Positions 1-64,000 of a stretch of DNA of 64,000 nt are shown here, in pieces. The translations under genes and the position numbers were made by a program. Positions within the stretch are counted from its first letter, which is position 1, and the number at the start of each line of letters is the position of its first letter. Under the pieces are notes generated by a model, which ran no database searches, had not been told where the DNA came from, and saw only the letters and a program-made list of their open reading frames with translations. Source of the DNA: Oscillospiraceae bacterium (GTDB taxonomy: Bacteria; Bacillota; Clostridia; Oscillospirales; Ruminococcaceae); NCBI GenBank assembly GCA_017435565.1, contig JAFSEU010000028.1, positions 1-64,000 of the forward strand. The letters are read 5' to 3'.

Positions 1-1758
1 AATGTCACCTGCTGTTGCTGACTTGAATGTGTAGCCTTCGGGAAGTGCAAGCCAGATTTCAGCTGTTGCAAATCCGTCTGCTGTGTTGTTGTTGAGGTAA
101 ACACCAAATGTAGCTGTTGTTGCACCCTCTTCAACGACTACGGATTCAACGCTTACTACAGGAACATCGCCTGCAATTGTAGTAGTTGTTGTTGCCTTTG
201 TTGTTGTAGTTGTTGCCTTTGTTGTAGTTGTTGTTGTAACGATTTCGCCGTCAACAACAATCTGTCCATCTGCAGCAGCACTGGGGATCATTGCAAAGTT
301 ACCGTCTGCAAGATATGTGGAAGCTGTGTCTACAGTAACAGGAATAACTGTACCGGAAGCTTCTGTTCCGAGAAGGTTTACTGTAACTGTTGCGATAACG
401 CCATTGTCCGTGATTTCGTCATAACCTGTCATTGCGCTCATACCGAGAGTGCTCTGACCTGTTCTGCCGATTGAGAAGGATGTTGCGATGCTGGAAGCAT
501 AGTCGGATGTGAGAATGTCACCAGCTGTTGCTGTCTTGAATGTGTAGCCTTCGGGAAGTGCAAGCCAGATTTCAGCTGTTGCAAATCCGTCTGCTGTGTT
601 GTTTTCAATGTAAACATTGAATGTAGCTGTTGTTGCGCCTGCGTCAACTACGACAGATTCAATACCGATAATAGGAGCATCTGCGCCAATTGTAGTAGTT
701 GTTGTAGTTGTAGTTGTTCTTCTGGTAGTTGTTGTTGTAGCCTTTGTTGTTGTAGTTGTAGTAGCTTTAGTAGTTGTGGTTGTTACTGCAGCAGCTCCTT
801 CTGAAACTGTGGAGCCGTCGAAGTAAAGTGTATGGTCAGAAGTAATTGTTTCAGACCACGAAGTAAAAACTGTTCCCCATTCGCCTTCTTTAAAATCAAT
901 AGAAATATTTACATTGTACTTGGGAACAAGAATTGTAGCAACAGGAGAATCTGAGCCGCTTACTGCAACATTCTCCCAGTATGTTTCGGAATATGAGGGA
1001 TAGCTTGCAATTGCGCCGTGCTGTCCGTTAACCAAAAGGTACTTGAGAGTGTTGATGCCGTTGCCTGTTGCATAAATTGTGATTACATAATAATTAGAAT
1101 TTGATGTTGTTGTAGTTGTTGTAGCCTTTGTAGTAGTTGTTGTAGTGGTTGTTGTTGTTCTTCTTGTGGTAGTAGTTGTTGTTGTAGTGGTAGTAGTTGT
1201 TGTATTTGTTGTAGTTGCAGCGATATCGCCGACAACAACAGCACCGCTTTCGGAAGTCAGTCCATATGTACTGAAAGTTCCGTCAGCAATGAAGGAAGAA
1301 TCCATTACAGTGACGGGAACTACTGTTCCGTTTGTTTCTGTACCCAGAAGGTTTACAGTAACATAAGCAATAACGCCATTGTCTGAGATTTCGTCGTAAC
1401 CGGTCATTGCGCTCAGACCGATAGTCTGCTGACCTGTTCTGCCGACAGAGAAGGTGGTAGCAATGCTTGAAGCATAATCCGATGTAAGAATTTCACCTGC
1501 TGTTGCAGACTTGAAAGTGTAACCATCGGGAAGCTCAAGCCAGATTTCAGCTGTTGCGAATCCATCTGCTGTATTGTCTTCGAGAGTGATTGCGAGAGTT
1601 GCGGTAGAATCACCTTCGTTGACAGAAACAGTTTCAACAACAAGGTTGAGAGTATCTGCCGCAGCTGCGTTGATAAGATTAAGTTCACCGAGATCGAACG
1701 TGACAATGTTTATCAAGATGAGAACCATTGCCGTAAGGAATGAAATAAACCTTTTCAT
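1..1758 (-). CDS. Scaffoldin with cohesin-like modules (3' part outside window)
   Basis: An open frame of 586 codons runs from ATG at 1758 to the left edge without a stop, so the protein is longer than seen. It has an N-terminal signal peptide (about residues 1-33), a first cohesin-like module (36-178), a threonine linker with an RR pair, an unidentified beta-rich module (about 218-320), a second threonine linker, a second cohesin-like module (about 357-505), a third linker, and the start of a third module (from 528). The three modules share the block GFATAEIWL and a motif ending SATAG(E/D)I. Cohesins bind dockerins of enzymes, so this is probably a secreted scaffold for a cellulosome- or amylosome-like complex. 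Ribosome site AAAGGAAA precedes the ATG. The cohesin call rests on general pattern and on the adaptor gene next door; no dockerin or anchor is visible. Confidence 0.72.
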   Translation of the reverse strand, partial: MKRFISFLTAMVLILINIVTFDLGELNLINAAAADTLNLVVETVSVNEGDSTATLAITLEDNTADGFATAEIWLELPDGYTFKSATAGEILTSDYASSIATTFSVGRTGQQTIGLSAMTGYDEISDNGVIAYVTVNLLGTETNGTVVPVTVMDSSFIADGTFSTYGLTSESGAVVVGDIAATTTNTTTTTTTTTTTTTRRTTTTTTTTTTKATTTTTTSNSNYYVITIYATGNGINTLKYLLVNGQHGAIASYPSYSETYWENVAVSGSDSPVATILVPKYNVNISIDFKEGEWGTVFTSWSETITSDHTLYFDGSTVSEGAAAVTTTTTKATTTTTTKATTTTTRRTTTTTTTTTIGADAPIIGIESVVVDAGATTATFNVYIENNTADGFATAEIWLALPEGYTFKTATAGDILTSDYASSIATSFSIGRTGQSTLGMSAMTGYDEITDNGVIATVTVNLLGTEASGTVIPVTVDTASTYLADGNFAMIPSAAADGQIVVDGEIVTTTTTTKATTTTTKATTTTTIAGDVPVVSVESVVVEEGATTATFGVYLNNNTADGFATAEIWLALPEGYTFKSATAGDI

Positions 1759-1948
1759 CTGTTTTCCTTTCTTTCCGCTCGCGCGGAATAAAAATAGTGT
1801 TTTTTGCCCTGCGAATGCGGTCTGCCGATATCACATACAAAAACCAACCCAGTGCCTTGAACCGGCTAAATTCTCAGCGCTGTCGTATACCAGCTTTTTA
1901 CGCCGATGCCGATATACAAAATCGACTTTTGTCTGCAAAAAAACGGGT

Positions 1949-1971
1949 CCATACTGCTTGTGAGCGTACGG
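1949..1971 (-). promoter_or_regulatory. Hairpin in the long scaffoldin leader
   Basis: Between the predicted promoter and the scaffoldin start lies a leader of about 365 nt with no credible gene. On the minus strand it holds a stem CCGUAC-GCU / AGC-a-GUAUGG with a CACA loop, followed five bases later by a run of seven T. It could be a weak attenuator. I matched it to no riboswitch family. Confidence 0.3.
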
Positions 1972-2130
1972 TTGCCTTTTCGCATACCCCGCCTTCGCCA
2001 GAAATTTATATAAGTAAAGCCTTTGGTATGTAAGCAGTTACAGGCTTCACAATATATACACATTTTGTTGACAAAAAATCTTTTTTTGTGAGATGATAAC
2101 TATTCCAAGATAGAAATTCTCACATTTACA

Positions 2131-2159
2131 ATTATAGTATATGAAAAGTCAAATGTAAA
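2131..2159 (-). promoter_or_regulatory. Promoter of the scaffoldin gene
   Basis: On the minus strand TTTACA (2154-2159) and TATAAT (2131-2136) are separated by 17 bp, a good sigma-A promoter. Transcription would start near 2125, leaving a leader of about 365 nt before the ATG at 1758. Confidence 0.65.
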
Positions 2160-2306
2160 TAGCGGATGGGTCGATTTGTAGACATTCACAGTTTTAAGCC
2201 GCTCGCTTTGTTAGTTTTTAACAAGGCGTTTTTGTCGTTTTTTAAACTTTGAGTCAAACAATTACTTTTTGTATAAATTTTGTCACTCATATTACATAAT
2301 GCCAAG

Positions 2307-2343
2307 CAAAAAAAGAACCGACCCCGAAAAAATCCGGGGTCGG
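2307..2343 (-). terminator. Terminator of the cohesin-dockerin gene
   Basis: A 9-bp GC-rich stem (2318-2326 with 2335-2343, core CCGACCCCG) is followed on the minus strand by a T-rich tract (2307-2317). It lies 30 bp past the stop codon, so the adaptor gene is probably a separate transcript from the scaffoldin. Confidence 0.9.
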
Positions 2344-2372
2344 CAATCGTGATACACTCTGTTATTTGTTTA

Positions 2373-3221
2373 TTACTTATTCTCAACAGGGAATACTGTA
2401 ATTACTTTAAGTGCATATCTGGTGATGATTGTAGCGTCGATAGAATTTATCGTACCATCGCCGTTTACGTCGCAGCGTACCTGTGCATCAGCGGAAAGTG
2501 TCAAAACCTGAAGTGCAGCTCTTGTTACGATTGTAGCGTCAATAGAGTTAACAACGCCGTCACCGTTTGCATCGCCGTAAAGTCCGACAGAACCGATTGT
2601 CACTTCACCATCAGTACCTGATACTGTTGCATATGTTGCATTAAGATCAGCGTCAACCTGTGCAAAATACATTGAAGAATTGTATACGCCCGAACCGGAG
2701 TATGTCTCACGATAGATGGACTCTATAGAGAGAGGATATGTTCCGCTTGCACTATCAGATACAGTACCTGTAATTGTGCAGAGAACGCCGGTTGTATTGA
2801 GCCAGTAGTTGGAATCTTCAAGAGCAGTTACCCATGTGATGGATACCTGATCGTCAAGAATTGCATAGTCAAGGCAGGAATAAGCCGAACCGCTTACCAT
2901 AGAATCTGCAAGTCCGGAATTGAGAGCAAGCTCTGCAGCTGCCGCACCGTTAGGATCAGCAATCGCTCCTGCTGTAACAGAAGTAATAGTGATAGCCGAG
3001 CTGTCATAACCAACAGCAAATTCAAGTGCGTTTATACCGCCGGAGGGGATGCTCGTGAGATTCACGTCAACAGAAAACGTTTCGCCGGCATTAACAGTAG
3101 CACTTCCGACTGTGACACCAACTGTATCTGCAGCACTTGCCGTGAAAGCAAATGTGGAAAGAACAGCTGTTGCGGAAAGTGCGCAAGCAAGAACACCGGA
3201 AACCAGTCTTTTCAGTTTCAT
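2373..3221 (-). CDS. Cohesin-dockerin adaptor scaffoldin (ScaC-like architecture)
   Basis: The 282-residue protein has a signal peptide (about 1-30, ending SASA-AD type), one type I cohesin module (about 31-205) and a C-terminal dockerin (about 212-275). The dockerin shows two complete calcium loops, GDANGDGVVNSID and CDVNGDGTINSID, each followed by an ATI(V/I)TR helix. One cohesin plus one dockerin is the layout of adaptor scaffoldins such as Ruminococcus flavefaciens ScaC: the dockerin docks on a larger scaffoldin and the cohesin recruits a different set of enzymes. I chose ATG at 3221 because GGAGG lies nine bases upstream and the signal peptide starts there; upstream in-frame codons lack this. 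It has its own consensus promoter and a strong terminator, and sits next to a cohesin-rich scaffoldin. Confidence 0.88.
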   Translation of the reverse strand: MKLKRLVSGVLACALSATAVLSTFAFTASAADTVGVTVGSATVNAGETFSVDVNLTSIPSGGINALEFAVGYDSSAITITSVTAGAIADPNGAAAAELALNSGLADSMVSGSAYSCLDYAILDDQVSITWVTALEDSNYWLNTTGVLCTITGTVSDSASGTYPLSIESIYRETYSGSGVYNSSMYFAQVDADLNATYATVSGTDGEVTIGSVGLYGDANGDGVVNSIDATIVTRAALQVLTLSADAQVRCDVNGDGTINSIDATIITRYALKVITVFPVENK

Positions 3222-3370
3222 GCCAAAAAACCTCCACAAAATTCGAAATTGATGTTTATATATAAGCACGGACAAAGTTAGCCGACCTTGGACCGCACAG
3301 ATATACCGATTCGCATTCAGCTCCGTGTATCGGCGGCGTATTCCGACTACACGTACTGATTCTTAATGAT

Positions 3371-3399
3371 ATTATAAACCATCGGACTTTTAATGTCAA
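3371..3399 (-). promoter_or_regulatory. Consensus promoter of the adaptor gene
   Basis: TTGACA (3394-3399) and TATAAT (3371-3376) on the minus strand with a 17-bp spacer match the sigma-A consensus perfectly. The predicted leader is about 145 nt. Confidence 0.85.
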
Positions 3400-3490
3400 G
3401 ATTATTTTTTTGTCGTTCGGATTTTTGTTGTTTATGACCTATTTTGCCAAGTCTGCTTTGGTGAATTTGACAAAGCGCTTTAACAATGGT

Positions 3491-4705
3491 TTAACCAAGA
3501 AACTCATGTGGTACGATTTCTTCAACAAGATTGTCGATATAATCAAGAGAAATTCCGCAGCCATGCGAGGCCGCAAGCTCTGATGTATAGTCCGCTCTCG
3601 GATACACTCTTACATTATGAAAGCTGCCATCATAATGCGTAACGATGGGGATTGCGCTCACATTATCAAGGCTTACCGTATCGGTTTCGGTGTTATATGT
3701 CACGTCAAAATCCGCAAGCATACCAACCATTAAATTGCTGTAAGCCTGTGCTGAAATGAAGTTTCCGAGGCTATAGAAAACAATTGCGTCGCTTCCGTCA
3801 TCGGTTTCAAGCCATTCTACGGTCTGAATTGTATGAGGGTGCGTTCCGATAATGATATCGGCACCCCAGTCAACAAAGCTCTGCGCAAGACTGCGCTGCC
3901 CATCAACTACGCTGTTGGAATTCTCCACGCCCCAATGCGCTGAAACAACAACAACATCCGAAACGGCATCGGCTTTTTCAATCTGCGATTTCATAAGCTC
4001 CGTATCATATGTATAAATAACCTTGATTTCTGAGCCGCTCGGAATATTTATTCCGTTTGTGTGCTCGGTGAAAGCGACAAAGGCAAATGTGATTCCGTCA
4101 ACGGTCATCGTACGGATATTCTCCATATCCTCAGTATTTTCATACGCACCGAACGCAAGCTGATTTCTGCTCTTCCAATATTCAAGCGCATAGAGCAGGC
4201 CGCTTTCGCCCTTGTCAAGAACGTGATTGTTCGACATACAGAAAGCGTTGAAACCAAGGTCAATCATTTTATCGCCGAGCTGAGTCGGTGAATTGAAGCA
4301 AGGGTATGTCGACGGCTCAAACATATCGTTGCAGATCAGAGTTTCCTGATTAAGATACCGAACGCCCGTCTGCGGAATGATGTGTTCGATATTTTCGTAG
4401 GCATAGTCAAAATCGTATGTACCGTCCGTTGCCCTGTCGTGCGCCTGATTGTATATGGACGAATGAATCAGGTTGTCGCCTGCGGCAAAAAAATGCGTTG
4501 TATATTCTACAATCGGCGGTGCCGTAGTCGTTGTAACAGCGGTGGTTGTTGTCGGCGCAGTTGTTACTTCGGTTGTTGTAACGCCGGTTTGCTGAGCAGT
4601 TGTAGTGACATCAGTGTTCGGGGTATGATCTACCCTTGCACATGACGCAAGCACAGCGCTTGCCAAAAATACCGCCGCAAAAGCTGCGGTTCTGTTTTTC
4701 TGCAT
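3491..4705 (-). CDS. CapA-like (PGA_cap) metallophosphatase-fold lipoprotein
   Basis: This 404-residue protein starts with a lipoprotein signal (AVLASC, lipid on Cys near residue 22), a threonine-rich linker (about 30-66) and then a CapA/PGA_cap domain related to calcineurin-like phosphoesterases. Family blocks are visible: GDNLIH, SNNHVLDKG, SAHWGVE, GTHPHTIQ and FYSLGNF. CapA of Bacillus takes part in poly-gamma-glutamate capsule formation, but many gut clostridia carry lone homologues of unknown role and no capBC genes are nearby. The gene follows the Dabb gene by 5 bp, with its GAGGTG ribosome site inside that gene's end, so the two form an operon. The Thr linker is shared in style with other exported proteins here. 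Confidence 0.85.
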   Translation of the reverse strand: MQKNRTAAFAAVFLASAVLASCARVDHTPNTDVTTTAQQTGVTTTEVTTAPTTTTAVTTTTAPPIVEYTTHFFAAGDNLIHSSIYNQAHDRATDGTYDFDYAYENIEHIIPQTGVRYLNQETLICNDMFEPSTYPCFNSPTQLGDKMIDLGFNAFCMSNNHVLDKGESGLLYALEYWKSRNQLAFGAYENTEDMENIRTMTVDGITFAFVAFTEHTNGINIPSGSEIKVIYTYDTELMKSQIEKADAVSDVVVVSAHWGVENSNSVVDGQRSLAQSFVDWGADIIIGTHPHTIQTVEWLETDDGSDAIVFYSLGNFISAQAYSNLMVGMLADFDVTYNTETDTVSLDNVSAIPIVTHYDGSFHNVRVYPRADYTSELAASHGCGISLDYIDNLVEEIVPHEFLG

Positions 4706-4710
4706 TTTTC

Positions 4711-5016
4711 TTACACCTCGTAATCTATACAGGCACGCGACTCACGAAGCGGTGTGATGAATTTTCCGAATGCAACGTGAACAGGGTGAACCTTATACTG
4801 CTCAAGCTGCTCAATGCTTTCAAATTCACACAGCAGCACAAAATCAAAATTTCTGTCATCCGATGATTTTACGTTGAGCATCGGCCTTATCGAAATTTTA
4901 CAGTCAATAGTTTCGTTCATTTCCTTGGCGCGAAACATTGCCTGTGCAAGATTCTCCGCCTTTGCATTGCCGTTTGCCTCTTCCTTGAATTTGAACATTA
5001 CAATATGCTTTATCAT
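4711..5016 (-). CDS. Dabb (stress-responsive A/B barrel) domain protein
   Basis: A 101-residue protein with the Dabb pattern MIKHIVMFKFK at the start and YKVHPVHVAFGKFI towards the end. The fold is a small alpha/beta barrel that dimerises. Members are often annotated as stress responsive, but the biochemical role is usually unknown. I chose the ATG at 5016 because GAGG lies eight bases upstream; a GTG and another ATG up to 15 bases further upstream overlap that ribosome site. It is the first gene of a two-gene operon with the CapA-like lipoprotein and has its own promoter, divergent from the MaoC gene. Confidence 0.82.
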   Translation of the reverse strand: MIKHIVMFKFKEEANGNAKAENLAQAMFRAKEMNETIDCKISIRPMLNVKSSDDRNFDFVLLCEFESIEQLEQYKVHPVHVAFGKFITPLRESRACIDYEV

Positions 5017-5051
5017 TTTCATCTTCCTCACAATAAAAAATTACATTACTT

Positions 5052-5079
5052 ATTATACAAAACAATTGCAAAATGTCAA
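5052..5079 (-). promoter_or_regulatory. Promoter of the Dabb-CapA operon
   Basis: On the minus strand TTGACA (5074-5079) and TATAAT (5052-5057) are separated by 16 bp. It lies back to back with the promoter of the MaoC gene, only 15 bp apart. Confidence 0.8.
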
Positions 5080-5094
5080 GGGCGCCGGGACTTG

Positions 5095-5123
5095 TTGACA
5101 CAGTCTTAATGCAATGATATAAT
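5095..5123 (+). promoter_or_regulatory. Consensus promoter of the MaoC-like gene
   Basis: TTGACA (5095-5100), a 17-bp spacer and TATAAT (5118-5123) form a perfect sigma-A promoter on the plus strand. Confidence 0.85.
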
Positions 5124-5165
5124 CTATACATTATAATATAAAAAAGAAACGGGGGATTCTTGCGA

Positions 5166-5600
5166 ATGTATTTCGATGATTTTTCACTTGGCAATTCGCT
5201 TGAGCTTGCACCTGTCTGCATTGATAAGGAAGAGATGCTTGAGTTTGCAAGACGTTATGACAACGTGCCTCTGCACACCGATGAAGAATATGCAAAGACT
5301 ACTCACTTCGGCAGACTCATCGCTCCGGGCGTTATGTCTTTTATGGCGGTGTGGGCGAAATATCTCGAGGTCGATTTATTCGGGGAAGAACTTATTGCCG
5401 GCAAATCAACAAAAATCGAATGGCAAAGACCCGTTTTTGCCGACGACACCTTGACGGGTAGCGTCAAAATAACCGGGCTTAGCAAACGCAACGCAAAAAA
5501 CGGCATTGTTGAACTTACATTTTATGTCAACAATCAGCACGGCGAGCTTGTACTGACAAATGTTACCGAAGCAATTGTCAAGTGCAGACCGAATATTTAA
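5166..5600 (+). CDS. MaoC-like dehydratase / hot-dog fold protein
   Basis: A 144-residue single hot-dog-fold protein of the MaoC/(R)-specific enoyl-CoA hydratase family. The typical pattern is present: a region around residue 37 (PLHTDEEYAK) carrying the Asp and His expected in the hydratase motif, then FGRLIAPGVMSF and later IEWQRPVFADDTL. Such enzymes hydrate enoyl-CoA thioesters, though in gut clostridia the substrate is often unknown. No fatty-acid genes flank it, so pathway assignment is open. I chose ATG at 5166, ten bases after GGGGG; a TTG six bases upstream is possible but too close. It is monocistronic. Confidence 0.8.
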   Translation: MYFDDFSLGNSLELAPVCIDKEEMLEFARRYDNVPLHTDEEYAKTTHFGRLIAPGVMSFMAVWAKYLEVDLFGEELIAGKSTKIEWQRPVFADDTLTGSVKITGLSKRNAKNGIVELTFYVNNQHGELVLTNVTEAIVKCRPNI

Positions 5601-5614
5601 ACCGGCAAACAAAA

Positions 5615-5654
5615 ATCCCTTGGAGAGATATAACTTTCCAAGGGATATTTTTTT
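5615..5654. terminator. Bidirectional terminator
   Basis: A 9-bp stem ATCCCTTGG (5615-5623) with CCAAGGGAT (5638-5646) is flanked by A-rich sequence on the left and a T-run on the right, so it can end the MaoC gene and the convergent permease operon. Confidence 0.85.
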
Positions 5655-5665
5655 GCAAATTTGCT

Positions 5666-6706
5666 TTAACCGACAAGACCGCTTCTTTCGATACCTTCTG
5701 TAAAGTATTTTTGCAAAAATACATACATAACAAGAATAGGAGTGATTGAAAGCAGACAGCCTGCTTCAAGCCAGACGATAATCTGTCTGACGTCGGGTGT
5801 GGTGCTTGTTGCAAAAAGCTTCTGCGAAAGCTGTGTGCTCAAATTCTTGAGCATAAGCGCAATCGTCTGGTTGTTGTTGAAGAATACGGAGCTGACATAA
5901 TAGTCGTTCCAGTACCAGACAACAGCGAAAAGGAAGACGGTCAGGAACGAGGATGCAGCGTTGGGAACCATAATCTGAACAAAGGTTCGCAACGGGCCGC
6001 AGCCATCGAGATATGCAGCGTCCTCAAGCTCTTTCGGCAAGCCCTTGAAGAACTGACGGAAAATCAGAATGAACAGACCTGCTCTGATACCGTTTGCGGT
6101 AAGTGCGGGCAAGTACATTACAAGAGGATTGTCGATAAGGCCTCTTTCTGTTCCGTTGATTGCCTTTACAATAGGTGCAAACCAGTATCTGAAAATCTCA
6201 TACTGGGGCATCATTACTATCTGCGTGGGAACGAGAATCATAAGGACAACAATTGCAAAAAGAAAGCCTTTTCCCTTGAATTTGAATCTCGCAAAACCGT
6301 AGCCTGTAATCGAGCAGCTCAGAACTGTGACGAGCGAGCAGCCGATGTTGATAAACAGTGTTGTTTTAAGCGTTTCCCAATAGTTCATAACACCGATGGT
6401 GTCCTTCATAACGCTTAAAGTGTAGTTTCTCGGAATCCACATAACCGTCGGGTCGTTCATATCGCCGGGGTCACGGAATGCATGGCTTATCATAAAGATG
6501 ATGGGATACAATATGACAAAGCCGAGACCGAGCAGAATAAAGAACCTGAAAAACGGCCACACGCATTCAAATGCGCGTTTTCTTCTCAGATAAGCAAGCT
6601 CCTCGCGGTTCATATACTGCTTTCTGATTTTCATAGCCTCTTTTTTGCTCATGCCGTTGCCGACTGTTTTCTCATTCTCGGCAGCGACAGTATTCGATTT
6701 TTTCAC
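5666..6706 (-). CDS. ABC carbohydrate permease, MalG-type (second pair)
   Basis: A 346-residue inner permease subunit of a CUT1-type sugar ABC importer. A cytoplasmic N-terminus of about 50 residues precedes six predicted membrane segments. The EAA loop that contacts the ATPase is visible as EDAAYLDGCGPLRTFVQIMVP-like sequence near residues 229-249 (19 of these residues carry the motif). It is the last gene of the large minus-strand operon, 14 bp after its partner permease, and ends at a strong terminator. No ATPase gene lies in the operon; a shared MsmK-like ATPase elsewhere is the usual solution. Substrate cannot be read from the sequence; the context suggests a glycan-derived oligosaccharide. 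Confidence 0.9.
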   Translation of the reverse strand: MKKSNTVAAENEKTVGNGMSKKEAMKIRKQYMNREELAYLRRKRAFECVWPFFRFFILLGLGFVILYPIIFMISHAFRDPGDMNDPTVMWIPRNYTLSVMKDTIGVMNYWETLKTTLFINIGCSLVTVLSCSITGYGFARFKFKGKGFLFAIVVLMILVPTQIVMMPQYEIFRYWFAPIVKAINGTERGLIDNPLVMYLPALTANGIRAGLFILIFRQFFKGLPKELEDAAYLDGCGPLRTFVQIMVPNAASSFLTVFLFAVVWYWNDYYVSSVFFNNNQTIALMLKNLSTQLSQKLFATSTTPDVRQIIVWLEAGCLLSITPILVMYVFLQKYFTEGIERSGLVG

Positions 6707-6720
6707 TTATATCCCCCCTT

Positions 6721-7803
6721 TTAGTCTACTTCGTAGTAAACAAACTTGTTGATTAAACCAACGATAAGTCCTACGCCTGCAAGAATGATCAAGAAGTATG
6801 ACCACGCCATTGCTGCGGCAAGACCGTATTCCCATTCGACCTGCTGCTTTTCAAGAATTCGAGCCATTACAGGGTTTGTCGGGTCGGTAAACTTATCAAT
6901 TACAGTATAAATAAAGTTTGCAAGAATCATCGGGCTTACATAGGGGAAGGTAATCTTCCAGAAGTATTCCCAGGCGGTTGCACCTTCCATCTGTGCTGCT
7001 TCCTTTGCGGAATGAGGAATATTCTGCAAAGCTGCAAGGAATACAAGAATCTGAATACCCGAGCTCCATACAATGTTGAGAATTTCGTTTGTAAGGGTCT
7101 GGATAACCTCGGTGAGCGAAGTACTTATATTATATATACCAATAAAGTTCAAAAGCTCACCTACAAGGTCGGTCTCGAACATTGTTGAGAACTGGCTTGC
7201 GCTGTCAGCGCCCGAGGTGCTGATGTTACCTGTAATAATGCTGTAAACAGGACCCGTAACGATAATTACAGGAAGGAAGAAAATTGCTCTCGAAAGAACC
7301 CTTCCTTTGAATTCCTGGTTAAGAATTACAGCAATGAAAAGCGAAAAGATAAGGATAAGGGGTGTCTGAATGACTGTGTCCTTCAGAACATCAACAAGCA
7401 AGGTCCAGTACTGCGGGTCGTTTGCAAACGCTTCATAGTAATTTGCAAAGCCAACATAGGGGCCTTCCATTCCTCCGTCTGCGGGAAGAACGTTTCTGAA
7501 TGAAAAGTCAATTGACTTTATAAGCGGAATGATGAAGAAAATGAGTGTTCCTATCATCCAGAGTGCGATAAATCCGTAGCCGTAAAGCCCCTTCTTGCGT
7601 TCATACGAAAGAATCGAGCGCTTCTGCTTTTTTGGCTTTTCGGTCTTTTCAGTCTTTATTTCGTCCTCTTTATCGGCCTTTGAAAGCTCAGCTCCCTGAG
7701 CTTTGAGAGCCTCATCCTCTGCAATTTCAGGAGATTCAGCTGCATCAGCTGCGATTTCCTTTTCGTTTTCTTCGGATAAGTTCATATTATCGATATCTGC
7801 CAT
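6721..7803 (-). CDS. ABC carbohydrate permease, MalF-type, with long acidic N-terminus
   Basis: A 360-residue permease. The first 75 or so residues are hydrophilic, rich in Glu, Lys and Ala, and precede a first membrane segment near residues 77-97. The EAA motif reads EAAQMEGATAWEYFWKITFP. It pairs with the following MalG-type gene (14-bp gap). The acidic cytoplasmic extension is longer than in typical MalF/UgpA proteins of this size and may be a contact site, but I know of no function. It lies downstream of the DUF5696 gene with 18 bp between them. Confidence 0.88.
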   Translation of the reverse strand: MADIDNMNLSEENEKEIAADAAESPEIAEDEALKAQGAELSKADKEDEIKTEKTEKPKKQKRSILSYERKKGLYGYGFIALWMIGTLIFFIIPLIKSIDFSFRNVLPADGGMEGPYVGFANYYEAFANDPQYWTLLVDVLKDTVIQTPLILIFSLFIAVILNQEFKGRVLSRAIFFLPVIIVTGPVYSIITGNISTSGADSASQFSTMFETDLVGELLNFIGIYNISTSLTEVIQTLTNEILNIVWSSGIQILVFLAALQNIPHSAKEAAQMEGATAWEYFWKITFPYVSPMILANFIYTVIDKFTDPTNPVMARILEKQQVEWEYGLAAAMAWSYFLIILAGVGLIVGLINKFVYYEVD

Positions 7804-7821
7804 CGGAAATCAATTCTCCTT

Positions 7822-10800
7822 TCAATTGTAGTTTTCAAGAGCATAGCTCTTGCCGTTGCACTCAATAGTGCCGTTGTTAATGTCAACAACGGTTGAAACA
7901 CCGTTCGAATATGTAGTTGTAATTACTCCGTTCTCTTCAACGTAGTCTGTGATATTGGCATTGCTCACCGCAGGGAGAATTTCCTTTGCAATTGCATATT
8001 CCTCACCTGCTGTTTCAAGCCAGTATTCATAGTTTGCGTAATAATACACATCATAATCAGTTGCTTTAAGCTCGTTTGTTTCGATATATACCATATCATA
8101 CTGCAAATTGCTTCCCGTTGCGATTGCACGGAGGAAAGCCTCCTCAGAGTCGGCGTCGGAATTGATTGATGCGCATGAATAAGGTACAACTCCGTGCATT
8201 ACAAGCTGATAGAAGGGAATGTCATAATCAAAGATATCATACTTGCTTGATGACAGCGGAATGCTTGTAAGCTGGTCGGAATAACCGATTGCATATTGGT
8301 TGGGCGTGTCGGAAATGACATTGCCGACTGAAGCTCTGACATCGCTGAGAGCCTGCTCAACGAGAAGCTGTGTATCATATCTTGTATAGAAATCCTTAGC
8401 GTAGTCACCGTAAAGAACCTGAGTAAGCGAACCGAGTGAAACGCCGGATACGCCTTCGTCCTTATACTCCTGCGCAAGGTCCTTATAAAGCTCGTCGAAC
8501 ACAGCAGGTGTGATAAGCGAAACAGAGTCTTCCTCGGTAACAGCTGTTCCGAAAGCAAACTCATAATCATAGAGTCTTGCATACTCGCCGCTGATTCTCA
8601 TAGCGGTGTCGGTAAACGTCCAGTAGCCGTTGCCTGTGTTGAAGTACACATTATCTACAACGTTATAAAGCTGAATATTTTTTGAAGCGATATAATCGAG
8701 AAGGTCGTTATATGCACTCTTTCCGCCGAGAGCTGACGAGGGCTTGGCCTTAAAGTCAATCTCGCCGTCGATAGCGGCATTTGTCCAGTTGTTGTAGCTG
8801 ACAACAATATTGTCAACGCTCTGTCCGTCGAGTGCTTCAAGAATCGTCTGAGCCTGGTCGAATGATGTGACGTCGAGTCTTGTGTCTACGGGGATGCCCA
8901 TAACGCTCTCTACTGAGGTTGTGCCGCCGAAGAGATTTACATACATAGGCGCGTAGTTTTCAGTTGCTTTAACCGTAATCTCACCGGATTCGATAAGATA
9001 TTCTCTGTAAGCTGCGGCAACATCGACATAATCCACATCACCGTCGCCGTTTACGGGTGTATATTTCACCTCAAGAACGGGGGTGTTGATATCCCTTGTT
9101 TCAAAAACCTCAAGCACGGAGCTGGAGCTCATATAATACGAGTCGCTGTCACGCAGATTGAAGGTAAACGAACAGGTGTTGTAGGATGTGCTCTTGGTAG
9201 CCATACTTACAGCGGCGTTGATTGAAACGCTGGAGTCACCCTGCGAAACCACTGCAAGCATTGCAGTATCCTGCTTGACGATACCGAACATCGGGAAGCT
9301 TACTGTTTCGGTGTTGTCAGGCATAAACAGCGGAACTGCTGTTATATCGCTGCCGTAAACCTTTGCGCTGTAAGCCTTTGCCTTTGTTTTGCCGTTGTTG
9401 AAATCAATAACCGCACCGGAGCCATCGGGAATGATGAAATATCCTTCCTCGTCGGCAGCACCTGCGCCGAAGCCGCTGAACACTTCAATGTCCATAATTA
9501 CAGCGCCGTTGGTTGTGGTTGTGTTGCTTTCAACAATTTCTTCGGTTACGATTTTTACATTGAAACTGCCGTTTTCAAGTGTATACTGAACGGGAATTTC
9601 AAAGTTGACGGTGGTGTCGCCCACCTTATAATCAAAGAGATATGTAAGCTTTACACCGTTGCTGATAGTTTCGGGAGTCTTGAGTGAGCCCTTGTGAACT
9701 GAGCTCATAGTTTCACTCTTTCTGGCGGAAGGAACGCCGATTGTAACAGCGATACCGCTCATAAGATTGTTTCTGTAAGCCTTGGAGCCCTTGATATCAG
9801 CCTCAGCATTTACAGGTGCAGACCACCAAATTTCACCGCTTACTGTATCTTTAAGTGCAAACAGCTCCGAAGGATTTCCACAGTCAACAATCTGGGTGAT
9901 TGCCATATCGTCAATTGTGAGAAGCTCGCCGTCGTATGCGTCACCCTCAACAGGAGCCGAAAGTGCCGCACCAAGGTGTGCTTCAACCTCAGCCCAGGTT
10001 GCAAGATCTGTTGTGCCGTCGTCATCGTCATAGAAAGCGATGACCGTGCTCTGCGAGCTTTCTGCCCAATATACGCCGTAAAGCTCGCCATCTTCGTCAA
10101 GCTCAACGCCCCAGACGGTTCCTTCAAACTCTTCGCCGAGTTCAAGGCTTATAGCCTCTTCAAACGAAGCTGTGTCGGAAACGCTGGAAATTTCTTCGTC
10201 TGTAATAAGTCCGATTACGCCGACAGAATTTGCGGGAGCAAGTTTTGCTGTGCCGTCATCGAGCGTTTCTTCCTTATCATATTTGGTGATGTAGTCATCC
10301 GCTGCGTCATAAAGCTGCTCAACAGCCTCCTGCGCCTTGAGCGTTGCTACATATTTATCAATACAGCCGCCGTAGTATTCCGTATCGACCTCTTCGCCAA
10401 ATCCCCAAGCCACCATCTTCAGGGTGTCATCGGTCTTTGTCCACGCAGCGTCAGCAGGAATTTCAAGCGTGTTTTCTGCATAATCGTCCGCCTTTTCGTA
10501 GAAATAGAACCACGAATCGGTCACAGGCTCTGCGCCCGTAATATCCATTACCTCAAACACTCTTACATCGCCTTCAACATCGCCCGAGTGCTCTGTTACT
10601 TCTCTGAGAGAAGCAACATTGAAGCCCACTTGAGTGTAGATGTCAACATCGGACGCATATTCGTCCTCATCATACTCTTCATCTTCTGCATCGGGGTCAT
10701 ATTCAAGCTCAAGTGTAGCGTAGTTATATTCATATTTCTGGTCGAGAGTGAAGTAAAGCTCAAGTCCGTCTGCGGATGCGACCTTTTCCATTGAAGCAAA

Positions 10801-11010
10801 GACTTCATCCTCTGTACGGCTGATATAATTGACATTTACTGTATTTACAGCGCTTTCTTCGCCCTCTATAGCAGCTTCACCGTCAACAGCTTCGGTTGCA
10901 GCGTCGCCGGTTTCGGCTGAATCAGTCTCGGCAGCTGAAAGATTCATTCCCTGAAGGAGCATTGTTCCCGCCAGCAGACCGACAAGAATTCTTTTATATT
11001 GATACCGCAT
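7822..11010 (-). CDS. DUF5696-type large secreted protein, probable glycan-active
   Basis: A 1062-residue protein with a signal peptide (about 1-27) and no lipobox or C-terminal anchor, so probably secreted or wall-associated. After an acidic N-terminal region (about 30-330) come beta-sandwich-like stretches and, from about residue 700, segments resembling an (alpha/beta)8 barrel. Size, composition and its place between sugar-permease genes match the DUF5696 family, which I recognise from operon context and general pattern rather than a proven domain match. Function is unknown; a glycoside-hydrolase-like role is inference. Start ATG at 11010 has AAAGGAAA nine bases upstream. An 89-bp gap to the preceding Yip1 gene could hold a weak internal promoter. 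Confidence 0.6.
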   Translation of the reverse strand: MRYQYKRILVGLLAGTMLLQGMNLSAAETDSAETGDAATEAVDGEAAIEGEESAVNTVNVNYISRTEDEVFASMEKVASADGLELYFTLDQKYEYNYATLELEYDPDAEDEEYDEDEYASDVDIYTQVGFNVASLREVTEHSGDVEGDVRVFEVMDITGAEPVTDSWFYFYEKADDYAENTLEIPADAAWTKTDDTLKMVAWGFGEEVDTEYYGGCIDKYVATLKAQEAVEQLYDAADDYITKYDKEETLDDGTAKLAPANSVGVIGLITDEEISSVSDTASFEEAISLELGEEFEGTVWGVELDEDGELYGVYWAESSQSTVIAFYDDDDGTTDLATWAEVEAHLGAALSAPVEGDAYDGELLTIDDMAITQIVDCGNPSELFALKDTVSGEIWWSAPVNAEADIKGSKAYRNNLMSGIAVTIGVPSARKSETMSSVHKGSLKTPETISNGVKLTYLFDYKVGDTTVNFEIPVQYTLENGSFNVKIVTEEIVESNTTTTNGAVIMDIEVFSGFGAGAADEEGYFIIPDGSGAVIDFNNGKTKAKAYSAKVYGSDITAVPLFMPDNTETVSFPMFGIVKQDTAMLAVVSQGDSSVSINAAVSMATKSTSYNTCSFTFNLRDSDSYYMSSSSVLEVFETRDINTPVLEVKYTPVNGDGDVDYVDVAAAYREYLIESGEITVKATENYAPMYVNLFGGTTSVESVMGIPVDTRLDVTSFDQAQTILEALDGQSVDNIVVSYNNWTNAAIDGEIDFKAKPSSALGGKSAYNDLLDYIASKNIQLYNVVDNVYFNTGNGYWTFTDTAMRISGEYARLYDYEFAFGTAVTEEDSVSLITPAVFDELYKDLAQEYKDEGVSGVSLGSLTQVLYGDYAKDFYTRYDTQLLVEQALSDVRASVGNVISDTPNQYAIGYSDQLTSIPLSSSKYDIFDYDIPFYQLVMHGVVPYSCASINSDADSEEAFLRAIATGSNLQYDMVYIETNELKATDYDVYYYANYEYWLETAGEEYAIAKEILPAVSNANITDYVEENGVITTTYSNGVSTVVDINNGTIECNGKSYALENYN

Positions 11011-11099
11011 ATCTCAAATTTCCTTTCCGCACCGCACATATCATATAAGCCGCATTATGTACGGTGACAAAATTGTCGCAATAAACTTTTATAAACAAA

Positions 11100-11729
11100 T
11101 TATACTCTTATTCTGTATGTGATTTCCGTATACAGAGAGAAGAAGAATACGAACAGCTTCTGGAAAAGTGCAAGCACAAGTACAAGCAGAAGCAGAATTA
11201 CTATCATTGCGACAATTGTGAGAAAGATAACAACAAGGGTTTTTGTAAAGGAATACTGGTGAACGGCTTTTATTGCATTGAAAATAAGCAAGACCGACCA
11301 GAGCAGTCCGATATAATAAACCGCATTGAAGAATACCATTTCGTCACGAACAAGGAAGTGTGAAAGTATAATCTGAATATACATCTGAACGATGTAGGGT
11401 ATAAGCGCATATGCGCTGTATATGCAGATTTTTTTCAATGTTCCCTCGCCGTCAAACAATGTACACAACGCCCAGTTTCCGACGACCCATGCGCCGAACA
11501 TCAGAAAGCTTCGTGTAATATAGGGAATGATATTGAAAAGTCTGTCCGAAGGAAATGCAAACTGCGGGCCTACCCAGCGTGCCATAGCTATCTGCGCGAT
11601 AAAGAGGAGCACCACGATAACCATTGCGATTTTTACCGAGCCGCCTTTTTTCCAACGCAGATCCTCATAACCTTCAAAGGGGTGGAACACAACGTGCTTG
11701 ACCCATTGACCCTGAGTCAAATCCATCAT
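11100..11729 (-). CDS. Yip1 family membrane protein
   Basis: A 209-residue protein with five predicted membrane segments and the Yip1 pattern: an N-terminal [13 protein letters not shown] block, [16 protein letters not shown] in the middle, and [11 protein letters not shown]. Bacterial Yip1 proteins have no established activity. In Paenibacillus and clostridia they are often found beside DUF5696, NHL-repeat and sugar-ABC genes, as here. The start ATG overlaps the stop of the NHL gene by 4 bp (ATGA), so translation is coupled and the two proteins are probably made in fixed proportion and may work together in the membrane. Confidence 0.82.
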
Positions 11730-13573
11730 AATTCATCATCCTCCTTTTCGGTTTCGCCGCTTTCAGCCTCAAGCGGCTTTATGCGGGGTCTTATCGGTTC
11801 TTTCTCCTTTCGCTGGGGCAATTTGATTTTAGGAAGCTTCAAAATGCCCTTCTTGAACAGGGTTGCCAGAACCTTGATAACAATAATAATTACAACAATT
11901 ATAATAAGTATGAGCGAGAGGTTTTCCTTAAGGAATTCTTCACGCCAGCCCTCAAATGCTTTGTTGTAAAGATTGCTCAGTGCTGCCATTTCCGCATACT
12001 TCATAGCAAGCTCGTAATCGCCTCTGTTAAGATAAGCGTTGGCAAGGCCTATCTGTGCGATAAGGTAGTTACCGTCGCCCTTCATAACCTCAAGCCACGG
12101 CTCGAGTGCTTCTTCATAATAGCCGCCGTTATAAAGTGCGGTTGCCTCGTGCACAAGCTCGCCGAACCTTGTTTCCTTGAAAATCGTTACCGTAAGCTTG
12201 GCTGAGTCAAGAACATAGATATCCTCGCCCATTGTTTCAAGCGCAGAAACCTTCGTGAAGGTTCCGAGCTGGTCACCGTCGCTGCCGAGCACAAACAGAA
12301 GTCTGCATTCGGTATCATACTGGAAAACTCTGCCCTTGGTAAGGTCAAGGCAGCAGATAAGCTTGTCATCGGTGATATCGATGTCGGTAAGCATCGTAGC
12401 GTATGTATTGTTTCTGTAATAAGGGCTTTCATAATCGCCGAAATGGTATTCGTTTCCGGCGGTATTATTGAAAATGTTATAGCCTGCGGGGTTAAGCTTC
12501 TTTACCTTGTCAACATCCTGACTGATGGATTCGGTACAGGTGTAGATAAATCCTTCATCGTCAATATCAAAGTTCGAGAAGCCTGCAGCAGTCGATTTTG
12601 TTCTTCTGCTTCTTGCGGTTTCGGTCGAAATCGAGTTTACAAGATAGTTAAAGATAACCTCAGCCGTTGCATCAACACGGTTTGCACCATAAAAGCTTGT
12701 GAAGGTTCCTTGTGAATCGAAAACTGCAGCACCGCTTGTTGTACTTGTTACAACAACGTAGAGATAATCTGCGCTGTCAACAAGAACCTTCTGCGGCCAG
12801 AAAGTTGTTCCGTCACCATAAACCTCGTTGAAGGGTGTGTAGTAAATCATTTCCACATTGCCTTCAAGGTCACACTGCACAACGCGGGAGTTGTCAGCGT
12901 CGGCGATATATACGCTCTTTTCGTTTTCAGCAACAAATGCGCCGCTTTCGTCAAGGCACGAATCTGTAACAAAAACGCCCTTTGGTCCTTTAAGTGATGT
13001 AGAAACAAGCGAAGTCGTTACAAGATTTTTAAATTCCTGATACTGCTCATCACTGAGATCGCTCACTGTAATATCGGCCTTTGTTGCGCTTTCAATGTCG
13101 CTGTCCGACCAGCCTGCCGCTGTTCGCAACTGCTTCTGATAAGTTTCTACATATGAATCCGAAAAACTTACCATATCGGAAACATAGCTTTCCTTAAGCT
13201 CCTCGACGTAGGCTTCGTCAAATTTGAGCTGAGAAATCTCGCCGGGAACCTCAGAAAATGTCTTATCAATTGTGGTTTCAAATGCCGTGTCGATTATAAC
13301 GATACGGTTGTTGCCTGTATCTGCGATGAAGAACCAGTCATCCTCGTCGCGGAAAATATCCGAAGGCTCGGAAAAAGGTCCGCAGCCGAGCATATCGCCC
13401 GAAACAGCCCTGTCGGCTGTATATCCGCTTTGGGAAGGAATAGCTTCTCTCCATCTGTCATAGTTGTAAGTCACATACGGCTCATATGCAACAGCGGACT
13501 GAGTCAGCATCGAAGCTGTCATCATTACTGTAAGCGCTGCGGCAGAAAGCCTTAATTTATTACGTTTATGCAC
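11726..13573 (-). CDS. Secreted NHL-repeat protein with TPR and C-terminal membrane anchor
   Basis: A 615-residue protein. It has a signal peptide (about 1-30), a domain with repeated D(T/A)-xNxR(I/V)V motifs typical of NHL beta-propellers (about 45-460, for example [12 protein letters not shown] and [12 protein letters not shown]), two TPR-like helical repeats (about 470-545), a strong membrane helix (about 548-572) and a basic then acidic cytoplasmic tail of about 40 residues. The propeller and TPR are therefore outside the cell. I chose GTG at 13573, eight bases after GGGG; an ATG 39 bases upstream lacks a ribosome site and would spoil the signal peptide. Function is unknown; a ligand- or glycan-binding receptor coupled to Yip1 and the permeases is inference. 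Confidence 0.75.
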
Positions 13574-13624
13574 CAAGTCATCCCCTTTTGATAAATAAGA
13601 TGTATTTTGCAAACCAATGATGCT

Positions 13625-14506
13625 TTATTCCTTGATACCGGAATGTGCCATTGTTTCAATAACGTGTCTCTGAGCGATAACAAAGACAAGCACGGGAGGT
13701 ATCAGCAGTACAATAACACCTGCCGCAGCAACACCCGCACGGGCAAGGCCTGCCGCGCCGATCTGCTGAATAATCGTAGGCAAGGGCTTGTAGGCTTCGT
13801 TAAATACGAAGCTGCCGCCCGTTGTATTCCAGGCTGCCTGGAAAATGAAGATGATCATTGTCATCAATGCGGGCTTTGAGTTCGGCATAACAATGCCCCA
13901 GCAGATTCTGAAGTTGCTTGCGCCGTCAACCCTTGCCGCTTCAATCATAGCGTTAGGAATCTGGCTCATACACTGGCGCATAAGGAAAAGTCCCATAGTT
14001 GAAGGAATTACGGGAAGAATAAGCGCCCAATAGGTGTTGATGAGGTTGAGCTCGGCAATAACCATATACTGCATAATATAGATTACATTAGAAGTATAGA
14101 GAAGCGAAAGTACGATGAGCTCGTTGAAGAATTTAGCGCCGGGAAATGTACATTTTGCAAGAACGTATGACGCCATACAGCAGACAAAAACGTGCGCTAC
14201 GGAAATTGCGGCTGTAACAAAAAGGCTGTTGAATACATATCTTGAGAACGGAACCCAGAGGTTGCTTGCAACCGAAAGCAAGTCCTTGAAGTTGTCAAAC
14301 GTCGGGTTCATTACATACATCTTCGGAGGGAACAAAAACAGCTCCTGCACCGGCTTAATCGAGTTGATAATAGCAAAATATATCGGGAATACCATAAATA
14401 TTCCAAGCAGGGTGAGGAATATAAATATGCAGACTGAACCGCCGATTTTTCTTCCTGCGCGCCTGCTGGTTCCCTTCATCTTGTCAAGATGCTTTGCGTC
14501 GGTCAT
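13625..14506 (-). CDS. ABC carbohydrate permease, MalG-type (first pair)
   Basis: A 293-residue CUT1-family permease with six membrane segments. The EAA loop reads EAARVDGASNFRICWGIVMP. It follows its MalF-type partner by 15 bp and the pair follows the large binding-protein gene, the usual order for sugar importers. It is distinct in sequence from the second MalG-type permease at the end of the operon, so the operon has two different transmembrane pairs for a single visible binding protein. Confidence 0.92.
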   Translation of the reverse strand: MTDAKHLDKMKGTSRRAGRKIGGSVCIFIFLTLLGIFMVFPIYFAIINSIKPVQELFLFPPKMYVMNPTFDNFKDLLSVASNLWVPFSRYVFNSLFVTAAISVAHVFVCCMASYVLAKCTFPGAKFFNELIVLSLLYTSNVIYIMQYMVIAELNLINTYWALILPVIPSTMGLFLMRQCMSQIPNAMIEAARVDGASNFRICWGIVMPNSKPALMTMIIFIFQAAWNTTGGSFVFNEAYKPLPTIIQQIGAAGLARAGVAAAGVIVLLIPPVLVFVIAQRHVIETMAHSGIKE

Positions 14507-14521
14507 ATTCTCTCCCCTCCT

Positions 14522-15487
14522 TTAGTCAATATATTTATTAAGAATTTTTCTTATCAGGTAGTTTGCGGCAAGCATCGCGACGAACAATACCATACATATT
14601 GCCGAAGCATAGCCCATTTCGTATCTCGTCCAGCCGTAGTCCTGAGCGTGGTTCATAAGGGTGTGAGCCGCGTAGTCCGTGCTGGGAAGACCGACAAGGT
14701 TCTGCGAAACGGTACCTGCGGTAAACGCGGAAACGATTGTCATTACCGCCGAGAACATAAGCTGGGGACCCATTGAAGGAAGCGTTATATAGATAAGCTC
14801 CTGCCAACGGTTTTTGATTCCCTCAACAGCGCCCGCTTCATACATCGACTTGTCAATGCCCTGGAAGCCTGCTCTGAACGAGAGGAAGCCGGCACCGAGC
14901 GAAAGCCAGAGCTGAACGACGATAACGCATCCGAGGATGTATGTCGAGTCAGTCAGCCACTGCTTGGGGCCTGTGATAAAGCCGAAGTTTATGAGCACGG
15001 CATTAAGCCAGCCGTATGAGTCACCGCTGAAGATTGTCTGCCAGATATAATATACATTCGACATTGAGGGAATGTAGAATATCAGCGTGAACAAAGTCTT
15101 GAGGAAACCGGGAAGCTCATTTATAAGCCACGCAAGGAAGAAGCAGAGGAAGTAGCTTATCGGGCCTGTAAACACAGCAAAAACCAAAGTGATTCTTACT
15201 GCGGTCATAAAAACGTCATCCTCAATGAACAGCGTATAGAAGTTTTCAATTCCGACAAACTTGGGGAAATGAACCATATCAAAATCCGTAAAGCCCATAG
15301 GAAGAGACATTATAACAGGAATTACTGTGAATATGGTGAAAAGAATCAGAAACGGGGCGAGCATAAAGTAGCAGGATTTATTGCGCTTGATTTCTCGCCA
15401 GTAATAGCTTCTGTCATATTTCTTATTGCCGATTTCATCGGCAGTAAGCAGTCTTTTTTCTGCCGATGATGATGTTGAATTACTCAA
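14522..15487 (-). CDS. ABC carbohydrate permease, MalF-type (first pair)
   Basis: A 321-residue permease with a hydrophilic N-terminus of about 35 residues and six membrane segments. The EAA loop reads EAGAVEGIKNRWQELIYITL, with Gly in place of the second Ala. It lies 38 bp downstream of the solute-binding protein gene and 15 bp upstream of its MalG-type partner. The substrate is presumably delivered by the 996-residue binding protein. Confidence 0.92.
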   Translation of the reverse strand: MSNSTSSSAEKRLLTADEIGNKKYDRSYYWREIKRNKSCYFMLAPFLILFTIFTVIPVIMSLPMGFTDFDMVHFPKFVGIENFYTLFIEDDVFMTAVRITLVFAVFTGPISYFLCFFLAWLINELPGFLKTLFTLIFYIPSMSNVYYIWQTIFSGDSYGWLNAVLINFGFITGPKQWLTDSTYILGCVIVVQLWLSLGAGFLSFRAGFQGIDKSMYEAGAVEGIKNRWQELIYITLPSMGPQLMFSAVMTIVSAFTAGTVSQNLVGLPSTDYAAHTLMNHAQDYGWTRYEMGYASAICMVLFVAMLAANYLIRKILNKYID

Positions 15488-15525
15488 GAAAATCGCTCCT
15501 TTTTGAAGGTTTTAAGGGTATTGGG

Positions 15526-18516
15526 TCAATCAAGCCCGAGGTTCTTGCGCTTTCTCGCAATTTCGGAATTGATGTCCTTGTTGTACCACATAAGGGTATC
15601 ACGGGGATTTTCCGCATTATTTACGGTTTCTCTGAACGCTGTCTGGAGCGATCTTGTTACAACATAGGAAGCGGGAATAATCGAGATTTCTTCGAGCTGT
15701 GCCATCTGAGCTGCAATCTTTTCGTATTCATCGGTTGACCACGAAAGCTGCGCAAGCGCCTCTAAGTTTGCAGTCGAAACACGACCCATCTGTCCCATAA
15801 GTCCTTCAATATTGTTTGCATATGCTACCTGTGTGTCCGTGTCTGTAAACCAGGAAACAAACTTCCATGCGTCTTCCTTATTATCAACGCATTCAAAGAT
15901 GATTGCGCCTGCACCCGTTGAGCTTACAGCGTGTGAGATGCTGCCGTCTTCCTGAACAGTTCCGGGGATGTATGTAAAATCCCAGAGGCCGCTGATTTCG
16001 GGGGCTGCAACGGAAAGCTGGTTGAAGAAGGAGTTATAGTCCTGTGCGACAACGATGGGGTACTCACCTGTTCTGAAGTAGCTGAACTCATCATATGTCT
16101 GCGAGAATTTATATTTTGTATAGAAATCCGTCCACTGCTCAAACGCCTGAACAGCTTCAATGCTGTCAAACAGGGTTTGTGTCTGTTCCTGATTATAATA
16201 GTTTGTTCCCTTCTGCAAAAGCAGTGTTGCAAAGGTATGGCCCGATTCGGTCGAAGCGGTAATAGCCGATGTAGGCTTAACCAGACCGACACCGAGGTTG
16301 TTTCTCTGCAATGCGGGAAGGATTTCAATAAGCTCATCCCATGTTTCGGGCGCCTTTGTAAATCCGAGTTCCGTCAGAATATCCGTTCTGTAGAACATCA
16401 TCGCAAAGCTCTGGGTAATCGGCAGACCGTAGCATTTATCATCATATGTATACATTACGGTTGCGTTTTCCTGAAACCTTGATTTGACCTGTTCAAAATC
16501 AGAGAACTGGTTCATATCGACAAGCAATCCTCTTACTGCGAGGTTTACAGGGAATTCACCGCCGACAAACAGCGCAATATCAGGTCCCTGTCCTGCAAGC
16601 GTCGCCTCCATAATCGTACCCTGAACAAGGTTTACGCTGACGCTGATTCCATATTCGGGAACGAAGTCAGACTCAACAAGCTCCTTGACTACCTGAGCCT
16701 GGTCACGCGCAAGCGATACCCACACGTTGAGAGGCTCTGCACCGGCTTCGCTCTCATCTGTAAGAATGTTATAATCTTCAAAGAATGAGCCGAAGAACGC
16801 TCTTGTGTGGAAGCCCATGCTCTTGAACATATTGGAATCAACAACATAAATGCCGTTTGTGTCTGATTCCTTCACGTTTTCGATTTGACGTCCGTAGGGA
16901 ACAAATTCGATATAGTCAATTTCGAGAGGCTGGTCACGGTAATCACGCATCCAGGAAGAAAGCGATGTTACGTTTTCCTTTATCTGCGAAAGGTAATTCG
17001 GAATTTTATATTTGTTTTTAACGCATTTATCGAGAATAACCGTCATTCTTTCGATTGCAGTTGCCTCGGAACCGCCCGACGAGCCCGAAATCGACTCAAT
17101 CTGGGTTTTGATGTTTTTTAGCTCCTGTGAGAGCCTTGCAAACTCGTCAACAAGCTCAGGGATCTTGGTGTGCACGGAATAATCCGTATATTTATCGGGG
17201 TCCGGGCTTGTTATCATAATAATTTTTCTGTAATATGTATTAAGCTCAAGAACAATTTCGTCAAGTCTTCTCATAGACTCGCCGATTGCGCCGGGAATCG
17301 CTTCCATTGTGAAGTCGTAATACTTACCAGCCTCAAGGAAAATATAAATCTCCTCTCCGCTGTTTGATGTGGGAACAACAATGTTCCAGTCGTTGTCGTA
17401 ATAGAACATAACGTCATCGAATTCTTCAAAAAGAACCTCGCCGTTAAGATAGATTCTGCGGTTTGAAGCAAAGCCTCTCATTTCGTCCTGCTTTGCCTTG
17501 ATGGCAACCTTATAGTAGCCGCTTTGCTCAACAGAAACCTGCCATGTAATCGACTGGCCCGATTTGTCCCAGTTATCAGCGCCGATTGTGTTATAGCGCA
17601 TCTTTGTGGGGTCCGCGGGTGAAACAAGGTAGCTGTTTCTGTCATAGGTCGCATAAAGAGTCGAATGGGTTTTGTAGGTTGCGTCCTCGCCCTCGATTCG
17701 GACTGTTTCAGAAGCATTGTAAGAGCCCATTGTTGCCGAATCTGCGTAGTGTTCGGACTCGTTATAGGAAGCAAGGTCTTTCTGATTATAGAACTTGATT
17801 GTATCAATGCAGAAGTTTGCCTTTACGCCGACGAGCGTAAGCTCGTGCTCGCCTTCTTCAAGATAGAAATACAGCGGGTCGTTGAAAAGTCCGTCAACGT
17901 CCTTTATATCGCTTGTCAGCCAGCGACCGTCCTGAACCTGAGCAGGCCTTATCTGATTGTTTCTCTTGTCATATTTATCAACATCGGTTTCGTCCTTCCA
18001 TGCTTTTCCGAGCTCAATACGCTGAGCTGTTTCAAAGGGAAGAATTCCGTCGATATACGCCTCAAATTCAATAGTTGTCACATTGCAGACAATAGGATAA
18101 TAGAGCATCTGCATATTGTAGATGCCCTCTTGCTCAACATTGAATTTATATGTAACCTCACCGTCGGAGCTGTTCCAGATAAGAACATCGTGGTCGGATT
18201 CATAATCCATTTCATCGGTAGCAGAATCATCGCCGCCGTATTTTCCCGTAGAGATTCCGTCACCGTCGCTCGATATAAAATCGGCGCCGTTAATCAGAAT
18301 TTCTTTGTCGGGCTTTGCGCTCTGTCCGTAAATATCGAGATATTCGCTGTATGTGATGTAATCGACATACATAGCGGTGTTCTCGTCAAGGGACAAGTCT
18401 ACCTCCTCCTGGGCATATGATACCAGCGTATTCACAGGAAGTGCGCTGAGCATTCCGCCAAGCGATGTTACCGCTGCCAGAATGCCGCTAAATACGCGTT
18501 TGGCTGATGATTTCAC
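15526..18516 (-). CDS. Giant ABC solute-binding protein fused to beta-sandwich modules
   Basis: A 996-residue protein, more than twice the 400-450 residues usual for sugar-binding proteins. It starts with GTG at 18516 behind AAAGGTGG. A signal peptide (about 1-35, ending SYAQ) has no lipobox. Two beta-sandwich modules resembling carbohydrate-binding or galactose-binding-like domains follow (about 40-255 and 270-440), each with an amphipathic strand ending in a DTIKFY or LDEIVLEL-type motif. A helical linker (about 450-545) leads to a classical extracellular solute-binding domain (about 590-990) with GPDIALFVGGEF, MFYRTDILTELGF and PETWDELIE. Role: capture a glycan and pass it to the permeases. 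How it is held at the cell without a lipid anchor is unclear. Confidence 0.82.
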   Translation of the reverse strand: MKSSAKRVFSGILAAVTSLGGMLSALPVNTLVSYAQEEVDLSLDENTAMYVDYITYSEYLDIYGQSAKPDKEILINGADFISSDGDGISTGKYGGDDSATDEMDYESDHDVLIWNSSDGEVTYKFNVEQEGIYNMQMLYYPIVCNVTTIEFEAYIDGILPFETAQRIELGKAWKDETDVDKYDKRNNQIRPAQVQDGRWLTSDIKDVDGLFNDPLYFYLEEGEHELTLVGVKANFCIDTIKFYNQKDLASYNESEHYADSATMGSYNASETVRIEGEDATYKTHSTLYATYDRNSYLVSPADPTKMRYNTIGADNWDKSGQSITWQVSVEQSGYYKVAIKAKQDEMRGFASNRRIYLNGEVLFEEFDDVMFYYDNDWNIVVPTSNSGEEIYIFLEAGKYYDFTMEAIPGAIGESMRRLDEIVLELNTYYRKIIMITSPDPDKYTDYSVHTKIPELVDEFARLSQELKNIKTQIESISGSSGGSEATAIERMTVILDKCVKNKYKIPNYLSQIKENVTSLSSWMRDYRDQPLEIDYIEFVPYGRQIENVKESDTNGIYVVDSNMFKSMGFHTRAFFGSFFEDYNILTDESEAGAEPLNVWVSLARDQAQVVKELVESDFVPEYGISVSVNLVQGTIMEATLAGQGPDIALFVGGEFPVNLAVRGLLVDMNQFSDFEQVKSRFQENATVMYTYDDKCYGLPITQSFAMMFYRTDILTELGFTKAPETWDELIEILPALQRNNLGVGLVKPTSAITASTESGHTFATLLLQKGTNYYNQEQTQTLFDSIEAVQAFEQWTDFYTKYKFSQTYDEFSYFRTGEYPIVVAQDYNSFFNQLSVAAPEISGLWDFTYIPGTVQEDGSISHAVSSTGAGAIIFECVDNKEDAWKFVSWFTDTDTQVAYANNIEGLMGQMGRVSTANLEALAQLSWSTDEYEKIAAQMAQLEEISIIPASYVVTRSLQTAFRETVNNAENPRDTLMWYNKDINSEIARKRKNLGLD

Positions 18517-18650
18517 CTGTATTCCACCTTTCCTTCACCGCGTTCCGGTGAGTCTGTATTTGTATGTGAACATCGGCGGCACAATGTAATGCTTTTCTCG
18601 CTAAAAGCTTTCGCCGCCATTCCTTTTTCAAGATAAATTTAGTACATTTT

Positions 18651-18680
18651 ATTATACCACAATGTTCAAAACATTGTCAA
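18651..18680 (-). promoter_or_regulatory. Promoter of the 13-kb glycan-import operon
   Basis: TTGACA (18675-18680) and TATAAT (18651-18656) on the minus strand, 18 bp apart. The leader to GTG at 18516 is about 130 nt. It is the only clear promoter for the eight minus-strand genes down to 5666. Confidence 0.8.
18659..18677. promoter_or_regulatory. Perfect palindrome in the promoter spacer, candidate operator
   Basis: ACAATGTT-CAA-AACATTGT has two perfect 8-bp arms around a 3-bp centre. It fills the spacer between the -35 and -10 boxes, the position where a bound repressor blocks RNA polymerase. No regulator gene is adjacent, so the protein is unknown. Confidence 0.6.
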
Positions 18681-18754
18681 GATGTAGAAACACAAATTTA
18701 CAGTTCGCTAAAATTTTGTGAATGTTGCAAAATTTGCCCTGCCGAATTTTGTCG

Positions 18755-18768
18755 TAAAAACGTTTTCT
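18755..18768. promoter_or_regulatory. cre-like (LacI-family type) site upstream of the operon
   Basis: TAAAAACGTTTTCT ends immediately next to the O-antigen-ligase stop codon and about 75 bp upstream of the operon -35 box. It differs at one position of 14 from the site in front of xylA (55824-55837). CcpA or another LacI-family regulator is the likely reader. Confidence 0.5.
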
Positions 18769-20238
18769 TCAGTCAACCGGCGGTTTTTCCTTTGCGCAAA
18801 ATCCCAGAAGCATCCAGAATATCGGAGCAACAAGTATCGAGCTTGTGTTGAAAAATCCGATTATTATATAGCTTAAAACAGCTGCGAATGCCGCACCGCA
18901 TACCCAAAAGTCGTTCTTTTTGGCGTTAAGCATTTCGCGAACGCCCGCAAGAGAGCGTTTTACAGAAAGAACAAGCAGCGCCGCATACGCAAGCAAAGAG
19001 GGGATTCCTCTTGTTGCGGCAATATAAAGATAGTCGTTGTAGCACTTGTCAAAGGAATAGTTTTCGACCATAATCTCGCTCGTTGTTTTGAGCTGTGTAT
19101 AATACAGACAATCGGGTCCTGCACCCGTAAGCCAGAGGTCGTATTTGTCCATTGCCTCAAGGGTGTTTGACCACAGATAGCCGTAAAGCTCGCCGAAATT
19201 TGAAATATCAAAAGGCGCTCTGTCAGGGAATTCCTCGGTATTCGGATAATAATATCCCGAAACGCCGGACAAGTACGAAAAGCTGTCGGTCCACATAATT
19301 CCGCCGTCATAAAGCCCGCCGCCGGAGAAAAACATTATACAGCAGCTGACAAAAACGGCTATATAAATCACACAGCGGACGATAGGATATGTAGTGGTTT
19401 TGTAATGTTCACTTTTCTTTCGTGTCATTCTGATTATTTCAAACACAAGCACGCACGCAAGCACCGCACTGATACCGAGAATGCCGATTATTGTATGCGT
19501 TGCAACCGCAAACACAATAAATATAACGGTAGCTACTGTATAAAGAACCCTTCTGGGGATATGCAGGTCATAGCACGAACCGAAAACAGAAACTCCGCAG
19601 ACAAGCGTCAGAAGCGTCGCAAAGAAAATCGGGCTGGTACACAGACCGCTGGGGAGATATACGCCGAGGAGTCGCATAGGGGCAAGATTTATATAAAACG
19701 AATATTTGTTGGCAAACGGCCCGGGAATTGACTGCAGCAGTGCGAAAACGCAGTTGAAAACACCCGCAGCCACAAGCACATCCATTATAATACGCATTCC
19801 GCGTTTGCGCTGAATCTGCATGGCAAGCAAAAAAATACCCATATAGCAGGTGATTGACAAAAGCCCCTCGAATCGACCGTAGTTTCCCGACAAAGCCGTA
19901 TCGAAGTCAAATGACCATATTGATGCTATAAAGGCCAGAACAAACATTATTATGCAGAACAAAAAGGGGAGCACCTGTGATTTGTCAAGCTGTTGCTTTT
20001 TTGCCTGTACGACAGCAAGCCATATAAACGCTGCTGCGCCCGCCAGTGTCAGAGTCATAGAAAACGCAGTCATTTCAACAATAAAAAACATCTTGAGCGC
20101 AACCATAATATAGATGAACACAGGCACAACAAGCAGAACGCCGACCGTTCCCTTGCGCACAGTGCTTTCACGCATATTCAGGATAAAGTTGGACTTTTCC
20201 GTTGTGTTGAATATGGTTTTATTTTCCTTCTGAGCCAT
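18769..20238 (-). CDS. O-antigen ligase / polymerase-like membrane protein
   Basis: A 489-residue polytopic protein with 10-12 predicted membrane segments and a large extracytoplasmic loop near residues 305-400, the layout of the Wzy_C / O-antigen ligase superfamily. These enzymes join or polymerise lipid-linked glycans outside the membrane; in Gram-positives they serve wall or capsular polysaccharides. No glycan-synthesis genes are adjacent, so the substrate is unknown. I chose ATG at 20238 with GGGAG eight bases before it. The gene runs in the same direction as the import operon and ends 89 bp upstream of its -35 box. Confidence 0.75.
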   Translation of the reverse strand: MAQKENKTIFNTTEKSNFILNMRESTVRKGTVGVLLVVPVFIYIMVALKMFFIVEMTAFSMTLTLAGAAAFIWLAVVQAKKQQLDKSQVLPFLFCIIMFVLAFIASIWSFDFDTALSGNYGRFEGLLSITCYMGIFLLAMQIQRKRGMRIIMDVLVAAGVFNCVFALLQSIPGPFANKYSFYINLAPMRLLGVYLPSGLCTSPIFFATLLTLVCGVSVFGSCYDLHIPRRVLYTVATVIFIVFAVATHTIIGILGISAVLACVLVFEIIRMTRKKSEHYKTTTYPIVRCVIYIAVFVSCCIMFFSGGGLYDGGIMWTDSFSYLSGVSGYYYPNTEEFPDRAPFDISNFGELYGYLWSNTLEAMDKYDLWLTGAGPDCLYYTQLKTTSEIMVENYSFDKCYNDYLYIAATRGIPSLLAYAALLVLSVKRSLAGVREMLNAKKNDFWVCGAAFAAVLSYIIIGFFNTSSILVAPIFWMLLGFCAKEKPPVD

Positions 20239-20273
20239 TATCCTTGCTCCCTTCCGCATTGAGTGTTATCCGA

Positions 20274-20310
20274 CAAAAACGCCCTGCGCTTTCATTATGA
20301 GGCGCAGGGC
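20274..20310 (-). terminator. Terminator of rny
   Basis: Stem GCCCTGCGC (20281-20289) with GCGCAGGGC (20302-20310), followed on the minus strand by GTTTTTG. It lies just past the rny stop codon; plus-strand sequence after the stem is also T-rich. Confidence 0.88.
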
Positions 20311-20321
20311 CTTTGTTTTAA

Positions 20322-21887
20322 TTATTTTGCGTATTCAATTACACGGCTCTCTCTGATGAGATGAACCTTAATCTGTCCGGGATAATCCATTTCTGTTTCA
20401 ATCTGCTTTGCAATATCTCGTGCCACAATAACCATCTTTTCGTCGTTGATGACCTCGGGCTGAATCATTATGCGTACCTCACGTCCTGCCTGAACTGCAA
20501 ACGAACGCTCAACGCCGCTGTATGAGGTGCAGATTTCCTCAAGCTTTTCAAGTCGCTTGATGTAGCTTTCGTAATTTTCGCTTCTGGCGCCGGGCCTTGC
20601 TGCGGAAATCGCGTCAGCCGCCTGAACGATGCAGGCGATAACAGTCTTGGGCTCGACATCGTTGTGGTGAGCCTCGACAGCGTGGATAACCTCGGGATTT
20701 TCCTTATATTTCTTGCAGACGTCAACACCGATCTGAACGTGCGAGCCTTCGATTTCCGAAGTAAGCGCCTTTCCGATATCGTGAAGAAGACCTGCTCTTC
20801 TTGCGAGATTTACGTCAACGCCGAGTTCTGCGGCAAGAATGCCTGAAAGACAGGCAACCTCAATCGAATGGTCAAGAACATTCTGGCGGTAGCTTGTACG
20901 GTAACGAAGACGTCCGATAAGACGGATAAGCTCGTGGTTGATGCCGTGAACATTTGTTTCAAGGACGGCTCTTTCGCCCTCCTGCTTGATTCTGTATTCA
21001 ACCTCTCGTCTTGCCTTGTCAACCATCTCTTCAATACGGGTGGGATGGATTCTTCCGTCGGCAATGAGCTTTTCAAGTGCAATTTTTGCAACCTCTCGCT
21101 TGACCTGGTCAAAGCATGAGAGAGTGATTGCTTCGGGCGTGTCGTCAATGATAAGGTCAACGCCCGTAAGGGTTTCGAGGGTTCTAATGTTTCTTCCCTC
21201 GCGTCCGATAATTCGGCCCTTCATTTCATCATTCGGCAAAGGCACAACCGAAACGGCCGCTTCAGATACCTGCTCTGCCGCACATTTTGCAATTGCAAGA
21301 GAAATATAGCCTCTTGCCTTTTCCTCGCAGGTATCTTTTACCTGCTGCTCATAGCTGGCAATTTTAACTGCCTTTTCGTGAACAAGGTCGCCTTCGAGCT
21401 GCTGCAAAAGATATTCCTTTGCCTGCTCCTTGGTGAATTCGGATATTCTTTCGAGAATATCCATCTGACCTTTTTTGATCTGTTCGGCTTCCTTGAGCTT
21501 TTCTTCAGCCGAAGCAATTTTCTTCGCAAGGGTCTCTTCCTTGCGCTCGATATTGTCGTTTTTCTTGTCCAGCGATTCTTCCTTCTGCTGGATTCTTCTT
21601 TCCTGACGGGAAATTTCACTGCGTCTGTCCTTGATTTCCTTGTCAGCTTCGTTTCTGAGCTTGTGTATCTCATCCTTGGCTTCGACAAGCGCTTCCTTCT
21701 TCTTTGCTTCTGCGGCCTTTTTGGCCTCGGAAACAATGCGCTCCGCTTCTTTTTCTGCCGAACCGATTGCGCTTTCTGCCTGCTGCTGTCTGTAGGCTAT
21801 GCCCTTTTTGAACATAATCCAACCCGAAACAACGGCACCTGCAATGAGCGCAACAAAAATCAATACTATTGCAAGTATCAGGTCCAT
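20322..21887 (-). CDS. rny: Ribonuclease Y
   Basis: A 521-residue protein of normal RNase Y length. An N-terminal membrane helix (about 3-24) is followed by a long charged coiled coil (about 30-205), a KH domain (about 210-275, [15 protein letters not shown]) and an HD domain (about 335-430) with the paired HD residues in LLHDIGKA and the His pair in AVEAHHND. RNase Y is the endonuclease that starts mRNA decay in many Firmicutes, held at the membrane. I chose ATG at 21887 because AGGAGG lies 11 bases upstream and the membrane helix begins there; codons further upstream have no support. The leader is unusually long (see 21888-22448). Confidence 0.96.
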
Positions 21888-22448
21888 TTTTGCGTTTACC
21901 TCCTGTAAAAAATCTACAAAACGGCGAGGCTCCCGCAACATTGATATATATTCTATTTTCAATATTCACATATGCGTATGCGCCAAGGGACAAAAGCCCT
22001 TCTTTGTACGCAATGTCTTTAGTTGATGCATGAAAGCTGCTATGACGCTTGGCTGTCTGCTTCGGATAAATCCGAAAATCCGCATTTATAATTCGAAAAA
22101 ATACCGGCTCTGACTCAAATCTTGCCTCAAAAGCTTAGGCAAGCCTGACAAAGCTGCTGCACGATGCGCAATATAATAATGTATATATGTACGCAAATCA
22201 AGTGCATAATTTATGCCGCACAAAAACCATCATTAAAAAAATAATTAAGCGCAACCCGAACTGTTTTACACGGTTTTGCGGTGTATCTTACCTCAAAAAA
22301 TATATATAAATCAACATATGCAGGTCATCGTCGCATTTAAAACGAATGCATAATATTGCAATACATCTATTTTATACTGCTTTTAATGGTTTGTCAAGGC
22401 TTTTTTTGTGCTTTTCGCAAAAATTGAGCAAAAAAAACGTGCACGGAC
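21888..22448. other. Long non-coding interval between rny and the thrS T-box
   Basis: I see no gene here. On the minus strand it is the rny leader, up to about 480 nt. It includes a stem CTTGCCT/AGGCAAG (22121-22127 with 22137-22143) that lacks a T-run, and a second possible start site, TTGATT-N17-TATTAT at 22173-22201. Confidence 0.6.
22369..22397 (-). promoter_or_regulatory. Probable rny promoter
   Basis: TTGACA at 22392-22397 with TAAAAT at 22369-22374 (17-bp spacer); an overlapping TATAAA would give 15 bp. It is 52 bp from, and divergent to, the T-box promoter. Confidence 0.55.
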
Positions 22449-22477
22449 TTGACTTTTGTTTTTTTTAGGTGTAAGAT
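22449..22477 (+). promoter_or_regulatory. Promoter of the T-box/rdgB/thrS transcript
   Basis: TTGACT (22449-22454), a 17-bp spacer and TAAGAT (22472-22477) on the plus strand. Confidence 0.65.
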
Positions 22478-22483
22478 GAACAT

Positions 22484-22767
22484 ACAAAGTCGTTGGTGAC
22501 TGATAATATTTTTTAAAGCGTTGACAGGGAAAGCTTTTTTCACTGTGGTTTTTTAAAGAGAGCAGCGGTCGATTGAGGCTGAAAGCCGTTGCAAAAGCCC
22601 GAAAAGAGACACCATCCCTCGAGTCCGTTCAATAAACGGCGGTCTGCTACCGTTAAAAGGCATTTTCAAACGAGGTGCATTATGTTTGCACGAATTTGGG
22701 TGGAACAGCGGTTTTTTTATCGCCCCAAGGGTCTGTATATACAGTCTCTTGGGGTTTTTGTTTTTTT
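22484..22767 (+). ncRNA. T-box leader (threonine tRNA sensing)
   Basis: A leader of about 280 nt ends in a terminator whose stem is CCCCAAG (22723-22729) with CTTGGGG (22748-22754), then a T-run to 22767. Just before it lies the T-box core GGGTGGAACAGCGG (22698-22711), near the family consensus GGGTGGNACCGCG. T-boxes bind uncharged tRNA and then let transcription pass. TGGA in the core would pair with a tRNA ending UCCA, that is a U discriminator. With thrS downstream, tRNA-Thr is the expected ligand; an ACC at 22649-22651 is one specifier candidate, but I could not fold stem I with confidence. Confidence 0.85.
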
Positions 22768-22784
22768 AAGGAGGAGTGGATTCT

Positions 22785-23363
22785 TTGAAACTGGTGCTTG
22801 CTTCAAACAACGCAAACAAGCTGCGCGAGGTAAAACAGCTTTTAGAGCCATTGGGCTTTGAAATTCTGTCACAACGGGAAGCCGGCGTTGTTATTGAACC
22901 CGAAGAAAACGGCTCGACCTTTGCCGAAAATTCAGCAATAAAGGCAAGGGCGGTTTATAACATCTGCAAAATGCCCGTTATTGCCGATGACAGCGGACTT
23001 TGCGTTGATTATTTAAACGGTGCTCCCGGCGTTTTCAGTGCAAGATATGCCCCGGAAAATCAGCTTTGCGACAAGCTTATAGCAGAGCTTGACGGTGTAA
23101 GCGCACAAAACCGAAACGCACATTTTGCCTGTGTTATATGCTATATCGATAAAAATGCAAAAGAGCATTTTTTTGAAGGCAAGGTTTTCGGCACAATAGG
23201 CTTTGAGAAAAAGGGCACAAACGGTTTTGGATATGACCCTGTATTTGTATATAAAAACGGCAAAACGCTTGCCCAGATGGATTCTGACGAGAAAAACATG
23301 ATAAGCCACAGAGCAAACGCCTTGAAAGCACTTGTTGAATATTTTGAAAACGGCAACAATTAA
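22785..23363 (+). CDS. rdgB: XTP/dITP diphosphatase (non-canonical purine NTPase)
   Basis: A 192-residue HAM1/RdgB family enzyme that removes deaminated purine triphosphates (dITP, XTP) from the nucleotide pool. Visible family blocks are LVLASNNANKLREVK at the N-terminus, TFAENSAIKARA, VIADDSGLCVDYLNGAPGVFSARYA (shortened here), GFGYDPVF and the closing SHRANAL. I chose TTG at 22785 with AGGAGG ten bases upstream; a GTG nine bases earlier is too near the ribosome site. It lies between the T-box and thrS and so would be under tRNA-Thr control with thrS. Confidence 0.94.
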   Translation: MKLVLASNNANKLREVKQLLEPLGFEILSQREAGVVIEPEENGSTFAENSAIKARAVYNICKMPVIADDSGLCVDYLNGAPGVFSARYAPENQLCDKLIAELDGVSAQNRNAHFACVICYIDKNAKEHFFEGKVFGTIGFEKKGTNGFGYDPVFVYKNGKTLAQMDSDEKNMISHRANALKALVEYFENGNN

Positions 23364-23396
23364 ATTTTTATATTATATTTAAAAGGAGTATGAAAA

Positions 23397-25340
23397 ATGA
23401 TCAATCTCAGACTTAAAGACGGCAGCATAAGAGAGGTTGAAGCCAACATCAGCGCCGCCGATGCAATAAAAGGCATCGGAATGGGGCTTTACAAGGCTTC
23501 GTGCTGCGTAAAAATCAACAATCAGGTGTGCGATCTGCGCACGATTCTCACAGACGACTGTGATTTTGAGGTTATGACCTTTGACAGCATTGAGGGCAAA
23601 AAGACCTTCTGGCACACAGCTTCACACATTCTTGCGCAGGCTGTAAAAAGACTTTATCCGACTGCTAAGCTTGCAATCGGCCCTGCAATCGACAACGGCT
23701 TTTATTATGACTTTGACCTTGAAAAGCCTTTTTCGGCTGAGGATCTTCTTGCAATTGAAGCCGAAATGAAGAAAATCGTTAAGGAAAACATCGCTATTGA
23801 GCAATATAATCTTGAGCCCGCACAGGCTCTGGAATATCTTAAAGGCGAAGGCGAAATATATAAGGTTGAGCTTTGCGAAGAACACGCAGGCAACGGCGAG
23901 CCCATTTCCTTCTATCGTCAGGGCGAATTTACAGATCTTTGCGCAGGCCCCCACCTTATGTCAACAGGCGCTGTAAAGGCTTTCAAGCTGCTTTCATGCA
24001 CGGGCGCTTACTGGAGAGGCAGCGAAAAGAACAAGATGCTTTCGCGTGTTTATGCAACAGCATATCCCAAAAATGCCGACCTTGAAGCTCATCTTGAAAG
24101 ACTTGAAGAAGCCAAAAAGCGTGACCACAACAAGCTCGGGCGTGAGCTTGAGCTTTTCACAACAGTGGATTCAATCGGTCAGGGTCTGCCCGTTCTTCTT
24201 CCCAAGGGCGCAAGAATCATTCAGCTTCTTCAGCGCTGGATTGAGGACGAGGAACAGAAAAGGGGATATCTCCTCACAAAAACTCCTCTTATGGCAAAAT
24301 CAGACCTTTATAAAATTTCGGGCCACTGGGATCATTATCTTGACGGAATGTTCGTTCTCGGCGATCCTTCGGATGAAACCAAAGAATGCTTTGCGCTTCG
24401 TCCCATGACATGCCCGTTCCAGTATCAGGTATTCCTCAACAGAGCACGCTCCTACCGTGATCTGCCTATGCGCTTAGGCGAAACTTCAACTCTTTTCAGA
24501 AATGAAGACAGCGGCGAAATGCACGGACTTATCCGTGTGCGCCAGTTCACAATTTCCGAAGGTCACCTTATTCTCCGTCCCGAACAGCTTGAGGAAGAAT
24601 TCAAGGGCTGTCTTGAGCTTGCACAGTATACGCTCACAACACTCGGACTTATCGAGGATGTATCCTATCGCTTCTCTCAGTGGGATCCCGACAACCGTGA
24701 AAAATATATCGGCACACAGGAACAGTGGGACGAGGCTCAGGGAGTTATGAAGACAATTCTTGATGACCTCGGTGTTGATTATGAAATCGGCATCGGCGAG
24801 GCTGCATTCTACGGTCCCAAGCTCGATATCCAGATAAAGAACGTTCACGGCAAGGAAGATACTCTTATTACAATCCAGATCGACCAGATGCTCGCAGAGC
24901 TGTTCGGTATGGAATATACAGATGTTGACGGTTCAAAGCGCAGACCTTATATCATTCACAGAACATCCGTCGGATGCTATGAAAGAACACTTGCTCTGCT
25001 TATCGAAAAATACGCAGGCGCATTTCCGCTGTGGCTTGCTCCCACTCAGGTTACACTTATCCCGATTGCAGACCGTCACCTTGACTTTACCTTCGAGGTT
25101 GCAAAATTGCTCGAAGACAAGGGCTTGCGTGTTGACGTTGACTCGCGCTCCGAAAAGGTCGGCTACAAAATCCGCCAGGCAACACTCGAAAAAGTGCCTT
25201 ATATGCTTACAATCGGCGATAAGGAAGTCGAAAGCAAAACTGTTTCGGTTCGCTCGCGTGCAAACGGCGACCTTGGCTCGATGAGTGCAGAAGATCTTGC
25301 CGATATGCTCTATGAGGAAGTAATCACAAAGAAAAGATAA
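23397..25340 (+). CDS. thrS: Threonyl-tRNA synthetase
   Basis: A 647-residue class II synthetase of full length. It has a TGS domain (about 1-60), an editing domain with the HTASH and DLCAGPH zinc-type motifs that clears Ser-tRNA-Thr (about 65-225), the catalytic core with motif 2 around RNEDSGEMHGLIRVRQF and motif 3 around CYERTLALLIEKYAG (about 240-535), and an anticodon-binding domain at the C-terminus (about 540-640). It starts 33 bp after rdgB behind AAAAGGAG. Regulation is by the T-box at 22484-22767. Confidence 0.98.
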   Translation: MINLRLKDGSIREVEANISAADAIKGIGMGLYKASCCVKINNQVCDLRTILTDDCDFEVMTFDSIEGKKTFWHTASHILAQAVKRLYPTAKLAIGPAIDNGFYYDFDLEKPFSAEDLLAIEAEMKKIVKENIAIEQYNLEPAQALEYLKGEGEIYKVELCEEHAGNGEPISFYRQGEFTDLCAGPHLMSTGAVKAFKLLSCTGAYWRGSEKNKMLSRVYATAYPKNADLEAHLERLEEAKKRDHNKLGRELELFTTVDSIGQGLPVLLPKGARIIQLLQRWIEDEEQKRGYLLTKTPLMAKSDLYKISGHWDHYLDGMFVLGDPSDETKECFALRPMTCPFQYQVFLNRARSYRDLPMRLGETSTLFRNEDSGEMHGLIRVRQFTISEGHLILRPEQLEEEFKGCLELAQYTLTTLGLIEDVSYRFSQWDPDNREKYIGTQEQWDEAQGVMKTILDDLGVDYEIGIGEAAFYGPKLDIQIKNVHGKEDTLITIQIDQMLAELFGMEYTDVDGSKRRPYIIHRTSVGCYERTLALLIEKYAGAFPLWLAPTQVTLIPIADRHLDFTFEVAKLLEDKGLRVDVDSRSEKVGYKIRQATLEKVPYMLTIGDKEVESKTVSVRSRANGDLGSMSAEDLADMLYEEVITKKR

Positions 25341-25375
25341 ATTTCAAGCAAAACCATCGAAAGGGGAGAGGCTTT

Positions 25376-26215
25376 GTGCTCAAACGGATAATATGCATAA
25401 CCACAGCGCTTTTGATGCTGATGTGTACGGGCTGTAAATCCGAGCAGGATATGCCGACGGTAGTTTCCGTTTCGCAAAGCTCCGCCTTCCCCATTACCAT
25501 AAACGGAACAACGTTTGACGCCTCGCCCGAAAAGGTCGTTTCGCTTTCGCCCTTCATAACCGATATGATTTATGCCGTCGGAGCGCAGGATAAGCTTGCG
25601 GGCGTGTGCGACTACTGCGAAGGCGAATCCGCAGACACGGTCGGCTCGTCGATTTCGCCCGATACCGACGCAATTATACAAAGCGGAGCGCAGCTTCTTC
25701 TTACACAGACTCCGCTTGATTCGGATGACAAAAACGCTCTGGAAAATGCCGGAATAACCGTAATGGAGCTGAAATCACCCGTATCGCTCGAAACGCTTGA
25801 GAATCTCTATGCGTCGATGATTGCCGTTTTGTGCGGCAGCGCCGACTTTCAATCGCAGGCACAAAGCACTTTTACATCAGTTCACGACGCTGTGGCAAAC
25901 GCCGGAAAGAGTGAAAAAAACGTTGTCTGCATCATCTCAAAGCATATGAATACAGCAGGCTCAGACACGCTTTGCGGCGATCTGATATCGCAATTGGCAA
26001 ACAACGCTGTTTCGGAAGACGGCTACGGAAATGTTCTTGACAGCCAAACGGCACAGAGCGCAGATGTTATCTTTGCGGATGTGTCGCTTGAAAATACGGA
26101 TATTTCACAGCTTACGGGCGATACGCCTGTATTCTACATAGATTTTTCGGCGCTCGAAAACCCGAATGCGGAAAATCTTTGCGACCTTATTGCACAGATG
26201 TGCGAAATTCTTTGA
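25376..26215 (+). CDS. Orphan substrate-binding lipoprotein, siderophore/cobalamin (BtuF/FepB) type
   Basis: A 279-residue lipoprotein with lipobox LMCTGC (Cys near 20). The mature part follows the helical-backbone TroA/BtuF fold: PEKVVSLSPFITDMIYAVGA near the start, then DTDAIIQSGAQLLLTQTP. Such proteins bind ferric siderophores, haem or cobalamin for ABC import. No permease or ATPase gene is next to it, so it is an orphan subunit. Start is GTG at 25376 behind GGGGAG. It lies 35 bp after thrS with no terminator between, so read-through from the thrS transcript is possible. Confidence 0.82.
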   Translation: MLKRIICITTALLMLMCTGCKSEQDMPTVVSVSQSSAFPITINGTTFDASPEKVVSLSPFITDMIYAVGAQDKLAGVCDYCEGESADTVGSSISPDTDAIIQSGAQLLLTQTPLDSDDKNALENAGITVMELKSPVSLETLENLYASMIAVLCGSADFQSQAQSTFTSVHDAVANAGKSEKNVVCIISKHMNTAGSDTLCGDLISQLANNAVSEDGYGNVLDSQTAQSADVIFADVSLENTDISQLTGDTPVFYIDFSALENPNAENLCDLIAQMCEIL

Positions 26216-26294
26216 TATTTCGGGCACTTTTTAAACAAACACCGCATATATTGCCAATATACCCCAATGTGCTGTTAATTTTTTGTCAATCCTC

Positions 26295-26323
26295 TTGACT
26301 TTGACGGGTATTAGGAGTATAAT
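26295..26323 (+). promoter_or_regulatory. Promoter of serC-serA
   Basis: TTGACT (26295-26300), 17-bp spacer, TATAAT (26318-26323), giving a leader of about 55 nt before the serC ATG. Confidence 0.75.
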
Positions 26324-26382
26324 TAGCGTATGTGGTAAATTTTAAATTATAAATACATAAATTTTTACGGAGGAATTCAGCT

Positions 26383-27465
26383 ATGAGCAGAGTTTACAAT
26401 TTCAGCGCAGGCCCCGCAGTACTTCCCGAGGAAGTTCTCAGAGAAGCAGCAGAGGAAATGCTTGATTATCAGGGAACCGGTATGTCGGTTATGGAAATGA
26501 GCCACCGTTCAAAGGCTTATGACAAAATCATCAAGGACGCAGAAGCTGATTTGCGTGACCTTATGAACATTCCCGACAACTACAAGGTTCTTTTCCTTCA
26601 GGGCGGCGCTTCACAGCAGTTTGCAGCAGTTCCTATGAACCTTATGAAGAATAAGAAGGCGGCTTACATCGTCACAGGCCAGTGGGCTAAAAAGGCTTAT
26701 CAGGAAGCTCAGATGTACGGCGAAGCAGTTGCGGTTGCATCTTCCGCTGACAAGACCTTCTCCTATATTCCCGACTGTTCCGACCTTGACATCCCTGCGG
26801 ATGCAGACTATGTTTACATCTGCGAAAACAACACAATCTACGGAACAAAGTTCTGGGAGCTTCCCAACACAAAGGGCAAGGATCTTGTATCCGATGTTTC
26901 CTCCTGCTTCCTTTCCGAACCCGTTGACGTAACAAAATACGGCGTAATCTACGGCGGCGTTCAGAAGAACGTAGGCCCTGCAGGTGTTGTTATCGCAATC
27001 ATCAGAGAAGACCTTATCAGAGACGATGTTCTCGAAGGCACACCTACAATGCTCAAGTGGAAGACACAATCCGATAACGACTCCCTTTACAACACACCTC
27101 CCTGCTACGGTATCTATATCTGCGGCAAGGTATTCAAGTGGCTCAAGAAAATGGGCGGTCTTGAAGCGATGAAGGCTCACAACGAAAAGAAGGCTAAGAT
27201 TCTTTATGATTTCCTTGACAGCTCCAAGCTCTTCAAGGGCACAGTAGAGCCTAAGGACAGATCTCTTATGAACGTTCCCTTCGTTACAGGCAACGCAGAG
27301 CTTGACGCTAAGTTTGTTGCAGAAGCAAAGGCTGCAGGCTTTGAAAACCTCAAGGGTCACCGCTCTGTCGGCGGTATGAGAGCTTCTATCTACAACGCAA
27401 TGCCTATTGAAGGCGTTGAAGCGCTCGTTGCATTTATGAAGAAGTTTGAAGAAGAAAACGCATAA
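26383..27465 (+). CDS. serC: Phosphoserine aminotransferase
   Basis: A 360-residue class V aminotransferase that converts 3-phosphohydroxypyruvate and glutamate to phosphoserine and 2-oxoglutarate. It opens with the family signature VYNFSAGPAVLPEEVL, has the glycine-rich LQGGASQQFAAVPMN block, and the PLP lysine in GGVQKNVGPAG. The C-terminus has the expected GHRSVGGMRASIYNAMP. GGAGG lies nine bases before ATG. Followed after 47 bp by serA, so two steps of serine synthesis are in one operon; serB is not here. Confidence 0.98.
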   Translation: MSRVYNFSAGPAVLPEEVLREAAEEMLDYQGTGMSVMEMSHRSKAYDKIIKDAEADLRDLMNIPDNYKVLFLQGGASQQFAAVPMNLMKNKKAAYIVTGQWAKKAYQEAQMYGEAVAVASSADKTFSYIPDCSDLDIPADADYVYICENNTIYGTKFWELPNTKGKDLVSDVSSCFLSEPVDVTKYGVIYGGVQKNVGPAGVVIAIIREDLIRDDVLEGTPTMLKWKTQSDNDSLYNTPPCYGIYICGKVFKWLKKMGGLEAMKAHNEKKAKILYDFLDSSKLFKGTVEPKDRSLMNVPFVTGNAELDAKFVAEAKAAGFENLKGHRSVGGMRASIYNAMPIEGVEALVAFMKKFEEENA

Positions 27466-27512
27466 TTTTCTTAAATTATAGATATAGTAATATATTAAGG
27501 AGAAATCGACCT

Positions 27513-28688
27513 ATGTATAACGTTCAGACACTTAACAAAATTTCCCCTGTCGGAACAGACGTTTTTGACAAGGCAAACTACACGATTGCCGACAACGTTG
27601 AAAACCCCGATGCCATTATGGTTCGCTCGGCTGCAATGCACGATATGCAGTTCGGCTCAAACCTTCTTGCAATCGCAAGAGCAGGCGCAGGCGTAAACAA
27701 CATTCCCGTTGATAGATGCGCTGAAGAAGGCATCTGCGTATTCAACACTCCCGGTGCAAATGCAAACGCAGTTAAGGAGCTTGCTATTGCAGGTATGCTT
27801 CTTGCTTCCCGTGATATCGTAGGCGGTATCAACTGGGTTCAGACAATCAAGGATGAAGCAGATGTTGCAAAGCTTGTCGAAAAAGGCAAGTCACAGTTTG
27901 CAGGCACAGAAATTCTGGGCAAAAAGCTCGGTATTATCGGTCTTGGCGCTATCGGCGGCCCTCTTGGTAATGCTGCAACACACCTTGGTATGGAAGTTTA
28001 CGGCTGCGACCCCTACATCTCTGTAGATGCAGCATGGAATCTTTCCAGAACAATCCACCACGTTATGACACGTGATGAAATCTTCAAGCAGTGCGATTTC
28101 ATCAGCGTTCATACTCCTCTTATCGACAACCCCGATCCTAAGGTTGCAACAAAGAAGATGATCAACGCAGAAACAATCGCAATGATGAAGGACGGCGTTG
28201 TAATCCTCAACTTTGCACGTGACCTTCTTGTTGATGACGAAGCTATGGAAGCTGCTCTCAAGAGCGGCAAGGTACGCAAGTATGTAACAGACTTCCCGAA
28301 CACAAAGACAGCAGGTATGGAAGGCGTTATCGCTATTCCTCACCTTGGCGCTTCAACTGAAGAAGCTGAAGACAACTGCGCTGTTATGGCCGCAAACGAG
28401 CTTATCAACTATATCGAAAACGGCAATATCAGAAACAGCGTAAACCTCCCCAACGCAGAAATGAATGCTGTGGGAACAAAGATTTGTGTTATTCACAAGA
28501 ACGTTCCTTCCACAATCGGCCAGATTACCGGTCTTTTCGGCGAAGCAAACCTCAACATTGAGAATATGCTCAACAAGTCGAAGAAGGATTTCGCTTATAC
28601 AATGATTGATGTTGTCGGCGAAATCGGTGATATTGACGCAAAAATTGCTGCAATTGACGGCGTAATCAGAGTTAGGGTCATCAAGTAA
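27513..28688 (+). CDS. serA: D-3-phosphoglycerate dehydrogenase (short form, ACT domain)
   Basis: A 391-residue NAD-dependent 2-hydroxyacid dehydrogenase, the first enzyme of serine synthesis. The nucleotide-binding glycine motif GLGAIGGPLG is at about residues 147-156. Catalytic regions are NFARDLLVDDEA (Arg) and PHLGASTEEAEDNC (His). An ACT domain (about 320-391) is present, as in serine-sensitive forms, while the extra ASB domain of the long form is absent. It forms an operon with serC, and a strong terminator follows. Confidence 0.95.
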   Translation: MYNVQTLNKISPVGTDVFDKANYTIADNVENPDAIMVRSAAMHDMQFGSNLLAIARAGAGVNNIPVDRCAEEGICVFNTPGANANAVKELAIAGMLLASRDIVGGINWVQTIKDEADVAKLVEKGKSQFAGTEILGKKLGIIGLGAIGGPLGNAATHLGMEVYGCDPYISVDAAWNLSRTIHHVMTRDEIFKQCDFISVHTPLIDNPDPKVATKKMINAETIAMMKDGVVILNFARDLLVDDEAMEAALKSGKVRKYVTDFPNTKTAGMEGVIAIPHLGASTEEAEDNCAVMAANELINYIENGNIRNSVNLPNAEMNAVGTKICVIHKNVPSTIGQITGLFGEANLNIENMLNKSKKDFAYTMIDVVGEIGDIDAKIAAIDGVIRVRVIK

Positions 28689-28725
28689 TCAGCCCACACC
28701 TCTTTTTTAGGCAAGTTAACGAATC

Positions 28726-28768
28726 GGGCTGCGGAAAAAGCATATGTTTTCCGCAGCCCTCGATTTTT
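28726..28768 (+). terminator. Terminator of serC-serA
   Basis: A 13-bp stem, GGGCTGCGGAAAA (28726-28738) with TTTTCCGCAGCCC (28747-28759), followed by CGATTTTT. Confidence 0.92.
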
Positions 28769-28789
28769 ATAATAAGGATTGCGGATATT

Positions 28790-29758
28790 ATGGAGAACAA
28801 CAAAAAAATTATATATTTTGTCGTGCCGTGCTACAACGAGGAAGAGGTTCTGCCCGAAACCTCAAAGCGCCTTCTTGAAAAGGTAGAATCGCTTGTATCT
28901 TGCGATAAAATTTCCGACAAAAGCAGAATTATATTTGTAAACGATGGCTCAAAGGACAAAACATGGGAGCTTATATCACAATATCACAACGAAAATAAAT
29001 ATTTTGAAGGCGTAAAGCTTTCACGCAACAGAGGACACCAGAATGCGCTTTTGGCAGGACTTATGACTGCGCTTGAGTCTGAATGTGATGCGGCAATCTC
29101 TCTTGATGCCGATTTGCAGGATGATATCAATGCCTGCGATGAAATGATTGAAAAATTCAGCACGCAAGGCTGCGACGTTGTTTACGGGGTGCGAAGCGCA
29201 CGTAAAAAAGACACATTTTTCAAAAAATTCACCGCCGAGGGCTTCTATAAAATAATGGCGATGATGGGCTGTGAAATTACCTTTAATCACGCTGATTACA
29301 GGCTTTTAAGCTTCCGTGCGCTGCAGGCTCTTGCGCAATACCGTGAGGTAAACCTTTTTCTGCGCGGCATCGTCCCGATGCTCGGCTACAAAACGGACAA
29401 GGTTTATTATGAGCGCAGCGAACGCTTTGCGGGCGAGTCAAAATATCCGCTGAAAAAAATGCTCAGCTTTGCCGCAGAAGGCATTACTTCGCTCACAATC
29501 AAGCCGATTCGTATGATTACGACGCTTGGCTTTGTCTGCTTTGTCGTCAGCATTATTATGCTGATATACTCGCTTATACGCCATTTTACAGGGCACACGG
29601 TCAGCGGTTGGACCTCGCTTGTGGTTTCAATCTGGGCGTTGGGCGGACTTCAGCTGCTTGCAATCGGAATTGTCGGCGAATATGTGGGAAAAACCTACCT
29701 CGAAACAAAGCAGCGCCCGAAATATATTATTGAAACCTATCTCAAAAACGACGAATAA
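28790..29758 (+). CDS. Family 2 glycosyltransferase, polyprenyl-phosphate type (GtrB/DPM1-like)
   Basis: A 322-residue protein with a GT2 domain (about 8-230): FVVPCYNEEEVLPET, the metal/sugar sites NDGSKDKTW and SLDADLQDD, and YERSERFAGESKYPLKKM before two C-terminal membrane helices (about 237-260 and 272-298). This layout is that of enzymes transferring a sugar from a nucleotide to undecaprenyl phosphate. The flippase and acceptor transferase expected for a complete glucosylation system are not adjacent. It is monocistronic with a terminator after it. Confidence 0.9.
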   Translation: MENNKKIIYFVVPCYNEEEVLPETSKRLLEKVESLVSCDKISDKSRIIFVNDGSKDKTWELISQYHNENKYFEGVKLSRNRGHQNALLAGLMTALESECDAAISLDADLQDDINACDEMIEKFSTQGCDVVYGVRSARKKDTFFKKFTAEGFYKIMAMMGCEITFNHADYRLLSFRALQALAQYREVNLFLRGIVPMLGYKTDKVYYERSERFAGESKYPLKKMLSFAAEGITSLTIKPIRMITTLGFVCFVVSIIMLIYSLIRHFTGHTVSGWTSLVVSIWALGGLQLLAIGIVGEYVGKTYLETKQRPKYIIETYLKNDE

Positions 29759-29769
29759 TTAAAAACAAA

Positions 29770-29807
29770 GCAAAGGTGCGCAAATTTGCCTGCCTTTGCT
29801 TTTTTTT
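29770..29807 (+). terminator. Terminator of the GT2 gene
   Basis: Stem GCAAAGG (29770-29776) with CCTTTGC (29793-29799), then eight T. Confidence 0.85.
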
Positions 29808-29903
29808 AAAATTTTTTGTGACCTATATACCATATTTTACGTCTTGATATACAAAGGCGCCTTAGACTTCAAAAATGCAAACACGAAAGGAGGAAGATTT
29901 TTT

Positions 29904-30461
29904 ATGGACGACGACAAGCTTTTGCATTTGTATTTAAGCAGGGACGAATCAGCCGTTGACGAATCAATTGAAAAATACGGTGCGCTGTGCTCAAGTATTG
30001 CTTACAACATTTTAAAAGACAAGCAGAATGCTGAGGAATGCGTAAACGACGTGTTTTTTAATGCGTGGAATTCAATTCCGCCGCAAAAGCCCAAAAAGTT
30101 TTCATCATATCTGGCAAAAATCACCCGCAACCTTGCAATTGACAGTTTGCGAAAGGGTAATGCCAAAAAACGCGGTGCAAGCGAATATGAAATCGCACTT
30201 GAGGAGCTTGGCGAATGTGTCGGCACCGATGAAGTCGAACAGAAATTTGACGAGTCAACAGCCCTTTGCGCCATAAATTCCTTCCTCGAAACACTGAGCG
30301 CAAAAAAGCGCAACGTTTTTCTGCGCAGATATTTCTACTTTGACAGCATAAAGGAAATATCCAATAGATACGGGCTGAAAGACAGCAGCGTGAAAATGAT
30401 ACTTAAACGAACCAGAGAAAGTCTTAAAGAATTTTTGGAGAAAGAGGGGATTGAAATATGA
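29904..30461 (+). CDS. ECF-type RNA polymerase sigma factor
   Basis: A 185-residue sigma-70 family protein with region 2 (about 20-90; NAEECVNDVFFNAWNSIP and SYLAKITRNLAIDSLRK) and region 4 (about 120-180; LSAKKRNVFLRRYFYFDSIKE). It directs RNA polymerase to a small set of promoters after a signal. I chose ATG at 29904, which has AAAGGAGG upstream; the frame is open further upstream without a ribosome site. The 4-bp overlap (ATGA) with the next gene, which has one membrane helix, marks that gene as the probable anti-sigma factor. No clear sigma-A promoter precedes it, and ECF systems commonly drive their own gene. Confidence 0.92.
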   Translation: MDDDKLLHLYLSRDESAVDESIEKYGALCSSIAYNILKDKQNAEECVNDVFFNAWNSIPPQKPKKFSSYLAKITRNLAIDSLRKGNAKKRGASEYEIALEELGECVGTDEVEQKFDESTALCAINSFLETLSAKKRNVFLRRYFYFDSIKEISNRYGLKDSSVKMILKRTRESLKEFLEKEGIEI

Positions 30462-32209
30462 AAAAGAACGAAAGATTATCCGATTTAATCGGAAAATGCG
30501 ACGACAAATTCATTGAAACATCCGCAGCAGAAACGACCCCCGTTGCAAAAAGGCGCATCTCATTCATGCCCTTTGCGGCGGCCGCCGCCTGCGTCTGCCT
30601 TGTAGGGGGCGGAATTTATATCTATTCACGCCAGAATGACATAAAGGGCGGTAACCGGGAAGCGGCACCAAATTCCGAAGGCGATGTGCTTGAATCGCAA
30701 TCGGCAAGCTCGGATTCTGAATCCGGCGGAATCGAAATTACGGATGATCTCACATACCCAATCGAGGTACCTGACATCTACGAAATACCGAAGTGGGATG
30801 AAATGGAGATTTATCAGCAGTTTCCGTCAATTACGCACAACGGTGTGGAATATACGGCGGCAGGAAAAAGCGAAGGCCTGACGCAGGATGATATCGGCGA
30901 ATTTCTTGGCAGTTCTTTTTCTCAGAACACCGATGTTTATACCGATATCACATATGAGCAAGAATTTGAGTATTACAAAATAAACTCGATTGATTCCGAT
31001 TATGCCGTAGCGGTGTACTTCCCCGAGCTGTCCGGTTATCACGTTTATACAAACTGCCTTTATGAAACCCCGACCTTGGGCGACCTTGTAAGCGGCCTTA
31101 ATCTTGAGGAGCATATGCAGTTTAATGTGTTATATCTGGATACGGACGACGGTATGACCGCATCACATTGTGCAGTTGACCTGAGCAATAACGACACAAG
31201 CATTATATGGGACTTTTTGTCGGGCTGTTACAGTGCCGAAAGCGTCGGCGATTATATTGAATTTTCCGATTCGGTTTTCAGAGAAAATTCCGATATTCTT
31301 GATTCGCATCTTGATTTTGGGGTATATTCCGACGTATTGGGCTTTGGCAATCTGTCCTTCAGCTTTACAAAGGGCGGATATATCACAACAAACATCACCT
31401 CGACGGGCAGAGCGTTTTACATCGGTATTGACAAGGTGAACGAGCTTGTCTATCTGCTGAGCGAGCAGGGGATTGAGCTTGGCGAAAATTCTACGCTGGT
31501 AATAAACATATCTCCCGTTGACGATACAAACGAAGGCACAGGGGAGAGCGAAGCTTCCGTATATATGACCCTTCCCTATAATCCGCCCACTGAAAACACA
31601 AAAGTTTACCTTATCGCCGAGTTTGCAGAGCTTATGGGCAAAACACCTGTTGCACTTACGCAGGATGAAGCTGCGTCAATTCTGCAGAAAATCAGCGCAT
31701 TGAGTCTTTCGAAAATTTCTGATGTAAACAGCATTGATTTTCCCACAGGCGGCGGATATTTAATCAACGTTGAAGGCGACAGAGAGCAAAGCTTTAATAT
31801 CATCGGTGAGGATATTCTGTGCATTGACGGTGAGAATTATTGTTCCATTGAATCCGACGCAACTGAGCTTATAGATGAGATTGTAGGCTTGCTGGGCGCA
31901 CAGGACGCAGAAAGCGATGATTCGCAGAATGTTACTACTGACAGATATCTGCTCGACGAGGACTTTGAAGTCCGATTTGCCGAGCTGGAGCTTGAAAAAG
32001 CAGACGATATTACCGATGATGTTTTATGCAATGCCCGCACCGCATTAGTGAGGCTGTATACCGATGAAACCAAAGCCGATCATAATGAATATGAGTTTAT
32101 TGAGGGCAACATTGTCAGAATAAACGATGAATATTACCGTGATTTATCGGGCAAGGCAGATATTCTGCGGCAAGATATAATAGACGCTATCAATCATAAC
32201 AACGAATAA
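30458..32209 (+). CDS. Probable anti-sigma factor with large extracytoplasmic domain
   Basis: A 583-residue protein: about 38 cytoplasmic residues (starting MKKNERLSDLIGKCDDKF), one membrane helix (about 39-55) and more than 500 residues outside the cell rich in Asp, Glu and Ser. The outer part shows two similar halves with motifs such as ITHNGVEYTAAGKSEG. No known enzyme motif is seen. Its start overlaps the sigma gene by 4 bp, the usual sign of a sigma/anti-sigma pair. The cytoplasmic part is short and has no obvious zinc-type anti-sigma motif, so it may be a new or divergent anti-sigma type, with the outer domain sensing an unknown signal. Confidence 0.7.
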   Translation: MKKNERLSDLIGKCDDKFIETSAAETTPVAKRRISFMPFAAAAACVCLVGGGIYIYSRQNDIKGGNREAAPNSEGDVLESQSASSDSESGGIEITDDLTYPIEVPDIYEIPKWDEMEIYQQFPSITHNGVEYTAAGKSEGLTQDDIGEFLGSSFSQNTDVYTDITYEQEFEYYKINSIDSDYAVAVYFPELSGYHVYTNCLYETPTLGDLVSGLNLEEHMQFNVLYLDTDDGMTASHCAVDLSNNDTSIIWDFLSGCYSAESVGDYIEFSDSVFRENSDILDSHLDFGVYSDVLGFGNLSFSFTKGGYITTNITSTGRAFYIGIDKVNELVYLLSEQGIELGENSTLVINISPVDDTNEGTGESEASVYMTLPYNPPTENTKVYLIAEFAELMGKTPVALTQDEAASILQKISALSLSKISDVNSIDFPTGGGYLINVEGDREQSFNIIGEDILCIDGENYCSIESDATELIDEIVGLLGAQDAESDDSQNVTTDRYLLDEDFEVRFAELELEKADDITDDVLCNARTALVRLYTDETKADHNEYEFIEGNIVRINDEYYRDLSGKADILRQDIIDAINHNNE

Positions 32210-32291
32210 CGCCCAATTCCGCTATGAGCGTTTATCCATTGACAATTCTCAAATTTCCTGCAAGCGTGTATTCTGCAGAAAAACAAATGAA

Positions 32292-32318
32292 GCCGTCCTT
32301 TTTTAAGGACGGCTTTTT
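32292..32318 (+). terminator. Terminator of the sigma/anti-sigma operon
   Basis: Perfect 9-bp stem GCCGTCCTT (32292-32300) with AAGGACGGC (32305-32313), loop TTTT, then five T. Confidence 0.92.
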
Positions 32319-32345
32319 GTGCGTATCTGCGAAAATTTTGATTAC

Positions 32346-35318
32346 TTATGAAACATAGCCCGAAAGGGTAATTCCAAGACCCTTGATTCCGTTTGCGATA
32401 ATGCCTGCCACAACATTTGCACCTGTTTCGGTGAAGTGTGTAAAGTCAGTGCTGTCATCACTTGTCGAACCCATATAATAGCTGTATACGGTGTCATAGG
32501 CGGTCGAGTTGAACTGTGTTGTCATCGCCTGGCCAAGGTCAAAATAAGGAATATCATATTTGTCTGCAAGCATACGGCAGGCAGAATCAATATTTCTGTA
32601 TCCGACTGTAAAGGGCTGGGTCTGGTTCTTGATTGAAAGCGTGGGGCTCATCAGAATAGGTGTTGCGCCCTTTTCTATTGCGCCTTCGATATAAAAGCTC
32701 ATATAATACTCAAACGAGCCTTGCGCAGGGTTGTCAACATATCCGCAGACAGGGGCATAGCGCTCTGCATTTGATGAAGCACCGTCGTTTATGCCGAAGC
32801 ACACGATGAGATAATCGCCGCTCTGAATCGAATCAAGAATTGTTGTCAATCTTCCGTTGTCATAAAAGCTCTTCGAGCTTCTGCCTGCAATTGCGTGATT
32901 GCTTACCGTCACGCCATCGCCAAAATAATCGCCAAGATAATAACCCCAGCCCTGCTGCGGCGCATAGCTTGCTTTATAGCTTTGTGCGGTAGAATCACTT
33001 GCGATATATACTGTAATGCCGTCTGTATCTTCGGGTGTTTCTTCTTCCTGAGTGGGAACATACGGCTCTGCAATCGGCTCATCGGTAAAGCTCAGGCGGA
33101 CATAGTCCATATTAGGCGCGCCCTCGCTCATTGTCGAAGTAAGCGAAATTGTGTTGATGCCCTTTTGCAAAGGGAGCACGATTCCTCTTTCTTCCCACGT
33201 TGTCCATGCGGATGTCGTCAGAAAGCTCTGAAGCCATACATCCGTACTGCCGCTTACAGAAATCATCATTGAGCGGTCGTTTGCCGAAGCGTTTGCAATC
33301 TTGAACGAGCACAGATAATTTCCCGTATAAGGAACATTCACGATATATGTCATCGTCGAGCCGGCAATATTATCGAGATTAAGGTACTTTTCCTTGGAAT
33401 ATCCTGCGTTATTGTTTTCGGTGCCTCCCATTGCATACATAGCATCCACAGCAAAGTATTTTGCGTCCGCAAACTGACAATCCCTTGTGAGAATATACTG
33501 ATTAAGAACCTTTGCGTCTGCTCCTGTAATGGCAAAATCGCCGCTGATTTCAGCTGCGTTTTCTGCAGCCGCATTATCAAATCCGCCTGTCATTCCGCGC
33601 TTCATTATAAGCGTATCGACAGCATTTACGGTTTCGTCACCGTTAAGGTCGCCCTGCCAGTAAGGATTTTCAACAGCCGCAGGATTGATTTTTATAACCT
33701 GCCAGTTCTGGTTTGCCGTGCCGTCACTTGCCCATTCAATAACATTTGCGCCATCTTCGGCAGAGCCCGATGTAACACCAATACAGCTTGCATCAGCAGT
33801 AACCTTTGTTCTGATTGTGTAAACACCCGATGATTCCTCGTGGAATTTAAACAGCTGAGCGTCGCAGTAGGTGTTCTGATAAATACCGATATTTGTGCCG
33901 TTGTCAACTGCTGCATAAGCAACATCAAGCAGATATGTATTGCCGTCACCGACGCCCGAATAAAGGTAATAATATCCGTCCGCGTCGCTCTTGACAAGCT
34001 TCCATGTATTTGCAGGTGTAATGCCCGTCAATCCGCTTGACTGGCAAACGTTTGTGTTGTTTGCGGCAACTCCGCCTTCTGCTGTAAGATAAAGCCCGCT
34101 GTTGACATTTTTTATCATGTAAAGGCTGTTGTTTTCAAACTGCGCACCTGCAAGTGTGCTTGCGCTAAAATCAACCTCACCTGCAATAAGCTGTGCCAGA
34201 ATTGTAGCGCCTGCACGGTTGGGGTGAAGTGTATCGCCTTCCATATAAAGGTTATAAACCGCATCCTGACCGATTGTCAGGCAATAATCCTGCCAGAGTG
34301 TGAAAAGGTCGATAACCTGAATTCCCAGCTCGGTGCCAATTGTATCAAGCGTCGAACCGAACCAGCGTCCTGTAAGCAGCGGCGAATAGGAAATATCGCC
34401 TGCTCTTCCCTGCTGCTTTACAAGAACAACTATCATACCCTTTGCCATTGCACGCTGCGCCATATCCTTGACTGTTGCGTAATATTCATCTGCATCGGAG
34501 TAGTTTGTATCGTTTATGCCTATTGAAATGAAGTAATAGTCGCCTTCTTTTCCGTAGGTTTCAATTGCAGTAAACTGGCCTGCGCTTACAAAGCCTGCGG
34601 CATACTGTCCGCTTGCTGCCATGTTTCTTACCTGCCACTTGTCCGTGCCGATAACCGAAGGGAGCATCTGTCCCCAGCCCGCCTGCGTTGATGTATCAAG
34701 AGGATAATAGTTGCACACGGTTGAGTCACCGCATATCCAGATTGTGGGGTTTGTTTCGGTGGAAGTGGAAATCTGCGAAATTTCCAATGCCGAAAGCGTG
34801 AATGCATAGCCCGATTTGCCTGCACAGCAACAAATGTTGAGCTGACCGTCGGTAATCGGAATCTGGAAGGTGTCCGTAGCGTTGTTGCCTGTAAGGTTGA
34901 TAAGCTGAAGCATTCCTTCAGCGGCAACGCTTGTGCGGTTTGTATTTCCGAGCCATACCGTTACCTGATAAAGTCCGTTGGGAACATCGGCACAGAATGT
35001 TGCCGTTCCTGTATTTGTTGAATTTGTAAACTGAACCGCATCGCTCAAAGCTCCGCTTCCTGCGGCGGAAACGTTTGTCACGGTGCAGTCCGAGCTGAAG
35101 CCATAGCCGGTTGAAGAGCTGTAGCTTGTTGAAGCTGTAACGCCTGTGTAGCCGCTTGCCGTACCGTTTGCGCCAAAGTCAAACTTCCAGTAGCTTGAAG
35201 CCGCATCAGCCGAAATGCCCGAAAAGCTCAATTGCGGCAGTATGCAAAGCATAACCGCAAGAGCCAAGGCAGCCGCCATAATGCGTTTTGCCGAGAAAAT
35301 CACGTTTTTTCTGCTCAT
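32346..35318 (-). CDS. Dockerin enzyme with two SGNH esterase domains (pectin-type acetylesterase)
   Basis: A 990-residue secreted protein. Order: signal peptide (1-40), beta-sandwich module (42-183), SGNH esterase 1 (192-382: GDST with Ser199, GIND with Asn269, DTLHP with His365), ricin-type lectin/CBM13-like module (395-545), dockerin (554-615), CBM35/CBM6-like module (618-747), SGNH esterase 2 (767-985: ASDST with Ser776, AGRSSKSF, GINDG with Asn844, DFTHF with Asp958 and His961). Both catalytic domains look like rhamnogalacturonan acetylesterases (CE12 type). The dockerin should place the enzyme on a cohesin scaffold; its first calcium loop is canonical (GDLNGDETVNAVD) and its second is degenerate. 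Start ATG at 35318 has AAGGGA upstream. The gene is monocistronic. Confidence 0.88.
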   Translation of the reverse strand: MSRKNVIFSAKRIMAAALALAVMLCILPQLSFSGISADAASSYWKFDFGANGTASGYTGVTASTSYSSSTGYGFSSDCTVTNVSAAGSGALSDAVQFTNSTNTGTATFCADVPNGLYQVTVWLGNTNRTSVAAEGMLQLINLTGNNATDTFQIPITDGQLNICCCAGKSGYAFTLSALEISQISTSTETNPTIWICGDSTVCNYYPLDTSTQAGWGQMLPSVIGTDKWQVRNMAASGQYAAGFVSAGQFTAIETYGKEGDYYFISIGINDTNYSDADEYYATVKDMAQRAMAKGMIVVLVKQQGRAGDISYSPLLTGRWFGSTLDTIGTELGIQVIDLFTLWQDYCLTIGQDAVYNLYMEGDTLHPNRAGATILAQLIAGEVDFSASTLAGAQFENNSLYMIKNVNSGLYLTAEGGVAANNTNVCQSSGLTGITPANTWKLVKSDADGYYYLYSGVGDGNTYLLDVAYAAVDNGTNIGIYQNTYCDAQLFKFHEESSGVYTIRTKVTADASCIGVTSGSAEDGANVIEWASDGTANQNWQVIKINPAAVENPYWQGDLNGDETVNAVDTLIMKRGMTGGFDNAAAENAAEISGDFAITGADAKVLNQYILTRDCQFADAKYFAVDAMYAMGGTENNNAGYSKEKYLNLDNIAGSTMTYIVNVPYTGNYLCSFKIANASANDRSMMISVSGSTDVWLQSFLTTSAWTTWEERGIVLPLQKGINTISLTSTMSEGAPNMDYVRLSFTDEPIAEPYVPTQEEETPEDTDGITVYIASDSTAQSYKASYAPQQGWGYYLGDYFGDGVTVSNHAIAGRSSKSFYDNGRLTTILDSIQSGDYLIVCFGINDGASSNAERYAPVCGYVDNPAQGSFEYYMSFYIEGAIEKGATPILMSPTLSIKNQTQPFTVGYRNIDSACRMLADKYDIPYFDLGQAMTTQFNSTAYDTVYSYYMGSTSDDSTDFTHFTETGANVVAGIIANGIKGLGITLSGYVS

Positions 35319-35380
35319 AAAAAATATCCCTTTCACATTTGTCAAAAATTTATATCGCCTTATAAACCAATTTACAAATA

Positions 35381-35409
35381 ATTTTACCAACCCATATGTA
35401 AAAAGTCAA
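35381..35409 (-). promoter_or_regulatory. Promoter of the dockerin esterase gene
   Basis: TTGACT (35404-35409), 17-bp spacer, TAAAAT (35381-35386) on the minus strand. Confidence 0.6.
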
Positions 35410-35471
35410 TGTGAATTTCGCTGATTCTCTTGTCGTTTTCTGCTCACTTAGCAAAATTTGACATACAAAAG

Positions 35472-35506
35472 AAAAAAATCCGCCCCGAAAAACCGTCGGA
35501 CGGATT
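35472..35506 (-). terminator. Terminator downstream of mazF
   Basis: AATCCG (35477-35482) pairs with CGGATT (35501-35506), extended inside by CC/GG pairs, with a T-run following on the minus strand. It separates mazF from the esterase gene. Confidence 0.6.
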
Positions 35507-35566
35507 ATCTTTTCACGAATTATATGTGCTTTTTCGCTAAGATTTATGCACTTTTCGCTTAACTCT

Positions 35567-35920
35567 TCACGAGCCTAAACCAAAGCTTATCTGCAAAGCA
35601 TTGTTTACCTTGTTCATTGCAAGACTGTCTATCTCACCCATACGCTCCTTGAGTCGCTTTTTGTCAATGGTGCGGATCTGCTCAAGAAGAACAATGCTGT
35701 CCTTGGCAAGCCCGCAGGATTGAGCATTCAGCTCAATATGCGTCGGCAGATGCGCTTTCTCCCGCTGGCTGGTAATCGCCGCCGCAATTACCGTGGGGCT
35801 GTGTCTGTTGCCGACATCGTTCTGGACTATAAGTACAGGTCTGATTCCGCCCTGCTCCGAGCCGACCACAGGGCTTAGGTCCGCATAATATATCTCTCCT
35901 CGCTTTATTCTTTCCGACAT
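35567..35920 (-). CDS. mazF: MazF/PemK family mRNA endonuclease (orphan toxin)
   Basis: A 117-residue member of the MazF family: RGEIYYADLSPVVGSEQGG at the start, RPVLIVQND, the VIAAAITSQ strand and LLEQIRTIDKKRL. The loop GSEQGG and the TSQ strand provide the substrate site. MazF proteins cut RNA at short single-stranded sites and are normally held by a co-transcribed antitoxin. I found no antitoxin-like gene upstream to the CAP-gene terminator, nor downstream. In Bacilli a close relative, NdoA, follows ndoAI and alr; neither is here. Start ATG at 35920 is more likely than the GTG at 35929, which abuts GGGAG. Confidence 0.92.
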   Translation of the reverse strand: MSERIKRGEIYYADLSPVVGSEQGGIRPVLIVQNDVGNRHSPTVIAAAITSQREKAHLPTHIELNAQSCGLAKDSIVLLEQIRTIDKKRLKERMGEIDSLAMNKVNNALQISFGLGS

Positions 35921-36034
35921 ATCTGTCACACTCTCCCGATTTCTTTTTGCTCAGCGCAAAATTTATGCCGCCGCGCTTCACCCTTATTGTTGCCGACATA
36001 TTTTGGTTTTAATCATTCTTTTTTATGTCGGGCA
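35914..36034. promoter_or_regulatory. Repeated CCGACAT motif and inverted repeat upstream of mazF
   Basis: TGCCGACATA (35991-36000) faces TATGTCGGGCA (36024-36034) across 23 bp, and CCGACATAT recurs over the mazF start (35914-35922). The arms could form a leader hairpin or a binding site for mazF self-control. No consensus promoter is evident in the interval. Confidence 0.35.
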
Positions 36035-36172
36035 ATTTCTTTTTATATTCTATGCGCAATTTGTCGAAATCGGCACAAATCATTTACCAATTGTATATTT
36101 AACGATTGTTTATACTATAAATAAATATTTAATGCGCAATATCAATACATTTTGTATAATAACCAGTCAAAT

Positions 36173-36221
36173 TTACAAAAAAAGAAAACCCTCTTCGGCA
36201 AATCCAATAAACCGAAGAGGG
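36173..36221 (-). terminator. Terminator of the CAP-domain gene
   Basis: Perfect 10-bp stem CCCTCTTCGG (36189-36198) with CCGAAGAGGG (36212-36221), followed on the minus strand by TTTTCTTTTTTT. Confidence 0.9.
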
Positions 36222-36258
36222 AAAAGCGTTTTCACTTTATATTATTTATATTATTTTG

Positions 36259-37110
36259 CTATCTGATTGACGCAAAAATCTGAACCCAGAACATTGTTCC
36301 GTTTACTCTCACAACGCCGATACCCATTGAAGAAAAGTTTTCTGCAAGAATATTTGCCTCGTGAAGCGGCGAATTCATCCAGCCGTCCATAACAAAAGAG
36401 GGGGTGGAATAACCGCCGGCAATATTTTCGCCAATAGCCCACCACTGAACGCCGTATTCGGCAAATAATGAGTCAAGCCCACTTCCGTCAAGCCTTGTAT
36501 GACTGAAAGATTGAGAGATTTCGTTTGCTCTGACCATTGCCATTTGATTGAGCGTTTCGTTCGTGGAATATGCCGGCAGACCACGGCTGCGGCGCTCCTC
36601 ATTAACGAGCCTCAAAACTTCATCGGCATATGCGTCAAATTCATCCACAGTCGTTGTCACAACGGGAGCCGGTGTGGTGCGCGCTGTTGTCGTTGTGGTA
36701 ACAGGGGGCGCTGTTGTGGTCGATGTTGTGGTGGTTGTGGTAGTTGTAGTGGTTGTAGCGACAGGTGTCGTAGTGGTCGTCGTAACCGCAGTAGTGGTTA
36801 CTGCGGTTGTTGTCGTTGCTGCTGTCGTTGTGGTTGTCGTAGTCGTGGTTGTGGGCGTAGTGGACTTGGGCTTCTTTTGGTCCTCGTGCGAATCTTCACT
36901 ATGAGATGTCTTTTTATCGTCGTCTTCATTATTCGTTTGCGCTTCTTCAGCGCCTTCGGAAAGCGACGTTGATTCATCAGAAACCACAACCTCGACACAG
37001 CCCGCCAGCGGAACCACCATAGCTATCGCCATAAATACAGCCAAAAGCCTGCACGCAACGGCACTGATATATGTGGACGTCTTTAAGATTTTAACTTTCT
37101 TTCTGATCAT
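36259..37110 (-). CDS. CAP (SCP/PR-1) domain lipoprotein with threonine linker
   Basis: A 283-residue exported lipoprotein. The signal has lipobox PLAGC (Cys near 38). An acidic segment follows, then a linker of about 60 residues made almost only of Thr with Val/Ala/Pro (about 85-150), and a CAP domain (about 160-283) with VLRLVNEERRSRGLP, SFSHTRLDGS, GENIAGG and WMNSPLHEANIL. The conserved His and Glu of the CAP cavity are present. Bacterial CAP proteins are widespread at the cell surface of clostridia, often with sporulation or wall roles, but their activity is not settled. Start ATG at 37110 is preceded by GGTGA. Confidence 0.88.
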   Translation of the reverse strand: MIRKKVKILKTSTYISAVACRLLAVFMAIAMVVPLAGCVEVVVSDESTSLSEGAEEAQTNNEDDDKKTSHSEDSHEDQKKPKSTTPTTTTTTTTTTAATTTTAVTTTAVTTTTTTPVATTTTTTTTTTTSTTTAPPVTTTTTARTTPAPVVTTTVDEFDAYADEVLRLVNEERRSRGLPAYSTNETLNQMAMVRANEISQSFSHTRLDGSGLDSLFAEYGVQWWAIGENIAGGYSTPSFVMDGWMNSPLHEANILAENFSSMGIGVVRVNGTMFWVQIFASIR

Positions 37111-37174
37111 AAAATCACCGCCTGTCATATATAAATCTGTATAACCAATATACAGAGACACTTTTCTTGTTATC

Positions 37175-37204
37175 ATTATATCACACAAAAATATTATTTG
37201 TCAA
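37175..37204 (-). promoter_or_regulatory. Promoter of the CAP-domain gene
   Basis: TTGACA (37199-37204), 18-bp spacer, TATAAT (37175-37180) on the minus strand. Confidence 0.78.
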
Positions 37205-37244
37205 GGAAAACTTTTGTGTTTTTTTGCCAAGACGTTCTTTTTTG

Positions 37245-37273
37245 TTGCAAAGAAAACAAATATATGCTAAAAT
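37245..37273 (+). promoter_or_regulatory. Promoter of the LUD-apbE pair
   Basis: TTGCAA (37245-37250), 17-bp spacer, TAAAAT (37268-37273). It is weaker than most in this window and divergent from the CAP promoter. Confidence 0.45.
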
Positions 37274-37309
37274 TATAATAGAATTATATTGACAAAAGGA
37301 AGTGTTAAA

Positions 37310-37969
37310 ATGGATTGTACAAAAACCGTTGATAAAATGCGCCTTGAAAGAACCGCTAAAGCACTTTGCGCAAACAATATGGACGCATATGTTGTTGAAA
37401 GCCGCGAGGAAGCAAGAAAAATTGTTGAAGATTTGCTTTATGAGGGTGCAACCATTTCAAACGGCGGCACCGTCACAGCACAGCAATGCGGGCTTTTTGA
37501 TATTTTTGAATCGGGTAAATACAATTTTCTTGACCGTTCAAAGGCAAGCGATGCAACCGAAGTATATCGGCAATCGTTTTTCGCCGATTTCTACTTTACA
37601 AGCGCAAATGCAATTACCGAAAACGGCGAACTTTACAATGTTGACGGCAACAGCAACCGCATTGCCGCAATTGCGTACGGGCCGAAAAACGTCATTGTGC
37701 TCGCCGGAGTCAACAAAATCGTAAAGGACCTTGACGCGGCGCAAAAGCGCGTAAAAATGATTGCGGCTCCTGCAAACACCATCAGATTGGGAATAGAGAG
37801 CTATTGCTCAAAAACCGGCGAATGTATGGCGTTTAAATCCGACAATGTGACGATGTGCGACGGCTGTGCTTCTGACACCAGAATCTGCTGCAACTACCTT
37901 GTCAGCGCACGCCAGCGCATAAAAGGGCGGATTAAGGTTATACTTATCAACGAAAGCTTAGGCTTCTGA
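37310..37969 (+). CDS. LUD-domain (lactate utilisation C-like) protein
   Basis: A 219-residue protein of the LUD (DUF162) family, seen in the blocks GATISNGGTVT, YFTSANAITENGELYNVDG, NRIAAIAYGPKNVIVLAGVNKIV and a C-terminal cysteine cluster (CDGCASDTRICC). Family members include LutC of the lactate oxidation complex, but single-gene clostridial versions are of unknown function. ATG at 37310 has AAAGGAAG upstream. The stop is followed one base later by the apbE start, so the two genes are translationally linked and possibly act in the same redox process. Confidence 0.88.
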   Translation: MDCTKTVDKMRLERTAKALCANNMDAYVVESREEARKIVEDLLYEGATISNGGTVTAQQCGLFDIFESGKYNFLDRSKASDATEVYRQSFFADFYFTSANAITENGELYNVDGNSNRIAAIAYGPKNVIVLAGVNKIVKDLDAAQKRVKMIAAPANTIRLGIESYCSKTGECMAFKSDNVTMCDGCASDTRICCNYLVSARQRIKGRIKVILINESLGF

Positions 37970-37970
37970 T

Positions 37971-38999
37971 ATGCCGCATTTTTTCAAAAAAATATTTCTT
38001 GCGCTGTTTCTCACTCTTGCTTTATCAATATATGCCGCCTGCCAAAGCTCTGACAACAGCCAAACAGAGTTTGACACGGTTGAAATATTTGCAATGGATA
38101 CCGTTATAAGCATAAAGGCATATGGCTCAAATGCCGAAAAAGCGCTTGATGCCGCAGTGCAGGAAATTCACCGTCTTGAAAAACTCTTATCCGTCACGGA
38201 AAAAGACAGCGAAATTTACAAGCTGAACAGCCTAAAGAGTATTACTGCCTCGGATGAGGTTGTCAATTTGCTTGCGCTGTCACAGGAAATTTCATCCAAA
38301 ACCGACGGGGCTTTTGATATAAGCGTTTATCCGCTTGTTTCGCTCTACGGCTTCACTAAGGGGGAATATCGTGTGCCCGAGCGGTGCGAGCTTGAGGCGG
38401 CGCTTGGTTGCGTCGGATATGAACATATATTGATACAGGGCGATAAAATCGAGATTCCGGACGACGCAAGCGTGGACCTCGGAGCAATTGCCAAAGGGTA
38501 CTGCGGCGACCGTGTTGCGGCTGTTTTAGAACAAAACGGCGTTTCGTCCGCTGTTATATCCATCGGAGGAAACGTCCGTCTTTTGGGGAAAAAGCCCGAT
38601 GCAGACGGCTATTCAATTGCTATACGCGACCCGAACAACACACAAGAATACATCGGAAGCGTAACTGTTTCGGATTGCTCGGTTGTGACTTCAGGCTCAT
38701 ATCAGCGATATTTTGAGGAAAACGGCGTAATATACCATCACATAATCGACCCAAAAACCGGGCTTTGCGCCGACAGCGGACTTTCAAGCGTAACGGTCAT
38801 CTGCAAAGACGGTGCAACAGCCGATGCGCTTTCAACGGCGTTTTTTGTTATGGGACAGGAGCAAGCCGAACAATATTATCGCAATACCGATGAAATTTCG
38901 GTCATTCTTGTCAGCGACAGCAAAGAAATCACCGTAATCGGAGAGGTCGAATTCGCTCCCGTCGAATCATCCGAATACACTTATTCAACGACAAAATAA
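37971..38999 (+). CDS. apbE: FAD:protein FMN transferase lipoprotein
   Basis: A 342-residue ApbE family protein with a lipoprotein signal (YAAC near residue 24). It attaches FMN to a threonine of exported flavoproteins such as RnfG/NqrC subunits. Family blocks are FAMDTVISIKAYG, DGAFDISVYPL, DLGAIAKGYCGDRV, VSIGGNVR-like sequence and HHIIDPKTG. No Rnf/Nqr gene or flavinylated target is nearby. Only one base separates it from the LUD gene, and it has no strong ribosome site of its own. Confidence 0.93.
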   Translation: MPHFFKKIFLALFLTLALSIYAACQSSDNSQTEFDTVEIFAMDTVISIKAYGSNAEKALDAAVQEIHRLEKLLSVTEKDSEIYKLNSLKSITASDEVVNLLALSQEISSKTDGAFDISVYPLVSLYGFTKGEYRVPERCELEAALGCVGYEHILIQGDKIEIPDDASVDLGAIAKGYCGDRVAAVLEQNGVSSAVISIGGNVRLLGKKPDADGYSIAIRDPNNTQEYIGSVTVSDCSVVTSGSYQRYFEENGVIYHHIIDPKTGLCADSGLSSVTVICKDGATADALSTAFFVMGQEQAEQYYRNTDEISVILVSDSKEITVIGEVEFAPVESSEYTYSTTK

Positions 39000-39027
39000 A
39001 AAATTTGGAAAAATTTTAAAAAAAGTC

Positions 39028-39056
39028 TTTACAAATCAAAAAATATGTGATATAAT
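39028..39056 (+). promoter_or_regulatory. Promoter of tRNA-Gln
   Basis: TTTACA (39028-39033), 17-bp spacer, TATAAT (39051-39056), ending 16 bp before the tRNA. Confidence 0.8.
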
Positions 39057-39072
39057 AATTTGCGTTGAATAT

Positions 39073-39148
39073 TGGGGTGTCGCCAAGTGGTAAGGCAACG
39101 GACTCTGACTCCGTCATTCCAAAGGTTCGAATCCTTTCACCCCAACCA
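39073..39148 (+). tRNA. tRNA-Gln (anticodon CUG)
   Basis: The sequence folds as a tRNA with acceptor TGGGGTG/CACCCCA, anticodon stem ACGGA/TCCGT with loop CTCTGAC (anticodon CTG, reads CAG), T-arm around GGTTCGAATCC, discriminator A and an encoded CCA end. The last 20 bases recur in each unit of the array that follows. Confidence 0.95.
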
Positions 39149-39346
39149 GAAAAATACCCATCACTTTTTTAGTGATGGGTATTTTTTTGATGTGGTGCAT
39201 GGTAAGCAGACACCTTTGTAAATTGCCAACGGCAATTTGGATCGCTTTGCGAGGCATTAAAGCATAGCATTTCTGCAATTTGTTTTATGTTGATGCAACT
39301 GTAACTTGCCCAAGTGCTCTCACACCGAGCATAGCGATTGGTTCAT
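39129..39346 (+). repeat. tRNA-tail tandem repeat, unit 1
   Basis: A 218-bp unit starting with the 3' tail of tRNA-Gln (GAATCCTTTCACCCCAACCA), then a terminator hairpin, an AAATTGCC/GGCAATTT stem, and a unique stretch ending GATTGGTTCAT. The next unit starts at once with the same tail. It overlaps the last 20 bases of the true tRNA. Confidence 0.9.
39153..39190 (+). terminator. Terminator hairpin of tRNA-Gln
   Basis: AAATACCCATCAC pairs with GTGATGGGTATTT across a T-rich loop, followed by a T-run. The same hairpin is present in each repeat unit; in unit 2 the mobile element splits its loop. Confidence 0.85.
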
Positions 39347-39388
39347 GAATCCTTTCACCCCAACCAGAAAAATACCCATCACTTTTTA
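39347..39388 (+). repeat. tRNA-tail repeat, unit 2, left fragment
   Basis: The tRNA tail and left half of the terminator hairpin of unit 2. The match breaks after ATCACTTTTT, where element sequence (AAGGGGCGG) begins. Confidence 0.88.
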
Positions 39389-39412
39389 AGGGGCGGTCGA
39401 TAAAGAAGTTTT
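39388..39412 (+). repeat. Left terminal inverted repeat of the element
   Basis: AAGGGGCGGT, six variable bases, then AGAAGTTTT. It matches the reverse complement of 49689-49715 in both blocks. Confidence 0.7.
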
Positions 39413-39424
39413 ATCGTATGTACC

Positions 39425-41116
<1,692 letters not shown>

Positions 41117-41196
41117 CTATAATTATAGCTCATCCACCGTAAAATATCAATACTTTAAAGTGATGAATTCTTGTTTTTCATAAAGTCGTGAAACGG

Positions 41197-41346
41197 TTAT
41201 GCCGCTTGTTTCTTAATATCACGCTCTATCAATCGACGCACTACGTCGGAAATATTTTCTTTACAATTGGGTGCGAACTTTACGTTCACGATATATGTCG
41301 TATTACCGATTTTGTATTCGGTTGCAGATGTGATATCCTTTTGCAT
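41197..41346 (-). CDS. TnpW-like transposon-encoded small protein
   Basis: A 49-residue protein with the pattern EYKIGNTTYIVNVKF and DVVRRLIERD, as in the small TnpW proteins of Tn4451-type elements. Role unknown; members lie beside the integrase in related elements. I chose ATG at 41346 because GGAGG lies nine bases upstream. The frame is open 33 bases further but without a ribosome site. Confidence 0.75.
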   Translation of the reverse strand: MQKDITSATEYKIGNTTYIVNVKFAPNCKENISDVVRRLIERDIKKQAA

Positions 41347-41402
41347 ATACGCAAGCCTCCTTCCTCCGAAAATAAACATTTAGCATCTTCCTTTCCTTTG
41401 AT

Positions 41403-42884
41403 TTATTCCAATTCAGCAGTACGCCTACGCTGAATTTCATTCTGCTTTTCCTCATAATTTGTAAGTCGCTGTACATTATAAATGAGCGTTTCCATAACCG
41501 CTACATCATCGCCCAGCTTCTCAACCTTTGCACGGTCAACTTCAGCAGATTTTGTCAGCTCGTCAAGTTCTCTCTGCCACGCTTTCGGAGCAATTTTTGC
41601 ACCGCTGAGCTTGTTGTCATAAAAAGTTTTCGCCGTCTTGAATAATGCGATTTCCCCATAATGCTTGTCATGAAACTTTTCCTTTTTCTTCGGATTTGTA
41701 ATAGACTGCCACTCCAGATAAACCGCTTTATTCTCCTTGTATCGAGGATAATTATTCAGCAATTCTTCAAGTTCCTTAATACGATTTTGTTTACCGATAA
41801 GCTCTCTCTTATGAGATTTCAGAGTTTCCTTTGTCTGAGAACTTTTCTCTGCAAGCTCGGACAGCGTTCCGATTTTATGCCCCTGCACGAAAGCTATAAG
41901 GTGAGTCAAATCCTTGAACTTTGCAATCTTTTTCAGATTGGAAACACTGACACCACGCACCTCCGAAAATTTAATTCCGTTATCGTGAAAGCGCATAAGC
42001 ATTTCAACAAGGCTGTCCTCTTTCGGGATTTCCTTCATCTTGGCAAGCTCATTATCAAGCACATCAATACGTTTGAGCAGAGCGGAAATTTTTGCGTTTA
42101 TGGACTTGATTTCACGGTTGGTATCGCCTTTGATGGTGCGTATGCCTTTAAGCTCCATCTGCGTTGCGGCGACTCCCATATGGACTGTTGGTTTTTCCAA
42201 TCTGCCCTGTCTTTCAAATGAACGGTGGTCTACTTTTTCGATAATGCCTTTTTCAGCAAGTGCGGAATTTATGAAATTTTCCCATTCAGTTCGCCACTCC
42301 TCAGCCTTTTCCCGATTGTTCCAGTCAGTTGTCTGAACGGTGCGGCACTTGTAAGTCCGCTTGCGTTTATCATAAATTTTGTTGCCGTTCTTATCAAGCA
42401 GATACTCTTTCTTTTGCTTATCACCCCAAGTCCCGTCATCATTGAACGGACGCATTGTCAGCATAATATGAGCGTGAATATTTTTCTGCTCACGATTGGG
42501 ATTGTGAATACAGACATCGGCACACATACCTTTATCAGCGAAAGTCCGCTGTGCAAATTCTTTCGCAAGAGCAACACACTCTGCTTCTGAAAGTTCATTC
42601 GGCAGCGCAATTTCAATCTCCCGTGAAAGCTGTGCGTTCTTGGATTTTTCAACAGCTTCGACAGCGTTCCAGAGCGTAGAACGGTCTGCATATTCTCTCG
42701 GAGCATTGTTGGGGAGGAGAATTTCCGTGTGAACAATGCCGCCTTTTCGTGTGAAGTCGTGAGTAGTTCCGCCATAGTCGTTCGTGAGCTTTTCGCCCGA
42801 ACGATAAGCAGCGGCGGCAACAGCAGACTTGCCCTTGCCACGGCTGATAATTTTGATGGAGCAATGATAGATTGCGATTGTCAA
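41403..42884 (-). CDS. MobA/MobL family relaxase
   Basis: A 493-residue mobilisation relaxase. The N-terminal domain (about 1-220) has AIYHCSIKIISRGKGKSAVAAA (shortened here), RSGEKL, the DFTRKGGIVHTEILLP block and the metal-binding His triad NIHAHIML with HNPNREQKN. The rest is helical and coiled. The enzyme nicks oriT and stays joined to the strand that is transferred. The start is uncertain: relatives begin M-A-I-Y-H-C-S, and here the Met position is an ATC at 42878, eight bases after GGAGG; I give TTG at 42884, two bases after GGAGG, as the nearest accepted start codon. Confidence 0.92.
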   Translation of the reverse strand: MTIAIYHCSIKIISRGKGKSAVAAAAYRSGEKLTNDYGGTTHDFTRKGGIVHTEILLPNNAPREYADRSTLWNAVEAVEKSKNAQLSREIEIALPNELSEAECVALAKEFAQRTFADKGMCADVCIHNPNREQKNIHAHIMLTMRPFNDDGTWGDKQKKEYLLDKNGNKIYDKRKRTYKCRTVQTTDWNNREKAEEWRTEWENFINSALAEKGIIEKVDHRSFERQGRLEKPTVHMGVAATQMELKGIRTIKGDTNREIKSINAKISALLKRIDVLDNELAKMKEIPKEDSLVEMLMRFHDNGIKFSEVRGVSVSNLKKIAKFKDLTHLIAFVQGHKIGTLSELAEKSSQTKETLKSHKRELIGKQNRIKELEELLNNYPRYKENKAVYLEWQSITNPKKKEKFHDKHYGEIALFKTAKTFYDNKLSGAKIAPKAWQRELDELTKSAEVDRAKVEKLGDDVAVMETLIYNVQRLTNYEEKQNEIQRRRTAELE

Positions 42885-43010
42885 AACCTCCTTTTCTTTT
42901 CTGAGCAGTATTGCGAATTGCCTCGCAGAGCGCACATACCACGTTTGTGGTATATAAGTGCGCCCTTGTCCCAAGGGAGGCAGTATTGCCGAACCTGCAA
43001 AACAGCTTTT

Positions 43011-43346
43011 TCAAGAATTATCACGCAGACTTTCAGGAAAGTGTATGCCCTGTAAACCGCCGGGAAGATTTCCGAAAGCTATCTTGATGATGTGCTTCAT
43101 CTGCTCATTGGTGTAGCTCTCGGCGTCGGGAATAAAGCTCTCCAGAATTGCGCCACGCTCGATAAGGCGATGGTTGCGACTGCGTCGTTTCTGCTCCTTG
43201 TAACGATTTTTCAGCGTATCAAGCTTGTGCCTGTCCTGCGTTTCCTTTTTCGTCAGACGGTCAAGCTCAGCCTGAAGCTTGTTGCGCTCGGCAAGAGCTT
43301 TTTCAATTTCGGCTTCGGTGCGGATAAGTTCCTTTTCTTCGTTCAT
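43011..43346 (-). CDS. DUF3847 family protein (relaxase accessory, MobC-like position)
   Basis: A 111-residue, highly charged protein. The first half is a coiled coil (about 8-50, many E, K and R) and the second half contains RRSRNHRLIERGAILESFIP. This is the pattern of DUF3847 proteins, which are found directly before MobA/MobL relaxase genes in Firmicute mobile elements and probably help at oriT. GGAGG lies nine bases before ATG. The relaxase follows after about 125 bp. Confidence 0.85.
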   Translation of the reverse strand: MNEEKELIRTEAEIEKALAERNKLQAELDRLTKKETQDRHKLDTLKNRYKEQKRRSRNHRLIERGAILESFIPDAESYTNEQMKHIIKIAFGNLPGGLQGIHFPESLRDNS

Positions 43347-43465
43347 TGTAGTATCCTCCTAAAATAGATTTCAGCAGATTTCTGCCGACATACGCTTTTG
43401 CGTTATGTAAAAATCGGAGGAGTTGAGATGCATCAGCTTCCCATTCTGGGAATGTGCCAATGGGG

Positions 43466-43509
43466 TGAACGTTTCGTTCATCTCTTGTGAGGTGGTGAAT
43501 TACCACCTC
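43466..43509. promoter_or_regulatory. Twin palindromes upstream of mob genes, oriT candidate
   Basis: Two adjacent hairpins: arms of 6 bp around TTT (43466-43480) and perfect arms of 8 bp around GAATT (43489-43509). Relaxases usually recognise such a hairpin next to the nick site. Confidence 0.4.
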
Positions 43510-43663
43510 GTCTGTATTTCTAAAGTCGCATTTCACGACGTCAGATAATTTCGCTCACTGCACTCGCCCTGAAACAAGGCGTCCTTTGAAATAATCATGC
43601 AGATATTTTTCGTAGAATAGCCGATGAGAAGAAATGACACATCAGCTTTTTCAGACAAAACAA

Positions 43664-43760
43664 AAAGCCGTTACACCCACATAACTACAACAAGCCAGAC
43701 CCAACAGTTTTTTCTGATGAGCCAAAACTTATTCGATTGTTATGTTAGTGTAACGGCTTT
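43664..43760. repeat. 22-nt inverted repeat with 53-bp spacer
   Basis: AAAGCCGTTACAC-CCA-CATAAC (43664-43685) is complementary to GTTATG-TTA-GTGTAACGGCTTT (43739-43760) except at the three central bases. It may form a long stem or bind a dimer at two sites. Confidence 0.75.
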
Positions 43761-44206
43761 AAATCTCCGTTATCATTCGGCTGATAAGATTACAACCGAC
43801 CGCCTGAGTAAAAATACTCGGCACAATATATACGCTACTCTTTATAGAGTGCCAAATGCAAGAACACTCGTTCTGCTACGTTTTCTATTCTACAACATTA
43901 TTTGATTTTTGTCAACCCCAAAAATCAAGAAAACTGCATAACCAAGCCATTTCTAAGCTCAGATATAGTGGTGGAGTAATAGGGATTAGATTTAATTTTC
44001 CGCATAATTTCTGAGAAAAATAAATCCGTTGTATCATTTTTGAAACAGGATAGTGGGTGGAGATAACTCCAATATTTCACAAAAATTTCACATTTGAAAT
44101 TGAGGTGTAACACTGATTTTTGAAAATTAGCACAAGTGCGTAACGAACTGCGGCGGAGTTATATCCTACGGCGTATACGGATGAAATAAAACCTATTATA
44201 CAAATA

Positions 44207-44230
44207 GCAGAGTGGCAAAAACCACTCTGC
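44207..44230 (-). terminator. Terminator of the exporter operon
   Basis: Perfect 9-bp stem GCAGAGTGG (44207-44215) with CCACTCTGC (44222-44230), just past the stop of the second ABC gene. The tail on the minus strand (TATTTGTAT) is only moderately T-rich. Confidence 0.7.
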
Positions 44231-44236
44231 TTAATT

Positions 44237-46135
44237 TTATGCGTACAATTCCCCAGCCGTATCCTTATAATACTCCGCCTGAGCCGTCCAGAGTTCCGTA
44301 TAAACCCCACCCTTGCTGAGCAACTCATCGTGTGAGCCACGCTCCGCAATCCGTCCGTTTTCCATAACAGTTATCTCATCGCAGAAACGGCAGGAGGAAA
44401 GACGATGTGAAATGTATATCGCCGTTCTTGTGCCAACTATTCCGTTGAACTTGGTGTAAATATCGTGTTCGGAGATAGGGTCAAGTGCAGCTGTAGGCTC
44501 ATCAAGAACAATAAATGGTGAGCCTTTGTAAATTGCTCTTGCAAGGCACAGCTTCTGCATTTCACCACCCGAAATTTCTACACCCTTATCGTCGAAATCC
44601 TTGTAAAGACAGGTTTCAATGCCGTTTTCCATTGTGTCAAGACGTTCTGAAAGCCCTGCTCTTCGGACACAGTTTTCAACACGCTCTGCGTCATATTCCG
44701 TATCAGCCGCAACATTCTCCGCAAGACTGAACGAAAACAGCTTGCTGTCCTGAAACACGACTGAAAAAAGCGCCATATACTCCTCGTACTTGTATTTCCT
44801 GATGTCAATGCCGTTGAGTGTTATTTCTCCCTCGGTAGGGTCGTAAAGTCGGCAGAGGAGCTTAACAAGCGTAGATTTTCCGCAGCCATTTTTGCCCACA
44901 AGTGCCATCTTCTCACCGATACGCCATTTTAAATTTACATCCTTCAACACATAATCCTCGCTGTCGGGATATTTGAAATAAACGTGCCTGAACTCAAATT
45001 CGTACTCGTTATCGTCACGCTTTTCGGTAGGGATTGTACCTTTATATTTTTCGTCAGGAATGTCGAGAAAATCGAAATACTGCTTGCAGAAGGTCGGCGT
45101 TATTTTCAGCAGACCCATTCCGTCTGAAATTTCCGAAACGCCTGCGGATATTTCACTGAAATATCCCACAAAAGCTATAACCTCACCGGGGGTAAGCATT
45201 CCACTCATTGCCCTTAACACCGCAAAACCATACATAAGTATCTCGGTCAGAATATTTACAAGCTGAAAGAGAAAATTCGGAAGCATTGCATTTTTATATC
45301 CCCGAAGCCAGCCTTCAGAATTTGTTTTTTGTGCCTTGTCAAGCTCCTTTTCAATAAGGCTCTGCTGTGAATACATTCTTATCTCTTTGCCGTTGCGGTA
45401 ATTATTTAATACATAATGATTAAAAAAGTTGTTGGCACGGTCTGCCATAATAACATTTTTATCATTATGTATTTTTTCAAAGCCTACTATTGCTTTGGGA
45501 TTTATCACCAAGGATTTTATAAATTCCAGCACTGTCACAATTACCGCCACTGAAACAAATCCCCATACAGACTGCACAAAACCCATAAAGCCTGTCGTTT
45601 CGGTTGGCTGTCTGAAAGCAATTGGAATAATAAGAACAACGCCCAATACCACCATAAAAGCTCCGCCGACAGTATTTCTGAAATAGTTGCATAAAGCCTC
45701 AATTCCTGCGGTTCTGTTTTCGGGCTGACGCTGTGCTTTTGCATACCTGTTCTGTGTATCCGTACTTTCAAGATGAACAAAATCCATAGTCATAACCTTT
45801 TGCCAAAGGCTTTTCTGCATATTTGTGGTTTTTCTGAAGCTATGATAATTATTGCGTCTGAAAAGAAATCTTTGTATCACGGAAAGTAACGCCTCAATAC
45901 CAACAACTATCGCCGCATAAATAAGCAGAGTTTCGATAGGCTTCGCCGCTGCAATTCCGTCAATGACAAGTGCAGACAGAAAAACCGAAAATATATTGCC
46001 AGAAAGGTCAACACAATATTTTATCGTATCTCTCGCAATATAGCCTTTGTCTGCCTTGCCAACAGCCTTAAGCGTTCGCCGTATTATCTCCCGTTTCTCT
46101 TTTGGAGTAAGAAGCTTTTCGTTATTGTCACTCAT
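44237..46135 (-). CDS. ABC exporter half-transporter 2 (membrane + ATPase)
   Basis: A 632-residue protein with a six-helix type I exporter membrane domain (about 30-340) and an ATPase domain (about 375-615). Walker A is GKNGCGKST, the signature is ISGGEMQKL and Walker B is FIVLDEPTAALDP. The start overlaps the previous ABC gene by 8 bp, so the two likely form a heterodimer. Such pairs next to a LytTR two-component system often export or give resistance to peptides, but no peptide precursor or peptidase domain is visible, so the substrate is unknown. Confidence 0.92.
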   Translation of the reverse strand: MSDNNEKLLTPKEKREIIRRTLKAVGKADKGYIARDTIKYCVDLSGNIFSVFLSALVIDGIAAAKPIETLLIYAAIVVGIEALLSVIQRFLFRRNNYHSFRKTTNMQKSLWQKVMTMDFVHLESTDTQNRYAKAQRQPENRTAGIEALCNYFRNTVGGAFMVVLGVVLIIPIAFRQPTETTGFMGFVQSVWGFVSVAVIVTVLEFIKSLVINPKAIVGFEKIHNDKNVIMADRANNFFNHYVLNNYRNGKEIRMYSQQSLIEKELDKAQKTNSEGWLRGYKNAMLPNFLFQLVNILTEILMYGFAVLRAMSGMLTPGEVIAFVGYFSEISAGVSEISDGMGLLKITPTFCKQYFDFLDIPDEKYKGTIPTEKRDDNEYEFEFRHVYFKYPDSEDYVLKDVNLKWRIGEKMALVGKNGCGKSTLVKLLCRLYDPTEGEITLNGIDIRKYKYEEYMALFSVVFQDSKLFSFSLAENVAADTEYDAERVENCVRRAGLSERLDTMENGIETCLYKDFDDKGVEISGGEMQKLCLARAIYKGSPFIVLDEPTAALDPISEHDIYTKFNGIVGTRTAIYISHRLSSCRFCDEITVMENGRIAERGSHDELLSKGGVYTELWTAQAEYYKDTAGELYA

Positions 46136-48008
46136 TTATCTGCACCTCCTCATCATTGTAATAGCTGCTCTGAAGCTCAAAAAGCTCTGCATACTTTCCA
46201 CCCTGTGCCATAAGCTCCGAATGGCTTCCGCACTCGGCAATTGTGCCGCTTTCTATCAGAATTATTCTATCGCAGAAACGTGTCGAAGCAAGTCTGTGTG
46301 AAATAAAAACGGAGGATTTTCCTCTTGAAAAATCAGCATAATTAAGATACATTTTCTGCTCTGCAATGGGGTCGAGAGCCGCTGTCGGCTCGTCAAGTAA
46401 AAGTATAGGAGCATCCTTATACAATGCCCTTGCAAGTGCAAGCTTCTGCGTTTCTCCTCCCGAAAGCTCAGTTGCATTTTCAAAAACAGATTTTATAAGC
46501 TTTGTATTTTCCTTCTCGGGAAGGTTCATAACTTTTTCATAAATACCAGCCTTTTTCATACAGCTATATACTTTTTCAAGATTATACTTACCTGTTTCTG
46601 CCCCCGAAATGTTTTCGGCAATAGTTACGGGCAAAACGCAGATATCCTGAAAAACCGCACTAAAAAGCTTGAAATATTCATCTCTGTTATAGCTGTTCAC
46701 GGGCTTGCCGTTCAGTAAAATCTCGCCCTCAGTAGGGTCATAAAGTCCGCAAATAAGCTTTATCAGTGTTGTTTTTCCTGCACCGTTAAGTCCCACAAGT
46801 GCAAGCCGTTCTCCCTTATTAAGCTTAAAGGAAATATTATTAATCGTAGGCTTTTCTGCACTGCTGTATTTATAGCTTACATTTTTAAATTCAATTTCAC
46901 ATTCTCCCGTCGGCAATTTTTCCCCGACTCCACGATTTGTTTTATCCTCAATATCAAGGTATTCTCTCGAAAATGAAATATTTTCTGAAAGCCAGTTAAA
47001 GCCCGAAGCCTTATCAAAAACCTCTCTTACCGCCCAGCTGAAATCGGATATCGAATTAAAGTACAGCACAAAATCACCTGCGCCGATATTCCCGTTTACA
47101 ACCATATAGATTACACAGGCATAAGCGGCAAAGTTTGACAAATACACCATCAGCACACGGGCGAGGTCATGCCTGAACGACCATTCGTCCTGCTGTTCAT
47201 ACCAGTTAAGTCTGTTACTGAACGCCCTTGAGAACAGCTTTGAAAACCACTTATCCATACCGTAAACACGAACGTCCTTTGCGGCTGAAAAATCACTTGC
47301 TGCATCGCTTATATAATTAAGCTCACGGACATATTTCTGCCAGTTATCCGACATATTCCATATCCACATCATTTTATGCCGCTCGATATAGAAGCTTGCT
47401 ATCGCAGGAACTCCGACAATTAACAGCATAACGGGACTAAGCATCGAAAGTATTCCGCCGTATGCTGCAACACGCAAAACCGCTGACAGAAATAATTTTA
47501 TTGTGTTTACAGTCTGATACGATATATAATCAGAGCCTACCCACGCCTTTTGTATGGCGTTGCTGTTTTTACAGCTTTCATTGTTTTCATAGTCCGTGGA
47601 CATATTTTTGCGTATGATTTTTCGGGTTGTATGGCAGGCAAATTTATAATTTCCGTAATATCCGCCGTAATCATAAATTTCGTTCGTGATATATTTTGTA
47701 ATCCGCTCGCCGATAATAAGCAAAAGACATACCACCGCAAGCTGAACTCTTGATGATGTTCCTAAGGCAAGCTCAACAACATATTTTCCTGTAAAGGTTG
47801 TGAAAAGCGATTCAGCGACAAGTGCTATTACCTGAGCAAAAATCAGAATAAGCATCAGCGGATGGCTTTTCCATAGTTCCGCAAGAATATACCGCATATT
47901 CTCAGAGGTTTTATACTTGATTTTTGCCTGCTCCTTTCGGTAGTTTGCCCAGTCCTCTTTCTTCTTTTTCTTATCCCATTTTGTTACCTTAACCATATTT
48001 CGTTTCAC
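46128..48008 (-). CDS. ABC exporter half-transporter 1 (membrane + ATPase)
   Basis: A 626-residue type I exporter half. A basic cytoplasmic N-terminus (about 1-45) precedes six membrane helices (about 50-340). The ATPase domain (about 370-620) has Walker A GLNGAGKTT, signature LSGGETQKL and Walker B ILLLDEPTAALDP. It is the first gene of the exporter pair and starts behind GAGGTG. A -10 like TATAGT (48018-48023) without a good -35 and the direct repeats at 48052-48084 just upstream suggest activation by the element's own LytTR regulator. Confidence 0.92.
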   Translation of the reverse strand: MKRNMVKVTKWDKKKKKEDWANYRKEQAKIKYKTSENMRYILAELWKSHPLMLILIFAQVIALVAESLFTTFTGKYVVELALGTSSRVQLAVVCLLLIIGERITKYITNEIYDYGGYYGNYKFACHTTRKIIRKNMSTDYENNESCKNSNAIQKAWVGSDYISYQTVNTIKLFLSAVLRVAAYGGILSMLSPVMLLIVGVPAIASFYIERHKMMWIWNMSDNWQKYVRELNYISDAASDFSAAKDVRVYGMDKWFSKLFSRAFSNRLNWYEQQDEWSFRHDLARVLMVYLSNFAAYACVIYMVVNGNIGAGDFVLYFNSISDFSWAVREVFDKASGFNWLSENISFSREYLDIEDKTNRGVGEKLPTGECEIEFKNVSYKYSSAEKPTINNISFKLNKGERLALVGLNGAGKTTLIKLICGLYDPTEGEILLNGKPVNSYNRDEYFKLFSAVFQDICVLPVTIAENISGAETGKYNLEKVYSCMKKAGIYEKVMNLPEKENTKLIKSVFENATELSGGETQKLALARALYKDAPILLLDEPTAALDPIAEQKMYLNYADFSRGKSSVFISHRLASTRFCDRIILIESGTIAECGSHSELMAQGGKYAELFELQSSYYNDEEVQINE

Positions 48009-48017
48009 CTCTCAATC

Positions 48018-48084
48018 ACTATAACATAAAAACGACCGTTCGTGTTGATTTCGGAACGAACGGTCAATAAACGGAACGAATGGT
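48018..48084 (-). promoter_or_regulatory. Candidate LytTR operator and promoter of the exporter operon
   Basis: On the minus strand ACCATTCGTTCCG (48072-48084) and ACCGTTCGTTCCG (48052-48064) are direct repeats with 20-bp period, near two helical turns, the arrangement used by LytTR proteins. A third, inverted copy (48035-48043) makes a 10-bp hairpin with the second (48034-48043 with 48056-48065) followed by GTTTTT, which may also end the kinase transcript. A -10 (TATAGT) lies at 48018-48023. Confidence 0.6.
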
Positions 48085-48087
48085 AAA

Positions 48088-48822
48088 TCAGGCGGTCTGC
48101 AAAGGTATCATTATCTCGGTAGCAAATATGCCCTCCTCGTTCTGTCGATTGACATAGCCGCCGTATTTCTTGGCAACTCTGTCAATTCTGAACAGACCAT
48201 AACCGTGTTCGCCTTCTTTCGTAGAAAGATAAGAGCCTTTTTCCTTGCATACTTTGCCTGCCGAGTTCTGCACCGAAAGATAAAGCTGACCTTTCAGCTT
48301 ACCGATATAGACACGCATAAAGCGTTCTTCCTCGGGAAGCGTACCGCAGGCTTCAACTGCATTATCGAGCATATTTCCAAGCACCGAGCAAAGCTCCACA
48401 TCACTCATAGGGAGTGTTTCGGGAACATTCGCCTTGACGTTAAGCTGAACATTCATCTTCTCCGCAACATTCAGCTTGCTGTTTAAGATAGCGTCAGCCA
48501 TAACATTACCCGTTTTGATTACTGTGTCAACAGTGTCAAGGTCGTCTGCAAGTTCGTTAAGATAGTCTGAAAGTCCGTCATAATTCTCCTGTGAAAGCTG
48601 GATTTTCATATTATTGATGTGGTTGCGGTAATCGTGTCTCCAGCCACGAACCTGACGGTACATATTCTGAATTTCACGCACCTGCTTTTCGATAAGTTCG
48701 CTCTGAAATCGTTCAATGCGACGGTCTATCATATTGTAGAGGGTGCGGCGGAGCAAGAAAAATCCTATAACGCAAGTGACAGATAAGAGTATTATCACAC
48801 CAATTATTATTGCAATTTTCAT
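48088..48822 (-). CDS. GHKL-type sensor histidine kinase with one membrane helix
   Basis: A 244-residue kinase of the AgrC/GHKL class. It has one N-terminal membrane helix (about 3-24) and a coiled segment, then the phospho-acceptor box RGWRHDYRNH (His near 63) and a GHKL ATPase domain with NMLDNAVEAC and HGYGLFRI. Peptide-sensing AgrC kinases normally have five to seven membrane helices; this one lacks them, so it may sense through a partner such as the ABC exporter, or in the membrane. Three bases separate it from the regulator gene. Confidence 0.9.
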   Translation of the reverse strand: MKIAIIIGVIILLSVTCVIGFFLLRRTLYNMIDRRIERFQSELIEKQVREIQNMYRQVRGWRHDYRNHINNMKIQLSQENYDGLSDYLNELADDLDTVDTVIKTGNVMADAILNSKLNVAEKMNVQLNVKANVPETLPMSDVELCSVLGNMLDNAVEACGTLPEEERFMRVYIGKLKGQLYLSVQNSAGKVCKEKGSYLSTKEGEHGYGLFRIDRVAKKYGGYVNRQNEEGIFATEIMIPLQTA

Positions 48823-48825
48823 AAT

Positions 48826-49530
48826 CTATCCTTTCGTGTAGAACTTAATAAACTTCTCATTTACATCTTTATAAAGTCGCCTTGAAAGCGGAACGCTATC
48901 ACCATTGTCAAGAATAATCTCTGTCTTTCCGATACTCCTTACATACCTCAGATTTACAATATAGGAACGGTGGCAGGAAATAAAGTCAGAACTAAGATTG
49001 CTGCTAAAATTACCAATACCTGTTTCGCATATCAAAACTTGCTCTTTGGTGTGGATGTGAGTTTTCTTGCCCACAGCCTCGCAGCACATTATCATATCGG
49101 GCGAGAGGTGTAGTGTCTTATCCTCGCATTTGATTGTAATTTCATTTGCGGGAGTATGACGCTTTATGTAACGGTCAAGAACAGCAAACAGCTTTTGCTT
49201 GTCCGCAGGCTTTAAAAGATAATGCAAAGCCTCCACTTCATAGCCGTCGCCAATATAATCTGAGTAACCTGTTATGAAAACGATAGGAAGCATATCTCCG
49301 TCAGAGCGCAGCTTCTTTGCAAGCGCCATACCATTAAGCTGTTTCATTTCAATGTCAAGCAGAAGCAGGTCACAGGGCTTGTCAGGATAGCTGAAAAGAA
49401 AGCTCTCTGCACTTATGTATTCTTCTATTGCAAGAGCAAAAGGCTTATCCACCGACCATTCATCAAGCAGACGGCGAAGCTCTTTTATTTGATTTTCGTT
49501 GTCATCGCATATTGCTATTGTCAGCGGCAT
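48826..49530 (-). CDS. LytTR-family response regulator
   Basis: A 234-residue regulator with a receiver domain (about 1-120: CDDNENQIKEL, phospho-Asp in LLLLDIEMKQLNGM, LLKPADKQKL) and a LytTR DNA-binding domain (about 135-232: HTKEQVLICETGIG, FISCHRSYIVNLRYV). It is encoded before the kinase in one operon. Probable targets are the direct repeats upstream of the exporter genes. ATG at 49530 has GAGGTG seven bases upstream. Confidence 0.93.
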   Translation of the reverse strand: MPLTIAICDDNENQIKELRRLLDEWSVDKPFALAIEEYISAESFLFSYPDKPCDLLLLDIEMKQLNGMALAKKLRSDGDMLPIVFITGYSDYIGDGYEVEALHYLLKPADKQKLFAVLDRYIKRHTPANEITIKCEDKTLHLSPDMIMCCEAVGKKTHIHTKEQVLICETGIGNFSSNLSSDFISCHRSYIVNLRYVRSIGKTEIILDNGDSVPLSRRLYKDVNEKFIKFYTKG

Positions 49531-49562
49531 AGGTTTCACCTCGATTTCGTACTCATAAAAAC

Positions 49563-49591
49563 AGTATAACATAATTCGAGGTATAATTCAA
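49563..49591 (-). promoter_or_regulatory. Promoter of the two-component operon
   Basis: TTGAAT (49586-49591), 17-bp spacer, TATACT (49563-49568) on the minus strand. Confidence 0.65.
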
Positions 49592-49610
49592 TACAGCTTT
49601 GAGGCAAAAC

Positions 49611-49644
49611 AAAAGCAGTACCGCAATTAAGCGATACTACTCTG
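49611..49644. terminator. Hairpin near the right end of the element
   Basis: GCAGTACCGC pairs with GCGATACTAC (with wobbles); T-rich sequence lies on both sides (TTTTGTTTTG on the minus strand, CTCTGTTTGTTTTT on the plus strand). It closely resembles the hairpin at 50852-50880 outside the element. Confidence 0.5.
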
Positions 49645-49688
49645 TTTGTTTTTACATAGCCACCGATTGTCTTAAACCATTTGAGTTG

Positions 49689-49715
49689 AAAACTTCTCTA
49701 TGGCTACCGCCCTTT
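49689..49715 (-). repeat. Right terminal inverted repeat of the element
   Basis: Read on the minus strand it is AAAGGGCGGT, a variable stretch, then GAAGTTTT, matching the left end. Confidence 0.7.
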
Positions 49716-49891
49716 AGTGGTGGGTATTTTTTTGATGTGGTGTATGGTAAGCAGACACCTTTGTAAATTGCCAACGGCAATTTGGATCGCTTTGCGAGGC
49801 ATTAAAGCATAGCATTTCTGCAATTTGTTTTATGTTGATGCAACTGTAACTTGCCCAAGCGCTCTCACACCGAGCATAGCGATTGGTTCAT
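49713..49891 (+). repeat. tRNA-tail repeat, unit 2, right fragment
   Basis: The remainder of unit 2 from the right half of the terminator hairpin (AGTGGTGGGTATTT) to GATTGGTTCAT. It differs from unit 1 at a few bases. Confidence 0.88.
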
Positions 49892-50110
49892 GAATCCTTT
49901 CACCCCAACCAGAAAAATACCCATCACTTTTTTAGTGGTGGGTATTTTTTTTGATGTGGTGTATGGTAAGCAGACACCTTTGTAAATTGCCAACGCAATT
50001 TGGATCGCTTTGCAAGGCATTAAAGCATAGCATTTCTGCAATTTGTTTTTATGTTGATGCAACTGTAACTTGCCCAAGTGCTCTCACACCGAGCATAGCG
50101 ATTGGTTCAT
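49892..50110 (+). repeat. tRNA-tail repeat, unit 3
   Basis: A complete 219-bp unit with small indels relative to unit 1, including loss of one G in the AAATTGCC stem and an extra T. Confidence 0.9.
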
Positions 50111-50152
50111 GAATCCTTTCACCCCAACCAGAAAAATACCCATCACTTTTTA
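50111..50152 (+). repeat. tRNA-tail repeat, terminal partial unit
   Basis: The tRNA tail and the left half of the hairpin (to ATCACTTTTT), after which unique sequence begins. The array ends at the same hairpin-loop position where the element split unit 2. Confidence 0.85.
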
Positions 50153-50181
50153 GTTCGATTGTCATATAGAAGTATTAAAAT

Positions 50182-50211
50182 GCCACTTTTGATATTGATG
50201 TCAAAAGTGGC
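50182..50211 (+). terminator. Hairpin after the repeat array
   Basis: GCCACTTTTGA (50182-50192) pairs perfectly with TCAAAAGTGGC (50201-50211), followed by TTTGCGTTTCTT. Confidence 0.6.
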
Positions 50212-50229
50212 TTTGCGTTTCTTGTGTCA

Positions 50230-50258
50230 TTGACTTTTTCTGGTTTTATTGTTATAAT
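50230..50258 (+). promoter_or_regulatory. Promoter of the isochorismatase-like gene
   Basis: TTGACT (50230-50235), 17-bp spacer, TATAAT (50253-50258). Confidence 0.78.
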
Positions 50259-50310
50259 CAGCTTATAAAAAATCGGAATTTGTGGTGCAAAATAACAGAG
50301 GAAATATAAA

Positions 50311-50820
50311 ATGAAAATCGCACTTATTGTAATTGATATGCAAAATGACTATCTTTATGAGAAAAGAAAAGACAAATTTGCTTATAATACTTCTGAACTA
50401 ACCGCCGCAGTAAATGAACTTATACACCAATATAATGAAAACACCTGTGATGTTATATACATTCGTCACATTATTCAGAATTTACCTACCAACCGACTGC
50501 TTTTTGGCTTTTCTATAGCAGGAACTGAAGGTGCTGAACTTTTTAGCGGATTGGATATAGTTTCAGAATATTGTTTTGATAAACTTGTTGGTGACGCGCT
50601 TTCCAATAAAAAACTGCGTGAACTTATACAGCAAAAAGGGTACCATACACTCCATCTCTGCGGTTTGGATGAGTGTGGCTGTGTGGCTTCTACGGCACTT
50701 GGAGCTGCAAAACGAGGAATAAAAGCAGAGATCATTCGCAAAGGAACAGCCACAGTGTATCCGAGTAAATTAGCCAAAACTCACGAAAAGCTCGATAAAT
50801 CAGGGATAAAGTACATATAA
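50311..50820 (+). CDS. Isochorismatase-like cysteine hydrolase
   Basis: A 169-residue member of the isochorismatase/nicotinamidase superfamily. The catalytic Asp is in LIVIDMQNDY (residue 9), Lys is expected in FDKLVGDALSNK and the Cys in GLDECGCVASTA. Such enzymes hydrolyse amides or vinyl ethers, for example nicotinamide; the substrate here is unknown. It has its own promoter and the hairpin at 50852-50880 follows. It lies outside the mobile element. Confidence 0.87.
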   Translation: MKIALIVIDMQNDYLYEKRKDKFAYNTSELTAAVNELIHQYNENTCDVIYIRHIIQNLPTNRLLFGFSIAGTEGAELFSGLDIVSEYCFDKLVGDALSNKKLRELIQQKGYHTLHLCGLDECGCVASTALGAAKRGIKAEIIRKGTATVYPSKLAKTHEKLDKSGIKYI

Positions 50821-50851
50821 TTACCAGTTTATTGATGAGGTAACAAAACAA

Positions 50852-50880
50852 AAGCGGTACTGCTTAATTGCAATACCGCA
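50852..50880. terminator. Bidirectional terminator between the hydrolase and Rrf2 genes
   Basis: GCGGTACTGC pairs with GCAATACCGC around TTAATT. The minus strand continues TTTTGTTTTG, suited to ending the Rrf2 transcript. Confidence 0.65.
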
Positions 50881-50919
50881 TTTATATTTCCGAAAGTTAT
50901 TGTGTGCAGTAATATGCTG

Positions 50920-51333
50920 TTACAAAGCCTTTCCGCTTGCAAGCTCAGCAACGGTAATACCGTCAAAATACTCATTGGTCAGACGGTGAAACTCTCTCCA
51001 CATAGAAAGCGTCTTGCAGGAAGATTCTTTCATACACGGCTCAGCCGAACAACTAAGGCAGGCAACGGGAGCAAGATCTCCTTCAGTAAGGCGGAGAATT
51101 TCTCCGACAGTGCATTCCTCAGGAATACGACTCAGTCTGTATCCGCCGCCCTTTCCGTGTATCCCTTCTACAAATCCGTTTTTAACAAGAACGGGAAGTA
51201 TTCTTTCAAGATATTTCAATGAAATTTCCTGGCGAGCCGCAACCTCTTTCATAGGTATATAGCCGTCATTGCTATGCTCTGCAAGGTCAATCATAACACG
51301 CAGAGCGTATCTGCCTCTTGTTGAAATCATCAT
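50920..51333 (-). CDS. Rrf2 family regulator (CymR/IscR-like)
   Basis: A 137-residue regulator with the Rrf2 winged helix (STRGRYALRVMIDLA, ISLKYLERILPVLVKNGFVEG, GKGGGYRL) and a cluster of cysteines at about residues 90-105 (CLSCSAEPCMKESSC), which in IscR-type proteins holds an Fe-S cluster. Rrf2 members control Fe-S or cysteine metabolism; the metY/cysK remnant upstream favours cysteine. ATG at 51333 has AGAGGTG upstream. It is the last gene of a short minus-strand unit with a likely operator at 51666-51682. Confidence 0.9.
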   Translation of the reverse strand: MMISTRGRYALRVMIDLAEHSNDGYIPMKEVAARQEISLKYLERILPVLVKNGFVEGIHGKGGGYRLSRIPEECTVGEILRLTEGDLAPVACLSCSAEPCMKESSCKTLSMWREFHRLTNEYFDGITVAELASGKAL

Positions 51334-51381
51334 AGTAAACACCTCTCGTCTATTGTATCACAACACAACCGCAAAAGTCGA

Positions 51382-51534
51382 TCACTCGGAGAAAAGCGGT
51401 GTCGAAAGATATCTGTCACCTGTGTCGGGAAGCAGAACCACGATGTTTTTGCCCTTATTTTCAGGGCGCTTTGTGGGGTCGGGAGTTTCCTGTCCAACGT
51501 GAAGCTGTAATGTTTCAAATTTATAGTTAGCCAT
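51382..51534 (-). pseudogene. metY-cysK fusion remnant
   Basis: An open frame of 50 residues behind AAAGGAAA. The first part ([20 protein letters not shown]) matches the N-terminus of O-acetylhomoserine sulfhydrylases. The rest ([20 protein letters not shown], ending STPLFSE) matches the C-terminus of cysteine synthase CysK. The two enzymes are unrelated, so a deletion probably joined the 5' end of metY to the 3' end of cysK in frame. Neither active site remains. It lies between the leader ORF and the Rrf2 gene. Confidence 0.75.
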
Positions 51535-51579
51535 AATTCTATTTCCTTTCGTATTTAAAATGTGGATTATTTTCAATAA

Positions 51580-51645
51580 TCAACATCGACACATTCGTCC
51601 GAATCGGAAATTCTCTCTTACAAGCTTTTCAAAAGTAAATGTCAT
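51580..51645 (-). CDS. Short leader ORF ending in a Cys-Arg-Cys motif
   Basis: A 21-codon ORF, starting MTFTFEKLVRE and ending RMCRC, has a proper ribosome site (AGGTGA, five bases before ATG). It lies between the promoter and the metY-cysK remnant. Cys codons at the end of a leader peptide suggest ribosome-mediated sensing of Cys-tRNA, but I see no clear terminator downstream. Coding status is inferred from the ribosome site and position only. Confidence 0.45.
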   Translation of the reverse strand: MTFTFEKLVRENFRFGRMCRC

Positions 51646-51665
51646 AATATCACCTGATTTTCAAT

Positions 51666-51682
51666 CCTGCTCATTTAGTAGG
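51666..51682. promoter_or_regulatory. Candidate Rrf2 operator
   Basis: Imperfect inverted repeat CCTGCT-CATTT-AGTAGG just downstream of the -10 box of the cysteine-locus promoter. A bound Rrf2 protein here would repress its own unit. Confidence 0.45.
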
Positions 51683-51690
51683 TTGGTGCC

Positions 51691-51719
51691 GTTATAACGC
51701 CAATTACCTGCTTTGTCAA
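51691..51719 (-). promoter_or_regulatory. Promoter of the leader-ORF/Rrf2 unit
   Basis: TTGACA (51714-51719), 17-bp spacer, TATAAC (51691-51696) on the minus strand. Confidence 0.75.
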
Positions 51720-51765
51720 TAGGCAATTTGAAATTTTTACAAAAAAATTATACAAAACACAGCAA

Positions 51766-51804
51766 AATCCGCATTGCCATCTTAACATAATGACAATGCG
51801 GATT
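51766..51804 (-). terminator. Terminator of the xylose/esterase cluster
   Basis: AATCCGCATTG (51766-51776) pairs perfectly with CAATGCGGATT (51794-51804). On the minus strand it continues TTGCTGTGTTTTG, a moderate T-tract. Confidence 0.75.
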
Positions 51805-51835
51805 TATTATTTATAAACTATAAAAAAGATCTGCT

Positions 51836-52813
51836 CTATTTTTTCTTGATTTTTGCAGCAACTACGACAGCCGCCACAAGAACAACACCTGCAACAGCGC
51901 CGATTATAATCCATTTGTTCGAGCCGTCGCTGTCGTCCTTAGCGTCGTCGGCACTTGATGTGTCCTTCGCCGAAACCTCAGCAGAGGCTGTTGTTGTGGT
52001 CACTTCGGGTGCGTTTTTGGCGTCAACATAGCTCTTGACGATTTCGTACCAATAATCGCCCATTTTTGTATAGCCTTCCTGCGTGGGGTGAACGCCGTCA
52101 TAAAGGTCAGCCTTTGTGACAACGCTTGCAATATCGGCAAGCTCTACATTCTTGCCCTGTGACTGAAGATTGTCAACGGCATCCCTTATTGCCTGATTGC
52201 ACTGGTTGACATAGTTATCCATAATCTCAACCGTGAAAATTTCGGGCTTTATGTAGGTTGTATCGTTTGCGTCCATAGGCGGCAGAGTTGCAATATAAAG
52301 CACGCCGTCCTCGGCGTCGAGATGTGCAAGAATCTGGTCAGCAAGCGCTGTAATTCGGTCACCGAAGGTGTCCATTTCATATGCGCTTAAAATATCATTT
52401 GTACCGATCTGCAAAAGAACCATATCGGCAGGGTTGTCTGTCAATATTGTATCGACCACCTGCGAAAGACCGCTGCGGTTATCGGCAGCAGGGTTCTTGT
52501 CGGGGGTAAACGGGTTGATCGCCCAGCCTGTATAACCTGCGTGGTTGTAGTCATAAAGACCTTCACCGTTTGAGTGGGGGCCGACTAAATCAACCTGGCT
52601 TGAGTAGCCGTTTATATGCAACTGATAGCAAAGCTCAATACGGTATGCGCCCTTGTACCAGAAGCCGTCGGTTATGCTGTCTCCAAGGCACATTACTTTG
52701 ACAGTCTCAGGAGCTTCGGTAACCGCCGGGTCTGCAGCCGCTGCCGAAGCTGACATGGGCGAGAGTATTGTAAGAGCGCAAAGCGACATTGCAAGTTTTT
52801 TAAGAAGCTTCAT
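51836..52813 (-). CDS. Membrane-anchored SGNH esterase (CE3-like, probable acetylxylan esterase)
   Basis: A 325-residue exported protein: signal peptide (about 1-28), SGNH hydrolase domain (about 38-255) with GDSITDGFW (Ser near 46), HAGYTGW, IGTNDI and DGVHPTQEGY (Asp and His), a Thr/Ser/Asp-rich spacer, and a C-terminal membrane helix (about 298-320) with KIKKK tail. The blocks are those of carbohydrate esterase family 3, which removes acetyl groups from xylan. Its position next to xylB and xylA supports a role in xylan use. Start ATG at 52813 has AAAGGA upstream. It lies 26 bp after xylB. Confidence 0.83.
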   Translation of the reverse strand: MKLLKKLAMSLCALTILSPMSASAAAADPAVTEAPETVKVMCLGDSITDGFWYKGAYRIELCYQLHINGYSSQVDLVGPHSNGEGLYDYNHAGYTGWAINPFTPDKNPAADNRSGLSQVVDTILTDNPADMVLLQIGTNDILSAYEMDTFGDRITALADQILAHLDAEDGVLYIATLPPMDANDTTYIKPEIFTVEIMDNYVNQCNQAIRDAVDNLQSQGKNVELADIASVVTKADLYDGVHPTQEGYTKMGDYWYEIVKSYVDAKNAPEVTTTTASAEVSAKDTSSADDAKDDSDGSNKWIIIGAVAGVVLVAAVVVAAKIKKK

Positions 52814-52839
52814 AAACAAAACATCCTTTCGCCAATGTA

Positions 52840-54363
52840 TTAAAGCTGTGCAAGCTTTGCACACTGCTCTTTGATTGCGGGGTAAATCTCTGTATACAGT
52901 TTGTAATATTTTTCATATTCTATACTGTTTGTTTCTACAGGATTCTGCACCTTATCAGTTTTGATTATAGCAGAGCACGCCTGCGGCACGCTATCATAAA
53001 CCTTAGCGCCGACGCTTGCAAGAATTGCAACGCCCAGTGCGGGGCCTTCCTTAGAAGCAACAGTCTTTACAGGGCAGTTATAAAGATCGGCAAGCATCTG
53101 TCTCCACAACGGTGATGCTCCGCCGCCGCCGCAAGCCATCATATCGCTGATATCAATATTCATTTGGCGGCATACTTCAAGACAATCACGAAGAGAATAA
53201 GCAACGCCTTCCATAACAGCACGCAGCATATCACGCTTTGTATGCATTGCCGAAAGTCCGAAGAACATACCTCTTGCGTTGGGGTCAAGGTGGGGTGTGC
53301 GCTCGCCCATAAGATAGGGGAGGTAGAGCAGACGGTTTGCGCCTATCGGCACATTTTCAGCCTGCTTATCCATAAGATAATATTCATCAACGCCCATATA
53401 TTTTGCGGTTTCCTTTTCGGCGTTGCAGAAATTATCTCTGAACCATTTCAAAGAAAGTCCTGCGCCCTGAGTAACGCCCATAACGTGCCAGCAATTCGGC
53501 ACTGCACAGCAGAAGGTGTGAACTCTGCCCTTTAAATCGATTGTAATATCCGATGTGTGAGCAAAAACAACACCGCTTGTGCCGATTGTGGTGAAAGCCT
53601 TGCCGTTTTCTACAACGCCCGTGCCGACAGCCGCCGCAGCATTATCGCCTGCGCCGCCCACAACTATTGTGCCCTTTTCAAGTCCGCAAAGCTGCGCCGC
53701 CTTTTCGGTAAGCTGACCTGTAACTTCGGGCGATTCATAAACCTTGCCAAGCATTGATTTATCGATATCGAGCTTTGAAAGCACCTCATCAGACCAGCAT
53801 CTGTTGGGAATATCGAGCAGCTGCATACCCGAAGCATCGGAAACTTCGGTTGCAATTTCGCCGGTAAGCATAAATCTTACATAATCCTTAGGCAAAAGTA
53901 TATAGCGGCATTTTGCATAATTTTCGGGTTCGTTATTTCTCACCCAGAGTATTTTTGAAGCCGTAAAGCCTGTAAGTGCAGGATTTGCGGTGATTTCAAT
54001 AAGTCGCTGCGCTCCGACTTTTTCGGTAATTTCATCACATTCTGCGGCGGTTCTCTGGTCGCACCAGATGATTGACGGACGGATAACGTTATAATCCTTA
54101 TCGAGCATAACAAGACCGTGCATCTGTCCCGAAAGGCCGATGCCCTTTACCTGCGTTTTATCAACGCCGCTTTTTGCCATAACGGCACGCATGGTTTCAA
54201 TGCTTGCGTTGTACCAGTCGGCAGGATTCTGCTCGGCATAGCCGTTTTTGGGCTGATACATGGGATATTCAACCGTAGCAGATGCAATTACATTGCCGAT
54301 TTCATCAAAAAGCACGGTTTTTGTGCCGCTTGTGCCTATATCTACGCCTATTAAATAAGCCAT
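52840..54363 (-). CDS. xylB: Xylulokinase
   Basis: A 507-residue FGGY kinase that phosphorylates D-xylulose. The N-terminal ATPase motif is GVDIGTSGTKTVLFDE; GLSGQMHGLVMLD, the catalytic-region ICDQRTAAE-like sequence (IIWCDQRTAAE), TTIGTSGVVF and GGGGASPLWRQMLAD follow in the expected order. It acts after xylA to feed xylulose-5-phosphate to the pentose phosphate pathway. AAGGAG precedes the ATG. A hairpin lies between xylA and this gene. Confidence 0.97.
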   Translation of the reverse strand: MAYLIGVDIGTSGTKTVLFDEIGNVIASATVEYPMYQPKNGYAEQNPADWYNASIETMRAVMAKSGVDKTQVKGIGLSGQMHGLVMLDKDYNVIRPSIIWCDQRTAAECDEITEKVGAQRLIEITANPALTGFTASKILWVRNNEPENYAKCRYILLPKDYVRFMLTGEIATEVSDASGMQLLDIPNRCWSDEVLSKLDIDKSMLGKVYESPEVTGQLTEKAAQLCGLEKGTIVVGGAGDNAAAAVGTGVVENGKAFTTIGTSGVVFAHTSDITIDLKGRVHTFCCAVPNCWHVMGVTQGAGLSLKWFRDNFCNAEKETAKYMGVDEYYLMDKQAENVPIGANRLLYLPYLMGERTPHLDPNARGMFFGLSAMHTKRDMLRAVMEGVAYSLRDCLEVCRQMNIDISDMMACGGGGASPLWRQMLADLYNCPVKTVASKEGPALGVAILASVGAKVYDSVPQACSAIIKTDKVQNPVETNSIEYEKYYKLYTEIYPAIKEQCAKLAQL

Positions 54364-54400
54364 AACAGTTTTACTCCTTATTATTTATATTAAAGCAAAA

Positions 54401-54439
54401 CGGCGAAGCCTTGCCAGAATTTATAACAAAGCTTCGCCG
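54401..54439 (-). promoter_or_regulatory. Intercistronic hairpin between xylA and xylB
   Basis: CGGCGAAGC (54401-54409) pairs perfectly with GCTTCGCCG (54431-54439); on the minus strand TTTTGCTTTA follows. It may be a partial terminator or stabilise the xylA mRNA, lowering xylB output. Confidence 0.7.
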
Positions 54440-54455
54440 CAAACATCAATAAAGA

Positions 54456-55781
54456 TTAAAGATTGAACATAATCTCGTTTACAATGCTTTCAAGACGTTC
54501 CTGTCTGCCGCTTGTAACAGATTCTGTAACATCGCCCTTTTCAAGTGCATATTTTTCAAGGTCTTCAATAGTTGCCTTGCCCGAAATAATATCAGCACCG
54601 ATGCCGCTTGTCCAGCTTGCATATCTTTCATCAACAAAAGCATCAAGTCTGCCGTCTGTAATCATCTTGTCAGCAATCTTAAGGCCAAGAGCAAATGCAT
54701 CCATACCTGCGATATAGGCAAGGAAGATATCCTCAGGTGTGAAAGAGCCTCTGCGTGTTTTAGCGTCAAAGTTCAGACCGCCGTTTGTAAAGCCGCCTGC
54801 CTTGAGAACTTCATACATACACATTGCTGTTTCATAAACATTTGTGGGGAACTGGTCTGTATCCCATCCGAGAAGAACATCACCCTGGTTTGCATCGATA
54901 GAGCCGAACACGCCGTTTTCACGGGCAACACGAAGCTCGTGCTGGAAGGTGTGCTGTGCAAGGGTTGCGTGGTTTGCTTCAATGTTCATCTTGATATCCT
55001 TATCAAGACCGTATTTACGAAGGAAGCCTACAACTGTTGCTGTATCAAAATCATACTGGTGCTTTGTGGGTTCCTTGGGCTTGGGTTCTATGTAGAAATC
55101 GCCTGTAAAGCCAATGCTTCTTGCGTAATCAATTGTCATACGAAGAAGTCTTGCAAGGTTGTCAAGCTCCAATCCCATATTTGTGTTGAGAAGTGTTTCA
55201 TAGCCTTCTCTTCCACCCCAGAATACATAGCCGTTACCGCCAAGCTTAACTGTAAGCTCCATAGCCTTCTTTATCTGGGCTGCAGCAAAAGCAAAAACAT
55301 CTGCGCTGGGGTTTGTGCCTGCGCCGTGCATATAACGGCGGTTGCCGAAGCAGTTTGCAGTACCCCACAAAAGCTTGATTTTAGGATATTTCTTCATAAG
55401 GTCAGCAATAAGATCTGTAATTTCGTCAAGTCTTGCGTTGCTTTCTGCCAAGGTTGCGCCTTCGGGAGCAATATCTCTGTCATGGAAGCAGAAATAGTCT
55501 ATCTGAAGCTTGTCCATAAGCTCGAACGCAGCTTCTGCCTTGTTTCGTGCAATCTGCATAGGGTCATCTGCTCCGTAATTCTTGCAGCCTGTATCGCCGC
55601 CGAACATATCTGTTCCTGCTGCGCACATTGTGTGCCAATAGCTCATTGCAAACTTGAGTTGCTCACGCATGGGCTTGCCTGCAACGATTTCATCGGGATT
55701 GTAGAACTTGAACGCAAAGGGATTGCGTGAGTCCTTACCTTCATACTGAATCTTGGGGATGTTGCTGAAAAATTCGCTCAT
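54456..55781 (-). CDS. xylA: Xylose isomerase
   Basis: A 441-residue class II xylose isomerase converting D-xylose to D-xylulose. Signature blocks are [29 protein letters not shown] (catalytic His), [34 protein letters not shown] and [19 protein letters not shown] (metal ligands). Length is normal for the clostridial form. It is first in the xylA-xylB-esterase cluster. A cre-like site lies in the promoter region (55824-55837). Confidence 0.98.
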
Positions 55782-55823
55782 TTGATTTTATTCCTTTCTG
55801 ATTATTATTTATTTTAATTTTAA

Positions 55824-55837
55824 TAAAAACGTTTTCA
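55824..55837. promoter_or_regulatory. cre-like (LacI-family type) operator upstream of xylA
   Basis: TAAAAACGTTTTCA; on the minus strand TGAAAACGTTTTTA, a good match to cre sites of CcpA and to LacI-family operators. A poor -35 (TTGCCG) and TAAAAT -10 flank it, so binding would block initiation or confer glucose repression of xylAB. Confidence 0.6.
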
Positions 55838-55861
55838 TTTTCGGCAAAGCGAAAGATTTTA

Positions 55862-56698
55862 TCATTCGCTTGCAGAACTTTTGCCGCTTGCTGCGGTGCT
55901 TGTACTGTCCTGTTCGTCCTCGGTACCGAATTCAAAAATCAAAAAGCTCCAGGGGAAGTTTGCATCAAGCTCGGTATCGAAAATTGCGCCTCTGTCCTTT
56001 TCGTCGGCAAGATAAAGCCTTTCGACTCCGTCTTCATCAATGACCCACTCGACATTTGCCTGCGAACCGGCTGTGTTTGTGTAGCAGATTTTTTCATAGC
56101 CTGTGGCTACAAATTCAAAATATTTATAGTTCTTGTCCTTGTCATTGGGCTCAATAAAAACCTGAGCCTTATTAGGAATTGTCGAGCTGATGGAATAAAC
56201 GTTTGCACGGTATTTGCCGGACTGCGAAACGACTGTGCGCTCAAGCTCTAAGTTTGCGCTTGTGTCAAAAATCGTCGTAAAGACGAAATATGCAAGTGTG
56301 GAAAGAATGTAGCACAAAAGGAAAATCGTCCCCCATACGGTCTTGGTGGATTCGCTCGCACCGCACGCAAAGAACATAAAAATCACAACAACGGCAAAGG
56401 GAATCACAAGAAACCATTCACCGAAATTGAACAAAAAGACGGGCAGCAGCAGCGGCACCATTATGATTGACAAAAGCCTTGTCCACAGCTGCTTTCTTGT
56501 ATAGAGCATCAGAGCCACAAAAAACAGCGAAACGCCGGCAAAAAGCCAAACAAAAAGCTTTTTCTGGGTGACGTGGATGTCATAAAAAACTGACATATAA
56601 GCGAAAAAGACAAGTATTGCGGTGTAGCCCGTGCAAAGCAGCGACACAACACGCTTGGTCCATATATTATTGAAAAAGCCTTTGATTCTTTCCGCCAT
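55862..56698 (-). CDS. Membrane protein of unknown function
   Basis: A 278-residue protein with five predicted membrane helices in the first half (about 17-37, 46-66, 70-90, 92-112, 120-142), then an extracytoplasmic or cytoplasmic beta-rich part (about 150-265) with RANVYSISSTIPNKAQVFIE, and an acidic Ser-rich tail. I do not recognise the family. ATG at 56698 is preceded by GAGGTGG. It follows the BofA-like gene by 76 bp and precedes xylA by 80 bp. Confidence 0.7.
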   Translation of the reverse strand: MAERIKGFFNNIWTKRVVSLLCTGYTAILVFFAYMSVFYDIHVTQKKLFVWLFAGVSLFFVALMLYTRKQLWTRLLSIIMVPLLLPVFLFNFGEWFLVIPFAVVVIFMFFACGASESTKTVWGTIFLLCYILSTLAYFVFTTIFDTSANLELERTVVSQSGKYRANVYSISSTIPNKAQVFIEPNDKDKNYKYFEFVATGYEKICYTNTAGSQANVEWVIDEDGVERLYLADEKDRGAIFDTELDANFPWSFLIFEFGTEDEQDSTSTAASGKSSASE

Positions 56699-56774
56699 TT
56701 TTATCCACCTCGGTATTCCCATATTGTTACAGTTTTCATTATAACATCATCCTTAATATTTTGCAAGCATATTT

Positions 56775-57044
56775 TCACAATTTTTGAACAAGCCCGACAA
56801 GTGCGGCAAAAATTGCGCCGGGTATGCCGAATACTGTCGAAAAGCTGAGTGAAAACACATTCAATGAGCAGTCTATGTAAACATATTCTCCGAAAGAGCA
56901 GCACAAAACAAGCACTGCAACCCCTAAGCCGGAATTGCAGAGCAGCTTTTTCAGCCAATGCCGCTGTCGCACAGCATGAAGCATTACAATCACGGCACAT
57001 CCCGCAAACACAGCCGCACACACCGTCTGTATATCCGTTTTCAA
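56775..57044 (-). CDS. bofA: BofA-like (SigmaK-processing inhibitor family) protein
   Basis: An 89-residue membrane protein with an N-terminal helix, NSGLGVAVLVLCC in the middle and the C-terminal FGIPGAIFAALVGL, which is the pattern of BofA proteins. In Bacillus, BofA holds the SpoIVFB protease inactive in the mother cell. Its presence suggests a spore-forming ancestor, though lone BofA genes exist in non-spore-formers. The start is TTG at 57044, with AGAGG close upstream, so it is somewhat uncertain. Confidence 0.7.
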   Translation of the reverse strand: MKTDIQTVCAAVFAGCAVIVMLHAVRQRHWLKKLLCNSGLGVAVLVLCCSFGEYVYIDCSLNVFSLSFSTVFGIPGAIFAALVGLVQKL

Positions 57045-57184
57045 TTCTCCTCTCTGTTATGATTTTAACCATTCTTAATGAGAATATGGATTTTTCGGTG
57101 CGTTTATGCAATACATACGATAATTTGCACTATTTAATAGCAAATAATGCAATCAATACGCTTTATTTTTGTTAAAAAAAACAG

Positions 57185-57213
57185 TTGAATCTATGCTTTA
57201 AATGGTGTATAAT
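57185..57213 (+). promoter_or_regulatory. Promoter of the glycogen phosphorylase gene
   Basis: TTGAAT (57185-57190), 17-bp spacer, TATAAT (57208-57213). The leader of about 70 nt contains GTGCAC twice in inverted order and a small AGGC/GCCT hairpin. Confidence 0.75.
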
Positions 57214-57288
57214 ATTATTTGTTTTGTGCACAAAAAGGCATTTGCCTGTGTTCAAGTGCACGTTTTAAATTAGAAAGGGTTCGATTTT

Positions 57289-59688
57289 ATGGCTGATAAA
57301 AAAACTAAAACACAAAACGCCCAGCTCAAGGAAGCGCTTGTAAACACTCTTCAGAACGATTACAACGTAACCCCCCACGAAGCGTCCGATTTTCAGGTAT
57401 ACCGCGCACTTTCGAGCGTTGTTGTATCAATGCTCAAGGCAAAGCGTGCAAGATTTGTCAACAATGCAAATTCTTTGGGAAGAAAGCAGATTTACTATCT
57501 TTCGATGGAATTTCTTATGGGTCGTTCGCTCAAGGCTTCGCTTTCAAACTTAGGGCTTACCGAAGGCGCTGCCGAAGTGCTCAGCGAATATGACATCAAG
57601 CTCGATAAGATTTATGAATGTGAGCCCGACGCAGGTCTTGGAAACGGCGGTCTGGGAAGACTTGCCGCCTGCTATCTCGACGGTCTTGCAACCTGTGCAT
57701 ATCCCGCAATGGGCTATTCGATTTGCTATGAATACGGCATTTTCCAGCAGAAGATTGACGAGGGCTGGCAGACAGAGCTGCCCGACAACTGGCTTCCCGG
57801 CGGCAACTGCTGGCTTGATCCGAGACCCGAAATGGCCATTGAGGTTCATTTTGAGGGCGAGCTGCAGGAATACTGGGACCACCAGTACCACCACATTTCC
57901 CATGTAAATACCAAGCCCGTACTTGCTATTCCCTACGACCTCTACGTTTCGGGATATGACAGCGAGGGCGTTTCCGTATTAAGACTGTGGGCAGCCAAGG
58001 CTCCCGCTTTTGATATGGCAATGTTCAACCAGGGTCAGTATGACAAGGCTCTCGGTCAGAATAGCATTGCTCAGGCAATTTCAAAGGTTCTTTATCCCAA
58101 CGACAACCACCACGAGGGCAAGTCGCTGCGTCTGCGTCAGCAGTATTTTATGTGTGCAGCGAGTGTCGGTGATATCGTAAACAATCATATGAATGTTTAT
58201 GGCACTCTCGACAACCTTCCCGACAAGGTTGCAATCCACATCAACGACACACACCCGACCCTTGCAATCCCCGAATTGATGCGAATTCTTCTCGACGACT
58301 GCGGATACAACTGGGACAAGGCTTGGGATATCGTTACAAGAACATTTGCTTACACGAACCACACAGTTCTTGCCGAAGCGCTCGAAAAATGGGACCTTAA
58401 CCTTGTGAAGAACGTTATCCCCAGAATTTTCAATATCATTGTTGAAATCAACAATCGTTACTGCGCTGCATTGTTTGAAAAGTTCCAGAACAGCGAAAAG
58501 GTAACCTCCATGTCCATCATTCAGAATAATATGATTCACATGGCAAACCTCTGCGTTGCCGCTTCACACCATGTAAACGGCGTTTCCAAGCTTCACTCCG
58601 ACATCATCAAGGAAGAAGTTTTCACAAATGAATATGAAGATACGCCCGAAAAATTCTGCAACGTTACCAACGGTATCGCATACAGAAGATGGCTTCTGCA
58701 GTCAAACCCTGCGCTGACTAAGCTTCTTGAAGAAAAAATCGGCAAGGGCTTTAAAAAGGACGCTGCCGAGCTTTCAAAGCTTGCAAAATTTGCAGACGAC
58801 AAGGAAACACTTGACAGAATCTGTGAAATCAAAAAGGAAAACAAGGAGCGCTTTGCTAAATACGTCAAGAAACACAGCAACGTTGTTCTCAATACGGACA
58901 GCATTTTCGACGTTCAGGTAAAGAGACTTCACGAATACAAGCGTCAGCACCTCAACGCTATGAACATCATTGCGGATTATTTCTATCTGCTTGACAACCC
59001 CGATGCTGATTTTGTTCCCAAGACATATATCTTTGCGGCTAAGGCTGCTCCCGGATATTACCTTGCAAAGCAGATTATCAAAATGATCTGGGCTATCGGC
59101 GAAGAAATCAAGAAGAATCCGAAAATTGCCGAAAAGCTCTGTGTATATTTCCTTGAGGATTATAAGGTTACACTTTCCGAGCTTTTGATGCCCGCGAGTG
59201 ACATCTCCGAACAGATTTCTCTTGCAGGAAAAGAGGCAAGCGGTACGGGTAATATGAAGCTGATGCTCAACGGTGCGGTAACTCTGGGCACAATGGACGG
59301 CGCAAACGTTGAAATTCACGACGCCGTCGGCAAGGAAAACATCATCATCTTCGGTATGTCCAAGGATGAGGTTCTTGCACGTCAGCCCCACTACAACCCC
59401 AATGACATTTACAACTCCAACGAGCTTGTGAGAAGAATTATCGACAAGATGTACGAGGGCATCAACGGCCACACCTTCAAGGATGTTGCCGATTCTCTCA
59501 AGAATTCCGACCCCTATATGGTTCTTGCCGATTTCGATTCCTACCGTGCAGCATCACTTAAAGCAAGCGAGCTTTATCGTGATAAATACGCATGGGCTAA
59601 GATGTCGCTTATGAACACAGCAATGTCAGGCGTTTTCTCGGCAGACCGTGCTGTTGAAGAATATGCAAAAAACATCTGGAAGCTCTGA
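57289..59688 (+). CDS. glgP: Glycogen/starch phosphorylase
   Basis: A 799-residue GT35 phosphorylase that releases glucose-1-phosphate from alpha-1,4-glucans. Expected blocks are present: YYLSMEFLMGRSL, LGNGGLGRLAACYLDGLA-like sequence, NDTHPTLAIPELMR, VKRLHEYKRQHLN and the PLP-lysine region EASGTGNMKLMLNG. Length is typical. It is followed after 70 bp by a GH13 amylase gene, forming an alpha-glucan breakdown pair. A short hairpin lies between the two. Confidence 0.98.
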   Translation: MADKKTKTQNAQLKEALVNTLQNDYNVTPHEASDFQVYRALSSVVVSMLKAKRARFVNNANSLGRKQIYYLSMEFLMGRSLKASLSNLGLTEGAAEVLSEYDIKLDKIYECEPDAGLGNGGLGRLAACYLDGLATCAYPAMGYSICYEYGIFQQKIDEGWQTELPDNWLPGGNCWLDPRPEMAIEVHFEGELQEYWDHQYHHISHVNTKPVLAIPYDLYVSGYDSEGVSVLRLWAAKAPAFDMAMFNQGQYDKALGQNSIAQAISKVLYPNDNHHEGKSLRLRQQYFMCAASVGDIVNNHMNVYGTLDNLPDKVAIHINDTHPTLAIPELMRILLDDCGYNWDKAWDIVTRTFAYTNHTVLAEALEKWDLNLVKNVIPRIFNIIVEINNRYCAALFEKFQNSEKVTSMSIIQNNMIHMANLCVAASHHVNGVSKLHSDIIKEEVFTNEYEDTPEKFCNVTNGIAYRRWLLQSNPALTKLLEEKIGKGFKKDAAELSKLAKFADDKETLDRICEIKKENKERFAKYVKKHSNVVLNTDSIFDVQVKRLHEYKRQHLNAMNIIADYFYLLDNPDADFVPKTYIFAAKAAPGYYLAKQIIKMIWAIGEEIKKNPKIAEKLCVYFLEDYKVTLSELLMPASDISEQISLAGKEASGTGNMKLMLNGAVTLGTMDGANVEIHDAVGKENIIIFGMSKDEVLARQPHYNPNDIYNSNELVRRIIDKMYEGINGHTFKDVADSLKNSDPYMVLADFDSYRAASLKASELYRDKYAWAKMSLMNTAMSGVFSADRAVEEYAKNIWKL

Positions 59689-59702
59689 TAAACACAAAAA
59701 AC

Positions 59703-59732
59703 AAAAGGCATTGATTCTTTTCAATGCCTTTT
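59703..59732 (+). promoter_or_regulatory. Hairpin between glgP and the amylase gene
   Basis: AAAAGGCATTGA (59703-59714) pairs with TCAATGCCTTTT (59721-59732). The T-run is short, so it may only partly terminate and set the ratio between the two genes. Confidence 0.6.
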
Positions 59733-59758
59733 AAACTATATAAAAAAGGATTTTGAAA

Positions 59759-61624
59759 ATGAAGATTTTCGACAGTTGGGATAAAAGCTACAAAGCCCCT
59801 TTCGGTGCACTTAAAACCAATCAGGAATGCAAATTTACATTAAGACTCGAAAAGAGCATTGCCCACGACGGCGCACCTGTTATGATAATTTTCAAAGCAG
59901 GCTTTAAAGAGCGTTTTCTGATCATGTCCAATGTGACGGACGAGGGCGACTGCCTTGCATATTCGTGCACATATTCCGAGGCGCTTGCAGGTATTTATTA
60001 CTATTATTTCTCATATATGCAAAACGGCGAGCGCAAGTTTATCAAAAAAACCTCGGCAAGCGCAGGCGAAATCAGCGACGGCGGCGGCCTTTTTCAGCTG
60101 ACAATTTATGACGAAAACTATAAAACACCCGACTTTTTAAAGGGCGGCGTTATTTATCAGATTTTTCCCGACAGATTCTGCAAATCGAATGAACCCCACG
60201 AAAACGTTCCTTCTGACAGGATTTTACGTGAATGGGGCGAGGTTCCCTATTTTGCGCCCGATGAAAACGGCCATGTGTGGAATAACGATTATTTCGGCGG
60301 AGATTTGAAGGGAATCGAACAAAAGCTGCCGTATTTAAAAGAGCTGGGCGTCAGCTGCATTTATCTCAACCCGATTTTTGAGGCCCACGAAAACCACCGT
60401 TACAATACAGCGAATTACCGCAATGTTGACCCGCTTCTTGGTACCAATGAGGATTTTTCGCAGCTTTGCAAATCAGCCGCCGAGTACGATATCAGCATTA
60501 TTCTTGACGGAGTCTTCTCACACACAGGTGCAGACAGCATCTACTTCAACAAATTCGGAAGATACGGCGATATGGGAGCTTATAAATCCCAGAACAGCGA
60601 GTTTTATCCGTGGTATACCTTCTATGAATACCCCGACAAATACGAGGCGTGGTGGGGAATCGACACTTTACCGAATGTAAAAGAGAATAACGAAAAATAC
60701 ACAGAGTATATTTGCGGTGACGGCGGAGTTCTTCAATACTGGCTCTCAATGGGTGCAAGCGGCTGGCGTCTTGACGTTGCCGACGAATTGCCCGATGAGT
60801 TTCTTGACAACCTGCGCAGAAGCGTAAAGTCCTTTGATGAAAATAAAGTCGTCATCGGCGAGGTGTGGGAGGACGCTTCCAATAAGGAAAGCTACGGCGC
60901 AAAGCGAAGATATCTGCTTGGCTCCCAGCTTGACTCTGTAATGAACTATCCGTTCAGAAACGCCATTCTTGATTACGCTTTGGGCGGAAACGGCGAAAAC
61001 TTCAAAAACAGCATTCTCACTATTCTTGAAAACTACCCGAAGCCCGCTGCAAACGTTCTGATGAATTTTATTTCAACGCACGACGTCGAAAGAGCGATAA
61101 ACGTTCTCGGCGGCGAGCCGATTTATGACAAATCCAAGGAATGGCAGTCACAGTACCGTCTTTCCGACGAAGAGTATAAAACCGGCAAGTCAAGACTGAA
61201 AACCGCAATGGCGCTGCAGTTCTTCCTGCCCGGCGTGCCGAGCATTTATTACGGCGATGAAGCAGGTATGCAGGGGTGTAAGGACCCGTTCAACCGTATG
61301 TGCTTCCCTTGGGGAAATGAAGACTGCGAGCTTGTTGAATATGTAAAAACGCTTTCCGATATCCGCAGAAAGTCAAAGATATTCCGAAGCGGCGATATGA
61401 GGTTCATAAAAACCGACGGTGATATGCTGATTTTTGCCAGAGAAAACAAGGCAAAGAAAAAATCCGCCGTGATTTTTATTAACAGAAGCGGCGAAAATCG
61501 CTCCGAGGATATTTCCGATATTATTAAGGGATGTAAAAAACTCAAGGTATTATACGGAGAGTTATCCGAAAATATGCTTGAAATCGACGCAAACAGCTTT
61601 GCTGTAATCAGAATCGATAACTAA
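59759..61624 (+). CDS. GH13 amylase, neopullulanase/cyclomaltodextrinase-like
   Basis: A 621-residue intracellular alpha-amylase family enzyme (no signal peptide). A small N-terminal beta domain (about 1-115) precedes the barrel (about 130-530) with YQIFPDRF, the nucleophile in GWRLDVADELP, the acid/base Glu in VIGEVWEDA and the third Asp in FISTHDVERAI; a C-terminal beta domain ends the protein. Neopullulanase-type enzymes act on maltodextrins, pullulan or cyclodextrins, supplying short chains to glgP. ATG at 59759 is chosen over the upstream TTG because AGGA lies eight bases before it. Confidence 0.92.
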   Translation: MKIFDSWDKSYKAPFGALKTNQECKFTLRLEKSIAHDGAPVMIIFKAGFKERFLIMSNVTDEGDCLAYSCTYSEALAGIYYYYFSYMQNGERKFIKKTSASAGEISDGGGLFQLTIYDENYKTPDFLKGGVIYQIFPDRFCKSNEPHENVPSDRILREWGEVPYFAPDENGHVWNNDYFGGDLKGIEQKLPYLKELGVSCIYLNPIFEAHENHRYNTANYRNVDPLLGTNEDFSQLCKSAAEYDISIILDGVFSHTGADSIYFNKFGRYGDMGAYKSQNSEFYPWYTFYEYPDKYEAWWGIDTLPNVKENNEKYTEYICGDGGVLQYWLSMGASGWRLDVADELPDEFLDNLRRSVKSFDENKVVIGEVWEDASNKESYGAKRRYLLGSQLDSVMNYPFRNAILDYALGGNGENFKNSILTILENYPKPAANVLMNFISTHDVERAINVLGGEPIYDKSKEWQSQYRLSDEEYKTGKSRLKTAMALQFFLPGVPSIYYGDEAGMQGCKDPFNRMCFPWGNEDCELVEYVKTLSDIRRKSKIFRSGDMRFIKTDGDMLIFARENKAKKKSAVIFINRSGENRSEDISDIIKGCKKLKVLYGELSENMLEIDANSFAVIRIDN

Positions 61625-61627
61625 AAT

Positions 61628-61660
61628 AAAGTACCGAACCTTTTTAAGATTCGGTACTTT
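61628..61660. terminator. Bidirectional terminator
   Basis: AAAGTACCGAA (61628-61638) pairs with TTCGGTACTTT (61650-61660), serving the amylase gene and the convergent MFS gene. Confidence 0.85.
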
Positions 61661-61683
61661 TTCGTTTATTTAAAACTATGTAA

Positions 61684-62874
61684 TCATTCAGATTTTGCAG
61701 TTTCTTTTTTAAATTTTGCCGTGCGCTTTTTGAGTGCGGCTGTATAATACAGCATCAGAACAAAGAAAACGCAGATAAAAACAGGGAACAGCCACAAGCC
61801 GACATATTCCGCAAAGATTCCGAAAACAAACGGCGAAACAAGAATGCCGACATACGCCCCCGCAAGCTGAACGCCCATTACCGACTGCGATATGTCGGCA
61901 CCGAAATTTTCGGGCGTAAGGTACATCATATTTGGGTATATCGTTCCGTTGCCCGTACCCACCAGAAACAGTCCGACAGTTGAGACAGACGGATTTTTTC
62001 CGACAAAGAGCAAAACAACAGCCGCCAGAGTTACGATTTGTCCTGCGGCAATAATCTGACGGGGAGCAAGCCTGTTTGAAACCACACCCGACAAAAACCT
62101 TCCGAGGGTGATTCCCACATAATAGAAGGTGACGGATTTTGCGGCATTTTCGGGATTAAGCCCCCTTGCGCCGACAAGGAAGGTGCTGCCCCATACTCCG
62201 CAGAGAAACTCAATTGAGCACGATGCCAGAAAAACCATTGCCGCCGCGCGGATATCAGAGCGCCTGACAAGCGTGAAAAAAGGCACCGTAACCTGAGGCT
62301 CTTCATCATACTGCGTTGCCGAATGCTTTACCTTTTTCCACAAGGGCAGGGTAAAAATAACTATTGCGGCAATCACCAGCTGAATATAAAACGCACTGCG
62401 GTACCCCTTATGCCAATCAGAATTATCAGCAAGTGCCATTGACATAAGGTAGGGGCTCATTGACACTCCCACGCCGTAAAAGCAATGCAGAAAGCTCATA
62501 TGTGTAGCTTTATAATGCAGAGCAACATAGTTATTCAATCCCGAGTCGATAGCGCCTGCACCCGCGCCCAGAGGAATTGAGAAAAGACACAGCCACAGAA
62601 AATTTTCCGAAACGCTGAAGCCAAAAAGCGCAATCGCCGTCAAGGCAGTTGAAAAGGCTGCAACAACCGCCGTGCCGTAGCGGTTGATAAGCCTTGCGGA
62701 AACCACGCTGGATATCATTGTGCAGACAGATATCAGCACGGACAAAAAGTTTGCAAACGACACAGGAAGATTGAATTCGACGTAAATCGCAGGCCATGCC
62801 GCGCCGAGAAGCGAATCGGGTATTCCTAAGCTTATAAATGCGATATATATAACAATAAGAAGAAGGGTCGCCAT
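61684..62874 (-). CDS. MFS transporter, sugar-permease (FucP/YfkF-like) type
   Basis: A 396-residue protein with 12 predicted membrane segments and major-facilitator features, including LINRYGTAVV after helix 2 and an acidic residue pair in GAGAIDSGLNNYVA. The overall pattern resembles the fucose/sugar symporter branch of the superfamily. The substrate is unknown. It starts 22 bp after the murC stop on the same strand with only a weak ribosome site, so it may be co-transcribed with murC. Confidence 0.85.
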   Translation of the reverse strand: MATLLLIVIYIAFISLGIPDSLLGAAWPAIYVEFNLPVSFANFLSVLISVCTMISSVVSARLINRYGTAVVAAFSTALTAIALFGFSVSENFLWLCLFSIPLGAGAGAIDSGLNNYVALHYKATHMSFLHCFYGVGVSMSPYLMSMALADNSDWHKGYRSAFYIQLVIAAIVIFTLPLWKKVKHSATQYDEEPQVTVPFFTLVRRSDIRAAAMVFLASCSIEFLCGVWGSTFLVGARGLNPENAAKSVTFYYVGITLGRFLSGVVSNRLAPRQIIAAGQIVTLAAVVLLFVGKNPSVSTVGLFLVGTGNGTIYPNMMYLTPENFGADISQSVMGVQLAGAYVGILVSPFVFGIFAEYVGLWLFPVFICVFFVLMLYYTAALKKRTAKFKKETAKSE

Positions 62875-62896
62875 AAAATCTCGCTTTCAAAAAACA

Positions 62897-64000
62897 TCAA
62901 AGAATTTCAAGCAGCCGTTTAGCCGCCTTGTAAACATCCCCGCAGCCCAAGGTTATAACGATATCTCCATCCTGCGCATTTTCGGTAATATATCTGCATA
63001 TCTTTTCAAAGTTCGCCTGTTTTTCACTGTCGGACGGAATGTGCCCGTCATTATCCTCAAACCACACGGCGTTTTCGATTTTGCGTCCTAAATCGTGGGT
63101 ATAGATATCATAGGTATTCTTCTCTCTCGAGCCCATAATATCTGTCAGAACAACTTTATCGGCAATTGAAAGGGCCTTTGCAAAATCATCAAGAAGAATA
63201 TGTGTGCGTGAGAAGGTGAACGGCTGAAAAACAGCCCAAACGTTTTTATAGCCCATTTCCTTTGCGGCAGAAAGTGTTACTTCAATTTCGGCAGGATGGT
63301 GTGCGTAGTCATCGACTACGGTAACGCCGTTCTTTACACCGATAAGCTCAAAGCGGCGCTTTGCTCCTCTGAACTCATCAAGTCCTTTGATGATAAATTC
63401 AACGGAGCATCCGAGATATCTTGCGCTCGCAATCGAAGCAAGTGCATTAAGAATGTTGTGTCTTCCTGCAACATTAAGCGTAATTTCACAAAGAAATTCA
63501 CCCTTTTCGTAAACGTCAAAAAGCGTTTGCATAGCGCTGATTCTGCGTATGTTATCCGCAAAATAATCGTTTGATTTTTCAAAACCGAATGAAATCATAT
63601 CGCGGTTTCTGATTTTTTCAACAACATCCAGCGTGTTTGCGTCATCGCCGTTGAAAATAACCGCCTTTGTCGCCATATCACAGAATTTAACAAACGATTT
63701 TTTGATATTTTCAAGCGTGCCGAAATAATCGAGATGGTCTGCGTCAACATTCAGAACAACTGCAATGTCGGGATAAAGCTTTAAAAACGTATCGACAAAT
63801 TCGCACGCCTCGCAGACCATAATATCGCTTTTGCCCGCTCTGCCGCTTCCGCCGATGCAGGGAATCTTTCCGCCGACTACCGCCGAAATATCCATATCTG
63901 CAGTCATAAAAATCTGCGTAATCATACTGGTTGTCGTAGTTTTTCCGTGTGTGCCGCAAACACATACAGCATTATCATAGCAGCTCGTAACATAGCCCAA
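62897..64000 (-). CDS. murC: UDP-N-acetylmuramate--L-alanine ligase (5' part outside window)
   Basis: The visible 367 residues are the C-terminal part of MurC, which adds L-Ala to UDP-MurNAc in peptidoglycan synthesis. The ATP loop is CGTHGKTTTTSM, followed by NVDADHLDYFG, the NGDD and NVAGRHNILNALA blocks and DDYAHHPAEI. The N-terminal UDP-binding domain of about 90 residues lies beyond the right edge. The last residues (VITLGCGDVYKAAKRLLE) are typical. Confidence 0.96.
   Translation of the reverse strand: MGYVTSCYDNAVCVCGTHGKTTTTSMITQIFMTADMDISAVVGGKIPCIGGSGRAGKSDIMVCEACEFVDTFLKLYPDIAVVLNVDADHLDYFGTLENIKKSFVKFCDMATKAVIFNGDDANTLDVVEKIRNRDMISFGFEKSNDYFADNIRRISAMQTLFDVYEKGEFLCEITLNVAGRHNILNALASIASARYLGCSVEFIIKGLDEFRGAKRRFELIGVKNGVTVVDDYAHHPAEIEVTLSAAKEMGYKNVWAVFQPFTFSRTHILLDDFAKALSIADKVVLTDIMGSREKNTYDIYTHDLGRKIENAVWFEDNDGHIPSDSEKQANFEKICRYITENAQDGDIVITLGCGDVYKAAKRLLEIL

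Follow-up and report, generated by a model that had tools for sequence, protein, structure and literature searches.

Gram-positive bacteria of the gut, rumen and soil digest fibre, and the way in which they hold polysaccharides and import the fragments is understood much less well than it is for Bacteroidetes. What, then, should be made of an operon that encodes one giant binding protein, two unlike permease pairs and three accessory proteins, with no ATPase among them? It was found in a stretch of 64,000 nucleotides (the window) from the genome of an Oscillospiraceae bacterium (G000; 2.1 Mb in 33 contigs), and comprises the following features, given in window coordinates from the promoter onwards.

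18651-18680, minus strand: predicted promoter match, TTGACA-18-TATAAT with extended -10 (TG), 12/12 to consensus
15526-18516, minus strand: SBP1, secreted binding protein of 996 aa (Pfam SBP_bac_1/8)
14522-15487, minus strand: MalF1-type permease, UgpA/GlcT-like (NCBIfam UgpA, 2.6e-13; no Pfam match)
13625-14506, minus strand: MalG1-type permease (BPD_transp_1, 2.4e-7, over the cut-off; UgpE, 6.9e-29)
11726-13612, minus strand: NHL beta-propeller/TPR protein (NHL, 9e-5; TPR weak)
11100-11729, minus strand: Yip1-domain membrane protein (Yip1, 2.4e-14; four to five hydrophobic segments)
7822-11010, minus strand: DUF5696 protein with a GH129/GH101 fold (PF18952, 2.5e-152)
6721-7803, minus strand: MalF2-type permease (BPD_transp_1, 1.2e-5, just under the cut-off; UgpA, 5e-12)
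5666-6706, minus strand: MalG2-type permease (BPD_transp_1, 2.3e-15, over the cut-off)
5615-5646, minus strand: hairpin terminator, 13-bp stem with T tracts on both flanks, bidirectional by sequence

Organization of the operon

The window gene calls place eight co-directional genes at 5666-18516 on the minus strand, separated, from SBP1 to MalG2, by 38, 15, 12, -4, 89, 18 and 14 nt. The promoter match starts at 18680 and ends about 135 nt upstream of SBP1, and the hairpin closes the last gene, so that the description given in a sequence-only reading (eight genes in one direction, short gaps, one promoter) was borne out, as were its family labels for all eight products, which agree with Pfam and NCBIfam. 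The 89-nt gap between the Yip1 and DUF5696 genes might possibly contain an internal transcription start, the best promoter-like match there being a weak one (9/12). The upstream neighbour (18769-20259, minus strand) encodes a multi-pass membrane protein with no Pfam match over the cut-off; by eye, its product resembles an O-antigen ligase.

A conserved unit of two co-inherited modules

Is this arrangement a peculiarity of one genome? The neighbourhoods of 160 DUF5696 loci were compared, 80 from family and phylum genomes and 80 from titled records (Paenibacillus, Cohnella, Lederbergia, Gracilibacillus, Halanaerobiaceae, Limnochordia and uncultured Bacillota). Among these loci, in many Bacillota, the genes recur in the order SBP1-F1-G1-NHL-Yip1-DUF5696-F2-G2 (F and G denoting the MalF- and MalG-type permeases of pairs 1 and 2), so the survey of gene neighbourhoods that the earlier reading had proposed found the gene order kept in other genomes. 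DUF5696 adjoins F2 in 153 loci and F2 adjoins G2 in 151, while each of the junctions SBP1-F1, F1-G1 and G1-NHL is seen in 115-117 loci, at median gaps that range from -8 to 17 nt; in 77 loci each of the eight components has a gene of its own. The eight-gene set is an ancient conserved unit of Bacillota, probably for sugar uptake, and not a local oddity. It occurs in about 30% of the family genomes sampled and in 9% of the sampled Bacillota genomes. In some lineages the SBP1-F1-G1 block is downstream of the other genes or on a separate contig, and from this we define two modules: module A (SBP1-MalF1-MalG1) and module B (NHL/TPR, Yip1, DUF5696 and MalF2-MalG2).

The two modules are nevertheless inherited together. 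Among 148 genomes of the family, full-length DUF5696 was found in 45 and SBP1 in 45, with both in 44 and neither in 102; the two exceptions (one or other alone) involve matches at contig ends in assemblies that are 70 and 78% complete. In the phylum sample, 37 genomes have both, none has DUF5696 alone, three have SBP1 alone (a partial match in one case) and 358 have neither. Fisher's test gives p of about 2e-35 for the family and 5e-49 for the phylum, values that take no account of phylogeny and indicate effect size only. Even where SBP1 is unlinked (genomes G209, G282 and G312), both SBP1 and DUF5696 are kept, at similar copy number. Pairwise distances correlate at 0.86-0.93 across all components, a level that could also be obtained from vertical descent alone; and co-inheritance of modules is, in any case, no proof of physical contact.

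Two complete permease pairs and an ATPase encoded elsewhere

The claim that the two MalF/MalG pairs are unlike holds: F1, F2, G1 and G2 each form a clade of their own, the branching within the four being similar, and recent duplication of one pair was rejected as their origin because neither F1 and F2 nor G1 and G2 are sister groups (identities are about 25-27%). The EAA-type loop at which the ATPase docks is kept in all four permeases, with its conserved E, A and G (E217 and G223 in MalF1), so that both pairs are MalF/MalG-type heterodimers with EAA loops. An import function for the operon is well supported.

What might drive these permeases? The absence of an ATPase, as read from the sequence, is right for the operon, and one MsmX/UgpC-type ATPase is encoded elsewhere in the genome: a gene at 18930-20063 of contig C27 (484 bits) is the only one in G000 over the UgpC cut-off. 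This is the MalK/MsmX-type ATPase that a CUT1 importer would use, and its service to these permeases is a prediction from sequence. G000 has another MalF/MalG-like pair on contig C18, adjoining its own binding protein, and a further permease pair on C8 beside an ATPase, which looks like a polyamine-type importer.

A LolD-type ABC ATPase is encoded immediately upstream of SBP1 in 14 of the 45 family loci (for example L069:18617-19570, minus strand, and L138:330-1376, plus strand, besides 12 others), at least six of these proteins having a C-terminal AbrB/MazE-like domain. It was considered as a dedicated core motor and rejected, since its best matches in G000 have no such C-terminal region and it was not seen upstream in the titled loci.

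SBP1 and a second family of binding proteins

SBP1 belongs with the CUT1 sugar-type binding proteins by its SBP_bac_1/8 match and by fold and sequence. Pfam places SBP_bac_8 at residues 629-901 (1e-22), along with a weak CBM35 match, and the AlphaFold2 model (pLDDT 84.5) shows a pair of beta-sandwich modules and a helical linker besides a binding-protein domain of the sugar type. A lipobox was detected, by a simple pattern test, in only three of 120 homologues. The closest solved structure in both fold and sequence is Lin1841 (5ysb), which binds beta-1,2-gluco-oligosaccharides; at about 20% identity, this makes beta-1,2-glucan a lead only, and just one first-downstream gene among the loci encodes a Glycoamylase (PF10091). 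Five genomes of the family-level group f18 (G154, G201, G240, G274 and G304), none of which has a full DUF5696, encode binding proteins of about 430 aa that match the binding-protein domain of SBP1 only (E about 1e-80); possibly these are SBP1 relatives without the carbohydrate-binding-module (CBM)-like modules.

In 45 of the 53 titled loci with a same-direction upstream gene, that gene, directly upstream, encodes a second binding protein of the SBP_bac_8 family (SBP2), and elsewhere a binding-protein gene follows G2 (17/55 and 13/64 loci). SBP2s are about 460 aa long, and 43 of 47 have a lipobox by the simple pattern test. No SBP2 is among the eight gene calls of the window operon. Assignment to SBP2 was made by profile score, with a family-wide cut-off of E<=1e-40. 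Against an SBP2 model that was built from Bacilli-type loci only, two binding proteins of G000 reach 151 bits (contig C18) and 130 bits (C19), compared with 22 bits for an unrelated CUT1 binding protein, 15-16 for SBP1 and 5 for another binding protein; a third SBP2-family gene is on C28, and none of the three adjoins a permease gene. The statement that the system has one binding protein is therefore true of the operon but not of the genome.

Many other members of the family likewise keep SBP2s away from the operon, and SBP2 co-occurs with DUF5696 across the family (both in 39 genomes, SBP2 alone in six, DUF5696 alone in six, neither in 97). Several genomes have 5-10 SBP2s, and one locus (L268; G010:C5:28000-46000) carries a tandem run of about eight SBP2-family genes, some of them broken, with no permease gene seen there. 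Judged by these numbers, pair 2 probably works with several binding proteins, and solitary sugar-binding proteins in such genomes may have one permease hub in common. There is experimental precedent in Anaerocellum bescii for one importer used by two binding proteins and a shared MsmK ATPase (PMC12838199). Like the unit described here, Athe_0595-0598 of that organism combines a binding protein and a MalF/MalG-type heterodimer with EAA loops with an ATPase encoded elsewhere, and has more than one binding protein per permease pair (PMC12838199). Unlike such CUT1 importers, the present unit has two unlike permease pairs, an SBP1 of 996 aa that carries CBM-like modules and is not lipidated, and NHL, Yip1 and DUF5696 as accessories.

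The NHL/TPR and Yip1 proteins

The window NHL protein has a C-terminal membrane helix (residues 558-593), as is the case for 81 of 86 unfused homologues, in which it is likewise single; the propeller should therefore face outward, with its C-terminal end beside Yip1. In about 61 of the 160 loci Yip1 forms the C-terminus of the NHL protein itself, a fusion that ties the two in function. The operon had been credited with three accessory proteins of no known function. That they are unlike any part of a Sus system still stands, but NHL and Yip1 are often a single polypeptide and the fold of DUF5696 can be recognized.

DUF5696: a glycosidase fold without its nucleophile

G000 has one DUF5696 gene. 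The AlphaFold model of its product is confident from residue 380 onward, and its Foldseek matches are GH129-like DagB (5opq, E 1e-30) and GH129 NagBb (5wzp), at TM 0.67-0.74 by target length (0.74 to 5wzp), followed by GH101 and GH36 proteins, consistent, at the level of a model, with the beta-sandwich plus TIM-barrel fold of GH129/GH101. Profile comparison agrees (match to PDB at E 2e-10; hhalign 98.6%). DUF5696 thus has both fold and detectable sequence homology in common with the GH129 alpha-N-acetylgalactosaminidase NagBb and with DagB, and differs from them in having an extra N-terminal region, in travelling with permeases and in its catalytic columns.

We take Asp435 of NagBb to be the nucleophile and Glu478 to be the acid/base. 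Asp435, at least, is documented as a catalytic residue (PMC5698469). The columns were placed by way of GH129 homologues from the family (L275, 6.6e-256 to NagBb). Within a register that is uncertain by one column between alignment settings, 4% of 56 DUF5696 members have an acidic residue in the Asp435 column, where Arg, Gly and Leu prevail (by local alignment the window protein has Gly there); the column next to it holds Asp in some members, without being conserved. At the Asp of the HLDGW motif no member has an acidic residue, and 46% have one in the Glu478 column, the window protein among them with Asp. Nor do the DUF5696 members have any invariant barrel Asp or Glu, the best being D869 and D928 at about 86%. 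With the nucleophile column non-acidic in 96% and the barrel without an invariant acidic residue, DUF5696 is most likely, as judged from these alignments, a non-catalytic pseudo-glycosidase, and one that may bind glycans. Could it instead be a working glycoside hydrolase whose catalytic residues have changed, trimming oligosaccharides at the importer mouth? The GH129/GH101/GH36 fold would allow this, DagB shows that GH129 relatives may differ at a catalytic residue (PMC5698469), and acidic residues stand in 46% of members at the Glu478 column and in about 86% at D869/D928; set against a barrel in which no acidic position is invariant, a nucleophile column so rarely acidic and the complete loss of the HLDGW Asp, an enzymatic role appears rather unlikely. 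A domain of unknown function that is widespread can now, in either case, be given a proposed fold and a testable role.

NagBb-like GH129 proteins (L275:2467-4362, minus strand, and those of L276-L280) exceed the Pfam cut-off for DUF5696, so proteins of 600-690 aa that carry the DUF5696 label may be active GH129 enzymes.

A proposed dual importer and its alternatives

How might these parts work together? We think it somewhat probable that the unit is a dual CUT1 importer, made of the two co-inherited modules on an NHL propeller/TPR-Yip1 scaffold and fed by SBP1 and interchangeable SBP2s. Module B would be served by lipoprotein SBP2s of normal size, whose genes adjoin it in many relatives and lie on separate contigs in G000; one MsmX-type ATPase, encoded elsewhere, would power both permease pairs; the NHL propeller and TPR would lie outside the cell, anchored by the single membrane helix next to Yip1, and may act with Yip1 as a scaffold; DUF5696, with its GH129 fold lacking the nucleophile, would hold glycan chains; and SBP1, with its pair of CBM-like modules and without a lipid anchor, would together with the SBP2s pass oligosaccharides to both permease pairs, the assignment of particular binding proteins to particular pairs being putative. 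As far as the searchable literature shows, which takes in few subscription journals and no bioRxiv preprints, this is a new form of CUT1 importer: no publication with DUF5696 or describing the gene set was found there.

A bolder version of the dual importer, which we entertain only tentatively, would join both permease heterodimers in one physical assembly in the membrane, with the NHL/TPR-Yip1 scaffold, a pseudo-glycosidase gripping the polysaccharide, and an interchangeable pool of binding proteins supplied in trans (the lipoprotein pool reaches about ten per genome). If true, this super-assembly would be a Gram-positive surface machine for glycan docking and import without a described counterpart.

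Less likely than the dual importer is the view that the operon contains two independent, ordinary sugar importers, brought together because the same polysaccharide induces them, with the accessories working for pair 2 only. Such independence would sit well with the travelling of SBP1-F1-G1 as a block that is sometimes downstream or elsewhere, with each pair being a full CUT1 heterodimer by motif, and with SBP2 as pair 2's own binding protein; yet the near-perfect co-inheritance of SBP1 and DUF5696, at similar copy number even when unlinked, exceeds what mere sharing of a substrate would lead one to expect. Much less likely is a sensing or cell-envelope system, in which SBP1 and DUF5696 would survey the glycans on the bacterium's own surface or pass signals by way of Yip1, transport being secondary. 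No transport role is known for Yip1 or NHL, SBP1 lacks a lipobox and its stronger conservation than that of the SBP2s suggests a constant ligand, but the plant- and host-glycan hydrolases encoded nearby are variable, four complete permeases with docking loops are retained, and a patchy distribution (about 30% of family genomes) would be odd for a housekeeping function. That the window operon is decaying, with pair 2 idle after loss of its binding protein, is scarcely credible: SBP2 is indeed missing from the operon itself, but G000 has three intact SBP2-family genes on other contigs, both F2 and G2 keep open reading frames and conserved motifs, and SBP2s lie away from the operon in many family members too.

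Cargo and comparison with polysaccharide utilization loci

If the unit is a dual importer, what does it import? Since the window operon has no hydrolase or regulator among its eight genes (by Pfam), its cargo has to be deduced from relatives, in which the adjoining genes encode glycoside hydrolases from a wide range of families (among 64 loci, GH10 in 13 and GH26 in six; GH95 in seven of 55). A constant substrate was rejected, as the flanking hydrolases span GH10, 26, 38, 20, 5, 43 and 95. The simplest reading of such varied neighbours is import of oligosaccharides, with a variable substrate; the likely role of the unit is thus oligosaccharide uptake, the substrate being set by the locus and perhaps by SBP2. 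The earlier view of one dedicated importer-type unit is supported by the conserved neighbourhood, and the hydrolases often encoded beside relatives' units make glycan import its most likely job.

Its comparison with polysaccharide utilization loci (PULs) survives as a loose analogy. Like Bacteroidetes Sus-type and Gram-positive PULs, the unit clusters capture with import and has hydrolases alongside in relatives. The analogy is loose because the operon is without a degradative enzyme, a regulator or SusC/D (no SusC/SusD pair was found among the eight genes); it lacks the CAZyme and regulator that characterize a Gram-positive PUL, and its conserved accessories match no Sus part. A unit with a fixed set of parts bears nonetheless on how Gram-positive bacteria capture polysaccharides and take up the fragments.

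Finally, cohesin and dockerin proteins mark G000 as a cellulosome-type genome, probably that of a Ruminococcus-like organism. In the window, a gene some 2.4 kb beyond the downstream end of the operon (2373-3275, minus strand) encodes a cohesin plus dockerin protein resembling a scaffoldin-like adaptor, and further away a protein of 1014 aa (32346-35390, minus strand) combines a dockerin with galactose-binding and ricin-lectin domains and with two GDSL esterase stretches.
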